NCBI GenBank assembly: GCA_002796245.1
Contig: PCWT01000068.1
Location: 1-44,646, forward strand
DNA: 44,646 nt
Origin: Gammaproteobacteria bacterium CG11_big_fil_rev_8_21_14_0_20_46_22
Lineage (GTDB): Bacteria > Pseudomonadota > Gammaproteobacteria > UBA12402
Direction: 5' to 3'
The notes beneath the pieces are model-generated. The model did no database searches. It saw nothing but the letters and a program-made list of their open reading frames with translations, and was not told the DNA's origin. Position 1 is the first letter of the stretch; the number at the start of each line of letters is the position of its first letter. Positions 1 to 44,646 of the stretch are shown in pieces. The position numbers and the translations under genes are program-made.

Positions 1-1404
1 TTCTGAGTTATCAGTGGATTTTAATAATTCAGATGCACTTTTTGGGAGCTTCTTAATTAACGCATCAGGCAATGATTTTGATAAATCGGGGTTTGGTTCT
101 TCAGATATAAAATGATCGCGCAATGTTTTAATTAATTTTACGATTAAAGCGTCATCTTTATAAAATTCTAAATCGACAGCCAATAAAATGGGGCGAAAAT
201 ACATAGCGATTCGTCTAGCTTGAGATTCATAATACTTCCATTTTTCAGACTTTTTATCAAAGCCAGTACCAGAAATTAAATCAGCAATTGCCACTTGTTT
301 TTCTTTGGGTAAAATATCAAATCCGAGCTGCCTGTATTCTTCAGTTGTTATGTTTTGTTTTATTTCTTGGGTTGAATTCCAAACCAGAAATTCTCCCAGG
401 TTCGGTAATTCCAGCATTAATCCCCTCACAAACTCCTCTTCTTTTGCGTCCGCATGGTTATTTGCCTCATTAACAAATGCACGCAGATGGAACATGAAGC
501 TCGTGATTAGGTTGTCCATGAATTCTTGATAACGATGAAAAATAAAGCACAACATGTACAATGATTGCTGTGGCTTTTTTAATCTTCGCAATCTTGATGC
601 GGTATATTGTTCTGCAAGTGATCCATAATAACGAACGGCATTATTCGATAACTGTAATGATGGAATCAGCGTTTTGCATAGCTGATACAGCTCTTTTATT
701 TTCAGAACTTTTTGCACTTCAAGTTTTAATGCAGTATATGTAAAATCTCTTTGATCCATTCGAATAACATTTAATTGCGTAAGTCCGCCATCATTCTTAA
801 TAATTTCTTCCAATTGCTTCTTTAGATCACTAGGTATTTCAAGAACTATTTTTTCAAGTCGATCACGTTCTGTTTTAAATACACGTGTGAACAAATCTTG
901 TATTGTGCGGTACGATGGAAATATTATTTTTTCATTTTCAAGAAAAATATATAATTCACGTAACGTATCACTTCCTTTTGGGTGAATTCGGATTAATTTT
1001 TCTAGTTGATTTACAGTGATTTTTTTAAGTGGGTATGACCACTCACGATACCCGTACAATGTTAAAATATCTTCTTTTTGCGTGCGATAATTATCTTTCC
1101 ATAAAGTGCCAGTTAATTCTTTCTTATTTTCTTCCGATGAGTAATGCTTTTTTATAATAAAATTAACATCATCCTTAACGTCGTCGAGTGAAAATTTATA
1201 GAATTGTTGTATTGCTTTGAAGTAGCCGATTTGCATTATCAAATAGACTTTTGATTTAACGCTGGTGTATTTTTTTAATAGTTTATGCTCTGCATCGCCC
1301 AGTGTAAAAAAGTGATCTCGTTCATTATCATCATTAAATATAGGTATTGAATAAAGATCTGAAATCTCGGAATCGGTTAATAAATTAATTTGTTTTTTGC
1401 TCAT
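1..1404 (-). CDS. tnpA: Tn3-family transposase TnpA, N-terminal part (gene continues through the circular join)
   Basis: This frame starts at the ATG at 1404, 11 bp after the tnpR stop, and stays open to base 1. Because bases 1-90 equal 44557-44646, it continues in frame into 42907-44556. The joined protein is 1017 residues, close to the roughly 1000 of Tn3-family transposases. This segment encodes about the first 468 residues, the DNA-binding and dimerisation half of the family, which recognises the terminal inverted repeats. It begins MSKKQINLLTD. The catalytic residues lie in the other segment. TnpA is the DDE enzyme of replicative transposition and makes the cointegrate that TnpR resolves. 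The order tnpR then tnpA on the same strand is Tn21-like. The gene looks intact, and the apparent truncation is only where the circle was opened. Confidence 0.93.
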   Translation of the reverse strand, partial: MSKKQINLLTDSEISDLYSIPIFNDDNERDHFFTLGDAEHKLLKKYTSVKSKVYLIMQIGYFKAIQQFYKFSLDDVKDDVNFIIKKHYSSEENKKELTGTLWKDNYRTQKEDILTLYGYREWSYPLKKITVNQLEKLIRIHPKGSDTLRELYIFLENEKIIFPSYRTIQDLFTRVFKTERDRLEKIVLEIPSDLKKQLEEIIKNDGGLTQLNVIRMDQRDFTYTALKLEVQKVLKIKELYQLCKTLIPSLQLSNNAVRYYGSLAEQYTASRLRRLKKPQQSLYMLCFIFHRYQEFMDNLITSFMFHLRAFVNEANNHADAKEEEFVRGLMLELPNLGEFLVWNSTQEIKQNITTEEYRQLGFDILPKEKQVAIADLISGTGFDKKSEKWKYYESQARRIAMYFRPILLAVDLEFYKDDALIVKLIKTLRDHFISEEPNPDLSKSLPDALIKKLPKSASELLKSTDNSE

Positions 1405-1415
1405 GCCTGACAGAT

Positions 1416-2024
1416 TTAATTGTTAGTTTTTTGTGCGGCCATCTCGTAATATGTAATCGGAACATTTCTATGACGTAAATATTTATAAAGCGTACTTTTT
1501 GAAATGGATAATTTTTTGCAAATATCATTCACTGATAACTTTTTCTCTTTATACAATGTTTCTGCAGCGCAAGCGGTAGCCTCTGATGCTTTTGCTAATC
1601 CTTTGGGTCTGCCGCCACAACGTCCGCGTGCACGCGCCGCACTTAATCCTGCTTGTGTGCGCTCACGAATAACATCGCGCTCAAATTCAGCAAGCGATGC
1701 AAAAATATTAAAAATTAATCGTCCTTGCGGATTGGTAGTATCGATTGGATCATTCAAACTGCACAACCCAATATTCTTTTCCAGTAATTGTTGAACGAGT
1801 TCAATTAAATTTTTAAGCGAGCGACCCAATCGATCTAGTTTCCAAATCACGAGCACATCATTGGGGCGCAGCTGACTGATTAAGTTATTTAAGATGGGGC
1901 GGTCGACTTTGACGCCACTGACTTTCTCCTCATAAATTTTTTCGCAGCCAGCATTTTCAAGCGCGATGACTTGCATATCTAAATTTTGTTCGCGTGTGCT
2001 GACCCTGGCGTACCCAATTTTCAT
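1416..2024 (-). CDS. tnpR: Serine resolvase/invertase TnpR of the Tn3-family element
   Basis: The product is 202 residues. The N-terminal catalytic domain begins MKIGYARVSTREQ with the nucleophile Ser9, followed by IWKLDRLGRS (the second active-site arginine cluster) and the long helix E region FERDVIRERTQAGL at about residues 114-127. A C-terminal helix-turn-helix (about residues 160-190, KLSVNDICKKLSISKSTLYKYL) binds the res site. It resolves cointegrates formed by TnpA. It is slightly longer than the usual 185 residues owing to a C-terminal tail. It lies directly upstream of tnpA and is probably co-transcribed with it. The res site is expected in the 2025-2227 spacer, from which TnpR would also repress its own promoter. 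Confidence 0.93.
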   Translation of the reverse strand: MKIGYARVSTREQNLDMQVIALENAGCEKIYEEKVSGVKVDRPILNNLISQLRPNDVLVIWKLDRLGRSLKNLIELVQQLLEKNIGLCSLNDPIDTTNPQGRLIFNIFASLAEFERDVIRERTQAGLSAARARGRCGGRPKGLAKASEATACAAETLYKEKKLSVNDICKKLSISKSTLYKYLRHRNVPITYYEMAAQKTNN

Positions 2025-2227
2025 GGAAAAATCCTTCTTAAAATAATTGATAGTTCACGATACTTAAAAAATTCATCATTCGGTAGACTTAGATTACGAA
2101 AACCAGTATCTTGTACCGTAAATAGGGCGTTAGTGTACCACTAAAATCAAATCATGGTGGTCCAATAAAACGAGGGTTTTATCGAACCGTCGAATTTGGT
2201 TATTATAGATAGACAAGGATGGCAAAC
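2025..2227. promoter_or_regulatory. Probable res site and divergent promoters of the transposon
   Basis: This is a 203-bp non-coding gap between the divergent tnpR and DUF4160 genes, the standard place for a Tn3-family res site with three resolvase-binding subsites. TGTACC occurs twice (around 2113 and 2137), and a TACCACTAAAATC / ATGGTGGT pair lies just downstream. These may belong to the subsites, but I cannot delimit them. The placement follows family knowledge; the exact sites are inference. Confidence 0.5.
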
Positions 2228-2464
2228 ATGCCAACTGTATTAAGAATTAAAGGCTATCGTTTTTTCTTTTTCAGCCTGGAAGGGAATGAACCACCACACA
2301 TTCATGTCGAACATGGTGATAAGGTGGCAAAATTGTGGTTGAAACCCATAAACCTGGCAAGCTCCTCAGGTTTTAGAAGCCACGAATTAACTAAAATTAG
2401 AGCACTTGTTATGGAGCATAGCGAAATATTTTTGGAGAAATGGTATGAGCACTTTAGCAGTTAA
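2228..2464 (+). CDS. DUF4160 domain protein, transposon passenger
   Basis: The product is 78 residues and begins MPTVLRIKGYRFFFFS, the usual start of DUF4160 proteins. I chose the ATG at 2228, not 2219, because AAGGA at 2214-2218 is correctly spaced from it. The NEPPHIHVEHGDKVAKLWL block is the family signature. DUF4160 genes are almost always next to a DUF2442 gene, as here, and the pair is regarded as toxin-antitoxin-like and is frequent near Tn3-family elements; its biochemical activity is not established. The stop overlaps the next gene by 20 bp, which implies translational coupling. The pair lies inside the transposon repeats and moves with it. Confidence 0.87.
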   Translation: MPTVLRIKGYRFFFFSLEGNEPPHIHVEHGDKVAKLWLKPINLASSSGFRSHELTKIRALVMEHSEIFLEKWYEHFSS

Positions 2465-2690
2465 ATTTGATGATCATGCAGTTGATGTCAGTTTTACAAA
2501 AAATGCGCTGCATTTTGTGTTAGCGGATGGAAGAGAAATTTCAGCCCCACTAGAATGGTTTCCACTATTACGAGATGCAACTGAAAAAGATAGAAATAAT
2601 TGGCGTCTAATAGGTAATGGTATTGGCGTGCATTGGCCAGAAATTGATGAAGATATTGCTGTTGGTACGATTATGAAAGGGCATGATTAA
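2445..2690 (+). CDS. DUF2442 domain protein, partner of the DUF4160 gene
   Basis: The product is 81 residues and starts MSTLAVKFDDHAVDVSF at 2445, inside the 3' end of the DUF4160 gene. The block LADGREISAPLEWFPLL followed by GNGIGVHWPEIDEDI is the DUF2442 signature (the DGR..S.PL.W.P.L...R motif and the W..IG.GIHWP.LDEDI motif). By analogy with other DUF4160/DUF2442 pairs it may be the regulatory or antitoxin half, but this is inference. It ends 7 bp before the right inverted repeat, so the two-gene unit fills the right end of the transposon. Confidence 0.87.
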   Translation: MSTLAVKFDDHAVDVSFTKNALHFVLADGREISAPLEWFPLLRDATEKDRNNWRLIGNGIGVHWPEIDEDIAVGTIMKGHD

Positions 2691-2697
2691 CAGGATT

Positions 2698-2740
2698 AAT
2701 TAAAAACCGGCCGGTTTTGGAGATTCTTCCAGAGAACCCC
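2698..2740 (-). repeat. Right terminal inverted repeat of the Tn3-family transposon
   Basis: Read inward from 2740 on the minus strand, the repeat begins GGGGTT, the hallmark outer end of Tn3-family repeats, and matches the left repeat at 40 of 43 positions. The only differences are three consecutive bases, CTC here against GCA on the left. It contains a perfect 16-bp palindrome, AAAACCGGCCGGTTTT. The first 5 bases outside are TAAAG. Confidence 0.92.
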
Positions 2741-2741
2741 T

Positions 2742-3980
2742 AAAGTACCGTTAAAAAACAAGCGAGGAGAAATCATTGGTAGCGCAGGCGTATCATTAGA
2801 TATTACGGCGGCAAAACAAGCAGCTACTGATAGATTAGACTTTCTTGAGAACATCATAGCCCTAATGCCTGGACATGTCTATTGGGTTGATAGAGCGGGT
2901 GTTTACCAGGGCTGCAACGATGCACAAGCAAAATCGTCTGGTTTGAATAACAGAAAGGAAATTGTAGGTAAGCGAAATAAAGATTTACCATGGCATTACA
3001 ACACAAAAGCTATTCCTGAAATAATAGATAAAATCAATCAAGAAGTGATGGAAAGCGGAAAAACCAAGGTCGTTGAAGAACCAGCCGAATTGCAAGATGG
3101 GACTAAAGCAATATTCTTATCGAGCAAAGTACCAATGAAAAATAAAGCAAATCAAGTTGTTGGTATGCTTGGTATTTCCATTGATATCACCAACAGCAAA
3201 AAAAGAGAAGAAGAACTGAAGAAGGCCAAAAAAGAAGCTGAGAAATCGAATAAAATAAAATCGGATTTTATCAGCAATATGGAACACGATATTCGCACGC
3301 CTTTTGTTGGTATTTATGGCATGATTGATATTCTTGCCAATCAAGAAGAAGATCCAGAGAAAAAAAACATCTTGCACGATGTGGCGATTTGCGCCAAAGA
3401 GCTAATGGATTATTGTGACGGGATTTTAGATTTTTCACGGATAGAGTCAGAGTCCTTTCCGATTGTTTCTAAGAGTTTCACGCTACGCAAGTTGGTTGAT
3501 AGCGTCATCACCATTGAAACTATTGCGGCAAAGAACAAAGAACTTGATTTATCGTTACAATATGATAGCCAACTTCCCATTGCAGTCATCGGCGATCCTT
3601 ATCGCTTAAAACGTATTTTAATTAATCTGGTGAGCAATGCTATTAAGTTTACCAAGCAGGGATTTGCGAAACTATCAGTATCGTTAAGTCAAGATAATCA
3701 AGATGATCGCAAAGTTGTGGTCAAATTCGAGATAGAAGACAGCGGTATGGGTATTCCTGATGATAAAAAAGCGTTGATTTACGAACGCTTTGCGAAAGTT
3801 ATTCCAAGCAATAAGGGGTTATATAAAGGGCTTGGGTTAGGGCTTAGGATCGTTAAACAATTTATTGATGAGTTAGATGGTGATATTCACTTAACAACAG
3901 AAATAGAAAAAGGCTCAACATTTGTTGTATTTTTGCCGTTTAAGGTTCCGTTGTCTAATGAAATTATTGACGAGGACTGA
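2742..3980 (+). pseudogene. PAS-domain sensor histidine kinase, 5' end removed by the transposon
   Basis: From the transposon edge the frame reads KVPLKNKRGEIIGSAGVSLDIT, the tail of a first PAS domain. A complete second PAS domain follows (about residues 1-110 from the internal ATG at 2865), ending in the very similar VPMKNKANQVVGMLGISIDIT. Then come a coiled linker and the kinase core: H-box NMEHDIRTP with His141 (numbered from 2865), N-box LINLVSNAIKFT, G1 DSGMGIP and G2 GLGLGLRIVKQF. The catalytic core is intact. The start and part of the first PAS domain are missing, replaced by the transposon. A 371-residue product could still be made from 2865, but no good ribosome site precedes it. 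The response regulator follows after 17 bp and is the likely partner. Confidence 0.85.
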
Positions 3981-3997
3981 TCCTCAAGGAACAGAAC

Positions 3998-4411
3998 ATG
4001 GATCGTTCAAAATTACGTGTTTTAGTGGTAGAAGATCATAAGCTGGCTCAGAAAATGGCGGTGATGGCAATAGAACAGCTTGGTTGTATGGTTGATACTG
4101 CGGACACGGGTGCTGAAGCAATCACACAATTTAAGCAGCACCGTTATGATTTCATTTTTATGGATCTAGGGCTGCCTGATATGGATGGATACACTGTCAC
4201 TGAAACTATCCGTGGGTTAGAGGAAAAGCTGCACCAGCACACACCTATTGTGGCCTTAACGGCACACGTTGAGGAGGAATTTCGAGAAAACGCCAAGCGA
4301 GCTGGTATGGATGATTTTTTATCCAAACCATTAACAACGGACAAAGCAGAGGCAGTGCTTGATCAATATGTTCAACCTGAGAATATCAGCAACATTAAAC
4401 GATTCAAGTAA
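3998..4411 (+). CDS. Single-domain response regulator (REC)
   Basis: The product is 137 residues, a receiver domain with no output domain. It has the acidic pair E12/D13 (VVEDH), phosphoacceptor D56 in FIFMDLGLPDMDG, T88 in ALTAH and K110 in FLSKPL, so all five conserved functional positions are present. It follows the histidine kinase by 17 bp and would receive its phosphate. Such stand-alone receivers act by protein contact or as phosphorelay intermediates. The histidine kinase and receiver are fused in many Legionella-type hybrid kinases; here they are separate. Its role on a plasmid is unknown, and with the kinase truncated it may be unregulated or silent. Confidence 0.9.
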   Translation: MDRSKLRVLVVEDHKLAQKMAVMAIEQLGCMVDTADTGAEAITQFKQHRYDFIFMDLGLPDMDGYTVTETIRGLEEKLHQHTPIVALTAHVEEEFRENAKRAGMDDFLSKPLTTDKAEAVLDQYVQPENISNIKRFK

Positions 4412-4710
4412 ATAGTAAAACCAAACTAATTGATGACCAGCATACAGAGCACAACGCGCACTATGCAATTGGCTGATTAAAATGTATGCGAATCCATCTG
4501 GCTAAGTAGTCAGTAATGCCATTATTAGTTGCCCAATCAAACAACAATACCTTATTCGCCGACCATCCCAACCACGTGCTTGATGGCATGTGCGCAAATC
4601 AAGGTAGATGTGCCACTTGACTCTCCTTGAAATCTAATTAAAATAACAAAAAGAAACGTTACTTTAAATAATAACGTTATTTAATTGTTATCTTAAAAAG
4701 AGGAGTTGTT
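4412..4710. other. Gap with a possible gene remnant (minus strand) and the KfrA leader
   Basis: There is no complete gene here. On the minus strand between about 4465 and 4605 a frame of some 45 codons without an ATG start of its own reads WLGWSANKVLLFDW and YLARWIRIHFNQ and ends at a stop near 4467; it may be the 3' tail of a decayed gene, but I do not recognise it. The last 80 bp are AT-rich and form the leader of the kfrA-like gene. Confidence 0.4.
4670..4681. promoter_or_regulatory. Palindrome AATAACGTTATT upstream of the kfrA-like gene
   Basis: A perfect 12-bp palindrome lies 29 bp before the start codon, with a related AACGTTACTTT copy about 15 bp upstream. KfrA proteins bind their own promoter, so this is a plausible autoregulatory operator (inference). 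Confidence 0.55.
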
Positions 4711-5283
4711 ATGAGTAAACCTACCCAAGTAACCTACGAGGTCTTTGCCGAGGCCGCCAACCAGCTAGACAGTGAGAATCAGCGCGTCAGCGTGCGTGCC
4801 GTGCGCACCAAGGTCGGCGGCTCTAATAGCAAGCTGATGGAGTTCTTGCGTCAATGGAAGTCCGAAAAACAGTTGGCAACCGAAACTGATGAAGATATCT
4901 CTGATGGTTTTCGTCAAGCTTTGTTGGCTGAGTTTGGTCGCGTGGTTCAAAAAACACGCGAGCGCCTTGAGAAACAATTGGCTGATGAAAAAAACAGTGC
5001 CCAGGAAGCGCTGGATTTGTTAGCGGAGATGGAGAAAACCTGTGCTGAGCAAACGGAGAAAATCACAACACTTGAAGCACAGCATCAAAAGAGGGTGTTA
5101 ATTTTAGAGAAACAGATTGCAGGATTGGAAGCCCGCCTTAAGGATGAAGAATCACGCGAGACGAAATTAGTGCAAAAAGTGGAAACACTTCAGGCTAGCC
5201 AGCATCAAGCGGAAATTAATGCGGCGGTAGCAAAGGCGCGCTGTGAATCTCTCGAAAAACAATTAGCGGCGAAAGCTAAGTGA
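4711..5283 (+). CDS. kfrA: KfrA-like plasmid DNA-binding coiled-coil protein
   Basis: The product is 190 residues. Residues about 1-60 match the KfrA N-terminal DNA-binding domain (VTYEVFAEAANQL, then VSVRAVRTKVGGSNSKLMEFLRQWK, a helix-turn-helix). Residues about 70-188 form an almost continuous coiled coil rich in E, K and Q (QLADEKNSAQEALDLL, ITTLEAQHQKRVLILEKQ). KfrA proteins of IncP-type plasmids repress their own promoter and contribute to stable inheritance through higher-order filaments on DNA. GAGGAG provides a strong ribosome site. The palindrome at 4670 is the likely operator. This is shorter than RK2 KfrA (about 340 residues) and typical of the shorter plasmid versions. Confidence 0.85.
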   Translation: MSKPTQVTYEVFAEAANQLDSENQRVSVRAVRTKVGGSNSKLMEFLRQWKSEKQLATETDEDISDGFRQALLAEFGRVVQKTRERLEKQLADEKNSAQEALDLLAEMEKTCAEQTEKITTLEAQHQKRVLILEKQIAGLEARLKDEESRETKLVQKVETLQASQHQAEINAAVAKARCESLEKQLAAKAK

Positions 5284-5301
5284 TTTTTTGGAATCTGAGT
5301 A

Positions 5302-5898
5302 ATGAGTAAAAAAGACCCAGACGAAAACATCAACCGCGCGAAAAGGTTGCTTAAGAAGCCGAGCAAAAGAACTGTGCTCGGTATTATGCTGTCCGTGCTG
5401 ATGATCCCGTTATTCGCATTGCTTTTTTATGTCTTCGGTATCATTTTTACTTACACCGGCTCTATACCGGTTGGGTTCTATCGCATTATCTCGGATACAA
5501 CACAGATTAAGCGCGGTGATTATGTGTCATTCTGCTTACCAGATACGATTGCTAAGATGGGGCTTGAGCGTGGCTATATTCATCGTGGTTCATGTGCTAA
5601 TGGTAGTGAAGAACTGATTAAGCAAGTGATTGCGGTGCCAGGTGATACCGTTAAGCTTGCTAATAATGAAATTTCTGTCAATGGCCTGTTTTTAGGCAGT
5701 GGTTATTTTGCGCCGACTCGGATTATTGATAAAGACCACTTACCTGTTTATCGTTTTATTAAAGAGGGCACCTATCAGGCAAAAGGGTATTGGGTGTATG
5801 GGTTTGGTGATCCTCGCTATTCTTGGGATTCTCGTTACTATGGCGGAATACCTAAAGCCAATATTAAACATCGATTACTGCCATTATGGATATTTTAA
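5302..5898 (+). CDS. traF: Conjugative transfer signal peptidase TraF (S26 family)
   Basis: The product is 198 residues. One membrane segment (about residues 24-50) is followed by the S26 catalytic core: Ser54 in TGSIPVGFYRI and Lys107 in LIKQVIAVPGD, then the YWVYGFGDPRYSWDSRYYGGIP box. In RP4 and Ti systems TraF removes the C-terminal part of the pilin TrbC and cyclises it, so the expected substrate is the TrbC encoded at 32281-32592. It lies 18 bp after the kfrA-like gene, probably in one transcript, and apart from the trb operon, as in Ti plasmids where traF belongs to a tra gene group. Confidence 0.93.
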   Translation: MSKKDPDENINRAKRLLKKPSKRTVLGIMLSVLMIPLFALLFYVFGIIFTYTGSIPVGFYRIISDTTQIKRGDYVSFCLPDTIAKMGLERGYIHRGSCANGSEELIKQVIAVPGDTVKLANNEISVNGLFLGSGYFAPTRIIDKDHLPVYRFIKEGTYQAKGYWVYGFGDPRYSWDSRYYGGIPKANIKHRLLPLWIF

Positions 5899-5938
5899 AA
5901 TGTCCTGTTTAGATTGATCTCACGTATTTCTTAAAAGC

Positions 5939-6163
5939 CTAATCCAATTGCAGCTTGTTGATGCCAATCGCTTTAGCGCACTGTAGTAGAAAAGCAAACG
6001 AAAATTTACCCCTGTTGATTGTGACGGTAATATTATTGGTTGTTTTTTGTATGCCTAATTTCTCTAACGCCTGCCTTAGTTCGTCATAATTAATACCACG
6101 ACGTGTAAGCTCTGCTTTTAAAAAGTTAGCGGCCTGTGTTTCCCAGTCGGTTTTCTCACTCAT
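5939..6163 (-). CDS. DUF6471 domain protein, probable small regulator
   Basis: The product is 74 residues. I chose the ATG start (MSEKTDWETQAANFLKAEL) over an upstream TTG because GAGGAG lies just before it. It matches the DUF6471 pattern: W..qA..fLKaEL.rrGi.Y.eL...L...Gi, then INRGKFSFAFLLQC..aIG. The fold looks like a small XRE-type helix-turn-helix, so a DNA-binding role is likely but unproven. It is divergent from the DUF1249-like gene, and the 157-bp space between them holds a consensus promoter and large palindromes, which it may bind. Confidence 0.78.
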   Translation of the reverse strand: MSEKTDWETQAANFLKAELTRRGINYDELRQALEKLGIQKTTNNITVTINRGKFSFAFLLQCAKAIGINKLQLD

Positions 6164-6200
6164 CGACAGCTCCTCTTGAATAACTGTAATGTAATTAATC

Positions 6201-6297
6201 TTACTAATAAGTAATAAAAATGTCAATCAAGTGTTGACACCGACACAAGAACAGTTATAATTATTACATATTAGTATTAAAACATACTAATATGTAA
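6201..6297. promoter_or_regulatory. Consensus sigma70 promoter with a large operator palindrome
   Basis: TTGACA (6234-6239) and TATAAT (6256-6261) are separated by 16 bp and point towards the gene at 6321. Directly downstream, TTACATATTAGTAT (6264-6277) and its exact reverse complement (6284-6297) flank a 6-bp loop. A related palindrome, TTACTAATAAGTAA, begins near 6201 on the side of the divergent gene. A repressor bound at 6264-6297 would block the start of transcription; the adjacent DUF6471 protein is the obvious candidate (inference). Confidence 0.8.
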
Positions 6298-6320
6298 TTT
6301 AACCACATAGGAGAATATTA

Positions 6321-6746
6321 ATGAATACTGTAAATACTATTCATACTCGACTCTACAATAAATTGGCAAAGTTGATCCCCGACCTTAAGGCGCTTGAACT
6401 GGGCGAGGCCATGAAAAGTTTAGGCGGTGGTGGGATGATGGATTTGAACTTGGATGTGCTTTATGTCAGTGATGATCATACGGTGATTGCTTTATCCCAT
6501 TACTACAAACACCCCAGCGGCGATTTAATTGCTGATCCTGATATGGAAATTCGGATATTTCATGATGGGCGCGGCGCAGAAGCTTTGACTTATCAAGATA
6601 GTTTCGGTTATCAGCGTGTTTATCCTGATGAGCAGCACGTTAGGCCAAAATTAAAGAAAAGCCTTAATAGCTTTCTTAATACTTGGCTGGGTAATTGTTT
6701 ACGCCAAAACCATCACTTGAAGCGTGAAGCGACAAAATCAAAATAA
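6321..6746 (+). CDS. DUF1249 (YqiB-like) family protein
   Basis: The product is 141 residues and soluble. The pattern MDLNLDVL, LSHYYKHPSGDLIADPDMEIRIFHD and AEALTYQD...VYPDEQHVRPKLKKSLNSFLNTWLGNCL follows the chromosomal YqiB/DUF1249 family, including the P.M.vRlyhDa..AEv core and the N.FL..WL..CL tail. The function of the family is unknown. Plasmid copies are often placed among transfer and maintenance genes. GGAG precedes the ATG. It is driven by the strong promoter at 6234-6261 and controlled by the operator there. Confidence 0.78.
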   Translation: MNTVNTIHTRLYNKLAKLIPDLKALELGEAMKSLGGGGMMDLNLDVLYVSDDHTVIALSHYYKHPSGDLIADPDMEIRIFHDGRGAEALTYQDSFGYQRVYPDEQHVRPKLKKSLNSFLNTWLGNCLRQNHHLKREATKSK

Positions 6747-6754
6747 AAAGGGTA

Positions 6755-6784
6755 GGTGGTCCCGTGTGGATGCACAGGGCCACC
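6755..6784 (+). other. GC-rich hairpin between two small genes
   Basis: GGTGGTCCCGTGTG pairs with CACAGGGCCACC around a GATG loop with two bulged bases. No T-run follows, so it is more likely an mRNA processing or stability element, or an attenuator, than a terminator. Confidence 0.5.
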
Positions 6785-6817
6785 CCATCATCACTTTAAA
6801 CCACAGAGGAAAAAGCA

Positions 6818-7042
6818 ATGACAAGTATCATTTTACAAAACGAATTAATCATTGAACAGCGCAACCATGACATGCTTCAGAAGCAAAATGAGTCCAAAAT
6901 GATGAGCGCCTATTTAGGGTTGTGTGAGTCTAAAAGTCCAATGGCAACGCCGGTCAGTGAAAGAAAGCTTAGAAGGCTACAAAGGAGAAGGCGAGCGATG
7001 GTTGATAAATTGATCAGCGGGGAAGGGGTTACGACAGATTAA
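6818..7042 (+). CDS. Small hypothetical protein
   Basis: The product is 74 residues with no family that I recognise. It is highly charged, with a basic tract ERKLRRLQRRRRAMVDKL at about residues 48-65 that could contact nucleic acid. GAGGAAAAAGC provides a ribosome site, and it follows the DUF1249-like gene by 71 bp that hold a hairpin. Its stop overlaps the convergent traD stop by 4 bp. The frame is plausible from its ribosome site and position, but I have no homology evidence. Confidence 0.6.
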   Translation: MTSIILQNELIIEQRNHDMLQKQNESKMMSAYLGLCESKSPMATPVSERKLRRLQRRRRAMVDKLISGEGVTTD

Positions 7043-7422
7043 TGGCTAACCTGATTCACGTGCCAGAATAGTGCGCCTAAGATAGTGGCTTTAGGATATT
7101 CAGCAAGACCGGAGCGCAGAATATCACCGCCCAGGCGCACTAGATTATGGTAGCGTGTGCGCTTCCAGGCTTCACAAAAAAGTGCTTGTATTTCCTTGAT
7201 AGGCTCGTCTTCTTCCATGAATGTTTTGCTATTAAATGCTTTTTCGCCTGCTCGATAAAAGGTGTGCTCAATGCCATTGTCTTGCTCTATTTTCTGAATA
7301 ATTGTTTGGCAAATTTGCAAGGCTTGTTCGCTATCAAGATAGTTTTTATCCGCCAAGGCTAACCCTGTCTTTTCAAACGATAGCCCCAGTAGAAATTTAC
7401 GGTGCCCGTCTTTGTGGCGCAA
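7039..7422 (-). CDS. traD: TraD-like relaxosome protein
   Basis: The protein is about 127 residues if started at the TTG at 7422. The stretch RLRHKDGHRKFLLGLSFEKTGL resembles the RK.DTR.KI.LGGLV.KAGL core of Ti-type TraD. The open frame extends upstream to about 7478 (ILAKKYRLRQRLSTAKKR, basic and TraD-like) but has no ATG, GTG or TTG there. It is entered exactly by a -1 shift on the A9 run at the end of traC. Either the TTG is used and coupled to traC, or traC and traD can be made as one fused product by slippage. The traC-traD order next to oriT and divergent from traA matches Ti plasmids. It is longer than the usual 70-residue TraD, with an unrecognised C-terminal extension. Confidence 0.75.
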   Translation of the reverse strand: MRHKDGHRKFLLGLSFEKTGLALADKNYLDSEQALQICQTIIQKIEQDNGIEHTFYRAGEKAFNSKTFMEEDEPIKEIQALFCEAWKRTRYHNLVRLGGDILRSGLAEYPKATILGALFWHVNQVSH

Positions 7423-7469
7423 TCGTTTCTTGGCGGTAGAGAGGCGTTGCCTAAGCCGGTATTTTTTAG

Positions 7470-7721
7470 CTAGGATTTTTTTTTAGTATCATCCATATTG
7501 GATAGGGTGGCGTCTTGGTCGTTCTTATATTTATCGCGCAGCCCTTTAAATTCTTTCTCTAAAATATCATCCGACAAGTCAATAAGCCGATAGCGTTTAG
7601 CCAAGCTACCAACCTTAGAAGCCCGCTGTTTATCAAAATCAGCAATTTTCTTTTCGATCTCTTTGAGCTGATCAACCAATTTTGCCTTTTGATCTACAGG
7701 GCTTTTTTTCTGTTTTGCCAT
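7470..7721 (-). CDS. traC: TraC-like conjugation accessory protein
   Basis: The product is 83 residues. The N-terminal coiled region QKAKLVDQLKEIEKKIADFDKQRA is followed by KVGSLAKRYRLIDLSDDILEKEFKGLRDKY, which parallels the R.gRiA.KAGL..ieI.e.eL...F block of Ti-type TraC. TraC helps TraA process oriT in Ti systems. The coding sequence ends ACT-AAA-AAA-AAA-TCC-TAG, so nine A residues lie just before the stop. The traD frame overlaps in -1. It is divergent from traA, with the oriT region between them. Confidence 0.8.
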   Translation of the reverse strand: MAKQKKSPVDQKAKLVDQLKEIEKKIADFDKQRASKVGSLAKRYRLIDLSDDILEKEFKGLRDKYKNDQDATLSNMDDTKKKS

Positions 7722-8081
7722 TATTCAATTACTCCTAGCCTAAAAAATGTTCCCCGTGATAAATCCCGTCTGGAAATATCCTAGCAGGGGGTTAAAGGGG
7801 GACGGCAATGAGTCCCCCTTATTTAAATCATCGATTTTTTGTTATGGGAAGGGTAGTGTTTTACCACCACCCTTTAAATCCCGTCGCGGTCATCGGCGTC
7901 CCCGCCTGTACCGCATAGTGATGATGATATAGAAATCCAAAAAAGTCAATAAAAGTGAGCGAAGCGAACACCAATCAGCATAGTGCCGGCGATAGCCGGA
8001 TAATCGCTATGCGCACTTATGCATTCTTGCGAATGCTGGTGCGATCTGCTAAATTAGTACCAAGCAAGATTTGGAACACCT
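7722..8081. other. Non-coding transfer-origin region between traC and traA
   Basis: This 360-bp region has no convincing gene. It holds three structures: AAGGGGGAC (7795-7803) pairing perfectly with GTCCCCCTT (7812-7820), a terminator-like stem; AAGGGTAGTG (7849-7858) pairing with CACCACCCTT (7865-7874) with one mismatch; and the nic-type repeat at 8011-8040. The 10-mer AAATCCCGTC occurs at 7761-7770 and 7876-7885 as a direct repeat. Divergent promoters for traC and traA must also lie here. Confidence 0.85.
8005..8042 (-). other. oriT: oriT with RSF1010/Ti-type nic core
   Basis: On the minus strand GCATTC-GCAA-GAATGC forms a hairpin immediately followed by ATAAGTGCGC. In RSF1010 the origin is also a hairpin followed by TAAGTGCG with the nick after it. 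By that analogy the nick falls on the minus strand between 8012 and 8011. Transfer would then lead with traC/traD and bring traA in last. The core and hairpin are seen directly; the nick position is inferred from the family. Confidence 0.88.
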
Positions 8082-11000
8082 ATGGCCATCTATCACTATC
8101 ACCGTGAGATAGGAAAGCGAGGAGACGGTAAAAACGCTGTCTTTGCGGTGGCGTATATCCGTGGGGAAAAGCGTACCTGCCATAAAACCCAAGAGACAAA
8201 GGATTTTACCTATAAGCATGATGTTATTTATTCTGAATGCCTGCTACCTGATGACGCACCAGAATGGGCGCTGAAGATTAGAAATTCCCACGTAAAAGAC
8301 GAAAATGGCCAATATTTGTTTGATAAAACAGGGCTTAATTTCTCTAATTATGCTTGGAATCAAATCGAGATTATGGAAAAACGCAGTGACTCTCAATTGT
8401 ACTTTCATGATGATTTTGCCATTCCTGTTGAGTTAAACCAAGAGGCAGCGATTGAGTTAGTTCAGAGTTTTGTGAAAGAAAAGCTTGCCGTAAATGGTGT
8501 TTTTTGTGATACGGCGATTCATTGGGAATTGATCAATCCTCATGCCCATGTGGTGATGCCATTGCGCCAATTAACTGAGGAAGGGTTTAGTAAAAAGCGC
8601 CGTTTCGGCAAGGGCGATTTAAGTAAAATCGTGACACAGGTTCGCTCGGATTGGGCAGACTATGCCAATCGAAAAATGATGGAGCAGGGCATTGATGCCC
8701 GTATTGATCATCGCAGTCATAAAGCGCGTGGACTTGAATTGACCCCAACGGTGAAGGTGGGCAAAGCGACTTATATGACAGATACAAAGTATCAGGAAAT
8801 CCGTGTCGCCGAAAATCAACTGATCCGCGCTCAGAACTTCGAGAAGGTCAAAGAAAATCCTGACCTTCTGGCTACGAAGGTGGCGCAAGAGCACCACGAG
8901 TTCACTCACGCACAAGTAAAGGATGAGCTAGCAAAATACGTTGTTGGTGAGCAGGTATTATCACAAATTGAACAGCGTGAAGATGCTTCAAGAGAGCAAT
9001 TAGTCAATGAGATTATTGAGACACTCAAGCAGGAATCGAGCGTTTTCAGTGAGCGTGAATTGAAAACGTTGGTGATGGAGAAAACCGATTCACTGGGTGA
9101 TTTTAATGTGATTGCCAAACAAATTGGCGAGAGTGACGAATTGTTTAATTTAGGGTTGGGTGATGATGGTAGAACCCATTATGTGACGCGGCAAGCCTTT
9201 AACCTTGAAACCCAATTGAGCCAAATGACCGAACGCCTATCAGCCAAGAATAGCTTTTTGGTGTCTGATGTTGTGGTGGAAAGGGTGGCGAAGGAATTTG
9301 GTTTAAATGAGGGCCAAAGAATAGCGCTTAAGCATTTGACGCAAAGTGGCAATTTAGCATTAGTGGTTGGTGTTGCCGGTTCAGGTAAAACGTATATGCT
9401 CAAGGCGGCTAAGGCTGTTTGGGAGGAGGCTGGGTATCGCGTTAGAGGTGTGGCTTTTTCTGGACGAGCAAGTAGCGGGCTAGAAAGCGAAGCGGGGATA
9501 CGCTCACAAACTATCGCAGGATTTATGCAGAGCATTCGCCAGGGCTATTCTCAATTTGGCTCTAACGATATTTTGGTGATGGATGAAATGGGCATGACGT
9601 CGTTAGATGACATGCATCAAATCACCTCAGTGGTTCAAGCGGCTGGTGGCAAGCTGGCCGGTACGGGTGACACGGAGCAGACTCAGCCCGTTGGTCGAGG
9701 CGCGCCCATGCGAGCAATGATCGAGCAAGCTGGGTGCGTTGTGATGGACACCATCATTCGCCAAAAAGTTGATTGGCAGGCAAAAGCGACACTTGCAATG
9801 GAAACCCAGCAAACCGCTAACGGTTTGGATGCTTATAACGAGCACGGTCAAGTTTACTTTGCTGAAACAGCGCTTGTGGCAAAAGCCACTTTAGTTGATC
9901 AATGGTATCGGCAATACCAGCAACATGAAGAACAACTGCTGCGTGAGCATATTTTAATTGCTTACAAAAACGAAACCGTTGCTCACCTTAATCAATTGGC
10001 TCGCGACAAGTTGGTTACTGATGGAGTATTAGAGCAGGGCGCTTTGGTTGACACAAGCAATGGGAAACTGGCCATCGCAAAAGGCGAGCGTGTGTTATTT
10101 TCTCGTAATGATTATCGTCTACAGGTAAAAAATGGAGATTTTGGCACGGTTGTTAAAGTCGATGGTCACACATTAACGGTTAAATTGGATAACGACCGTG
10201 AGATAACCTTTTCTACTACGCAGTACCGTGATTTTAATTATGGCTATGCCGCCACCGTTCATAAGATGCAAAGTTTCACGGGTGATTATGCGTTTGAATA
10301 CATTGATAGCCGTGGCTATGATCGACATTTATTTTTGGTTGGCTCTAGTCGCCATCGCTATAATCTCACCATTATGGCTGATCATGAACTCTTTAAAGAC
10401 TATGACGATTTAAAAGAAGTGGTTAGTCGTCATGGCTTGAAAGATCATATTTTTGATTACCCCGCTAGTTTTTCACTTCGTCGTGGTTTTGAACCCAGCG
10501 GTGTTGCAAAACGAACTGTTAATTTTGTACGTCGAACAAGCGCTAAGGTACAAGACAGTTTGTTATGGTTGGTGAACTATCAGGCTTATGTAGAAAAACA
10601 AGCTAAAAAATCGCTCGATCCTCATGCCGAACTGAAGCGGCGACGTCAAGATGCCATTATTGTTGCGGATTTTTGTGATCGCCGCATTGAGATTGCGAAG
10701 AGCGTGGAAGCGCTTAAAGCGATGCCTGGTTATGAGCTTAAGTTGAATTATCAGGTTGTGCCAGAAAATGAAAGTATCGACCCCAAAGTGATGATGCTTT
10801 ATACAGATCAAGAAACACTGATGTTTGCTGCCCTTGATGCGCAGGGCAAACTCACTCGAATGATGCTTGATACCAGCCAGATGAATAGTGAACTTTTTGC
10901 TAGCATCGATAAAAAGCTCAATGATGTTGAAGGCACCGCCCGATTAGATGAAAAAGAAAAGGCAGCCATATTTGATGTCACCTCAAAAGAGGGTTTCATA

Positions 11001-14000
11001 CCCATCAACGTGGAAGAGAAAATAGAGCGGCTGCATGCTATTTACAAGCAACAATTACAAAATAGTGAGTTAGCGCGCGAGATCCAGACGAATTATAATA
11101 AATTCAAGCTGGCTATGGATCGAAATCGTATTAGTCGTGAGGCGATTGAAAAAGCCAAAGCCTTTGGCGATAGACACGAGGAAATAAAAGCGCTTGGCTC
11201 GCAATACACCTTAAAACAATTTTACGAGCCCATCATTGCCGATAAGATTGTTGGCGAAATGTCTTTATATTATGGCCATATTGTTTCGGCCTTTGGCGAC
11301 AACAAAACGAAAAACCGTTTTATTGCTGAACTAAAGCATCAAATGCATCAGCGTCGTTATGACACGGCCTTTGAAACATTTGACATAGAATATCGATCCG
11401 ACATTAAAGCGCTTAAACATTATCTTGATTTGGATTATGAGGTGGGCGAGTTATTAGCAGATCAAGACAGTAAAACCGATGCAATCAAAGAACGCTTGCA
11501 AAGCATTTCAAACAAACGCAACGAGATTGCCCATCAAATTGCAGGAAATCATGCCCGTTTTGAACCCATTATTGAACATTTCAGCGCTGATCAAAAACGC
11601 TTGATTCAACATCAGAAATATCATCAAGCGCGCGAGAGAGTAGAAAAGTTTAGTGGGCTATCTGATTCAGTTGTAGGCCAGGATAATTTACATAAACAAA
11701 TCTTAGCCCACAAAATAAAGTCAGCGCCCAAGTTGCATGGCATTTATGTGAATGACACTTTAAAAGAAGGCTGGAAATCCATTAACTTAGAGAATTGGCG
11801 TTATGAGCGCAAACACCAACTTTCTAAAATGAGTCTTGAATTTAAGAGCAGTCATCGACTGGTTCGGCGTTATTTTGATGCGGCCTATGCTGCGCGCGAT
11901 GCGTGGCAAGCAGCGATAAAACGCCGTAACGCACAGTCACCCAATACAAAAGCTTTTACTCTGCGCGCGCAAGGCTTATCGAATCAACGCGATAAAATCG
12001 CGAGCATCTTAATTAAGGATATGGAGCGTCATGCGGGCGCGATTGGCTTTGAAAAAGTCGATTTAGCTAAGCTTTCAGCCCGTGCGCGGCATTATGATTA
12101 TTTTCAGCGTTATCGTAAAGAGTCGAATGAAATGCGCAAAATGCACATGGCGCATCATATCAATGAAAACATGAAAGGCTTTGGTCACGCCGTTAGTGTA
12201 TCCGGTCTTTATCAAGACATTAAAGAGCGCGCCAGGCATTATGACTATCTGCATTTAGTGAATAGTGTGCCCGATCAAGCTGTGCGCGATATGATTCGAT
12301 TGGCAGAACGTTACCAACAAAAACGCATTGATGCAGGGAAAGCTTGGGGACAGGTAAAGGTGGCTCGGCATTTAGGAAAAGACACCGCACGTTTATTGGT
12401 TGAGGCAAAGCATATTACCGTTCAACGCAATCGTGTGGCGTATGAGTTTGTGCAAGCTACAGCACAGCAGGGGATGATTGATCCACAAATCAAAGGAATT
12501 AAAATTAATGTTGAGATGCTTAATAAAGCCAGTCAACAATACATTGCTTATCAAGACGTGATGAACTATTTGAGCGCGACTGAGAAAAGTAGGGGATATT
12601 TCGCCAATGAGTTATTAAAAAATCGTGCAAGTTATCATTTTATTTTCGATAAAAAAATTGATTTTAAAGATTTAAGAAATGAGGCCAACACTTGGCTTAA
12701 TAGTCAAGAAATGGCGGAGGTGTCTTCTACTAAAACCGCCCCAAAAAAACATTGGGACTTTGAACTCATTAGCCAAGCGCTTATGTCGAACCCAGAAGAA
12801 ACCTACACGGCCTTGTTTGGCGAACCTAAAAAACGCACTTCAAAAGAGTGGCGTTATGAAGGGGGTCTCATTGTAACGCTTAAAGGGAATGATGCGGGCA
12901 AGTGGTATTCGTTTACAGAAAGCAAAGGTGGTGGCCCGATTAAAGCCATTCAAGAATGGATGGGCTTACCCTTTAAAGAGGCGCTTAAATATGGCGCGGG
13001 ATTAGCCGGTTTAACAGAAGCTCAAGCCATGACCACTGAAGCTATACAGAGGGTACAGGCAAAAGCAACAGCGCGTTCTAAAGATCGTTATGAAATTATG
13101 GCAACGACGCGTTTGCAGAGTATTGAATCTGCAAAAAGTATTTGGGAGGGCACGCAACCTATTTCTGGCACTTTAGCTGAACGCTATTTTAATGAGCACC
13201 GCAAAGTGTCGCATCTTTCCCGTATGGAAATACGTCATTGGCCTATTGGCGCAGAATGGGTTAATTATGATGATAATGGTGAACGAAAGGTTCAGCCTAA
13301 CAAAGTCCCTGCGGCGGTGATTGCTGTTCGAGATGCACAGGGCGAATTAACAGGCGTTCAACGTATTTATCTGGATAAAAATACGGCTGGAAAAGCCACC
13401 TTTATGGATAATGCGAAATTATCAAAAGGTGTTATTCAAGGCTCTGCGGGTATTATTCAAAAGGGTATAAAAGGCGGACGCCTTTTTATTGCTGAAGGCC
13501 CAGAAACAGGGGCGTCATTGGCGATGATTGATCCTGATGCAACCGTACTCGTCTCGATGGGCATCAATAATTTACCCAACCTTGCCCCTGTGATTTCTGC
13601 CTTTGCGCCTGTTGAAGTTGTTTTAGCGGCGGACAATGATGGTGTGCATTCAAAAACACGAAAAACAACCGAAGAGGCATTTGCGCTTTTACAATCAAAT
13701 CTCAATACAACCTCGATCTCCTGTCGTTTAGCTTATCCATTGGAGATTGCGGGGCTTGCAAAAGTGGATTGGAATGATGTTCTTGTTAAACAGGGTGCAG
13801 AGGATCTTAAATCACAATTGTGCTTGATGGATAAAACGATGGGTGTCGCCGATCTCTATTATGATCACGCAAAATCGATTGCTTATACCCCAGCAGAACA
13901 TTATTTGCGTGAAGTAAAGGGGTTGATGGGCGTTGATTTATCCGATGTTCGTTATCATCCCCGTGTGCCATTATCGGGTGGAGAAGGGTATCAACAAGCA

Positions 14001-15251
14001 ATGATTTTTCCTGTGCTGAATAAAGAGGGGAAGAGACGAGCAGAGCTTGTCATGTTTCTTTCTAAAGATAGCGGTAATATCACGCAAACGATGGTTCGAG
14101 GGGACGCCCAAGGGTGTATTGCCGTTTTACAACGCGGGAATGATACCTCTACTGTGTTTATTGCTGATAATGTGATTGATGCAAAATCCATTGCTGTTGG
14201 AAACCCAGAGGCTAATATTTTTGTTAGTTTGGATCATTATCGGGATTTAGGTGATATTACTTGGGCAATGGATGCATTACCTAAAAAACCAGGCAGCATA
14301 GCGCTTGTCACCGATAATTTTGACAAACAAAATGAAAAAGAGTTGTTTGAATTAAGTGAAGCTTTACGAAAACAAAAACTACACGTTGTGATGGTGAAAG
14401 GCAGGCTTAAAGGCGACTACACGCATGTTAGCATTAATGAATCCTTGCACCATCAAGAGAAAGTACGCGGGACAAACATTATCCAGCGCATAGCCATTAA
14501 TCCACCTGTTCAAGAAAAGCAATCGCTAAAAGAGAAGCTATCACGAGCCATTAAAGGTAAGAAAATTCTTGAAGAAAAAGCCATTTCTATTAAGCGGCCC
14601 ACACCCGTTAAAGAACAGCGCTATTATATGGAATTCACGAAAACGCAGCGCGAAAAATTGAATGCTTATTTTAATGCTGTTGATCAATTATCAAAACAAG
14701 ATCGTTATCAGGACGCATTAGAGGTTGCAAAAACAGCCAATGCGGTTTATGACGCCTTAAAAGAAGAAGTGCGCCAGGTTAATTTTCATCCTCAACCTAT
14801 CAATCGCATTCAGGCAGCCAGTGAATTTAAGTTGATTCGAGAGCGCGTCATGAAACGGCAATCACTGGGATTGATTGATACAGCGGTTTTATTAAAAGAA
14901 GTTGCCGCACCTAAAATGGATACAAAGACGCAGCGACAATTTTCTGAATTAGCTCAACGACTATCCGTGCAAGATTATAGTAAGGATTATGAAAAAGCAG
15001 CGGGTCAATTTATGAAAGACAAAGCAACACTGGTTAAGGCTTGGCGAAAAAACGAGGCAATGCCAGGCAGTGGCCATTCTTTTTCAAGCAGTGACGCCAA
15101 ACGTGTATTAACCGATACGATTGATCGCGATACGTTTCTTGGCATGACAAAGATGCTTGATGAAACAGTACAAACGCAAGGTAAAGGTTATGGAAAAAAA
15201 CAGGGCAGGAAGAAGGATGATGATCGATCCAGGGGTGGTCGATCTCGATAA
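8082..15251 (+). CDS. traA: TraA: relaxase-helicase-primase fusion, 2389 residues
   Basis: The N-terminal MobA/MobL relaxase domain (about residues 1-230) starts MAIYHYHREIGKRGDGK, with the likely nicking Tyr25 in AVAYIRG and the metal-binding HAH (H154, H156) in INPHAHVVMP. A RecD-like helicase follows (about 390-800): Walker A GVAGSGKT at 430-437 and Walker B ILVMDE at 497-502. A long charged helical middle (about 850-1530) has no domain that I recognise. The C-terminal part has a primase-like zone with Toprim residues E1805 (FIAEGPETG) and D1851/D1853 (ADND). A second copy of this layout (about 1910-2120) has FIADNVIDA at 2027-2035 and TDNFD. TraA nicks at oriT, unwinds the plasmid and may prime the complementary strand in the recipient. 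Agrobacterium TraA is about 1100 residues and ends after the helicase. The frame is uninterrupted and heads the downstream plus-strand genes. Confidence 0.95.
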   Translation: MAIYHYHREIGKRGDGKNAVFAVAYIRGEKRTCHKTQETKDFTYKHDVIYSECLLPDDAPEWALKIRNSHVKDENGQYLFDKTGLNFSNYAWNQIEIMEKRSDSQLYFHDDFAIPVELNQEAAIELVQSFVKEKLAVNGVFCDTAIHWELINPHAHVVMPLRQLTEEGFSKKRRFGKGDLSKIVTQVRSDWADYANRKMMEQGIDARIDHRSHKARGLELTPTVKVGKATYMTDTKYQEIRVAENQLIRAQNFEKVKENPDLLATKVAQEHHEFTHAQVKDELAKYVVGEQVLSQIEQREDASREQLVNEIIETLKQESSVFSERELKTLVMEKTDSLGDFNVIAKQIGESDELFNLGLGDDGRTHYVTRQAFNLETQLSQMTERLSAKNSFLVSDVVVERVAKEFGLNEGQRIALKHLTQSGNLALVVGVAGSGKTYMLKAAKAVWEEAGYRVRGVAFSGRASSGLESEAGIRSQTIAGFMQSIRQGYSQFGSNDILVMDEMGMTSLDDMHQITSVVQAAGGKLAGTGDTEQTQPVGRGAPMRAMIEQAGCVVMDTIIRQKVDWQAKATLAMETQQTANGLDAYNEHGQVYFAETALVAKATLVDQWYRQYQQHEEQLLREHILIAYKNETVAHLNQLARDKLVTDGVLEQGALVDTSNGKLAIAKGERVLFSRNDYRLQVKNGDFGTVVKVDGHTLTVKLDNDREITFSTTQYRDFNYGYAATVHKMQSFTGDYAFEYIDSRGYDRHLFLVGSSRHRYNLTIMADHELFKDYDDLKEVVSRHGLKDHIFDYPASFSLRRGFEPSGVAKRTVNFVRRTSAKVQDSLLWLVNYQAYVEKQAKKSLDPHAELKRRRQDAIIVADFCDRRIEIAKSVEALKAMPGYELKLNYQVVPENESIDPKVMMLYTDQETLMFAALDAQGKLTRMMLDTSQMNSELFASIDKKLNDVEGTARLDEKEKAAIFDVTSKEGFIPINVEEKIERLHAIYKQQLQNSELAREIQTNYNKFKLAMDRNRISREAIEKAKAFGDRHEEIKALGSQYTLKQFYEPIIADKIVGEMSLYYGHIVSAFGDNKTKNRFIAELKHQMHQRRYDTAFETFDIEYRSDIKALKHYLDLDYEVGELLADQDSKTDAIKERLQSISNKRNEIAHQIAGNHARFEPIIEHFSADQKRLIQHQKYHQARERVEKFSGLSDSVVGQDNLHKQILAHKIKSAPKLHGIYVNDTLKEGWKSINLENWRYERKHQLSKMSLEFKSSHRLVRRYFDAAYAARDAWQAAIKRRNAQSPNTKAFTLRAQGLSNQRDKIASILIKDMERHAGAIGFEKVDLAKLSARARHYDYFQRYRKESNEMRKMHMAHHINENMKGFGHAVSVSGLYQDIKERARHYDYLHLVNSVPDQAVRDMIRLAERYQQKRIDAGKAWGQVKVARHLGKDTARLLVEAKHITVQRNRVAYEFVQATAQQGMIDPQIKGIKINVEMLNKASQQYIAYQDVMNYLSATEKSRGYFANELLKNRASYHFIFDKKIDFKDLRNEANTWLNSQEMAEVSSTKTAPKKHWDFELISQALMSNPEETYTALFGEPKKRTSKEWRYEGGLIVTLKGNDAGKWYSFTESKGGGPIKAIQEWMGLPFKEALKYGAGLAGLTEAQAMTTEAIQRVQAKATARSKDRYEIMATTRLQSIESAKSIWEGTQPISGTLAERYFNEHRKVSHLSRMEIRHWPIGAEWVNYDDNGERKVQPNKVPAAVIAVRDAQGELTGVQRIYLDKNTAGKATFMDNAKLSKGVIQGSAGIIQKGIKGGRLFIAEGPETGASLAMIDPDATVLVSMGINNLPNLAPVISAFAPVEVVLAADNDGVHSKTRKTTEEAFALLQSNLNTTSISCRLAYPLEIAGLAKVDWNDVLVKQGAEDLKSQLCLMDKTMGVADLYYDHAKSIAYTPAEHYLREVKGLMGVDLSDVRYHPRVPLSGGEGYQQAMIFPVLNKEGKRRAELVMFLSKDSGNITQTMVRGDAQGCIAVLQRGNDTSTVFIADNVIDAKSIAVGNPEANIFVSLDHYRDLGDITWAMDALPKKPGSIALVTDNFDKQNEKELFELSEALRKQKLHVVMVKGRLKGDYTHVSINESLHHQEKVRGTNIIQRIAINPPVQEKQSLKEKLSRAIKGKKILEEKAISIKRPTPVKEQRYYMEFTKTQREKLNAYFNAVDQLSKQDRYQDALEVAKTANAVYDALKEEVRQVNFHPQPINRIQAASEFKLIRERVMKRQSLGLIDTAVLLKEVAAPKMDTKTQRQFSELAQRLSVQDYSKDYEKAAGQFMKDKATLVKAWRKNEAMPGSGHSFSSSDAKRVLTDTIDRDTFLGMTKMLDETVQTQGKGYGKKQGRKKDDDRSRGGRSR

Positions 15252-15270
15252 ATAATAAGCGAGGTATAGT

Positions 15271-15450
15271 ATGCGAAAACATTTTTTATTAAATCAGGCA
15301 CAGAAGTTATGCCATGATTGGGACAGTATTCAAAATAGACTTATTGGTGAGAAAGATCAAATAAAAAAAGAACGCCTGTTATATGAAGAATTATTGTTAG
15401 AGCGATCATTACAGCGTTTAGCCGAAACGTATCGCTATTATTGTGATTAA
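15271..15450 (+). CDS. Small charged helical protein downstream of traA
   Basis: The product is 59 residues, beginning MRKHFLLNQAQKL and ending RLAETYRYYCD. GCGAGG lies 10 bp before the ATG. The sequence is amphipathic and coiled-coil-like (EKDQIKKERLLYEELLLERSLQRL), with no family that I recognise. It is 19 bp after traA and 5 bp before the WGR gene, so it fits an operon pattern. It could be a small TraA-associated or regulatory protein; this is inference from position only. Confidence 0.6.
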   Translation: MRKHFLLNQAQKLCHDWDSIQNRLIGEKDQIKKERLLYEELLLERSLQRLAETYRYYCD

Positions 15451-15455
15451 GTGTG

Positions 15456-15731
15456 ATGGCCATGTCTTATGAACCTTATTTAAAGTTTCGATGGGAAAAG
15501 ATGAGTAATCATCGTTACTACGAAGTCTATTTGGCAAGAGATTTGTTTGGCTGGTGTGTTACTCGCGTATGGGGACGAAAAAGCACTGCATTAGGACAAC
15601 TCAGTCATTGTCCTTGTGATAATTATCGTGACGGTGAGTTGAAAATTTTTGCAATACAAAAACAACGAAAGCAACACGGTTACCAATTAATCACTCAAGA
15701 GGTCAATAGTGTTGAAAAAAATTTGGAATAA
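15456..15731 (+). CDS. WGR-domain protein
   Basis: The product is 91 residues. The stretch YYEVYLARDLFGWCVTRVWGRKSTALGQL is a WGR domain: aromatic and Y.v.l..dlfG.w.v.r.WGRig...Gq, with the W-G-R triad at about residues 39-41. WGR domains occur in nucleic-acid-binding proteins such as PARPs and in many small plasmid proteins of unknown role. A GTG at 15453 would add one residue; I prefer the ATG at 15456. The last 23 bp overlap the next gene, which suggests coupled translation in the traA transcript. Confidence 0.75.
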   Translation: MAMSYEPYLKFRWEKMSNHRYYEVYLARDLFGWCVTRVWGRKSTALGQLSHCPCDNYRDGELKIFAIQKQRKQHGYQLITQEVNSVEKNLE

Positions 15732-16062
15732 ATTTAACAAGTGTATGATGCGCTATGTAGATCAAAGCGATTATCGGTATGCTAAGCGGCAATCTGAAAT
15801 AGGCAATAAGCACGGACAATTTTTATTAGCGAGAATGTATGAAACAGGGAACGATGCGGTAAAACAAGATAGAGTAAGCGCTTATGTGCTGTATTATATC
15901 GCCGATCAAAAAGGTGTTAAGGAGGCCAAGCATTGTTTGGAATGTTTAAAACCTAAATTATTACCCGAAGAATGGCAAGAGGCGAAAACGATTATTCGTG
16001 AAAAGTTGTGCGCTGATAAACCTAATAAAGACGAGTTGATAGAGCGAAAACACGATGAATAA
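15709..16062 (+). CDS. Sel1-like repeat protein
   Basis: The product is 117 residues with a GTG start. GNKHGQFLLARMYETGNDAVKQDRVSAYVLYYIADQKG is one clear Sel1-type repeat (A..G...aq..La.mY..G.gv.qD...A..wy..Aa..G), followed by a partial second repeat. Sel1 repeats mediate protein-protein contact. There is no signal peptide, so it is probably cytoplasmic. It overlaps both neighbours (23 bp and 8 bp), so it belongs to one tightly packed operon. Its partner may be a transfer protein, but nothing in the sequence shows which. Confidence 0.78.
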   Translation: MLKKIWNKFNKCMMRYVDQSDYRYAKRQSEIGNKHGQFLLARMYETGNDAVKQDRVSAYVLYYIADQKGVKEAKHCLECLKPKLLPEEWQEAKTIIREKLCADKPNKDELIERKHDE

Positions 16063-16708
16063 AGATAGTTTAGATGAAAAAGTGCGGCGAGCAAAAGCCA
16101 CGCCATTTTTACTGCCAAAGGAAGTCAGTTTAAAAAAGACATTATTACCTGATAATGTTTGGACCTATGTTTTTCGGCACAATCAATTAGGTGAGTTAGG
16201 ACGGCTAGTGATATTGCCGCATCCAAATGGACAATCTCAGTTTGTATGTGAAGTGAGCGGTGATCCTGATGATCCAATGACTCAGAAACGGAGAACGATT
16301 CTTGAACCCATAACCCGAGAGTTAATTGGCAAAATGGAAAATATTTGCGGGCAGGGCACTGGTGAAACTCAGCCGTATACGCTTCAAAAACAACACCACT
16401 TAGTGAAAAGTGAAGTCATGCCTTGCGAGCGGTGCGGCGCGCCTACAGCCATGCTGATTATTGCGCCCGATGCGATGACAGCAGATCGTTTGGAAGATTA
16501 TGCCAGGAAAATGTTTAGCCAGGTCAAAGAGCTTAACGTTCCCACCTGGGTCGTTGGTGCCGAGCGAGAGGTTAAAGTTGACGGTGCGCTGGCTGGTGAA
16601 GCGTTGATTATGAAGGTTTGGCCTGAACGGGTAGAGGCAAAATTGATGCTTTCTACAGAGCTTAATTTTCAGCTTGACGGGCTGATGGAGAAACATTGCA
16701 TGAAGTAG
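16055..16708 (+). CDS. Hypothetical plasmid protein with a CERCG motif
   Basis: The product is 217 residues and soluble. It begins MNKDSLDEKVRRAKATPFLLPKEV. About residues 35-90 look like a compact beta-rich domain (LGRLVILPHPNGQSQFVCEVSGDPDDPMTQ). A CERCGAPTAMLIIAP segment at about residues 125-139 has one CxxC pair that could join a metal site. I do not recognise the family. It overlaps the Sel1-like gene by 8 bp, ending the accessory operon behind traA. A role in transfer is possible from position only. Confidence 0.65.
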   Translation: MNKDSLDEKVRRAKATPFLLPKEVSLKKTLLPDNVWTYVFRHNQLGELGRLVILPHPNGQSQFVCEVSGDPDDPMTQKRRTILEPITRELIGKMENICGQGTGETQPYTLQKQHHLVKSEVMPCERCGAPTAMLIIAPDAMTADRLEDYARKMFSQVKELNVPTWVVGAEREVKVDGALAGEALIMKVWPERVEAKLMLSTELNFQLDGLMEKHCMK

Positions 16709-16737
16709 AATGGACAAGATAAAAAAGATGAATTTTC

Positions 16738-16783
16738 TTGTCTTTTCTTTAAAAAATCTCTATAATCTATACTATGAGTATAG
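16738..16783 (+). promoter_or_regulatory. Promoter and start-codon palindrome of the AbiE pair
   Basis: TTGTCT (16738-16743), a 17-bp spacer and TATAAT (16761-16766) end only 7 bp before the ATG, so transcription would start at or next to the start codon and the mRNA is probably leaderless. CTATACT (16767-16773) and AGTATAG (16777-16783) form a perfect inverted repeat exactly around that ATG. AbiEi antitoxins repress their own promoter through inverted repeats, so this is a strong operator candidate. Confidence 0.75.
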
Positions 16784-17574
16784 AAATAGAAAATAAATTA
16801 CAGTTTCTTCACCAAGCATGGCCCAGTAATGCTATTTTAACCACGAGTGCGTTGAAAGCCAAAGGGTTCTCAGATCAACTTATTCAAAAATATTGCCATT
16901 CTGGTTGGCTACAGCGGATAGGTATCGGTGCTTTCGTGCGGCAAAATGATAAGGCTAGTTGGCAGGGTGGTCTTTATGCCATCCAGCATGATCTCAAAAA
17001 GAATATTCATATAGGCGGACTTACTGCGCTAGAGTTAAGTGGGTTAGCACATTATCTAGGATTAGCGCCAGAAAAAATAATTTATTTATATAACACGTCA
17101 TCAACCAAGAGCAAATTACCTGGGTGGTTCATTAAATATTTTAATCAAAAGGAAATTTTTCATTATAAGCAATGCCATATTTTCGATAAAGAAATTGGTT
17201 TAAAAACACAGGCTATTGAAAGCTTAGAGATTCTTGTTTCTGAACCTGAGCGAGCTATATTAGAGTTGTTGTATCTTGTGCCAGAGATAGTAAGTGTTGA
17301 ACACGCTGCAAATCTCGTTGAAAATCTTCAAACTATTCGTCCTGAAAAAATGCAACACATGCTTGAAAACTGTCGCCACATATTGATCAAACGATTATTT
17401 TTGTGTTTGTCTGATTTGTGCCAGCTACCTGTTTTGAAGCATTTACGTACAAATAAAATCACTCTTGGTTCGGGCGATAGAACAATAAACGTCGGTGGAA
17501 AATACTTCCCTAAGTATAAGCTGGTGTTGTCATATAGTGGCTCTGGTGATTTGGAGGAAGATATTAATGTATAG
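16774..17574 (+). CDS. abiEi: AbiEi-family antitoxin and repressor of a type IV TA system
   Basis: The product is 266 residues. The N-terminal winged helix (about residues 15-60: ILTTSALKAKGFSDQLIQKYCHSGWLQRIGIGAFVR) is the AbiEi DNA-binding domain. HIGGLTALELSGLAHYLGL and SEPERAILELLYLVPEIVSVEHAANLVENL belong to the AbiEi antitoxin region. It counteracts the AbiEii toxin without forming a stable complex and represses the operon. The start codon sits inside the palindrome at 16767-16783. The stop overlaps the toxin start by 8 bp. The pair sits between the traA accessory genes and a recombinase, so it is plasmid-borne addiction or phage-abortive cargo. Confidence 0.9.
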   Translation: MSIEIENKLQFLHQAWPSNAILTTSALKAKGFSDQLIQKYCHSGWLQRIGIGAFVRQNDKASWQGGLYAIQHDLKKNIHIGGLTALELSGLAHYLGLAPEKIIYLYNTSSTKSKLPGWFIKYFNQKEIFHYKQCHIFDKEIGLKTQAIESLEILVSEPERAILELLYLVPEIVSVEHAANLVENLQTIRPEKMQHMLENCRHILIKRLFLCLSDLCQLPVLKHLRTNKITLGSGDRTINVGGKYFPKYKLVLSYSGSGDLEEDINV

Positions 17575-18487
17575 TGAAGAATATAAAAATCAACTCTCGC
17601 TTTTACTTAAAATATTGCCTTGTTTAAAAGGGCAAGATGGATTTGTAGTGAAGGGTGGCACAGCCATTAACTTATTTTATCGTGATTTCCCAAGGATATC
17701 TGTCGATATAGATTTAACTTATACCAATATAGAGAATAGAGAAAGTACCGTTGAAAATATGAATCGTTTGCTCAATGAATTTGGGGCATTAATTATTAAA
17801 CGAGTACCAAATGCGAAGCTTAATAAGCAGCTATCAAAAAACAAAGATTACATAGTAAAACTAATGGTTTCTGATAAAAAATCTATCGTAAAAATTGAGC
17901 CAAATTTTGTTCTTCGAGGAACAATTTTTGATGCGAATAGGTTGCCTGTATCTAAAAAAGTAACCCAAGAGTTTGGGGAGTTTATTGATGAAATTCCTAT
18001 TGCGTCTTTTAACGATGTTTTTGCAGGTAAAATATGCGCTGCTCTTAATAGGCAGCACCCAAGAGATTTGTTTGACATCAAATTATTATTTGAAAATGAA
18101 GGTATAACGGATTTACTGAGACAAACGTTTGTAGTCTACCTTGCTTGTGATTCAAGACCAATTCACGAACTCTTAAATCCAAATTATTTGGATATTTCTT
18201 CGCTTTATGCGCGTGAATTTAACAATATGACGGCTGAACCAGTACCACTTAATGAGTTGGTTGATGTTAGATCAAAGTTAGTAAAAGAGCTATTAGTGAC
18301 TCTCACTAAAAACGAACGGAATTTTTTGCTTTCAATAAAGCAAGGCGAGCCGGATTATTCGCTGCTACCGTTTAAAAATTTAGATAAATTACCTGCTTTG
18401 AAATGGAAAGTTATTAACGTCCGCAAAATGAGCAAGAAAAAACACGTAGTAATGCTGAATAAATTAAGGGAAGTGTTAGAGGTGTAA
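17567..18487 (+). CDS. abiEii: AbiEii-family nucleotidyltransferase toxin
   Basis: The product is 306 residues. Motif I is KGGTAINLF (G30, G31) with SVDIDL (D47 and D49, the metal-binding pair of DNA polymerase beta-like nucleotidyltransferases). VKIEPNFVLRG supplies the third strand, and FAGKICAALNRQHPRDLFDIK is the conserved AbiEii motif. The family transfers nucleotides, with GTP bound in the best-studied member and tRNA modified in relatives, to stop growth. I chose the ATG at 17567, overlapping the antitoxin by 8 bp, over the longer frame at 17495. All catalytic motifs are present, so the toxin looks functional. Confidence 0.9.
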   Translation: MYSEEYKNQLSLLLKILPCLKGQDGFVVKGGTAINLFYRDFPRISVDIDLTYTNIENRESTVENMNRLLNEFGALIIKRVPNAKLNKQLSKNKDYIVKLMVSDKKSIVKIEPNFVLRGTIFDANRLPVSKKVTQEFGEFIDEIPIASFNDVFAGKICAALNRQHPRDLFDIKLLFENEGITDLLRQTFVVYLACDSRPIHELLNPNYLDISSLYAREFNNMTAEPVPLNELVDVRSKLVKELLVTLTKNERNFLLSIKQGEPDYSLLPFKNLDKLPALKWKVINVRKMSKKKHVVMLNKLREVLEV

Positions 18488-18532
18488 TGCGATGACAGGA
18501 AAGGAGATGGCTATGTTTAACGCCACCAGCCC

Positions 18533-18576
18533 AATAAGTGTGATAATTGACATTATTACACTTATTATGCTATAGT
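18533..18576 (+). promoter_or_regulatory. Promoter embedded in a 15-bp inverted repeat
   Basis: AATAAGTGTGATAAT (18533-18547) and ATTATTACACTTATT (18552-18566) pair with one mismatch over a 4-bp loop. TTGACA (18547-18552) lies in the middle of this palindrome, with TATAGT 18 bp further on (18571-18576), directed at the membrane protein gene. Repressor binding would cover the -35 box. The repressor is unknown. Confidence 0.75.
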
Positions 18577-18606
18577 CATTTTATCCTTATTTTTAAGATA
18601 TTTTAT

Positions 18607-19206
18607 ATGGCTATCCTAAATATCAATGGGCACAGAATTAAGGTTCGTTGGTTTGAGACCATCTTGCCTTTGTGGGACATGTATGGAGATGTTCGCCGTG
18701 TTCCAAGAAATATCTATAGTTTCCATGCTGTGTTTGCTGCATTTTGTGTAGCATTATTTGCATTACCATTAATGTGGTTGTTATCACACGTTCCGTTTAT
18801 TTGGCCAGAGATGCTGGGTGGATTTGCTATTACTATTTGTATTTGCGTTGGCATGAATCCCTATCAAGATTACTTTAGAGCGCTGGTTGTTTTAGCCATA
18901 GTCAGTGTGTTGCTTTATTACAATGTTCAATTTGATGTCAGAATATTTGGTTTTCATGTTGAACATTACTTGTATTATCTTGTAATACTCGCTTGCTTGG
19001 CGACATTATTACGACGATTTTATAATCGACTTTGCTGGAAACAAATCGATAGTATTTGTGCTAAGTACGGCATCCCTTATTATGACCAAAAGACGTTAAT
19101 GGATGCTCACGTTGGTTACGACACGCATTACGGTGAAAAACAAAAAGCTTATGATTCCTATCAAGCCGCAGTAGATGCCGATAAAGAAAATCAAACAAAC
19201 CAATAG
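18607..19206 (+). CDS. Membrane protein of unknown function
   Basis: The product is 199 residues from the ATG at 18607 (MAILNINGHRIKVRWFE); an upstream start at 18547 would lie within the promoter and is rejected. Four hydrophobic segments lie at about residues 41-61, 66-84, 89-106 and 120-136, followed by a cytoplasm-like tail rich in K, D and Q that ends ADKENQTNQ. The TrbL and TrbJ families do not match, and I do not recognise it. It has its own regulated promoter and ends 10 bp before the recombinase gene, so the two are likely co-expressed. Confidence 0.75.
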   Translation: MAILNINGHRIKVRWFETILPLWDMYGDVRRVPRNIYSFHAVFAAFCVALFALPLMWLLSHVPFIWPEMLGGFAITICICVGMNPYQDYFRALVVLAIVSVLLYYNVQFDVRIFGFHVEHYLYYLVILACLATLLRRFYNRLCWKQIDSICAKYGIPYYDQKTLMDAHVGYDTHYGEKQKAYDSYQAAVDADKENQTNQ

Positions 19207-19216
19207 GAGTGGTATT

Positions 19217-20443
19217 ATGTCGCATAAAATACCTCGCCCCTTGTTTGACACGACGGAATTTACGGAGGACACGCAATGCCCAGCAGAATTTAATGCGCAG
19301 GATTTTTCTGCTGCAAAGCAATTTTTAATCGCTTATAAAGGTAGTTACGCTACGTTTAACACCTATCGACGAGAAGTCGAACGATTAATGCAATGGTCGT
19401 GGCTTGTTGCTAAAAAATCCCTTCGTGAACTTCGGAGACAAAACTTAGAAAAGTATATCCAATTTTGTCAAAAACCACCGGAAAAATGGATTGGACTTAA
19501 AAAACCACCTCGTTTTATCGAAAAAGACGGGGCTAGAGTCCCAAACCCTACGTGGCGACCTTTTGTAGTCTCCGTCTCTAAATCAGCACATCGCAAAGGG
19601 GAAAAACCACAGATTAAAGATTTTGAATTCTCAAAAACAGCTATTAAAGATTTATTTGCGGTTTTAAGTACATTTTATAATTTTTTAATTGCTGAAGATT
19701 ACACAGAGGTTAATCCAGTTTTGCAAATACGTCAGAAAAGCCGATTTATTCAAAAGACACAAACAGCAACTAAAATAAGGCGATTAAGTCAATTACAGTG
19801 GAATTATGTTATTCGCGCTGCCGAAGATATGGCAGAACGTAATCCAGAGCAACACATGAGAACCTTATTTATCATGAATGTGTTATTTGCCATGTATCTT
19901 AGAATTTCTGAGTTAGCTGCAAGTGATCGTTGGACGCCTAAAATGTGTGATTTTTATCGTGATCACGATAATCACTGGTGGTTTGTTACCGTGGGCAAGG
20001 GCAATAAAAAACGGCAAATTGCTGTCAGTGACGCTATGCTCAAAGCACTTAAACAATGGCGCAAGTATCTAAAGTTATCCCTTCTACCCTCTCCAGCCGA
20101 TCAATCGCCTTTATTACCAAAAACAAAGGGAAAAGGCCCCATTACCAGCACCACCTATATTAGACGATTAGTACAGTCTTGTTTTGATGTTGCAATCATT
20201 CAATTGCATAATGATAAGAAGAAAGAGGAAGCCGAATCGCTGCTTGATGCGACCGTTCATTGGCTGCGCCATACTGGCATTTCAGAAGACGTTAAAACAC
20301 GCCCAAGAGAGCATGTTAGAGATGATGCTGGCCATAGCTCAAGCGCGATTACCGATCACTACATTGACATAGAGCTACATGAACGCCACGCTTCAGCAAA
20401 GAATAAACCAGTAAAACTAGAAAACAAAAAGCCAAACGATTAA
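19217..20443 (+). CDS. Tyrosine site-specific recombinase
   Basis: The product is 408 residues from the ATG at 19217, preceded by AGGAG. A core-binding SAM-like domain (about residues 30-165: YATFNTYRREVERLMQWSW and later helices) leads into the catalytic domain with R229 (YLRISELAA), K261 (GKGNKK), H348 and R351 (HWLRHT), H373 (GHSS) and the nucleophile Y382 (HYIDIE). All six catalytic positions are present. On a plasmid such enzymes usually resolve dimers or move elements. No attachment site or cassette is evident nearby, so multimer resolution is the more likely role. A large insertion at about residues 85-140 is unlike XerC/D. Confidence 0.93.
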   Translation: MSHKIPRPLFDTTEFTEDTQCPAEFNAQDFSAAKQFLIAYKGSYATFNTYRREVERLMQWSWLVAKKSLRELRRQNLEKYIQFCQKPPEKWIGLKKPPRFIEKDGARVPNPTWRPFVVSVSKSAHRKGEKPQIKDFEFSKTAIKDLFAVLSTFYNFLIAEDYTEVNPVLQIRQKSRFIQKTQTATKIRRLSQLQWNYVIRAAEDMAERNPEQHMRTLFIMNVLFAMYLRISELAASDRWTPKMCDFYRDHDNHWWFVTVGKGNKKRQIAVSDAMLKALKQWRKYLKLSLLPSPADQSPLLPKTKGKGPITSTTYIRRLVQSCFDVAIIQLHNDKKKEEAESLLDATVHWLRHTGISEDVKTRPREHVRDDAGHSSSAITDHYIDIELHERHASAKNKPVKLENKKPND

Positions 20444-20475
20444 AATTAAAAACTACTTACATCAAATGAATACCA

Positions 20476-20835
20476 TTATTTTTCGTATTTTGAAAAAGCT
20501 GTCGTCAGCCCATCGCGGTACGGATCAATGCCTTCAATACGATCATTCTCTTTTAGTCTGTGAATAACCTGCTTATTTCCTTGGTTCACACGAGCATCTT
20601 GATTTATTTCCTCAATCATTTCTGCTGGCGGTTGAATATTTAATTTTTTAAGCACATCGAAGAATGGTTGTAATGTATCAGGATGACTGGGTTCGTAGTT
20701 CAAGTTTAACCAAAATGGCTCATCGCAGCCCTCTTTATTAATCACCATAAAAAATCCTTGAAGTGGTCTATCCCATCCCATCAGAACATGCGTTTTTTTG
20801 CCTTCATGTAATGTGTAAAAGTGATGCTGTGACAT
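20476..20835 (-). CDS. Hypothetical protein at the end of the transfer operon
   Basis: The product is 119 residues and soluble. The N-terminal half (MSQHHFYTLHEGKKTHVLMGWDRPLQGFFMVI and DEPFWLNLNYEPSHPD) looks like a small beta domain, and the C-terminal half is charged. I do not recognise the family by name, although the layout resembles short proteins found beside traG on other plasmids. It lies 53 bp downstream of traG on the same strand and is probably its last co-transcribed gene. It is convergent with the recombinase gene, with 32 bp between their ends and no clear terminator. Confidence 0.7.
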   Translation of the reverse strand: MSQHHFYTLHEGKKTHVLMGWDRPLQGFFMVINKEGCDEPFWLNLNYEPSHPDTLQPFFDVLKKLNIQPPAEMIEEINQDARVNQGNKQVIHRLKENDRIEGIDPYRDGLTTAFSKYEK

Positions 20836-20888
20836 GATTCTATTCCTTCTGATATTGCGGTAATGCCGATTTTGATTTGAGCAGAATC

Positions 20889-22826
20889 TTAGCCTCGCTC
20901 TTCTAAGGGATTGGGATCAAATCGCCCTTGGTAAATAGGCTCTTTGAAGTAATAAGCCTTTTTACATCGTATTGGCCGCATCCCTTTAATAAAAACATAT
21001 TGTTCATCTTCTGGCATTTCACGGATATCGTTAAAATGAATCAGGTCAGTAGCCGTTTCAGAAACGCTATAACTTTCAGAGACCGATGGGCGTGCCCCTT
21101 TATGTGCTGTGCTGGTATTTCGAGAAACATTTTCAGTGAGCACGGTGGTTTTATCACCCAATTTTTGAATCCATTCAAGTGTTTTAATATCATCACTTCC
21201 AAGGAAATGTTTCACTGGCATTCCTTTGAAAATCGCGTCATCGCGATACACTTCCACTTGTCCAATGGTTTGAAAAGACGCCCACACTTTAACGCCGCGA
21301 GAGCGCATAGTATTGATCACTTGCTCAACGTCAGGACTATAACCAAACTGCCCCAATTCATCTAACACAAAGCAGTAATCTTGCTTGAGTTGTGATGTTG
21401 GTGATTGAATCAATTTCACTTTGATAAGCGCCATTACAACACGAACCATGCGAGAGTAGGCTTTAATCATGTCTTCAGGTAGAACCACGTAAATATCACA
21501 TTGACCGCTAACAAAAGACTCTAAATCAATTTCATCTTTAGTAAAAATGTTCCGAACATTATCACTGCGAAGCCATTGCAATTGACGATACACGGTTGTT
21601 TTCATACTGCCTGATTCATCGCCACCTGCAACTAACATTTGCGCCGCTGCCGCACGTGCCTTATTTGAACCTTGCTTCATCCTTTTAATGACGTTATCTT
21701 CTGTATCATTGGCCAAATCAATCCACCAATCATGCAAATCAACTAAATTCATTTTATCGGGCTTACTGTAAAACTGGTCAGTATAAAAATCTAAAACACC
21801 TTCTAAAATAATTTGTGCATTCTCACTAAAATGTGCTTCTGTCTCACTACGGACTTCTTTATCAACCACATACAGTGCTGCTGACAAAGCAGAAATATAC
21901 CGATCTTTTAACAAAGGATCACTATTATTGACATAAGCTAATGGATTAATGCTATGTGTTTTTATATCCAACCCAAGCGTTTTTAGCACCTGAAAAGGGT
22001 CAATAATAAAAACTTCTCGGCCAGCATCGATGGCTTTCTTTGCAGTAATTGCGCATAACTCTCCTTTTATGTCAGTGATGAGTTTATTAATTTGTAAATT
22101 ATCAAGGATAAATGGCACTAACAAACTCGATGTTTTTCCACCGCCGCGATACGCTAAAATCAAACGATCTGTCAGTTTATTCATGCGAATGTATCCAGTA
22201 CGATCTTTTCCGATTAAACTGCCTGTCTCAGATCGAAGTCCATATTGGCTAATATCTTTAGGGCTTGCCATACGCGAAGATCCTAAATTGCTTGATGTGT
22301 CTTGTGAGTCACGCTGCACACTCAGCTTATAAACACGTAATCGCCATCGAATAATGAGAACCATCGTTAACAAGAAAGCCATAATCAAATAAATCGGCCA
22401 AGCTCCAGATAAGTAACTTTTAAAATAAATCGGGAAACTATAGCCCATTTGTTGGGTGACCATTTTAGCAAAGTACATTTGAATTAAAAATTCAACCATT
22501 CCCCCTAATAATGTTCCAAAAAACACGGCCATGCAGACATTGATGATATATAAATTTCCCGTGTTATGTTTCATTCGGTAATAATTAAGGGTAAACAATC
22601 CAAGAATAACCACTATAAAATATAAAACAGCTAATAGTGCATGTGGATTATAGGTTGGCATATGCCGATGATGAACAAAATCAGTGACTCGAATAATATC
22701 GATTAATGCGAACGCGGCGATTGCTAAAAGAAAATAAATAAGCCCTATTTTTAAGCCAATCAATCGCTCTTTGTGCTTATATTTTCTTGAGTCTAAGCCC
22801 CAGCTTCTTAATGATAGGTTGCTCAT
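20889..22826 (-). CDS. traG: TraG/VirD4-type coupling protein
   Basis: The product is 645 residues. Four membrane segments (about residues 15-160) precede the cytoplasmic ATPase: Walker A YRGGGKTSSLLVPF and Walker B YCFVLDELGQFG, with TKDEIDL and SRGVKVWASFQTIGQ (the motif-III-like segment) typical of VirD4 proteins. It binds the TraA-DNA complex and hands it to the Trb channel. Two ATGs occur 12 bp apart (22838 and 22826); I chose the second, MSNLSLRSWG, because the G-rich GGGATGGGG lies just before it. It sits at the far end of the trb operon, whereas Ti plasmids place traG next to traC/traD. Confidence 0.93.
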   Translation of the reverse strand: MSNLSLRSWGLDSRKYKHKERLIGLKIGLIYFLLAIAAFALIDIIRVTDFVHHRHMPTYNPHALLAVLYFIVVILGLFTLNYYRMKHNTGNLYIINVCMAVFFGTLLGGMVEFLIQMYFAKMVTQQMGYSFPIYFKSYLSGAWPIYLIMAFLLTMVLIIRWRLRVYKLSVQRDSQDTSSNLGSSRMASPKDISQYGLRSETGSLIGKDRTGYIRMNKLTDRLILAYRGGGKTSSLLVPFILDNLQINKLITDIKGELCAITAKKAIDAGREVFIIDPFQVLKTLGLDIKTHSINPLAYVNNSDPLLKDRYISALSAALYVVDKEVRSETEAHFSENAQIILEGVLDFYTDQFYSKPDKMNLVDLHDWWIDLANDTEDNVIKRMKQGSNKARAAAAQMLVAGGDESGSMKTTVYRQLQWLRSDNVRNIFTKDEIDLESFVSGQCDIYVVLPEDMIKAYSRMVRVVMALIKVKLIQSPTSQLKQDYCFVLDELGQFGYSPDVEQVINTMRSRGVKVWASFQTIGQVEVYRDDAIFKGMPVKHFLGSDDIKTLEWIQKLGDKTTVLTENVSRNTSTAHKGARPSVSESYSVSETATDLIHFNDIREMPEDEQYVFIKGMRPIRCKKAYYFKEPIYQGRFDPNPLEERG

Positions 22827-22883
22827 GCCCCATCCCATTTTATAAAGCTATATGACCAAAAATATCGGTTATAGAGATAAAAA

Positions 22884-23225
22884 TTATTCATTATCTTCTT
22901 TTTTATTAACACGGGATTTTCTCGATTTTTTACTCGCTAAAATCATAAATCCGCTTGTATAACTGTAACCAAAGCCATAACTATAGCTACCAACAGACGG
23001 TTTCAACCATTTTGTTAAATGTGTCCCCTTCTGTTCAATTGGGCCACACTGAAATTGACCAACACCAGAGGTGATCGGCGTAACGGATTCCACCACAAAA
23101 CCATCGTCTTGAACATGAATCAGTAAATTGTTCATGGCCTCATTTGTTTTTTCGAGATCAACGTTGACGAACAATCCATTGTCGTCAACGTTTACGATAG
23201 CTTGCAGATAAAAACTTTGTTTCAT
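22884..23225 (-). CDS. Hypothetical protein between a lipoprotein and traG
   Basis: The product is 113 residues with no signal peptide. It has a beta-rich start (MKQSFYLQAIVNVDDNGLFVNVDL), a Gly/Tyr-rich stretch (SVGSYSYGFGYSYTSG, about residues 78-93) and a basic tail (KKSRKSRVNKK). No family is recognised. Its start overlaps the lipoprotein stop in an ATGA, so the two are translationally coupled. By position it belongs to the mating-pair cluster and may assist the coupling protein that follows. Confidence 0.68.
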   Translation of the reverse strand: MKQSFYLQAIVNVDDNGLFVNVDLEKTNEAMNNLLIHVQDDGFVVESVTPITSGVGQFQCGPIEQKGTHLTKWLKPSVGSYSYGFGYSYTSGFMILASKKSRKSRVNKKEDNE

Positions 23226-23665
23226 GCGTCATTATCCATCTTTTTACCCCAATAACGGCTTTCTTCCGATTTTGACATGGAATACGCTTGCCAATAGGTT
23301 TGGCAGTTTTCACCACTGGTTGGGTTATTATGGCAAGCACGATAAGCATTTTTTGCGAGTGTCGTTTTTGCTTTAATTTGTTGTTTCCAAAAATCGTACC
23401 AATTAACGCCTTTTAGCTTACCATTATCATCCCATGTGGGCTGACTCTGTCCCAACCAAGCTAACGCCTCACTATCACTCACATTCCAAGCATTTTTGAT
23501 GCTTTTTTTAGAGCCTGTTGCAGTCGAGACCGGTGCTGTTGGTTTTTGTCCACTAATGTTAGAAAGCCCATTGTTTATTTTACCCAGATCAGTATTTAAC
23601 TGTTGGCAACCACATAACAAAGCAAAAACTGATACGATTCCTATAAAGCTCGCTGATTTCATCAT
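23222..23665 (-). CDS. Putative lipoprotein of the transfer cluster
   Basis: The product is 147 residues. The N-terminus MMKSASFIGIVSVFALLCGCQQLN is a lipoprotein signal with lipobox LLCGC, cysteine at residue 20. The mature part is hydrophilic, with a W-rich stretch (WLGQSQPTWDDNGKLKGVNWYDFWKQQ) and two cysteines (CHNNPTSGENC) that could form a disulphide. It could act like TrbH/VirB7 or the exclusion lipoprotein TrbK, neither of which is otherwise present, but it does not clearly resemble either. GGGAG precedes the start. It shares an ATGA junction with the next gene. Confidence 0.72.
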   Translation of the reverse strand: MMKSASFIGIVSVFALLCGCQQLNTDLGKINNGLSNISGQKPTAPVSTATGSKKSIKNAWNVSDSEALAWLGQSQPTWDDNGKLKGVNWYDFWKQQIKAKTTLAKNAYRACHNNPTSGENCQTYWQAYSMSKSEESRYWGKKMDNDA

Positions 23666-23686
23666 TTCAATATCTCCCTGAAGGGT

Positions 23687-24367
23687 TTAAGAAAAGTTAT
23701 AATAAAGACCCAATGTAAACACATTAGCGCCATGACTATTACCATTACCTGGTAACGGGTAATGCGTTTGATAATACGTGTACCCTATTCTTGCACTGAC
23801 ATTAGAACGCAAATCAACGTTCACGCCTAATCCAAAATTATACGCGCCTTTGTTTAGGCTGCCAGATCGGCTATCCGCACCATTATTAGCGTTATATTTA
23901 TAATTCGTGAAATTAAAACCATACCCCGCTTTACCATAAAGGCTTGCCGTATATTGATACCCCGAAAGAACAGGGTAGCTGACTATGCCATCAAGGCTAA
24001 GGTTATAAATGGAAGCGCTATAAGATAAAGGTAAGGTTGATGAACCGCCGTTATCTTTTAATTTTCCTAATCGTTGAAAATTAGCCTCGACACTGAGGTA
24101 ATTATTGAATTTATAACCACCAAATAAACCGAAATCCATTGAATCACTATCAATGTTTGCGCTATCGCCTGATACGGTTACGGTATTATCAGTAAATACG
24201 CTATAGCCTAAATTTAATCCTGCGTAAAATTTTGATGGCAGATCATAAGAAATATTATTACTGCCGCTATTTTGATAAGGATCGGGAACATCAGCATACG
24301 CTTGTGCCATTAAGAGCATACCAGAGATAATCGCAACAGGTACGGTTGGTTTGTGTTTAAATATCAT
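23687..24367 (-). CDS. OmpA-like outer-membrane beta-barrel protein
   Basis: The product is 226 residues. A signal peptide ends around AQAYA (residues 20-25). The mature part has alternating strands typical of 8-stranded outer-membrane barrels: KFYAGLNLGYSVF, MDFGLFGGYKFNNYLSVEANFQRLG, ASLYGKAGYGFNF, YNFGLGVNVDLRSNVSARIGYTYY, ending in the strand VFTLGLYYNFS. This is the OMP_b-brl type with no periplasmic peptidoglycan-binding domain. It lies 10 bp after trbI inside the mating operon, which is unusual because RP4 and Ti operons have no barrel here. It may stabilise mating contacts or act in surface exclusion (inference). Confidence 0.85.
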   Translation of the reverse strand: MIFKHKPTVPVAIISGMLLMAQAYADVPDPYQNSGSNNISYDLPSKFYAGLNLGYSVFTDNTVTVSGDSANIDSDSMDFGLFGGYKFNNYLSVEANFQRLGKLKDNGGSSTLPLSYSASIYNLSLDGIVSYPVLSGYQYTASLYGKAGYGFNFTNYKYNANNGADSRSGSLNKGAYNFGLGVNVDLRSNVSARIGYTYYQTHYPLPGNGNSHGANVFTLGLYYNFS

Positions 24368-24377
24368 TGCAATGCTC

Positions 24378-25652
24378 CTATTTCACATATTCATTAGAGG
24401 TTGTGCTGGGATACGGTAATCCGATATGATGTTGTGAACGATACGGCCCTGGTAATACCATGTCCCTCGTCAACAAAATATTAAAGTTAGCACCTGGTCT
24501 AATTTTTAATGTGGGCTGTATGTTGATATTTTTTTCAACTAACTGTGCCCCTGTTTGACTCATTTGCTGGCCAATCGCGCCGTAAATAATTTGTTGGTTC
24601 GTCAAAATGCCGTTGGCTTGTTGGGGTTGAGACAATTGTCCTAGCGCGCCAAACATAGAAAACATGAGGGCGGAACCAAAAATACGGGTGTAGTGATTGT
24701 CAACTAGGTCATGCAAGCCAGCCATGCCCATTAAATCAACACCAGGCTGTCCTTCTAAATCAAAGCTATCGCCATCGGGGTAAATTAATCGTGACCACGC
24801 AATTAATATGCGGGACTGACCGTAAGCGACCTTACTGTCATACGCGCCGATAATTCTTGTGCCTTGTGGTATTAAAAGATAATTGCCCGTCACCGTATCA
24901 TAAACATTTTGAGAAACCTGTGCGGTAATCTCTCCTGGTAAATCAGAATCGATGCCGGTTAATAGGGTTGCCGGAATAATGGTGCCCGCTTTTACCTCAA
25001 AAGGCGATATAGGTTTTGTCAGTTTCGAGTTTAAATAAAACTTATTATCTTTTTGACTCGCTGATTGCAAAAAGGCTGTTTTTTCACTTTGCATATTTTG
25101 TTGTTTATAATTACCACTCTGCCCTAATCCGCTTAATGCAGATTGTGCCATTGCGTTCAATTGATTTTCTTGATTAGCTAATCCGTTTATGCCACCCGAA
25201 TATGCGCCGGTTCCACCTTGCCCCATTAATGCTTGTCCGGTTGGGCCATGATAATTATTAACCACTGAAATGTTAGATCGCGCCGCCTGCAAGGCGTTTT
25301 GATCGTTTGGAGGAGATTGGACAATGGTTTGCGGTACATTTTGATTTTGTTGTTCAGGTTGTTTTTGTGCCTGCTGTTTCTGATGCACTAATACCCCATC
25401 GCTTGTATCACGATTCAATTGATTAATGGCAGCTTCCGCTGACACCCCATTTTGCTGGTTGACCAACGTGTTTTGTTTTTGAGGTTCGACTGTATGGCCT
25501 TTTCCGCGATAACTAAAAATCATAATCAACACGAACAAAAAAAGGATCGCAAGCCCCATCACCACCGTTATAAAAAGTTTGGGTGAAATACCAACGCCTT
25601 TCGGTGGCTTTTGATCAACCGCGCTGTTCATCTCATCTTGTTTGTCGCTCAT
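24378..25652 (-). CDS. trbI: TrbI (VirB10-like) core-channel protein
   Basis: The product is 424 residues, starting MSDKQDEMNSAVDQKPPKG. One transmembrane helix (about residues 22-46), a Gln/Asn-rich linker (about 55-195) and the VirB10 beta-barrel domain follow, with the conserved LYLNSKLTKPISPFEVKAGTIIPATL, IPQGTRIIGAYDS and GQSRILIAWSRLIYPDG blocks. VirB10 spans both membranes and gates the channel. The longer frame start at 25697 is rejected because it overlaps trbG. The linker is rich in Q and N instead of the usual proline, but the domain core is complete. Confidence 0.93.
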   Translation of the reverse strand: MSDKQDEMNSAVDQKPPKGVGISPKLFITVVMGLAILFLFVLIMIFSYRGKGHTVEPQKQNTLVNQQNGVSAEAAINQLNRDTSDGVLVHQKQQAQKQPEQQNQNVPQTIVQSPPNDQNALQAARSNISVVNNYHGPTGQALMGQGGTGAYSGGINGLANQENQLNAMAQSALSGLGQSGNYKQQNMQSEKTAFLQSASQKDNKFYLNSKLTKPISPFEVKAGTIIPATLLTGIDSDLPGEITAQVSQNVYDTVTGNYLLIPQGTRIIGAYDSKVAYGQSRILIAWSRLIYPDGDSFDLEGQPGVDLMGMAGLHDLVDNHYTRIFGSALMFSMFGALGQLSQPQQANGILTNQQIIYGAIGQQMSQTGAQLVEKNINIQPTLKIRPGANFNILLTRDMVLPGPYRSQHHIGLPYPSTTSNEYVK

Positions 25653-25662
25653 GGTGCGTCTC

Positions 25663-26622
25663 CTACCCTTGAATATTCTGGTTGAGAATTTCAACACGGA
25701 CTTGGTCGCTGCCTTTTCCAGAAATCAACCAAGCACGACTAAATAAGCCATCAATCACAAAATAAGGTTTTTCGTAACGGTAATTGACCATTTGCATTTT
25801 TTTATTGCGCGCCAAATACAATACCGGCAAACTAAAGCGTGCTGTAATGGCTGGCATCTCGATATAGGTTTTGTTGCCATCATCAAACACACGTAATGGT
25901 CTCCATGGCGGAGAATCCCCTTTAATTTTGTAATTAAAGTTAACATGGTCTAAATCAACATTGGTTCCGCTAGACAGCGATGTTGAATCGATGACTTGAG
26001 ACGTTGCATCGCCTTGTTGAATTTGGTTTGCCCGCGCAATATTATCAATCATTGTTTCTTCTGGATAATAAAAACGGAGTACCGAAGTGCCTGCCCCAGC
26101 TTTTGCAACCAGACCAATAAGATAGGTGCGCTTGTTGGTACTAATCGTCATGTCGGTAGACATGTTATTTTGAGTTGGTTTGACTTCAATTGAAATTGAA
26201 GCGCCTTTCCCTTCGCCCGTCACAAACGCATTGGTTTTCCAATCCTGTGTATTGCCTAATCCATAGGAATTGAGCTTTTCGCCTGATTCTAGTTGCACAA
26301 TACAAAAATGGTACATTGAACACGAAATAATCGGCTTAGAATCTTCACTATAAGGATAACTGATCCAACCATTCCCTTTTACGGTTTCCAACTTGCCGGT
26401 TTTTTCATATTGTTTATAAGCCTTCACAATAGCAGGATCATTCCCAATGCCATAAGTTGCTTTCACGCTGGGTAATACCGGCACCTTGACCGTTTTATTC
26501 ACCACCTGATTCGGGTTAACAAAATCATCGGGGTTATATTTGACAATCGGTTGGTTGGTACAACCGCCGAGTAGTGCAGCACCAAGCCCCACTGTGACTA
26601 ATAAAAATAAACGCTTACTCAT
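25663..26622 (-). CDS. trbG: TrbG (VirB9-like) outer-membrane complex protein with lipobox
   Basis: The product is 319 residues, started at the ATG that overlaps the trbF stop (TAATG), with GGAGTAAAATA as ribosome site. The N-terminus MSKRLFLLVTVGLGAALLGGC ends in a clear lipobox with cysteine at residue 21, which is unusual for TrbG. The VirB9 domains follow, including TISTNKRTYLIGLVAKAG, NFNYKIKG, WRPLRVFDDGNKTYIEMP and KPYFVIDGLFSRAWLISG. VirB9 forms the outer ring with VirB7 and VirB10. No separate trbH/VirB7 gene lies in the trb segment, so this lipidated TrbG may anchor the ring itself (inference). Confidence 0.92.
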   Translation of the reverse strand: MSKRLFLLVTVGLGAALLGGCTNQPIVKYNPDDFVNPNQVVNKTVKVPVLPSVKATYGIGNDPAIVKAYKQYEKTGKLETVKGNGWISYPYSEDSKPIISCSMYHFCIVQLESGEKLNSYGLGNTQDWKTNAFVTGEGKGASISIEVKPTQNNMSTDMTISTNKRTYLIGLVAKAGAGTSVLRFYYPEETMIDNIARANQIQQGDATSQVIDSTSLSSGTNVDLDHVNFNYKIKGDSPPWRPLRVFDDGNKTYIEMPAITARFSLPVLYLARNKKMQMVNYRYEKPYFVIDGLFSRAWLISGKGSDQVRVEILNQNIQG

Positions 26623-27443
26623 TATTTTACTCCTGTCCAAGAAACATTAGTGACGTAAAACCCAAATGGATTGTTTTGAAGAATAAATTCGTTTTGTGAT
26701 GGCGCATCCCATTTAAAATCAAATTCGCCAACAAATTGCTTCTGATACAACGTTTGACCGGATTGACTGTCTCTCGATATTTCTGTCCAGCCCACTTGGA
26801 ATGCTTGATTCGGTAATTGGTTAACATAGTTAACGTTAATTGAAATCGTTCGCTTATTAACAACCGTGTAGGGGTCGCGCTCTTTAAAAAAGTTATCAAG
26901 TTCTGTTGTAGCTGCGCCTTTTGTTAATGCGTAGGCTTTCTTTTGATTGTTTTTTTCAATATACCCATCGACACTAACGGCGCGTGCGCTTTTTACAAAA
27001 TCTTGTATGAAGAATTTGGCAAGCGCGGGCTTCATGGTGTCAAAATTACTGCTACTAGCTGCGCCCGTATAAATCACTTGCCCATTTTGCACTTGCACAA
27101 CATAAGGAATGTATTTTGATTGGATGCCAATATAAATAATGCCGAGAATACATAGGCCGACTAATAGCAACAGCCTAAAATTTAGTTTCCTGGATTTTTC
27201 ATAGCGCTCTTCCGCATTGCCGTAAATATCCAACCAAAGCGCCCTGCTCTGCAAATAAGGATTATTTTCAATTTCACCCGAATGCTGTTTTATAAAACGC
27301 TCTGCTGCACTGATTTTTTGCGACTCTGAAGACGCTGCTTTTTCCACCTCATCCGATTCACCCAATCTTTTAAATTTTAATTTTGAGATCAGTGGCAAAG
27401 CCTTTAGTTTATCCCAGTTTACTTTTTTAAATTTAATGGCCAT
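26622..27443 (-). CDS. trbF: TrbF (VirB8-like) inner-membrane scaffold
   Basis: The product is 273 residues. A basic cytoplasmic tail is followed by one transmembrane helix (about residues 88-107, FRLLLLVGLCILGIIYIGI), and then the periplasmic VirB8 domain with YIPYVVQVQNGQVIYTG and KRTISINVNYVNQLPNQAFQVGWTE. VirB8 nucleates assembly of the channel. The N-terminal 85 residues are long and charged. The stop overlaps the trbG start in TAATG. It sits in the order trbL-trbF-trbG-trbI, as in Ti and RP4 type systems. Confidence 0.92.
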   Translation of the reverse strand: MAIKFKKVNWDKLKALPLISKLKFKRLGESDEVEKAASSESQKISAAERFIKQHSGEIENNPYLQSRALWLDIYGNAEERYEKSRKLNFRLLLLVGLCILGIIYIGIQSKYIPYVVQVQNGQVIYTGAASSSNFDTMKPALAKFFIQDFVKSARAVSVDGYIEKNNQKKAYALTKGAATTELDNFFKERDPYTVVNKRTISINVNYVNQLPNQAFQVGWTEISRDSQSGQTLYQKQFVGEFDFKWDAPSQNEFILQNNPFGFYVTNVSWTGVK

Positions 27444-27455
27444 ACGTTTTCCTCA

Positions 27456-28640
27456 TTACTTTTTAACCTGATTTGATTTAAAATCTCCACCAGGGCTACT
27501 GGCTTTGCTCGCTTGCGCTGCCTGTTGCGACATGCGCTGCGACATCTTAGCGTTGAATTTTTGACCAAAACTCATGTGTTGATTGGCTTTCATGACGCTG
27601 TCTTTGATAGAGCCGCCCGCTGCTGCGCCGACATTCATTGCGGCACGACCTGCCGCATGATGCCCTCTCATACCACTTTGCACGCCTTGAGCAACTGACC
27701 CAACAGACTGAGCCACCCCTTTACCCACCTGACCGAGTGCTTGTGCGCCACCGGCACCCATCGTTGCTGCGGTCATTGCGGCTCTTGCGCCAACGCCACC
27801 CGCTGTCATTGCAGCACCAACAGCCGCGTCACCGTAACTTCTAAAGCCACCGACACCGGATAATCCTGCAATAAAAGGCGGTACATTTTTAACGACCATG
27901 TAAAAGACGATCACGGCTGCCATGACCACCAAGAATGGTTTTAATTCGTGTTGCTGTGCGGCCTGCCCAATAAGGTTTGCCCAATCCTGTCCGATCTGAA
28001 CGCCAACACCCATGATGAGATAAAACACCAACAATTGAAGTCCAATACCGATCACCGCTTTAAAATAATTCATTGCAATGGGGCGCACGACTTCATTCGC
28101 GCCAAACGCAAACATTAATCCACTTAACGAAATCAAGACGTAGCTTTTAATTAAAATAATGGCAATTTCAGCCGCTAGTAATGCGTAAAGAATGATGATG
28201 GCAATGAGAATCGCGCAAGCTAGCAAACTACCAAAGGGGTGCGTTATCCAACCCCAATGGCTAAAGTTATCCATGATGGCAAAGCCAATAGAAACGCCCT
28301 GCCCCATCACAGAGGATGGAGTTAACGAAGTGATCCCCGATGACGTTGTGCCAATGGAAATAAATCCATTAATTAACTGTGGCATCCATGAACCGCCAAA
28401 TAATACTAAGGTGTAAAAAACTGAAATGGTAAAAAATATTTGGATGGTTTTAACCGTTGCTTCAATGGGATCACCTTTAAACATCAGCCAAACGGCACTA
28501 ATCACAATCTGAAGGCCAGCCAAATAATAAAAAAGCCCTTTTGCTAGCTCTTCTATACGCGTGTAATCGTGTTGCAAGGCCTGCAAAAATTCTTGCAGAA
28601 CTTGATCTAAAACACCTGTGCTTACCGCCGCGTGTAACAT
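27456..28640 (-). CDS. trbL: TrbL (VirB6-like) polytopic membrane protein
   Basis: The product is 394 residues, started at the ATG just after the trbJ stop (TAATATG). At least five hydrophobic segments lie between about residues 25 and 250 (ISAVWLMF, IQIFFTISVFYTLVLFG, LLACAILIAIIILYALLAAEIAIIL, LISLSGLMFAFGA, FLVVMAAVIVFYMVV). A C-terminal Ala/Gly/Met-rich low-complexity region follows (about residues 262-394). This is the TrbL plan: an inner-membrane pore plus a disordered tail. The tail has repeated ARAAMT/AGGVG elements. Confidence 0.92.
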   Translation of the reverse strand: MLHAAVSTGVLDQVLQEFLQALQHDYTRIEELAKGLFYYLAGLQIVISAVWLMFKGDPIEATVKTIQIFFTISVFYTLVLFGGSWMPQLINGFISIGTTSSGITSLTPSSVMGQGVSIGFAIMDNFSHWGWITHPFGSLLACAILIAIIILYALLAAEIAIILIKSYVLISLSGLMFAFGANEVVRPIAMNYFKAVIGIGLQLLVFYLIMGVGVQIGQDWANLIGQAAQQHELKPFLVVMAAVIVFYMVVKNVPPFIAGLSGVGGFRSYGDAAVGAAMTAGGVGARAAMTAATMGAGGAQALGQVGKGVAQSVGSVAQGVQSGMRGHHAAGRAAMNVGAAAGGSIKDSVMKANQHMSFGQKFNAKMSQRMSQQAAQASKASSPGGDFKSNQVKK

Positions 28641-28641
28641 A

Positions 28642-29415
28642 TTATTCCCCGTTTCCAAATTGCGGAATCAATCCGAATTGGGATTTACCTTGATACTGGG
28701 GATAAGCAGAACCCGACGTTTTTACCACCGCATCCACCGATTGTTGTTTAGCCGCGTCTTTTTGTGCTTGATAGGCATAGTATTCCGCCTGTGCATTTGC
28801 CTGTGCCATCATCGTCGCTTTAAGCTTTTGCATTTGCGCAATTTGTTCTGCCGCAATTTCATTACCGACTTGCAATGCTTGCATACGCCCTTGTGGTGTC
28901 TTGGCTTTTTGCGCTAATAGTTGATCCAGTGCTTCTTCTTGTGATTGCTGCTCATAACTCGCGTTGATTTGATCTATGACACCGTTCATGGTGTCTTGAT
29001 TCGTTTGCACCCATTTTTGATACTGGCCAGAATAATCGGTTGTTCCCCCTTGTTCGCCGGTATAACCTGGAAATTGTTTTTTAAATTGTTGATCGACGTT
29101 TGATGCAGAATAAGCTAATGCATTGCCCTGCTGCATCGCACTCGCTAATTGGTTTAACGATTGCCTCGCATTATCCCAATTCTGACCGGATAAGGTTTTT
29201 AAGTTCGTGGCCTGATACTGTATGGCTTGAAGCTGGTTTTTGATTTGTTGTACTTGCTGTATCACCATGGTGGCTGTTTTTAGGGAGGTCACTAAATTCA
29301 GTTTTGCATTCACTGCATCTATCACAGGTAGCATCGCAAAAGCAGACTGGTAAACAGTCAAACTTAATAACGATACAACCATAAATACTTTACGTAACTT
29401 ATGAAGTTTAAGCAT
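28642..29415 (-). CDS. trbJ: TrbJ (VirB5-like) minor pilus and adhesion protein
   Basis: The product is 257 residues. A signal peptide (MLKLHKLRKVFMVVSLLSLTVYQSAFA) is cleaved after about residue 27. The mature part is almost wholly alpha-helical and Gln-rich, with MVIQQVQQIKNQLQAIQYQATNLKTL and a long second helical section (GRMQALQVGNEIAAEQIAQMQKL). This is the TrbJ signature. It is exported and expected at the pilus tip. I chose the ATG at 29415, which overlaps the trbE end by 8 bp, over a start at 29448. It is followed by trbL with no gap. Confidence 0.92.
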   Translation of the reverse strand: MLKLHKLRKVFMVVSLLSLTVYQSAFAMLPVIDAVNAKLNLVTSLKTATMVIQQVQQIKNQLQAIQYQATNLKTLSGQNWDNARQSLNQLASAMQQGNALAYSASNVDQQFKKQFPGYTGEQGGTTDYSGQYQKWVQTNQDTMNGVIDQINASYEQQSQEEALDQLLAQKAKTPQGRMQALQVGNEIAAEQIAQMQKLKATMMAQANAQAEYYAYQAQKDAAKQQSVDAVVKTSGSAYPQYQGKSQFGLIPQFGNGE

Positions 29416-31921
29416 GATTATCTCCTTGGAAATAACATTTCTCCGCAAATTCTCGCCACTGCGTTAAGCCTTTATAATCCAACCAATCCAGTATCCAACG
29501 CTCATCATCATCTCGGTGTGTTTCTTTAAATTTTTGTACGTCTTTTTCTTTGGATACCCCGAGAAACGCCAACGATAAGGGATCAAGATCAAGCTGTATT
29601 AAACGGTTTCCAATGGGTGAGGTGAGGTAATAATCGCGTTTAGGAACGGCCAAACCAATCATGGCCACTTGCTGTTCGTTTAAACCAAATTCCAAATATT
29701 TTTTAGCCACTGATTCGTCATAAATATTATGATTGGGTAAATAGAATTTTGTGGGGCACGATTCTTTAATCGTGCCGCTAATTCGTGAGGAGGTAACGTG
29801 TTCAATATTTTGTGAAATAAAGCCTACCGCCACATTAAACTTACGTAACGTCAACAACCAATCTTCCAACATATTTTCAAATATTTTGTGTCGTAAGAAC
29901 GACCACGCTTCTTCAAGAATTAAAATCGTTGGTTTTCGATCTTGAAATAATCGTGTCAGACGATGAAAAATAGCGCGCACAATCGGAATGTAAATGGATT
30001 CCGGTAATTTTAATAACTCGCCCATTTCCATGCCGATCACAGAATTATTGCCTAGTCGATCATTTAACCCATTCATCATTTTTTGAATAGCGCCACTGTT
30101 AAAACTGTCAATGGCTTGTCGGATTTCTTGATCTTGAATATGGAGCAAATCAAGCCGAAGATTTTCTTTACCGCTTTTTACTAATGCCCGCAAAGACTGA
30201 TCGACTTTTTCTTTTTTATCCGGCGTAATGTCCACTTTTTGTAACTCGCAAATTTCACATAGCCATTCCACTAAAAATGTCATTTCTGCTTCAAACTCTG
30301 CTGTGCCTTCTTGTAGACTCGCCAACATCGCTAGCGGCGCAAACTGAGCACCACCATAGACATCAAAATAATCGCCGCCCAGCGCTTTAAGCCAAACACG
30401 ATTTGAATAATCTTTATCAAACACAACGATACGAGAACGTGGATATTTTCTAAATTGACAACCAATTAATCCCAGTAGCGTTGATTTACCCGTACCCGTT
30501 GGGCCAATAATCATGAAGTGCCCTACATCACCAACGTGCAAATTCAGACGAAACGTGCGAGAACCTTTGGTACGCACATAAATTAAAGCGGGCGAACCTT
30601 TAGGATAAAAAGGACATGGCGCGGTTCGACTCCCCTGCCACACAGAAGACGTAGGAATAGCATGAGACACATAAATACTATCCACCAAAGGCTTACGAAT
30701 ATTATAACAACCGTGGCCTGGTATTGATCCTAAATAAGCTTCAGTGGCATTGAATGCTTCATCGCGGATTTTAAAATTCAGTGTCTCGATCGTTTTGGTA
30801 ATTTGATTAGCAGCAGCTTCTAGTGTAGTGCGATCTTCATTCATTAAAATAACAACCGATGTCATAAACCCATAGCGGGCCTCGCCTGAACTATTCTCTT
30901 TAATCGCTTGGGAGGTTTGATATTTGCGTTCTTCTGCGGCTTCATCAATTTGTGGCGCAATCCCCATCGCCATTTTGATTGAACCAATTAATCCAATGGC
31001 TTTATTCGACCATCGGCTTTTCAGTGATTTTAAATACTTCTCAGCCGTTAACTTTGATAACGGGATAAAGCGTGATGACCAACGATACTCAAAACCTAAA
31101 TAATTAAGTTCATCTAAAATGGCGGGATACGTGTACTCTGGTAAATCATCAATAAAAAGCACCTTAATCCATTTTTTACCAATTTTCGGGATCACGCCGC
31201 CAATAAAATGTTCTGATGAGAGATAGGAATCCAGAAAATAGCCTATTTTAGGTGCTTTTAATTGTTGCTGTTTCCCCGTGATGGTCTGATGTAGAAAAGT
31301 AACCAATGCATCCTTTCTTAACCGCTGTAAATGATTTAATTCGACGTTTTCTAGTCCTTTAATAGAATCATTGTCAACACCAGAACTTGCGTTGGTGATT
31401 TTTTGAAACTGAGTTAAAAATCGCTGTACCGTATTTTCAAAATAGGCATATTCATCATCGATACTTTTGGTTTTTTCCTCTGAATCTACAATAAGCTTAG
31501 ATAATTTTTTCCCGAGTTGATCGGTGGGAACATAACTAATAGACAAATAACAAGTGGACTTAAAAAACGTTTGATCCTGCTCGAAATTAAATCGCCTTGC
31601 GTCATCAATTAAAGCGGATACGGTATCTGGAAACGTTTGTGCATCCGCATATTTTTTATCTTCCTCACTTAAAAGATTGGTTTCAAACATCCAACCATCA
31701 TCAAGTAATCCTAATGCCTGAAACACAGCATAGGCATTGGCATCTAAAATTGCACCGGTGGAAGAATCCACGTCTTGAGCGATATAGCTAAAATGGGCTG
31801 AAAATGCCGCATCCTTATGAATAACCGTCTTCTCATTAAATAAATACCCAAAACTTAACAGTTCTGGCAGTTCTCGGTTTCGCCGTAATTTCAAGAAATT
31901 TTCATGGTGTCTGTTTTTCAT
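29408..31921 (-). CDS. trbE: TrbE (VirB4-like) transport ATPase
   Basis: The product is 837 residues, from the ATG at 31921, with AAGG 10 bp upstream. The N-terminal CagE_TrbE_VirB domain (about residues 170-390) precedes the ATPase with Walker A IIGPTGTGKSTLLGLIG and Walker B PTILILEEAW, and the VAVGFISQNIEHVTSS motif late in the domain. VirB4 powers pilus assembly and substrate transfer. All key motifs are intact. The gene starts 4 bp inside the trbD end. No separate trbE paralogue exists in the window. Confidence 0.95.
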   Translation of the reverse strand: MKNRHHENFLKLRRNRELPELLSFGYLFNEKTVIHKDAAFSAHFSYIAQDVDSSTGAILDANAYAVFQALGLLDDGWMFETNLLSEEDKKYADAQTFPDTVSALIDDARRFNFEQDQTFFKSTCYLSISYVPTDQLGKKLSKLIVDSEEKTKSIDDEYAYFENTVQRFLTQFQKITNASSGVDNDSIKGLENVELNHLQRLRKDALVTFLHQTITGKQQQLKAPKIGYFLDSYLSSEHFIGGVIPKIGKKWIKVLFIDDLPEYTYPAILDELNYLGFEYRWSSRFIPLSKLTAEKYLKSLKSRWSNKAIGLIGSIKMAMGIAPQIDEAAEERKYQTSQAIKENSSGEARYGFMTSVVILMNEDRTTLEAAANQITKTIETLNFKIRDEAFNATEAYLGSIPGHGCYNIRKPLVDSIYVSHAIPTSSVWQGSRTAPCPFYPKGSPALIYVRTKGSRTFRLNLHVGDVGHFMIIGPTGTGKSTLLGLIGCQFRKYPRSRIVVFDKDYSNRVWLKALGGDYFDVYGGAQFAPLAMLASLQEGTAEFEAEMTFLVEWLCEICELQKVDITPDKKEKVDQSLRALVKSGKENLRLDLLHIQDQEIRQAIDSFNSGAIQKMMNGLNDRLGNNSVIGMEMGELLKLPESIYIPIVRAIFHRLTRLFQDRKPTILILEEAWSFLRHKIFENMLEDWLLTLRKFNVAVGFISQNIEHVTSSRISGTIKESCPTKFYLPNHNIYDESVAKKYLEFGLNEQQVAMIGLAVPKRDYYLTSPIGNRLIQLDLDPLSLAFLGVSKEKDVQKFKETHRDDDERWILDWLDYKGLTQWREFAEKCYFQGDNHA

Positions 31922-31925
31922 ATCA

Positions 31926-32267
31926 TTAAAACCTTGCAAATAAACTTAGCGGAACTGTTTGCACTTTTCGTGTTTTTTGTAGGTTTCCCGCATAGCCTTG
32001 TGCTAAATAAAAACGGTTTTGCACTAAGAAACGGCTGTTTTTTCTAAATACGGCGACGCCTTGTGGGTCACGTTTTGCAGAAAAGCGCAGCAGGTAGATA
32101 GTGCCAATAAACCCTGCTATGACTATCAACGTAGGCCAATGCGGTAATACGCCCATCAACGCCCAGCCCCAAAAAAAGCAAGAGACAATCACCAAACTGC
32201 GCTCAGCACCCATGATTAAAATGGTGTCCGATAGCGCCCGATTAGTTTGTCTTGCTGTTCCACGCAT
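31926..32267 (-). CDS. trbD: TrbD (VirB3-like) membrane protein
   Basis: The product is 113 residues. It starts MRGTARQTNRALSDTILIMGAERSLVI, the conserved VirB3 N-terminus, with two adjacent membrane segments at about residues 25-60 (LVIVSCFFWGWALMG and TLIVIAGFIGTIYLL). VirB3 works with VirB4 at the inner membrane. It is a little longer than RP4 TrbD owing to a basic C-terminal tail (FRKNSRFLVQNRFYLAQGYAG). It is tightly packed between trbC (13 bp) and trbE (overlap). Confidence 0.92.
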   Translation of the reverse strand: MRGTARQTNRALSDTILIMGAERSLVIVSCFFWGWALMGVLPHWPTLIVIAGFIGTIYLLRFSAKRDPQGVAVFRKNSRFLVQNRFYLAQGYAGNLQKTRKVQTVPLSLFARF

Positions 32268-32280
32268 CGCTTTTCCCCCT

Positions 32281-32592
32281 TTAAATAACTAATGCACCAC
32301 TAAAACTAAAGAACGTGGATAACAGCGTCACCGCGCCAAAAGCAATAGAAATACCCAAAGCGGCTTGTACAAATTTCTTAGCGCCACCTTGTAAATCCAG
32401 AAATGCCATTGACAGACCCGCAATAACAATGGCAATACCAGCGCAAGCATAAGCAACTGGCCCATCAAGCGAATCCATGATTTTCGTCAGTGTTTGCGCC
32501 CAAGGGTATTGCGCAACGGTTGAGGCTTGTGCTGATGCGGCAAAAAGCAAACACATCAACGCGCCTGATAGTTTATATAAACGTCTTTTCAT
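32281..32592 (-). CDS. trbC: TrbC (VirB2-like) pilin precursor
   Basis: The product is 103 residues. A signal peptide (MKRRLYKLSGALMCLLFAASAQA) is followed by a pilin core with two hydrophobic segments (PVAYACAGIAIVIAGLSMAFLD and VQAALGISIAFGAVTLLSTFF). TrbC is the major pilus subunit. The TraF peptidase at 5302-5898 should trim its C-terminus (end FSFSGALVI) and cyclise it. AGGAG precedes the ATG. It follows trbB by 17 bp. Confidence 0.92.
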   Translation of the reverse strand: MKRRLYKLSGALMCLLFAASAQASTVAQYPWAQTLTKIMDSLDGPVAYACAGIAIVIAGLSMAFLDLQGGAKKFVQAALGISIAFGAVTLLSTFFSFSGALVI

Positions 32593-32609
32593 AAGAACTC
32601 TCCTATTTG

Positions 32610-33572
32610 TTAAGCGACTTGAGTAAACTCAAATTTTTTACCGTTAAATCCCTTAATCGCTGAAATGGATTTAACTTCCCGACCTGCTTTATGCTTGGAA
32701 TTTCGTACCACGTTAATTAAAACATCGACTGTTTCCGCGACGAGATCATTCGGCGGTGGCACATTCGCCTCTTGCGCAAGTGAAATGAGCCGTAACACCG
32801 AACTTTCTGCGGAATTAGCGTGGATCGTCGCAATACCACCAGGACACCCTGTATTCCAAGACTTTAATAAATCTAGCGCCGCCGCATCACGTACTTCACC
32901 CACCAAAATACGATCGGGTCGTGAGCGCATCGCTATTTTAAGTAACGTGGTCATCGATACATTCTGGCTCGTCACCATAGACAATACATTAGGCATTTCG
33001 CATTTAAGTTCAGCCGTATCCTCTAATACCAGTACGCGCTGTGATCGATCACAAATCTCACTCATTTTTTTAACAATCGCATTGGAAAGTGTCGTTTTAC
33101 CCGTACCAGGGCCACCAGATACGATAATATTTTTACGCGCTAGCAATGCGTCACAAATAAAATCAAATTGTGCTTTATTAATGATTTTTTTCTTCAAATA
33201 GTCTTCTAGTGGATAAACAAATTTTGCGGGTTTTCTGATGGTAAATGAGGCGCGATCACTGATTGGTGCAATCGTCCCTTCTAAACGTTCGCGATTAAAG
33301 GGCAGCAAGGTTTCAAGATAAGGATTTTCAAAATTCAGAAATAAATCTTGTAGTCTTGCAAGCTGCAATAAAAAGTTTTGTGCCTCAAACTCCCCTATTT
33401 CAGAATCCTTAAACATCCCTTTTGATCTTGACTCAAACCAGACAGAACCATCAGGATTTGCCATGATCTCGGTAATGTCATCATCTTGCAGTGCTGCACA
33501 GATACGGCTCCCTAACATTTTTTTGAGAAAGTCAATTTTAAGTTCAGCCTGTTCTTGGTTCTTAGCCATCAT
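32610..33572 (-). CDS. trbB: TrbB (VirB11-like) secretion ATPase
   Basis: The product is 320 residues. The N-terminal domain (residues about 1-130) holds RLEGTIAPISDRASFTIRKP. The RecA-like domain follows with Walker A IIVSGGPGTGKTTLSNAIV, the Asp box RVLVLEDTAELKC, Walker B RPDRILVGEVRDAAALDLL and the His box GGIATIHANS. VirB11 forms a hexamer at the base of the channel and switches between pilus assembly and DNA transfer. It is the first trb gene of the operon, preceded by the SSB-like gene. Confidence 0.94.
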   Translation of the reverse strand: MMAKNQEQAELKIDFLKKMLGSRICAALQDDDITEIMANPDGSVWFESRSKGMFKDSEIGEFEAQNFLLQLARLQDLFLNFENPYLETLLPFNRERLEGTIAPISDRASFTIRKPAKFVYPLEDYLKKKIINKAQFDFICDALLARKNIIVSGGPGTGKTTLSNAIVKKMSEICDRSQRVLVLEDTAELKCEMPNVLSMVTSQNVSMTTLLKIAMRSRPDRILVGEVRDAAALDLLKSWNTGCPGGIATIHANSAESSVLRLISLAQEANVPPPNDLVAETVDVLINVVRNSKHKAGREVKSISAIKGFNGKKFEFTQVA

Positions 33573-33577
33573 AATCT

Positions 33578-33973
33578 CTATTGCTGTTTTTCTATTTCAG
33601 CGTTGCTTTCATTTTTTTCAATGCTATCCATTGCCTCAACGTCGCCTGTATGAAATTTTGGGATGGAATAAACGTATTTTTTACCATCTGCGTCTGTTAC
33701 TTCTTCTTTTTCAGTTTTAACTTTGGCGGTTAGCCTTAAACGTAGCCCTGGCCGCGCATAGTCTTGAATAAATTGTGCTGCATTACCCCAAACCACTACA
33801 GATAACCACTCGGTATATTCTTCCGATTGTCCCGCGTCATTTTTTTGTATTTCATCGACAGCTAATACGATATTGGCAACCAATTTGTCGTTATTCGTTT
33901 TTCGGATGACTGGTATTTCTTTTAAACGGCCAATCACTTCTAAGCCAGCGCCAGTACCTTTACGTGTCTTCAT
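33578..33973 (-). CDS. Single-stranded DNA-binding-like protein of the transfer operon
   Basis: The product is 131 residues. LEVIGRLKEIPVIRKTNNDKLVANIVLAVDEIQ, then EEYTEWLSVVVWGNAAQFIQDYARPGLRLRLTAKVKTEKEEV, follows the OB-fold pattern of SSB proteins (a vG.L...p.....v..f.lA....., W..vv.WG..A.....Y...G.r l.v.G.l). The tail ends in EIEKQQ and lacks the acidic DDDIPF tip. It would coat single-stranded plasmid DNA or regulate. Its start shares an ATGA with the upstream small gene, and trbB follows 5 bp later. Confidence 0.78.
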   Translation of the reverse strand: MKTRKGTGAGLEVIGRLKEIPVIRKTNNDKLVANIVLAVDEIQKNDAGQSEEYTEWLSVVVWGNAAQFIQDYARPGLRLRLTAKVKTEKEEVTDADGKKYVYSIPKFHTGDVEAMDSIEKNESNAEIEKQQ

Positions 33974-34152
33974 TTTTTGACTCCTGGTGGTTGTGTTAAA
34001 ACGGGTTGTTCTTTATTTATTTCATTTAATAAAAGCCAAGCGTTATCAGCACGAATCAATTTACGACGGCTGAATTGTTCGGAATTATTTAGTAACCAAT
34101 AATGCTTGATACTCTTGTCCACTAACTCATTAAAAACTGTGCTGTCACTCAT
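33970..34152 (-). CDS. Small hypothetical protein at the head of the trb operon
   Basis: The product is 60 residues from MSDSTVFNELVDKSIKHYWLLNNSEQF, with AGGAG seven bases before it. A longer frame upstream lies in low-quality coding sequence and is rejected. It is rich in Asn and Lys, with no family that I recognise. It ends in ATGA shared with the SSB-like gene, so translation is coupled. Confidence 0.6.
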   Translation of the reverse strand: MSDSTVFNELVDKSIKHYWLLNNSEQFSRRKLIRADNAWLLLNEINKEQPVLTQPPGVKK

Positions 34153-34162
34153 ATCCCTGCTC

Positions 34163-34456
34163 CTATAAAATGGGCTGGGTATAGCGCCTTGATGCGAGCA
34201 CACTCAAGACGCACCCAGAACCCCCGCTGTTTGGAGGATTGGTCGCGGCTACCAACATCACAGGGTGGCAATGTTGTCCTGCTTTGAATAAAAAATGGGG
34301 CACGCAAAATAAGGCGACTTTCAACGCTCTTGTTCCCATTTTTACGAGAAAGCCACATGGCGTCGGCGTGCCCCAGGTGACGCACGTTTGTGAAATTTTG
34401 TATTTTCCTACGACGCATAACATCCACCCTACTCGTTTATCCATTCTGGAATACAT
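34163..34456 (-). CDS. Doubtful reading frame upstream of the trb operon
   Basis: A 97-codon frame (MYSRMDKRVGWMLC...) occupies the gap between the RHH gene and the small gene at 33970. Its composition is Cys/Pro/Gly-rich and unlike the neighbouring genes, and another frame of similar length overlaps it. The C-terminal part (AATNPPNSGGSGCVLSVLASRRYTQP) resembles short phage/plasmid frames annotated as Ash-like, but I am not sure. It may instead be structured untranslated leader of the operon. Confidence 0.3.
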   Translation of the reverse strand: MYSRMDKRVGWMLCVVGKYKISQTCVTWGTPTPCGFLVKMGTRALKVALFCVPHFLFKAGQHCHPVMLVAATNPPNSGGSGCVLSVLASRRYTQPIL

Positions 34457-34635
34457 TCAATGAACTCATGCTCTTCCAAGCTATGAGCAAGCCTTACAAT
34501 TAATTCCGCTGTTAAGTTTCTGCCTGATTTTTTCGAGCTTGTTTGTAATTTTTTCTTAAGCGCTTTGGGTACTCGCGCAAATATACGGCTATCTCGGCTT
34601 TCTAAGTTGCTATTTATCAGCGACTTCTTTGACAT
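34429..34635 (-). CDS. Arc-type ribbon-helix-helix regulator
   Basis: The product is 68 residues. SRIFARVPKALKKKLQTSSKKSGRNLTAELIVRLAHSLEE is an Arc-like RHH: one beta strand (FARVP) with helices containing KSGRNLTAELIVRL, as in the Arc/MetJ superfamily. It binds DNA as a dimer of dimers. It stands at the head of the minus-strand transfer cluster and is the most likely repressor of it. Its promoter lies in the 34636-35043 gap, back to back with the S24-type repressor. Confidence 0.83.
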   Translation of the reverse strand: MSKKSLINSNLESRDSRIFARVPKALKKKLQTSSKKSGRNLTAELIVRLAHSLEEHEFIECIPEWINE

Positions 34636-35043
34636 TCTCTGCTCCTATTTGATTGTCATGTAGACCAAAAAAGCTGTCTCCAATGGTCAAATTTTTTTGG
34701 GTATTAGGATTGAGAATCGCGGTGATTTTATGAGGTGTATAGAGATTTATAACAAGCCATGTGCTACTATCACACCTGCAAAATCAGTTTAGACGCTGCT
34801 TTCTGCAATTCTCGCTTGCTAGGAGGTTGTCGCTTCCTGGCAAGCCCTAAAATTCCCTTCGTTCCCCTTTTAAACTGCTAAGCCTTTTAATCTATCGTTA
34901 ATTATACTGTGACAAATTATTTTGTCAATAGGACAAAACTGTTTTACATATAGCAGTTTTACTTTGTCCTTGTCAACATTTTTTGCTAAATTAAATAGTA
35001 TTATGGGTCAACCAGAGCAAAGTGCTCCTATTATCAATGAGTT
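34636..35043. promoter_or_regulatory. Divergent control region between the trb operon and the cargo operon
   Basis: This is 408 bp without a gene. Near the trb side GACCAAAAAA (about 34662) faces TTTTTTTGG with GACCA/TGGTC arms. On the cargo side the GACAAA/TTTGTC palindrome cluster at 34910-34975 lies 70-130 bp before the S24 gene. The middle part, about 34760-34880, has no feature that I can name. Confidence 0.75.
34910..34975. promoter_or_regulatory. Nested GACAAA/TTTGTC operator cluster
   Basis: TGACAAA (34910-34916) and TTTGTCA (34921-34927) form a perfect palindrome with a 4-bp centre. GGACAAA (34931-34937) and TTTGTCC (34963-34969) form a second palindrome, with AAAACTG/CAGTTTT (34935-34941, 34954-34960) inside it, and TTGTCA follows at 34970-34975. 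Five half-sites in 66 bp suggest cooperative binding by the S24-type repressor encoded next to it. Confidence 0.75.
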
Positions 35044-35697
35044 ATGGAATTAATGAGTACAGAAAAACTCAATACGCTTTCAGAGAGGCTATCGTATGCT
35101 CTGGATAGGCTTGGTATTTCACAGGCAGAACTTGCCAGAAGAATCAAAGTGAAGCGGCAGGCCGTGCAATACCTCTGCACGAGCGGTACGAACAAGTCAA
35201 AATTTGCTTACGACATCGCTGAGGCGCTGGGCATTAGCGTGGACTGGTTGGTCGCGAGCAAGGGTGAAATGATGTTAAAAGAATCCCCTGAACAGCGCCT
35301 TCTATCAGAACAAAAAGTAGTGCCAATTTTAGATTGGAACCAAATTAATGCCTGGCTTAGCAATAAGCTGGATAAATTTACACTCGCTAACTGGACGACT
35401 ATACATGAAAAATTGAGTGACAGCTCCTATGCTCTAAAACTGAAAGATAATTCCATGTTTCCTCGATTCGATTCAGAAACAGTGATAGTGATCGATCCAA
35501 CCATCTCCCCTACCCCACCCTGCTTTGTTGTGGCCTATATCAAACGAATGCATGATTTTGTGTTCAGACGATTAACCAAAGAAAATGGGCAATTGATGTT
35601 ATATGCCTATAACGAAACTGGGTACAAACAACTCCCTTTGCTCAAGGAGGATCAAGTATTGGGTTGTCTGGTGGAGGCGAAATGGTCGGTGCTTTAA
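35044..35697 (+). CDS. XRE/S24 LexA-CI-like repressor
   Basis: The product is 217 residues. A helix-turn-helix (about residues 15-68: ALDRLGISQAELARRIKVKRQAVQYL) is joined to a peptidase S24 domain. The nucleophile motif DNSMFPRF has Ser137. The position that normally carries the catalytic Lys (E.TFKRL in relatives) reads FVFRRL, Arg175, and no Ala-Gly cleavage pair is visible in the hinge. Self-cleavage is therefore doubtful and the protein may respond to something other than RecA. It heads the cargo operon and has a palindrome cluster 70-130 bp upstream. Confidence 0.88.
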   Translation: MELMSTEKLNTLSERLSYALDRLGISQAELARRIKVKRQAVQYLCTSGTNKSKFAYDIAEALGISVDWLVASKGEMMLKESPEQRLLSEQKVVPILDWNQINAWLSNKLDKFTLANWTTIHEKLSDSSYALKLKDNSMFPRFDSETVIVIDPTISPTPPCFVVAYIKRMHDFVFRRLTKENGQLMLYAYNETGYKQLPLLKEDQVLGCLVEAKWSVL

Positions 35698-35718
35698 TTT
35701 TATTAGGAGGCGGTAGCT

Positions 35719-36105
35719 ATGTTTAAAAAACTTAAATTATTTTTGCTGTGGCTCAGTTACAAAACGGCAGAAATGCGAAATGTATACAGCCACAAAGCAG
35801 TTGGTCAGCGCCAACGAAAAGACGGCATTACATTAATCATGTATAGCATTTTAGGTAAACGTGATTTATACGACGTGCCTATCAGTGAACTCATGGACAA
35901 TAAAGCCTTGCTGGAACGATTTCACCCTTGTCAGACAGCAAAATTTGGCGCTATTGCGCTAGGCGATGTACTTTTTTCTCTGCCACAAGATCAGCGAGAA
36001 AATCGCTATAAAAATATTAAAGATCAGATGCTCCCGCCGGATGATGAAAATAATCAACCAGAACCGGAAGACAAAGAATCTGGTTCCGAGCAATCTGAAA
36101 AATAA
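35719..36105 (+). CDS. Hypothetical protein of the cargo operon
   Basis: The product is 128 residues. A basic, hydrophobic N-terminus (MFKKLKLFLLWLSYKTAEMRN) could be a membrane anchor. The middle includes MYSILGKRDLYDVPISELMDNKALLERFHPCQTAKFGAIALGDVLFSLP. The tail is a low-complexity acidic EPEDKESGSEQSEK stretch. I do not recognise the family. It starts 21 bp after the repressor, with GGAGG upstream, and ends 12 bp before the transporter, so it belongs to the same operon. Confidence 0.7.
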   Translation: MFKKLKLFLLWLSYKTAEMRNVYSHKAVGQRQRKDGITLIMYSILGKRDLYDVPISELMDNKALLERFHPCQTAKFGAIALGDVLFSLPQDQRENRYKNIKDQMLPPDDENNQPEPEDKESGSEQSEK

Positions 36106-36117
36106 CTAGGTGTCATT

Positions 36118-36795
36118 ATGAGCACAGCCAAAACCATAGACTTCAAATTTTCTAAAGCCCAGATATTATTAACCACTTTGTTTCTGGCAACCAATTTTAC
36201 CTATTTTACAATGGCACCGCGCATATTGCATATTTTTAACTTATATGAGCCAGGCGGCATTCTCATATTTCCGTTCACCTTTTTATTGTCGGATGTCATC
36301 ACAGAAGTTTACTCCTACAAATACTCACGATTTCTCATTTGGTGCGTCATATTAACGCTGGGGATATTCACTCTGTTCGCCTGGATATCAATGATGATAC
36401 CGACAGCCGTTGTGAATTACGGGTATGTTAATGTATTTGATAATTACCCTAAATTATACATGGGCGTTGCCATTGCAACATTTTTTAGCTTTTTTATTAA
36501 CAATTACATTATTTCAAAGCTGAAAATAAAGATGGACGGTAAATTGTTTTGGCTAAGATCAATTATGTCTACCTCGGTTGGACATGCTGTTTTCTCAGCT
36601 ACCTGGGTCATCATTTTTCACTGGCATGAGATCGGCTCTTTAGCTTTGCTGAAGCTTATTTTAGATATGTATCTCTGGAAAATGACCTTTGAGATTATAG
36701 CAACGCCTGTTGCCGCTTTTGTCTCTCGCTGGCTCAAGAAAAAAGAATGTGATGTTTACGATACAAACACCAATTTTAATCCATTCAAGTTATAA
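36118..36795 (+). CDS. VUT-family (YhhQ-like) membrane transporter
   Basis: The product is 225 residues with about six membrane segments. LLSDVITEVYSYKYSRFLIW is the VUT hallmark (D.i.E.YG.k.ar), and FWLRSIMSTSVGHAVFSATWVIIF matches the second conserved block. VUT proteins include the queuosine-precursor transporter YhhQ; which ligand this one moves cannot be read from the sequence. It lies 12 bp after the unknown gene and 11 bp before the malonyl-CoA synthetase gene, so it may bring in a substrate of that pathway, or be a coincidental partner. Confidence 0.88.
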   Translation: MSTAKTIDFKFSKAQILLTTLFLATNFTYFTMAPRILHIFNLYEPGGILIFPFTFLLSDVITEVYSYKYSRFLIWCVILTLGIFTLFAWISMMIPTAVVNYGYVNVFDNYPKLYMGVAIATFFSFFINNYIISKLKIKMDGKLFWLRSIMSTSVGHAVFSATWVIIFHWHEIGSLALLKLILDMYLWKMTFEIIATPVAAFVSRWLKKKECDVYDTNTNFNPFKL

Positions 36796-36806
36796 GAGGA
36801 TTCCCT

Positions 36807-38318
36807 ATGAACGCAAACTTATATAGCCACTTTATGTTTGATACAAAAAAACAAAATCCCCTTATTCTGCTGGACGATGGAAAAATATTTACCTATGAAG
36901 ATGTCGATCAAAAAGTAGCGCAATACTGCAATTTCTTTTCAAGCATTGAATTACAGTTAGGCGATAGGATTGTGCAACAAACCGAGAAATGCTTAGATGC
37001 ATTATGTGTTTATTTGGCTAGCTTACGGTTTGGGGCTATTTATATCCCTTTAAACCCATCATTTCAAAGCGAAGAACTTACTTATTTTATTGAAGACGCG
37101 GAGCCATCTTTATTCGTTTGCTCTCTTGAAAAAGAAAAAACAGTTGTCGAACTTATCAGAGCAAAAGGAATCCCCCTTATCTTAGAAACGCTTGCAGAAA
37201 ACGGCAGCGGCTCAATACAGAAAAAGGTCAGTAATTTTGGCATTCATTTTGACACTGTAGAACAATGCGAAAATGATATCGCTTGTATTTTATATACGTC
37301 AGGCACAACCGGACAACCTAAAGGCGCGATGCTTTCCCATAAAAACTTACTTGCTAATGGCAGAGCACTCAAAGACTGTTGGGGATTCACGGAAAGCGAC
37401 ACCCTGCTCCATATGCTGCCTATTTTTCATTGTCATGGTTTGTTTTTTTCTTGCCATTGCGTTTTACTAAGTGGTGCTAGCACCATCTTCTTACCAAAAC
37501 TTGATATTGACCTTGCAATTAAACATTTACCTAATAGTACGGTCTTAATGGGTGTTCCTACTTACTATACGCGGTTATTGGGCGATGGGCGATTTACCCC
37601 TACCCTAACGAAGAACGTGCGATTATTTATTTCTGGTTCAGCACCGCTACTTGAAAAAACATTTTATGAATTTGAAGAAAAATTTGGCCAACGAATACTT
37701 GAGCGTTATGGCATGACAGAAACAGGAATTAATACGTCAAACGCATTACACGGAGATCGCATTCCTGGTTCCGTAGGCTTGCCATTACCTATTACTCAAC
37801 TACGAATAGTGGATGATGAAGATAACGAGACAAAAGGTAATGATGCAGGGCATATACAAGTAAAAGGCGATAATGTCTTTGGCGGTTATTGGAAAAAAGA
37901 GGACAAAATAAAGGAATCATTCACTCAAGACGGTTATTTCCGCACGGGTGATGTTGGGACTAAAGCTAACAATGACTACATTTCTATTGTTGGCAGAGCT
38001 AAGGATATGATTATTACAGGCGGTATTAACGTTTATCCTAAAGAAATTGAAACCCTAATTAATAAAATGGACGGTGTTAAAGAATCGGCTGTGGTTGGCT
38101 TACCTCACTCTGATTTTGGTGAGGCAGTTACTGCTATGATTGTATTAAAACCTGGCTCTACAGTTCAAGCTAGCGATGTTATTTCTAGCATCAAGAAATC
38201 ATTAGCCAACTATAAAGTCCCTAAAAAAGTACTTTTCATTGATGATTTACCGAGAAATGCTATGGGTAAAATACAAAAAAACGTGCTCAGAAGCCAATAC
38301 AATGATTTGTTTTCGTAA
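36807..38318 (+). CDS. matB: Malonyl-CoA synthetase (MatB-like acyl-AMP ligase)
   Basis: The product is 503 residues. The AMP P-loop YTSGTTGQPKG is at 163-173 and the A5 motif ERYGMTET at 299-306. HMLPIFHCHGLF, VLMGVPTYYTRLL, VRLFISGSAPLL and DNVFGGYWKKEDK are the MatB-specific blocks; the Arg before LFISGSAP (R272) is a malonate-contact position in the family. The C-terminus carries YFRTGDVG, IIVGRAKDMIITGGINVYPKEIE and the catalytic lysine in PRNAMGKIQK. The predicted reaction is malonate, CoA and ATP to malonyl-CoA. It is the last gene of the operon. A plasmid copy suggests a role in malonate detoxification or in a specialised fatty acid or polyketide product; the sequence gives no further hint. 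Confidence 0.9.
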   Translation: MNANLYSHFMFDTKKQNPLILLDDGKIFTYEDVDQKVAQYCNFFSSIELQLGDRIVQQTEKCLDALCVYLASLRFGAIYIPLNPSFQSEELTYFIEDAEPSLFVCSLEKEKTVVELIRAKGIPLILETLAENGSGSIQKKVSNFGIHFDTVEQCENDIACILYTSGTTGQPKGAMLSHKNLLANGRALKDCWGFTESDTLLHMLPIFHCHGLFFSCHCVLLSGASTIFLPKLDIDLAIKHLPNSTVLMGVPTYYTRLLGDGRFTPTLTKNVRLFISGSAPLLEKTFYEFEEKFGQRILERYGMTETGINTSNALHGDRIPGSVGLPLPITQLRIVDDEDNETKGNDAGHIQVKGDNVFGGYWKKEDKIKESFTQDGYFRTGDVGTKANNDYISIVGRAKDMIITGGINVYPKEIETLINKMDGVKESAVVGLPHSDFGEAVTAMIVLKPGSTVQASDVISSIKKSLANYKVPKKVLFIDDLPRNAMGKIQKNVLRSQYNDLFS

Positions 38319-38319
38319 T

Positions 38320-38354
38320 GTAATTAAAGTTAATAAGTTATTAACTTTAATTAC
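38320..38354. terminator. 35-bp palindrome between convergent genes
   Basis: GTAATTAAAGTTAATAA (38320-38336) and its exact reverse complement (38338-38354) are separated by one base. It starts right after the matB stop and covers the stop of the ParB-like gene. It may be a bidirectional terminator, though it has no GC stem, or a protein-binding site resembling 40954-40980. Confidence 0.55.
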
Positions 38355-38716
38355 CGTTTTGGCGGTCGGCCCATTGGCATTTTTTCTAGCTTGTCCGAGA
38401 GCTTTTCTAGCTCATTTCCTGATAATTCAGAAAGAACAAGAAACCCCAATCTAACAACTTCGCTTTCCGCTAAAACCACCTTCCTGTCAAGGGCCTTGTC
38501 TTTGATCTTGTCAATTAACTCAAGCTCTGTTTCAGGGATAGAAAAGGTTTTGCGCACTACCCTAGCAAAGGACTTTGGTTCAGTTTTCCCAGAGGAATCA
38601 TTAACGCCAAGAGCTTCGTCGGCTTGATTGAATCGAGAGGCGGCCTCTCTTTCCACCTCTTCCTTATCTCTCGGCGCTATCTTTTTCTTGAAATTGCTCA
38701 AATCATACTTACCCAT
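38351..38716 (-). CDS. parB: Plasmid partition partner protein (ParB-like, RHH type)
   Basis: The product is 121 residues from MGKYDLSNFKKKIAPRD. The C-terminal half (FARVVRKTFSIPETELELIDKIKDKALDRKVVLAESEVVRLGFLVLSEL) has an RHH-like pattern: a short strand (KTFSIP) with two helices. The N-terminus is charged and may interact with ParA. It overlaps the parA stop by 8 bp, the typical layout of type Ib partition systems in which the second gene is a small RHH centromere-binding protein rather than a true ParB. The ParA contact and centromere are not shown by the sequence. Confidence 0.75.
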   Translation of the reverse strand: MGKYDLSNFKKKIAPRDKEEVEREAASRFNQADEALGVNDSSGKTEPKSFARVVRKTFSIPETELELIDKIKDKALDRKVVLAESEVVRLGFLVLSELSGNELEKLSDKLEKMPMGRPPKR

Positions 38717-39413
38717 TAATTTCTTCCTTTTCTTTGATCTGGGAATCAACTAGCGGCTTATCCAAAAACGCTAGCAATTCGTCTGTAAAAGACTCTACTT
38801 CATCGATAGCATCCTTAGCTTTGCTTCTTAGCGAATGAACTGTGGAACCAGTTAAAAAAGTCTCAGGATAGTATGTTCTTTTGTGTAGTCGAATTTTTGA
38901 CTGGGGCATATTAAAATCTGGCAACAAGTCCAAAACCTCATTAGTAAGGTTTGTTTTAGCCTCTACTCTATTCAGCACAAGCAAGCTTCGTAGGTTTGGA
39001 TTCATAACCTGAGCATCTTCGATTGTGTCTCGAATCCTAACGGCGGCAGACATGTTTAAACCGTCTGGAATAAACGGTACCAATGCTAAATCAGCAACAA
39101 GTAATACGCTTTTTGATATAGGAGAATCTGCTGCTGGAGGGCAATCAACAAAAATGTATTCATAGTCATCGTAATATTTCTTGATTTCTTGGTGAATTTT
39201 TCTACCAGCGGCTGCTAAGTTAAAGACTCTGGCAGGAAATGGTGTCCCTTCAGGTGCCATTGATGCCCACTCAACGGCGGAATTCTGATCATCTCCATCT
39301 ATAATTAAAACTTTCTTCTTCCTCAAGGCTAGCGTCCCACCGCTTTGCATAGTAACCGTTGTTTTGCCTGACCCGCCCTTTTGGTTGACAACGGCTATAA
39401 TTTTTGCTGCCAT
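38709..39413 (-). CDS. parA: ParA-family partition ATPase
   Basis: The product is 234 residues from MAAKIIAVVNQ, started at the ATG with AAGGAG just before it. The deviant Walker A KGGSGKTT (residues 12-19), A' VLIIDGDDQNS and Walker B YIFVDCPP are present. There is no N-terminal helix-turn-helix, so it is a small, type Ib ParA. It moves the plasmid through the cell on the nucleoid with its RHH partner. The operator candidate at 39470-39487 lies 57 bp upstream. Confidence 0.93.
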   Translation of the reverse strand: MAAKIIAVVNQKGGSGKTTVTMQSGGTLALRKKKVLIIDGDDQNSAVEWASMAPEGTPFPARVFNLAAAGRKIHQEIKKYYDDYEYIFVDCPPAADSPISKSVLLVADLALVPFIPDGLNMSAAVRIRDTIEDAQVMNPNLRSLLVLNRVEAKTNLTNEVLDLLPDFNMPQSKIRLHKRTYYPETFLTGSTVHSLRSKAKDAIDEVESFTDELLAFLDKPLVDSQIKEKEEING

Positions 39414-39469
39414 ATTTAGTCTCCTTAAAGTATTGACCATATGAAGTGTATTATAGGCTTGTACGGTTT

Positions 39470-39487
39470 GTAAAGTAAATACTTTAC
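39470..39487. promoter_or_regulatory. Palindrome upstream of parA
   Basis: GTAAAGTA and TACTTTAC flank two A residues, a perfect 18-bp palindrome in the gap between the divergent parA and repA genes. TAAAGTATT also occurs at 39426. This is a likely site for the RHH partition protein, as operator, centromere or both. Confidence 0.6.
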
Positions 39488-39591
39488 GTAAAATTATTAC
39501 TTTATTTATCTTAAGCTTTATGTATAATAATTTTTAGGTTATGCTTTTTGTGCCTTGCCTGGTAAGGCAGATAATGAATAGGATTTTTACA

Positions 39592-40848
39592 ATGACTGAG
39601 AAAACACAGGGAAAATCCGACACTAAAGCTCTCATAGAGCTAGAATCCCCAATAATTGACCATAAAATATCTCAACTTATTGCTGAATCCATAGCATTAG
39701 AGCAGGAAGAAGCTGAAAACAATGGCGCGGTTAGTTATATGGCAAGAGCCTTGGTACAAGCTTGTATGCCGCATAAGAAACCAGAAGAGTTTTATTTTAA
39801 GAGAAAAAACGGTCATTACTCATTAGTAATGACCTCAAATCCTGACATTGGGCTTCCTTACGGCTCAATACCTAGATTAATCATGATATGGATTACCTCT
39901 GAGGTTGTTAAAAAGAAAAGTAGAGAACTTATATTAGGACATAGCCTAAGCGCATTCATGTCAGAGCTTGGTATACCAAGAACTGGAGCATATATTGAAA
40001 GATTTAAAGATCAAACAAAAAGATTATTTTCTTGTGCTATATCATGCACTTATGATGATGGCAATACATGGCAAGTCGAAAATGTAAGAACGGTAAAAAG
40101 AGCAAGTCTAACTTGGGCCCCTCAAAAAGAAGATGATCCAAAAACGCACGAGTCAATATTACTGCTCGACCAAGACTTTTTTGATGAAATATTAAGTAAA
40201 CCAGTGCCTATTGATCTTAATGTAATAAAAAAACTAAAAAATTCCAGCCTGGCCCTCGACATTTACTGTTGGCTCACCTATCGAATGAGCTATCTAAGGA
40301 AAATGACCCCAATACCATGGGAATCACTACATAACCAATTTGGCTCAAATTATGCGAAAGATAAGTCTGGTAGGTATGCTTTTAAGAAAAGATTCACCGA
40401 TCAAATGGTGAAAATATTAGCACTGTACCCTGATGCTAACGTCAAGAAAGAACAAAAAGGACTGACACTATACCCATCTAAAACCCATATCAAAAAACAA
40501 CCAGCAAAAGCTTTAAATACGACTACATCAACAGCTCAAAAGGATAATTCGGAACCAAGCTCAAAAGATGTAAAAAAATATGACAGTTATCGATTAAACA
40601 CCTTGGTTGATATAGTTGAACAAAAATTGAACGGAAATGACAAAAAGAAGTTATTAGCTGATTTCAATGAATACATTACCAGGCGCCAATTGAAGTGGTT
40701 ATATACTGAAGTAAAATCCGGCTTTCAAACAAGGGAAGCAAAACAGCATCTATATGATTTCATTAATAGTCGATGGCACCATCTTCTTGACCCTATAGAT
40801 TCTTTTGCTGATTTTGTAAAAAAAGACGCCGAAAAAGAAACAGTATAG
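39592..40848 (+). CDS. repA: Plasmid replication initiator RepA
   Basis: The product is 418 residues from MTEKTQGKSDTKALIELESP, with AGGA 8 bp before the ATG; the frame is open further upstream but lacks a better start. MARALVQACMPHKKPEEFYFKRKNGHYSLVM, PDIGLPYGSIPRLIMIWITSEVV, LGHSLSAFMSELGIPRTG and SSLALDIYCWLTYRM match the plasmid RepA (RepA_C type) family: winged-helix domains that bind iterons. Its sites are the 17-bp GTCGAC repeats at 40864 and 41412-41796. The C-terminal 100 residues are charged and loosely conserved. Confidence 0.9.
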   Translation: MTEKTQGKSDTKALIELESPIIDHKISQLIAESIALEQEEAENNGAVSYMARALVQACMPHKKPEEFYFKRKNGHYSLVMTSNPDIGLPYGSIPRLIMIWITSEVVKKKSRELILGHSLSAFMSELGIPRTGAYIERFKDQTKRLFSCAISCTYDDGNTWQVENVRTVKRASLTWAPQKEDDPKTHESILLLDQDFFDEILSKPVPIDLNVIKKLKNSSLALDIYCWLTYRMSYLRKMTPIPWESLHNQFGSNYAKDKSGRYAFKKRFTDQMVKILALYPDANVKKEQKGLTLYPSKTHIKKQPAKALNTTTSTAQKDNSEPSSKDVKKYDSYRLNTLVDIVEQKLNGNDKKKLLADFNEYITRRQLKWLYTEVKSGFQTREAKQHLYDFINSRWHHLLDPIDSFADFVKKDAEKETV

Positions 40849-40880
40849 GTACGCCAAGTGCTTGCGTACCTTTAGTCGAC
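40847..40880. repeat. Iteron 1 with an inverted half-site
   Basis: GCGTACCTTTAGTCGAC at 40864-40880 is one of six copies of the 17-bp iteron. AGGTACGC at 40847-40854 is an inverted half-copy that overlaps the 3' end of repA, so RepA may also bind its own 3' region. Confidence 0.75.
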
Positions 40881-40953
40881 TAAACGAGAGAAAACTACGT
40901 ATCAATCGATCCAATTAATAAATCCTTGGTTAGCTTAACTGCAACAAAGAATA

Positions 40954-40980
40954 TTAAAGTAAATAATTTATTAACTTTAA
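40954..40980. terminator. AT-rich palindrome between repA and the HU gene
   Basis: TTAAAGTAAATAA is followed directly by TTTATTAACTTTAA, its reverse complement with few mismatches. It lies between convergent genes, like the palindrome at 38320, and shares the TTAAAGT..ATAA core. It could be a two-way terminator or a protein-binding site. Confidence 0.5.
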
Positions 40981-40985
40981 ATACT

Positions 40986-41267
40986 TTAATCTTTATTAAG
41001 CTCAGCTAAAAATTGTTTTGACGCCTTAAACGTCAGTATTTTCTTTTCAGGTATTTGTAGCTTTTCACCCGTATTAGGATTAATTCCCGATCTAGCCTTT
41101 CTTGTTTTTACTTCAAATTTTCCCATCTCCGGTAAAAGCGTCTTATCACCGCCATTTAATAATGAAACCATTAGCGTTTCTACAAACACCTTATAAACCC
41201 CCTCCGCGACCTCTTGCTTAAAGCCACCGGCTTTTTCTAAATTTTCAATGAATTCCTTTTTATTCAT
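40986..41267 (-). CDS. HU-family DNA-binding protein
   Basis: The product is 93 residues. FIENLEKAGGFKQEVAEGVYKVFVETLM, GMGKFEVKTRKARSGINPNTGEKLQIP and KKILTFKASKQFLAEL follow the HU/IHF fold (two helices, then the DNA-gripping beta arm RKARSGINPNTGEKLQIP). It bends DNA, so it could help RepA melt the origin that lies just upstream. A plasmid-borne HU gene between repA and the origin is notable. The tandem TAAAGTATT repeats at 41293-41310 lie in its promoter region. Confidence 0.93.
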   Translation of the reverse strand: MNKKEFIENLEKAGGFKQEVAEGVYKVFVETLMVSLLNGGDKTLLPEMGKFEVKTRKARSGINPNTGEKLQIPEKKILTFKASKQFLAELNKD

Positions 41268-41292
41268 AGCCTCTCTTCCAAAAAAAGTTAAG

Positions 41293-41310
41293 TAAAGTAT
41301 TTAAAGTATT
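41293..41310 (+). repeat. Tandem TAAAGTATT repeats
   Basis: TAAAGTATT occurs twice in direct contact (41293-41301 and 41302-41310), 26-43 bp before the HU start codon on the minus strand. The same heptamer TAAAGTA occurs at the parA operator, near 41664 and in the 41480 palindrome, suggesting one shared binding protein. Confidence 0.6.
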
Positions 41311-41479
41311 CATTAAGTTTTTCCTTCACCAAATAATATCGTAAAACAGATAATTAATAAACAATACGTTATTAATGTTAAATACTATTCATACCTTTAC
41401 CAGCGTGACCTACGTATATTTAGTCGACATTTCATAGATTTCTAACGATAGAATGGCGTTTTATAAAAAATAATACTTA

Positions 41480-41518
41480 TATTTCATACTTTATTTAAGT
41501 TAAATAAAGTATGAAATA
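41480..41518. repeat. 39-bp perfect palindrome in the origin
   Basis: TATTTCATACTTTATTTAA (41480-41498) and its exact reverse complement (41500-41518) are separated by a single G. It contains ATACTTTA/TAAAGTAT half-sites like the parA operator. It may be a centromere, a DnaA-independent regulatory site or a strand-switch hairpin; the sequence alone cannot tell which. Confidence 0.65.
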
Positions 41519-41690
41519 CTCTAGCCAAATTAAAAAAGCTGTGCGGCGCTTAATTATTTTTATGACAAAGCAAGGCAGAACCGTATATTTCGCTTATAAA
41601 TGCGAATCTTTGGTCGACCAATAAAACATAAAATAAATAAAGTTATTACGTTAACAATTATACATAAAGTACGTAATATAAATATAGATA

Positions 41691-41726
41691 TGTGGATAAA
41701 CCTGTTAATTCAAGCAGTTATCCACG
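41691..41726. promoter_or_regulatory. Two DnaA boxes in inverted orientation
   Basis: TGTGGATAA (41691-41699) is a perfect DnaA box on the minus strand and TTATCCACG (41718-41726) is a close plus-strand copy. They face each other across 18 bp and abut iteron 4, a common arrangement in iteron plasmids where RepA and DnaA act together. Confidence 0.8.
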
Positions 41727-41877
41727 TACTTTTGGTCGACCTTTTCTAGCAACATCTGCGTACCTTTAGTCGACATTTTGCGTACCTTTGGTCGACCAAA
41801 GTAGTTATATCTATATGATTAATAAATAATTTTAGCGACTCCCTATATTAACCTGTAATTAAGATATACCTATAGTT

Positions 41878-41930
41878 AGCTTACGCTTTTTGTGGACAAC
41901 CCTTCGGGTTGACACACAAACGCATAAGCT
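41878..41930 (+). other. Long imperfect hairpin, 53 nt
   Basis: AGCTTACGCTTTTTGTGG... folds onto CACACAAACGCATAAGCT with a GC-rich top stem CAACCC-TTC-GGGTTG. It lies just after the last iteron, before the XRE gene. There is no obvious T-run. It could be a single-strand initiation or priming site, or a small RNA; I see only the structure. Confidence 0.6.
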
Positions 41931-41974
41931 CAGCAACAAAATTTTTTTTAAATAAAACAAATACGCCATGCATG

Positions 41975-42007
41975 GCGTGGTTTCAAATAGCGTGGCTTAT
42001 TACGCTA
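41975..42007. promoter_or_regulatory. Probable operator of the small XRE gene
   Basis: GCGTGGTTT (41975-41983) and GCGTGGCTT (41990-41998) are direct repeats, and TAGCGT (41988-41993) pairs with ACGCTA (42002-42007). GCGTGGCTT recurs at 42285-42293, after the gene, with GCGTGTTT at 42300. The XRE protein is the likely ligand. Confidence 0.55.
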
Positions 42008-42013
42008 TGTAAC

Positions 42014-42253
42014 ATGAATAAGCGTAAAGAACTTGTCGCCATTGGTAAGAACATTCGCCACCTCAGAAAAGAGCAGGGCTATTCTCAAGAAGGTTTCGCA
42101 GCTTTTGTGAATATCTCAAGGGCCTTTTATGGACGAATAGAACGAGGTGAGCATAATGTATCCGCGATGAATCTTATCAAAATAGCTAAATCGCTCAATA
42201 TTGAGGTTGGCTGCTTATTCCCAAATTTATCTGAATTAAAAAAGATCAAATGA
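42014..42253 (+). CDS. Small XRE-family helix-turn-helix regulator
   Basis: The product is 79 residues from MNKRKELVAIGKNIRHLRKEQGYSQEGFAAFVNISRAFYGRIERGEHNVSAMNLIKIAKSLNIEV, a complete XRE (HTH_3) domain with no extension. A longer frame upstream runs through the operator repeats and is rejected. It may control itself and the following cyclodipeptide synthase gene, since its motif occurs on both sides. No partner gene for a toxin-antitoxin system is adjacent. Confidence 0.87.
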   Translation: MNKRKELVAIGKNIRHLRKEQGYSQEGFAAFVNISRAFYGRIERGEHNVSAMNLIKIAKSLNIEVGCLFPNLSELKKIK

Positions 42254-42429
42254 AATTATGCTATGATAATTAACGTCACGAAAAGCGTGGCTTCTTTTGG
42301 CGTGTTTAACAAATTTGTGCTAGCATTTTATACGTTAGCCTAATAAAGTGAGAGGCAGTTGGGTTAACAAAGTGGTATCTTATTGCTGCTAGATAGCCTT
42401 TAAGATTAAACCGTTTGGAGGAACGGGCC

Positions 42430-42924
42430 ATGCGCCGATTGAAACCCGTTTTCAGGTGCATGAATGTTGAGAAGGAGCAGTTTAAGCAATCAAGATGCCT
42501 CTTAACGATTAGTGTAGGGCAGGAAGTCCACGAACGCGAGCATTTTGAAGCAACGATTGAACTGGTCAATGCTTCTTTTGATTCATGCATCATGTTAATT
42601 GATGACAGTTTACAGCGTCATACAATGGCGTTGGAATCTGAAAAAGATGCCGATAGCTTTTATCGAGGTTCGATAGAGGCTGGGGATCAATGGCTGGAGC
42701 GTAATGCAATGTACTATGGAAAGCTCGCGATACTCAGTAAAATTGTCCGATGGGATCAATGGTTGCTGCATCCCAATTTCCAAGCACAACAAAACGAATT
42801 AAAAGCGCTGATGGATTCTGACGATGCTTATCATAGCGCTTTTACCAATACGGGGTTGCATGGAAGAATCTCCAAAACCGGCCGGTTTTTAATTTACCCC
42901 GTGCAATCACGCAGCCTTACGTAG
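42430..42924 (+). pseudogene. tRNA-dependent cyclodipeptide synthase, 3' end removed by the transposon
   Basis: From the ATG at 42430, with GGAGG 8 bp before it, the frame reads as a cyclodipeptide synthase of the XYP type: CLLTISVGQEVH with the catalytic Ser28 and Gln31 in the variable position, FEATIELVNASFDSCIMLIDDSLQRHTMALESEKDADSFYRG, and MYYGKLAILSKIVRWDQWLLHPNF. The family is about 220-240 residues. Here about 140 codons remain before the left inverted repeat at 42852; the last 24 codons to the stop at 42924 are transposon sequence. The Y-P half of the active site is lost, so it is dead. These enzymes join two aminoacyl-tRNAs into a cyclic dipeptide. Recognition of the family is from sequence pattern only. 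Confidence 0.8.
42852..42894 (+). repeat. Left terminal inverted repeat of the Tn3-family transposon
   Basis: It begins GGGGTTGCATGG and runs through AAAACCGGCCGGTTTT to AATT, pairing with 2698-2740 at 40 of 43 bases. The 5 bases outside are AATAC, which do not match TAAAG outside the right end, so no target-site duplication is present. It interrupts the cyclodipeptide synthase reading frame. Confidence 0.92.
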
Positions 42925-44646
42925 TTTTTTCTCTAAAAGCTTAATGAGCTTATTAAAATCAACCCCCTTTCTCCGATCTTTAAAGTGATAACGACCAGTA
43001 AAAATGATGTGCTGCCAAGCAACTGGCGATATCTTGCTCAATATTGTTTTTGCTTCTTTCTCACCAAAGGTTGCACACAACCGTTGATACAATTTATCAA
43101 GAATCATTGCATTATATGCAATGACGCAGTTTGACACCAATCTTGATGCCTGGACGCTGGTAGCATTTGAAATAATTTTTCTTCCCTTGAAAGCACCGTG
43201 AAATACTTTTCGAATCATGCGATGAAATTGGTGATAGGATTCTGTGCGATTACGCGCAGTTTTTATCACCTTTCGTTTACCTTCATCATCAATTAAATTC
43301 AGCACATGTGTGCTTTTAAAAATTTTATTGTACTCCCAAAACGCTGCCTGCAATCGACTGTAGCGTTTGTGTGATGCTAATTTTCTAACAATAACCGCTT
43401 GCGTGTTTTGTTGCAGTAAAAGTGATAATAAAATTCGAATAATGCCGCGTTTTTCTGATTTTATGAGGGCCTTGTTAATTTTATCGGACGGTGTTATTAA
43501 TCCATGATACTGATCCGGATCATTAACGGAAAAAAGTTTTTCAGCTTCCATACGAATATTGTTAATACCTGGAATAAATTCAACATCAATTGAATCAAGT
43601 GTCACAAAACTTGTTTGATTAATGGAGTGGCCATCACCTGTTACCATATCAATAGGGATATTTGTTTTATTGTTGTATATCACGTCGTACAGATGGTGAC
43701 TTTCGTGTTCGTTCGGACCAATAACTTTTGCATTGATTGAAATGTGATTTGCGGTGAGTGAATAGATGGATATTCCCTTACACGATCCGAAGTATTTGGA
43801 GGAAAAGCGTGATTGAATGGTGTGATAACTTGTTGCGTATTTTTGACCATCTACATCTGAAACAACAGTGTTTTCTATTAGATCCCACGCACGTGATACT
43901 GATAACTCATGAATAAAATTACTAAATGCATCGTTGATTAATTTTAGATTTCCAACGTACATAAAATTTTCATCAATTGTGAGAAGGTGGTTGTATCCGA
44001 TATTTGACATCTGTGACATTTTTTCTGTGCCAAAACCAAACGCATCGGATAATATGCACGCAATCAATGCTAATGGACTTGGGTGTTTGTGTTTTACATA
44101 GCGATCTTTTTGACTTTCAAATAATTTCCAAACATCAAGATAATCCCCCATGAATTTAAAAACATCGGCAATATCTCTTTTTGGCAGCCCGTCAAAAAAT
44201 GTGGATTTTTCAGTTTCATCGGTATCGTATGTTAATTTCCACGTGATATTTCCTTTATCGTCAGTTTCAAGCTCGATACTTTTATTGGTTCCATCTGCAA
44301 TATTTTTATTGACTTGAATCCATGCGTTTTCTAAGTCAGATAATGCTTGATCTAAACGCTCATCACAATACACAGGAATTTTTTTATACCCATATTCTTC
44401 GCAAATTTCTACCGCATTATCAACAAACTCATCTGGTACTAAATCATAATCTAAATCGCAATATGAAACGCTGTCATTACAAAATAAACGACCTCTATCG
44501 AGTTGGTGATACATTTTGTCATAAACATAAAATTCAAATCGCGCAGTGTTTATTTCTTCTGAGTTATCAGTGGATTTTAATAATTCAGATGCACTTTTTG
44601 GGAGCTTCTTAATTAACGCATCAGGCAATGATTTTGATAAATCGGG
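42907..44646 (-). CDS. tnpA: Tn3-family transposase TnpA, catalytic C-terminal part
   Basis: This is the second part of the 1017-residue transposase; bases 44557-44646 duplicate 1-90. It carries the DDE residues of Tn3 transposases: D704 in VDGQKY, D776 in VTGDGHS and E907 in RTESYH (numbering of the joined protein), followed by the conserved C-terminal block around NCVIAYNAMILDKL. The spacing resembles D689/D765/E881 of Tn3. A TTG codon at 44628 could be mistaken for a start, but the upstream frame is plainly conserved transposase, so it is internal. The stop at 42907 lies 12 bp inside the left inverted repeat, so the gene ends at the very edge of the element. No frameshift or missing catalytic residue is seen, so the element is probably active. 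Confidence 0.95.
   Translation of the reverse strand, partial: PDLSKSLPDALIKKLPKSASELLKSTDNSEEINTARFEFYVYDKMYHQLDRGRLFCNDSVSYCDLDYDLVPDEFVDNAVEICEEYGYKKIPVYCDERLDQALSDLENAWIQVNKNIADGTNKSIELETDDKGNITWKLTYDTDETEKSTFFDGLPKRDIADVFKFMGDYLDVWKLFESQKDRYVKHKHPSPLALIACILSDAFGFGTEKMSQMSNIGYNHLLTIDENFMYVGNLKLINDAFSNFIHELSVSRAWDLIENTVVSDVDGQKYATSYHTIQSRFSSKYFGSCKGISIYSLTANHISINAKVIGPNEHESHHLYDVIYNNKTNIPIDMVTGDGHSINQTSFVTLDSIDVEFIPGINNIRMEAEKLFSVNDPDQYHGLITPSDKINKALIKSEKRGIIRILLSLLLQQNTQAVIVRKLASHKRYSRLQAAFWEYNKIFKSTHVLNLIDDEGKRKVIKTARNRTESYHQFHRMIRKVFHGAFKGRKIISNATSVQASRLVSNCVIAYNAMILDKLYQRLCATFGEKEAKTILSKISPVAWQHIIFTGRYHFKDRRKGVDFNKLIKLLEKKLRKAA
44557..44646 (+). repeat. 90-bp terminal redundancy identical to 1-90
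   Basis: The last 90 bases repeat the first 90 exactly, beginning TTCTGAGTTATCAG. Joining them restores a continuous 1017-codon transposase frame. The best reading is the untrimmed overlap of a circular assembly, giving a plasmid of 44,556 bp. Confidence 0.96.

Follow-up and report, generated by a model that had tools for sequence, protein, structure and literature searches.

An S24-P2-VUT gene module with an exchangeable enzyme gene beside the transfer genes of a gammaproteobacterial conjugative plasmid

Our analysis identified a recurrent module of three genes, encoding an S24-type regulator, a small protein that we call P2, and a VUT-family membrane protein, in the window (the whole stretch of 44,646 nucleotides analyzed here). 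This S24-P2-VUT module is the conserved unit of a four-gene operon in which the fourth gene, here encoding the malonyl-CoA synthetase MatB, is exchanged from one locus to another. The module appears to be undescribed so far: no description of it was found in the literature searched, which largely excluded subscription papers, and nothing relevant was found there on VUT or YhhQ proteins in connection with plasmids or conjugation. Based on its gene content and control region, we propose that the module may act as an SOS-independent, SetR-like switch, that is, a mobile regulation and transport unit with an exchangeable MatB, which would make plasmid transfer and cargo expression depend on a small molecule; we assign this reading a probability of roughly one half.

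The two ends of the contig share an exact 90-bp overlap, and the window therefore represents a circular plasmid of about 44,556 bp (approximately 44.6 kb), carried by a host with a 2.1 Mb genome. Its conjugative nature follows from its gene content, which includes a 2389 amino acid MobA/L-helicase-primase protein (the relaxase), a coupling protein and a Trb transfer system. All four ORFs of the operon lie on the plus strand, with intergenic gaps of 21, 12 and 11 bp, and encode a 217 amino acid S24/lambda-CI-like HTH regulator (35044..35697), the 128 amino acid P2 (35719..36105), a 225 amino acid VUT-family membrane protein (36118..36795) and, in the variable cargo position, the 503 amino acid MatB (36807..38318). 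Good ribosome-binding sites are present at the start codons of P2 and MatB. Sequence inspection revealed an AT-rich inverted repeat at about 38320..38353, between MatB and the convergent gene 38351-38749, which probably marks the end of the operon, and to which computation gave no terminator score. These coordinates and gaps bear out the single four-gene operon proposed in an earlier note on this DNA. The protein families named there were recovered as well: the phage-type repressor matched Pfam Peptidase_S24 plus HTH_3/Phage_CI_repr, the VUT protein reached 103.5 bits against Vut_1 (PF02592; cut-off 27.2), and the malonyl-CoA synthetase reached 688.9 bits against PRK07514, above the curated subfamily cut-off of 558.

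The order S24, P2, VUT, enzyme is repeated at loci read in the host's own genome and in another genome. Of 23 P2-seeded loci, 20 have an S24 gene within 2.5 kb and 13 have a VUT gene within 3.5 kb, counts that depend on the analyst's gene calls and thresholds. A scan of genome contigs with the P2 alignment yielded 13 loci, 12 of which hold a P2 gene by profile, and in all 12 an S24 regulator is encoded directly upstream on the same strand. The trio was repeated at new loci (L141, L147, L151, L152 and L159), and even sampling detected P2 in 18 of 369 gammaproteobacterial genomes. An S24-only profile, which is blind to P2 and VUT, detected the regulator in 45 of the 57 Legionellaceae genomes searched. 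Reading 35 of these S24 loci over about 1.5 kb showed P2 and/or VUT in 28 (both in 17, P2 only in 6, VUT only in 5, and neither in 7); as the loci were mostly top-scoring matches and include near-duplicates, these fractions should not be read as population rates.

Plasmids of Legionella, Piscirickettsia, Serratia, Cedecea and others carry all three genes or two of them, as do Legionella-like gammaproteobacteria, and transfer genes often lie alongside. Searches by tblastn detected VUT on plasmids of Legionella, Piscirickettsia, Serratia, Vibrio, Arsenophonus and others; P2 is too divergent for this approach, which gave almost no matches on plasmids, and was searched for with profiles instead. 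Annotation combined with local profiles placed S24, VUT and P2 next to tra/trb genes on Legionella (for example, L. fallonii), Piscirickettsia and Serratia plasmids, and an HTH-VUT pair adjoins tra/trb genes in Vibrio owensii and Burkholderia glumae. On a Serratia marcescens plasmid the order is TraM-VUT-phosphoesterase-P2-S24-TraY-TraA. TraY is divergent from S24 on the L. anisa and F. dumoffii plasmids, and also on the L. geestiana plasmid, which carries S24, VUT, QueC and a methyltransferase. Chromosomal S24-P2 pairs are distant from transfer genes, and transfer control is therefore not the general role of the pair.

The control region upstream of the operon may link the regulator to the transfer genes. 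An operator-like perfect palindrome, O1 (GACAAATTATTTTGTC, 34911..34926), is the sole exact match within the plasmid, and is followed in 21-bp steps by an imperfect relative, O2 (GACAAAACTGTTTTAC, 34932..34947), and by a weaker one, O3 (GCAGTTTTACTTTGTC, 34953..34968), which was placed by eye from its spacing and its TTTGTC half-site. The operator cluster described in the earlier note is thus present, and no operator copies exceeding chance were found elsewhere in the plasmid. The promoter scan detected a perfect sigma-70 promoter on the minus strand (TTGACA-16-TATAAT, 34901..34928) directed toward TraY and the trb genes, with O1 overlapping its spacer and most of its -35 element. A 12/12 promoter is expected by chance in 408 bp with a frequency of about 4.5e-4 (about 0.045% of Markov sequences), and the plasmid contains one further such promoter; a perfect 6-4-6 palindrome by itself is common enough, occurring in 14% of Markov sequences of equal length. 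On the plus strand, a weak promoter-like site upstream of the S24 gene (TTGTCA-18-AATAGT, 34970..34999, 9/12 match) alone does not exceed chance.

Divergent from S24, the minus strand encodes a TraY-domain protein (34429..34635; PF05509, E 1.4e-4), followed in the same orientation by genes for SSB, TrbB, TrbC, TrbE, VirB8/CagX/TrbI and TraG/D (20889..33973), with which TraY may be co-transcribed. The 225-bp gap beyond TraY may contain a second promoter, and control by S24 over the whole trb operon therefore stays putative. TraY is likewise divergent from S24 at three Legionella plasmid loci (L104, L105 and L113). Palindromes accompanied by a promoter directed at tra genes are present in L113 and L106, with sequences that differ, and palindromes of differing sequence are also found in L104, L105, L112 and L114. 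The arrangement in the window is consistent with a lambda/SetR-like divergent switch. That the repressor governs the cargo operon, as had been suggested, agrees with operators lying upstream of it; since these operators also cover the perfect promoter facing TraY and the transfer genes, the S24 protein is probably a regulator of transfer as well, and not a switch of metabolic cargo alone.

By mechanism, the nearest known system is SetR of SXT/R391, a 215 amino acid HTH and S24 regulator whose own promoter is separated by several operators from a stronger divergent promoter leading to transfer functions; SetR controls setCD and is cleaved upon SOS induction (PMC4542580). The window likewise encodes an HTH plus S24 regulator, the domain combination of SetR, LexA and CI repressors. 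Its operator-like repeats are candidates for a comparable set of operators over putative divergent promoters, with O3 and the plus-strand promoter being weak. The S24 family profile matches the lambda repressor (3bdn, 7.2e-16) and is CI-like over its whole length. Unlike SetR, the window regulator has no catalytic lysine and is followed by genes for P2, VUT and an enzyme. Its serine is retained and the lysine position is occupied by arginine, leaving the Ser-Lys dyad incomplete; the same lysine-to-arginine change is present in 30 of 36 S24 relatives, and at most 2 of the 36 retain both residues. Because the catalytic lysine is lost, RecA-stimulated self-cleavage of the regulator during an SOS response appears unlikely, which would require some other release mechanism.

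By host and setting, the nearest system is the Legionella PrpA/LvrR-LvrA-LvrB-LvrC module, in which, according to the portions of the reports available to us, an S24-type regulator heads a small gene set next to T4SS/ICE genes, reportedly regulating island excision, and the fourth gene encodes a CsrA homologue (PMC3864950, PMC3218107, PMC7811196). The window regulator also adjoins a T4SS, but its fourth gene encodes MatB and not the CsrA named in those portions, which mention neither a VUT protein nor a metabolic enzyme. No CsrA match was found in the 35 Legionellaceae S24 loci. At locus L102, CsrA is encoded downstream of S24-VUT-P2.

P2 matches no family in Pfam or NCBIfam, and its homologues adjoin VUT or S24 genes. 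The P2 of the window comprises one unit and an acidic tail; its relatives usually have two beta3-alpha units, and an AlphaFold2 model of a two-unit relative shows both of them (pLDDT 82.8, pTM 0.46). A Foldseek search returned chromodomain-like matches only, which were weak (best E 0.016) and were not used as an identification. No P2 relatives were found in viral contigs. In the host's own genome, a P2 homologue adjoins VUT at C22 and is fused to it at C16, in a 434 amino acid P2-VUT ORF. This fusion, together with the frequent pairing of P2 with S24, suggests that P2 may couple the S24 regulator to the VUT membrane protein.

The VUT proteins of the module are PF02592 membrane proteins, like the YhhQ/COG1738 queuosine-precursor transporters (PMC5372724, PMC11130926), but they score lower and their neighbors are mostly unrelated to queuosine. 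Against TIGR00697 (YhhQ; cut-off 50.95), the window protein reached 51.1 bits and a module relative 47.8; the former is divergent from canonical YhhQ. Many module VUT proteins end in an NFNPF-like C-terminal tail, and several are fused to or paired with P2. The host's own genome holds 12 VUT matches above the Pfam cut-off (0 to 5 in the relatives searched), and copies without P2 adjoin genes for an oxygenase, an ABM monooxygenase, an RraA-like protein, a GST and, in a relative, an Asp/Glu racemase.

The fourth gene of the window encodes a full-length MatB, colinear over residues 1-502 with MatB of Rhodopseudomonas palustris (PDB 4FUQ; 511.9 bits). The catalytic lysine is kept within the MGK-QKNVLR stretch (this residue is alanine in 4FUT), and malonate is the putative substrate. 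The R. palustris enzyme differs in its setting, as the window MatB lies behind S24-P2-VUT on a conjugative plasmid. As accA is present in the host's own genome, MatB is not the sole source of malonyl-CoA, and the view that it makes up for an absent malonyl-CoA supply was rejected. The novelty had earlier been placed in the combination of malonate with VUT. This did not hold: rhizobial and Azospirillum plasmids commonly carry MatB by itself, and the loci searched yielded no second case of S24-P2-VUT-MatB. The malonate specifics are local cargo.

Elsewhere the fourth position is occupied by other enzymes, including an MTA/SAH nucleosidase (C22 of the own genome), a carbon-nitrogen hydrolase (C16), an FMN dehydrogenase or a GNAT protein in the module of another genome, and a nitrilase, methyltransferase, QueC, phosphoesterase or FMN enzyme at further loci. 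Two genomes share the four-gene order with a nitrilase (enzymes 62% identical), showing that the association with a fourth gene can be stable. Conservation of gene order, which the earlier note had proposed as a check, thus extends to the first three genes and to the four-gene nitrilase version, and does not extend to MatB. S24-P2 pairs without VUT head NRPS/PKS, AfsA and AvrD clusters: the A-factor hotdog protein AfsA is encoded near S24-P2 at C43 of the own genome and at L125, L126, L127 and L132, AvrD at L123, an NRPS at L124 and L128, and a PKS at C33 of the own genome. These neighbors support a general link of S24-P2 with small-molecule metabolism, of which a signaling reading is possible.

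Several other explanations were weighed against the proposed transfer switch. The operon could be plain metabolic cargo: malonate or an analogue would enter through VUT and be activated by MatB, either to supply fatty-acid or polyketide synthesis or to be detoxified, and S24 would control only its own operon. A single operon with a full-length, well-scoring MatB agrees with this, and the KS-ACP polyketide protein at C33 could use malonyl-CoA; however, the same three genes carry unrelated enzymes elsewhere, a genome with accA already produces malonyl-CoA, and the operators overlap the promoter that faces the transfer genes. We know of no VUT protein that has been shown to transport malonate, and consider this explanation rather unlikely. 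Alternatively, the cargo enzyme could make or alter a plasmid-specific diffusible signal that VUT imports and that S24 and P2 read for transfer and cargo expression. The occurrence of AfsA at five S24-P2 loci, one of them (L126) beside tra genes, and of AvrD and NRPS genes at others would fit such a signal, but MatB alone is improbable as a signal synthase, no receptor domain was recognized, and the AfsA clusters, distinct from the window locus, may yield ordinary metabolites; we therefore regard this as unlikely.

The membership of VUT in the YhhQ family, involved in preQ0 transport in Escherichia coli (PMC5372724), raises the option of a salvage locus for queuosine precursors (preQ0, preQ1 or queuine). 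QueC lies downstream of VUT in L113, as does a QueF-like gene in L116, and tgt is present in the own genome. We nevertheless hold this option to be very unlikely, given 12 divergent VUT copies in one genome, a window VUT barely at the TIGR00697 cut-off, and a MatB without a role in the pathway. Least credible is a prophage-type, SOS-inducible repressor with captured neighbors: the regulator is lambda-CI-like across its full length, but its catalytic lysine is lost and phage structural genes were not found among the identified plasmid genes, so that this origin is strongly disfavored.

In the transfer switch that we favor, the S24 protein would bind the operators that separate its operon from the divergent transfer genes; like SetR on SXT, it would repress the strong TraY/trb promoter and tune the promoter of its own operon. 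SOS induction would not release it, the cleavage dyad being gone; release would more likely proceed through P2, encoded by the adjacent gene and a putative co-regulator, and through the state of a small molecule. VUT may carry this molecule across the membrane, and the downstream enzyme would consume or make it; in the window, MatB would convert an imported dicarboxylate (malonate or an analogue) to its CoA thioester, thereby trapping it, with VUT as the putative importer of a related substrate. That only the fourth gene is swapped suggests that a small molecule governs the spread of these plasmids. A bolder version, which we consider doubtful, is that a non-cleavable CI-type repressor, a tandem-repeat P2 and VUT form a new class of small-molecule control, borne on plasmids and chromosomes, that senses a compound which the swappable enzyme makes or consumes; if true, each plasmid would set its transfer by the compound that matches its own enzyme.

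This widespread module provides a genomic context for P2, and offers testable ties between VUT proteins, conjugation control and specialized metabolism in Legionella-like bacteria. Should its connection to transfer be borne out, plasmid spread would have a cue that does not depend on SOS, and the swapped enzymes would hint at the nature of that cue.

The two ends of the contig (positions 1-90 and 44557-44646) are identical, an exact 90-bp terminal overlap, and the contig is therefore circular, its sequence still carrying the overlap. This plasmid also encodes a 2389 amino acid protein (8082-15251) that combines MobA/L relaxase, RecD-like helicase, Toprim primase, and TraI_C domains in one chain; an AbiEi-type antitoxin of the type IV toxin-antitoxin class (16774-17574); and a Tn3-family transposase (42907-44628), which is below the family model length and matches the C-terminal part of the model.

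Pairs of the S24 regulator and P2 lacking VUT were located beside several kinds of genes. In Legionella-like bacteria, they adjoin homologues of AfsA, the A-factor hotdog protein (loci G000:C43, where the homologue spans L094 1105-1863, L125, L126, L127, and L132), with tra-like genes next to the locus in L126. At L092 (G000:C33), L124, L128, and L129 they adjoin NRPS/PKS genes, accompanied in L128 by ParA/ParB-like genes. In bacterium GWF2_41_13 (L123), an AvrD homologue (8784-9740; 201 bits) is found with KASIII, ACP, and AMP-ligase genes close to an S24-P2 pair.

On plasmids of Arsenophonus, Cedecea, and Serratia (L107, L108, and L109), the genes after VUT encode a calcineurin-like phosphoesterase and P2; a phosphoesterase-like gene also lies upstream of P2 in G000:C54 (L093 10057-11357).

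The 2.1 Mb genome that carries the plasmid (G000) contains 12 VUT-family matches (contigs C1, C9, C12, C16, C22, C26, C27, C43, C45, and C68), compared with 0-5 in the relatives searched, and differing metabolic enzymes adjoin many of these 12 copies.
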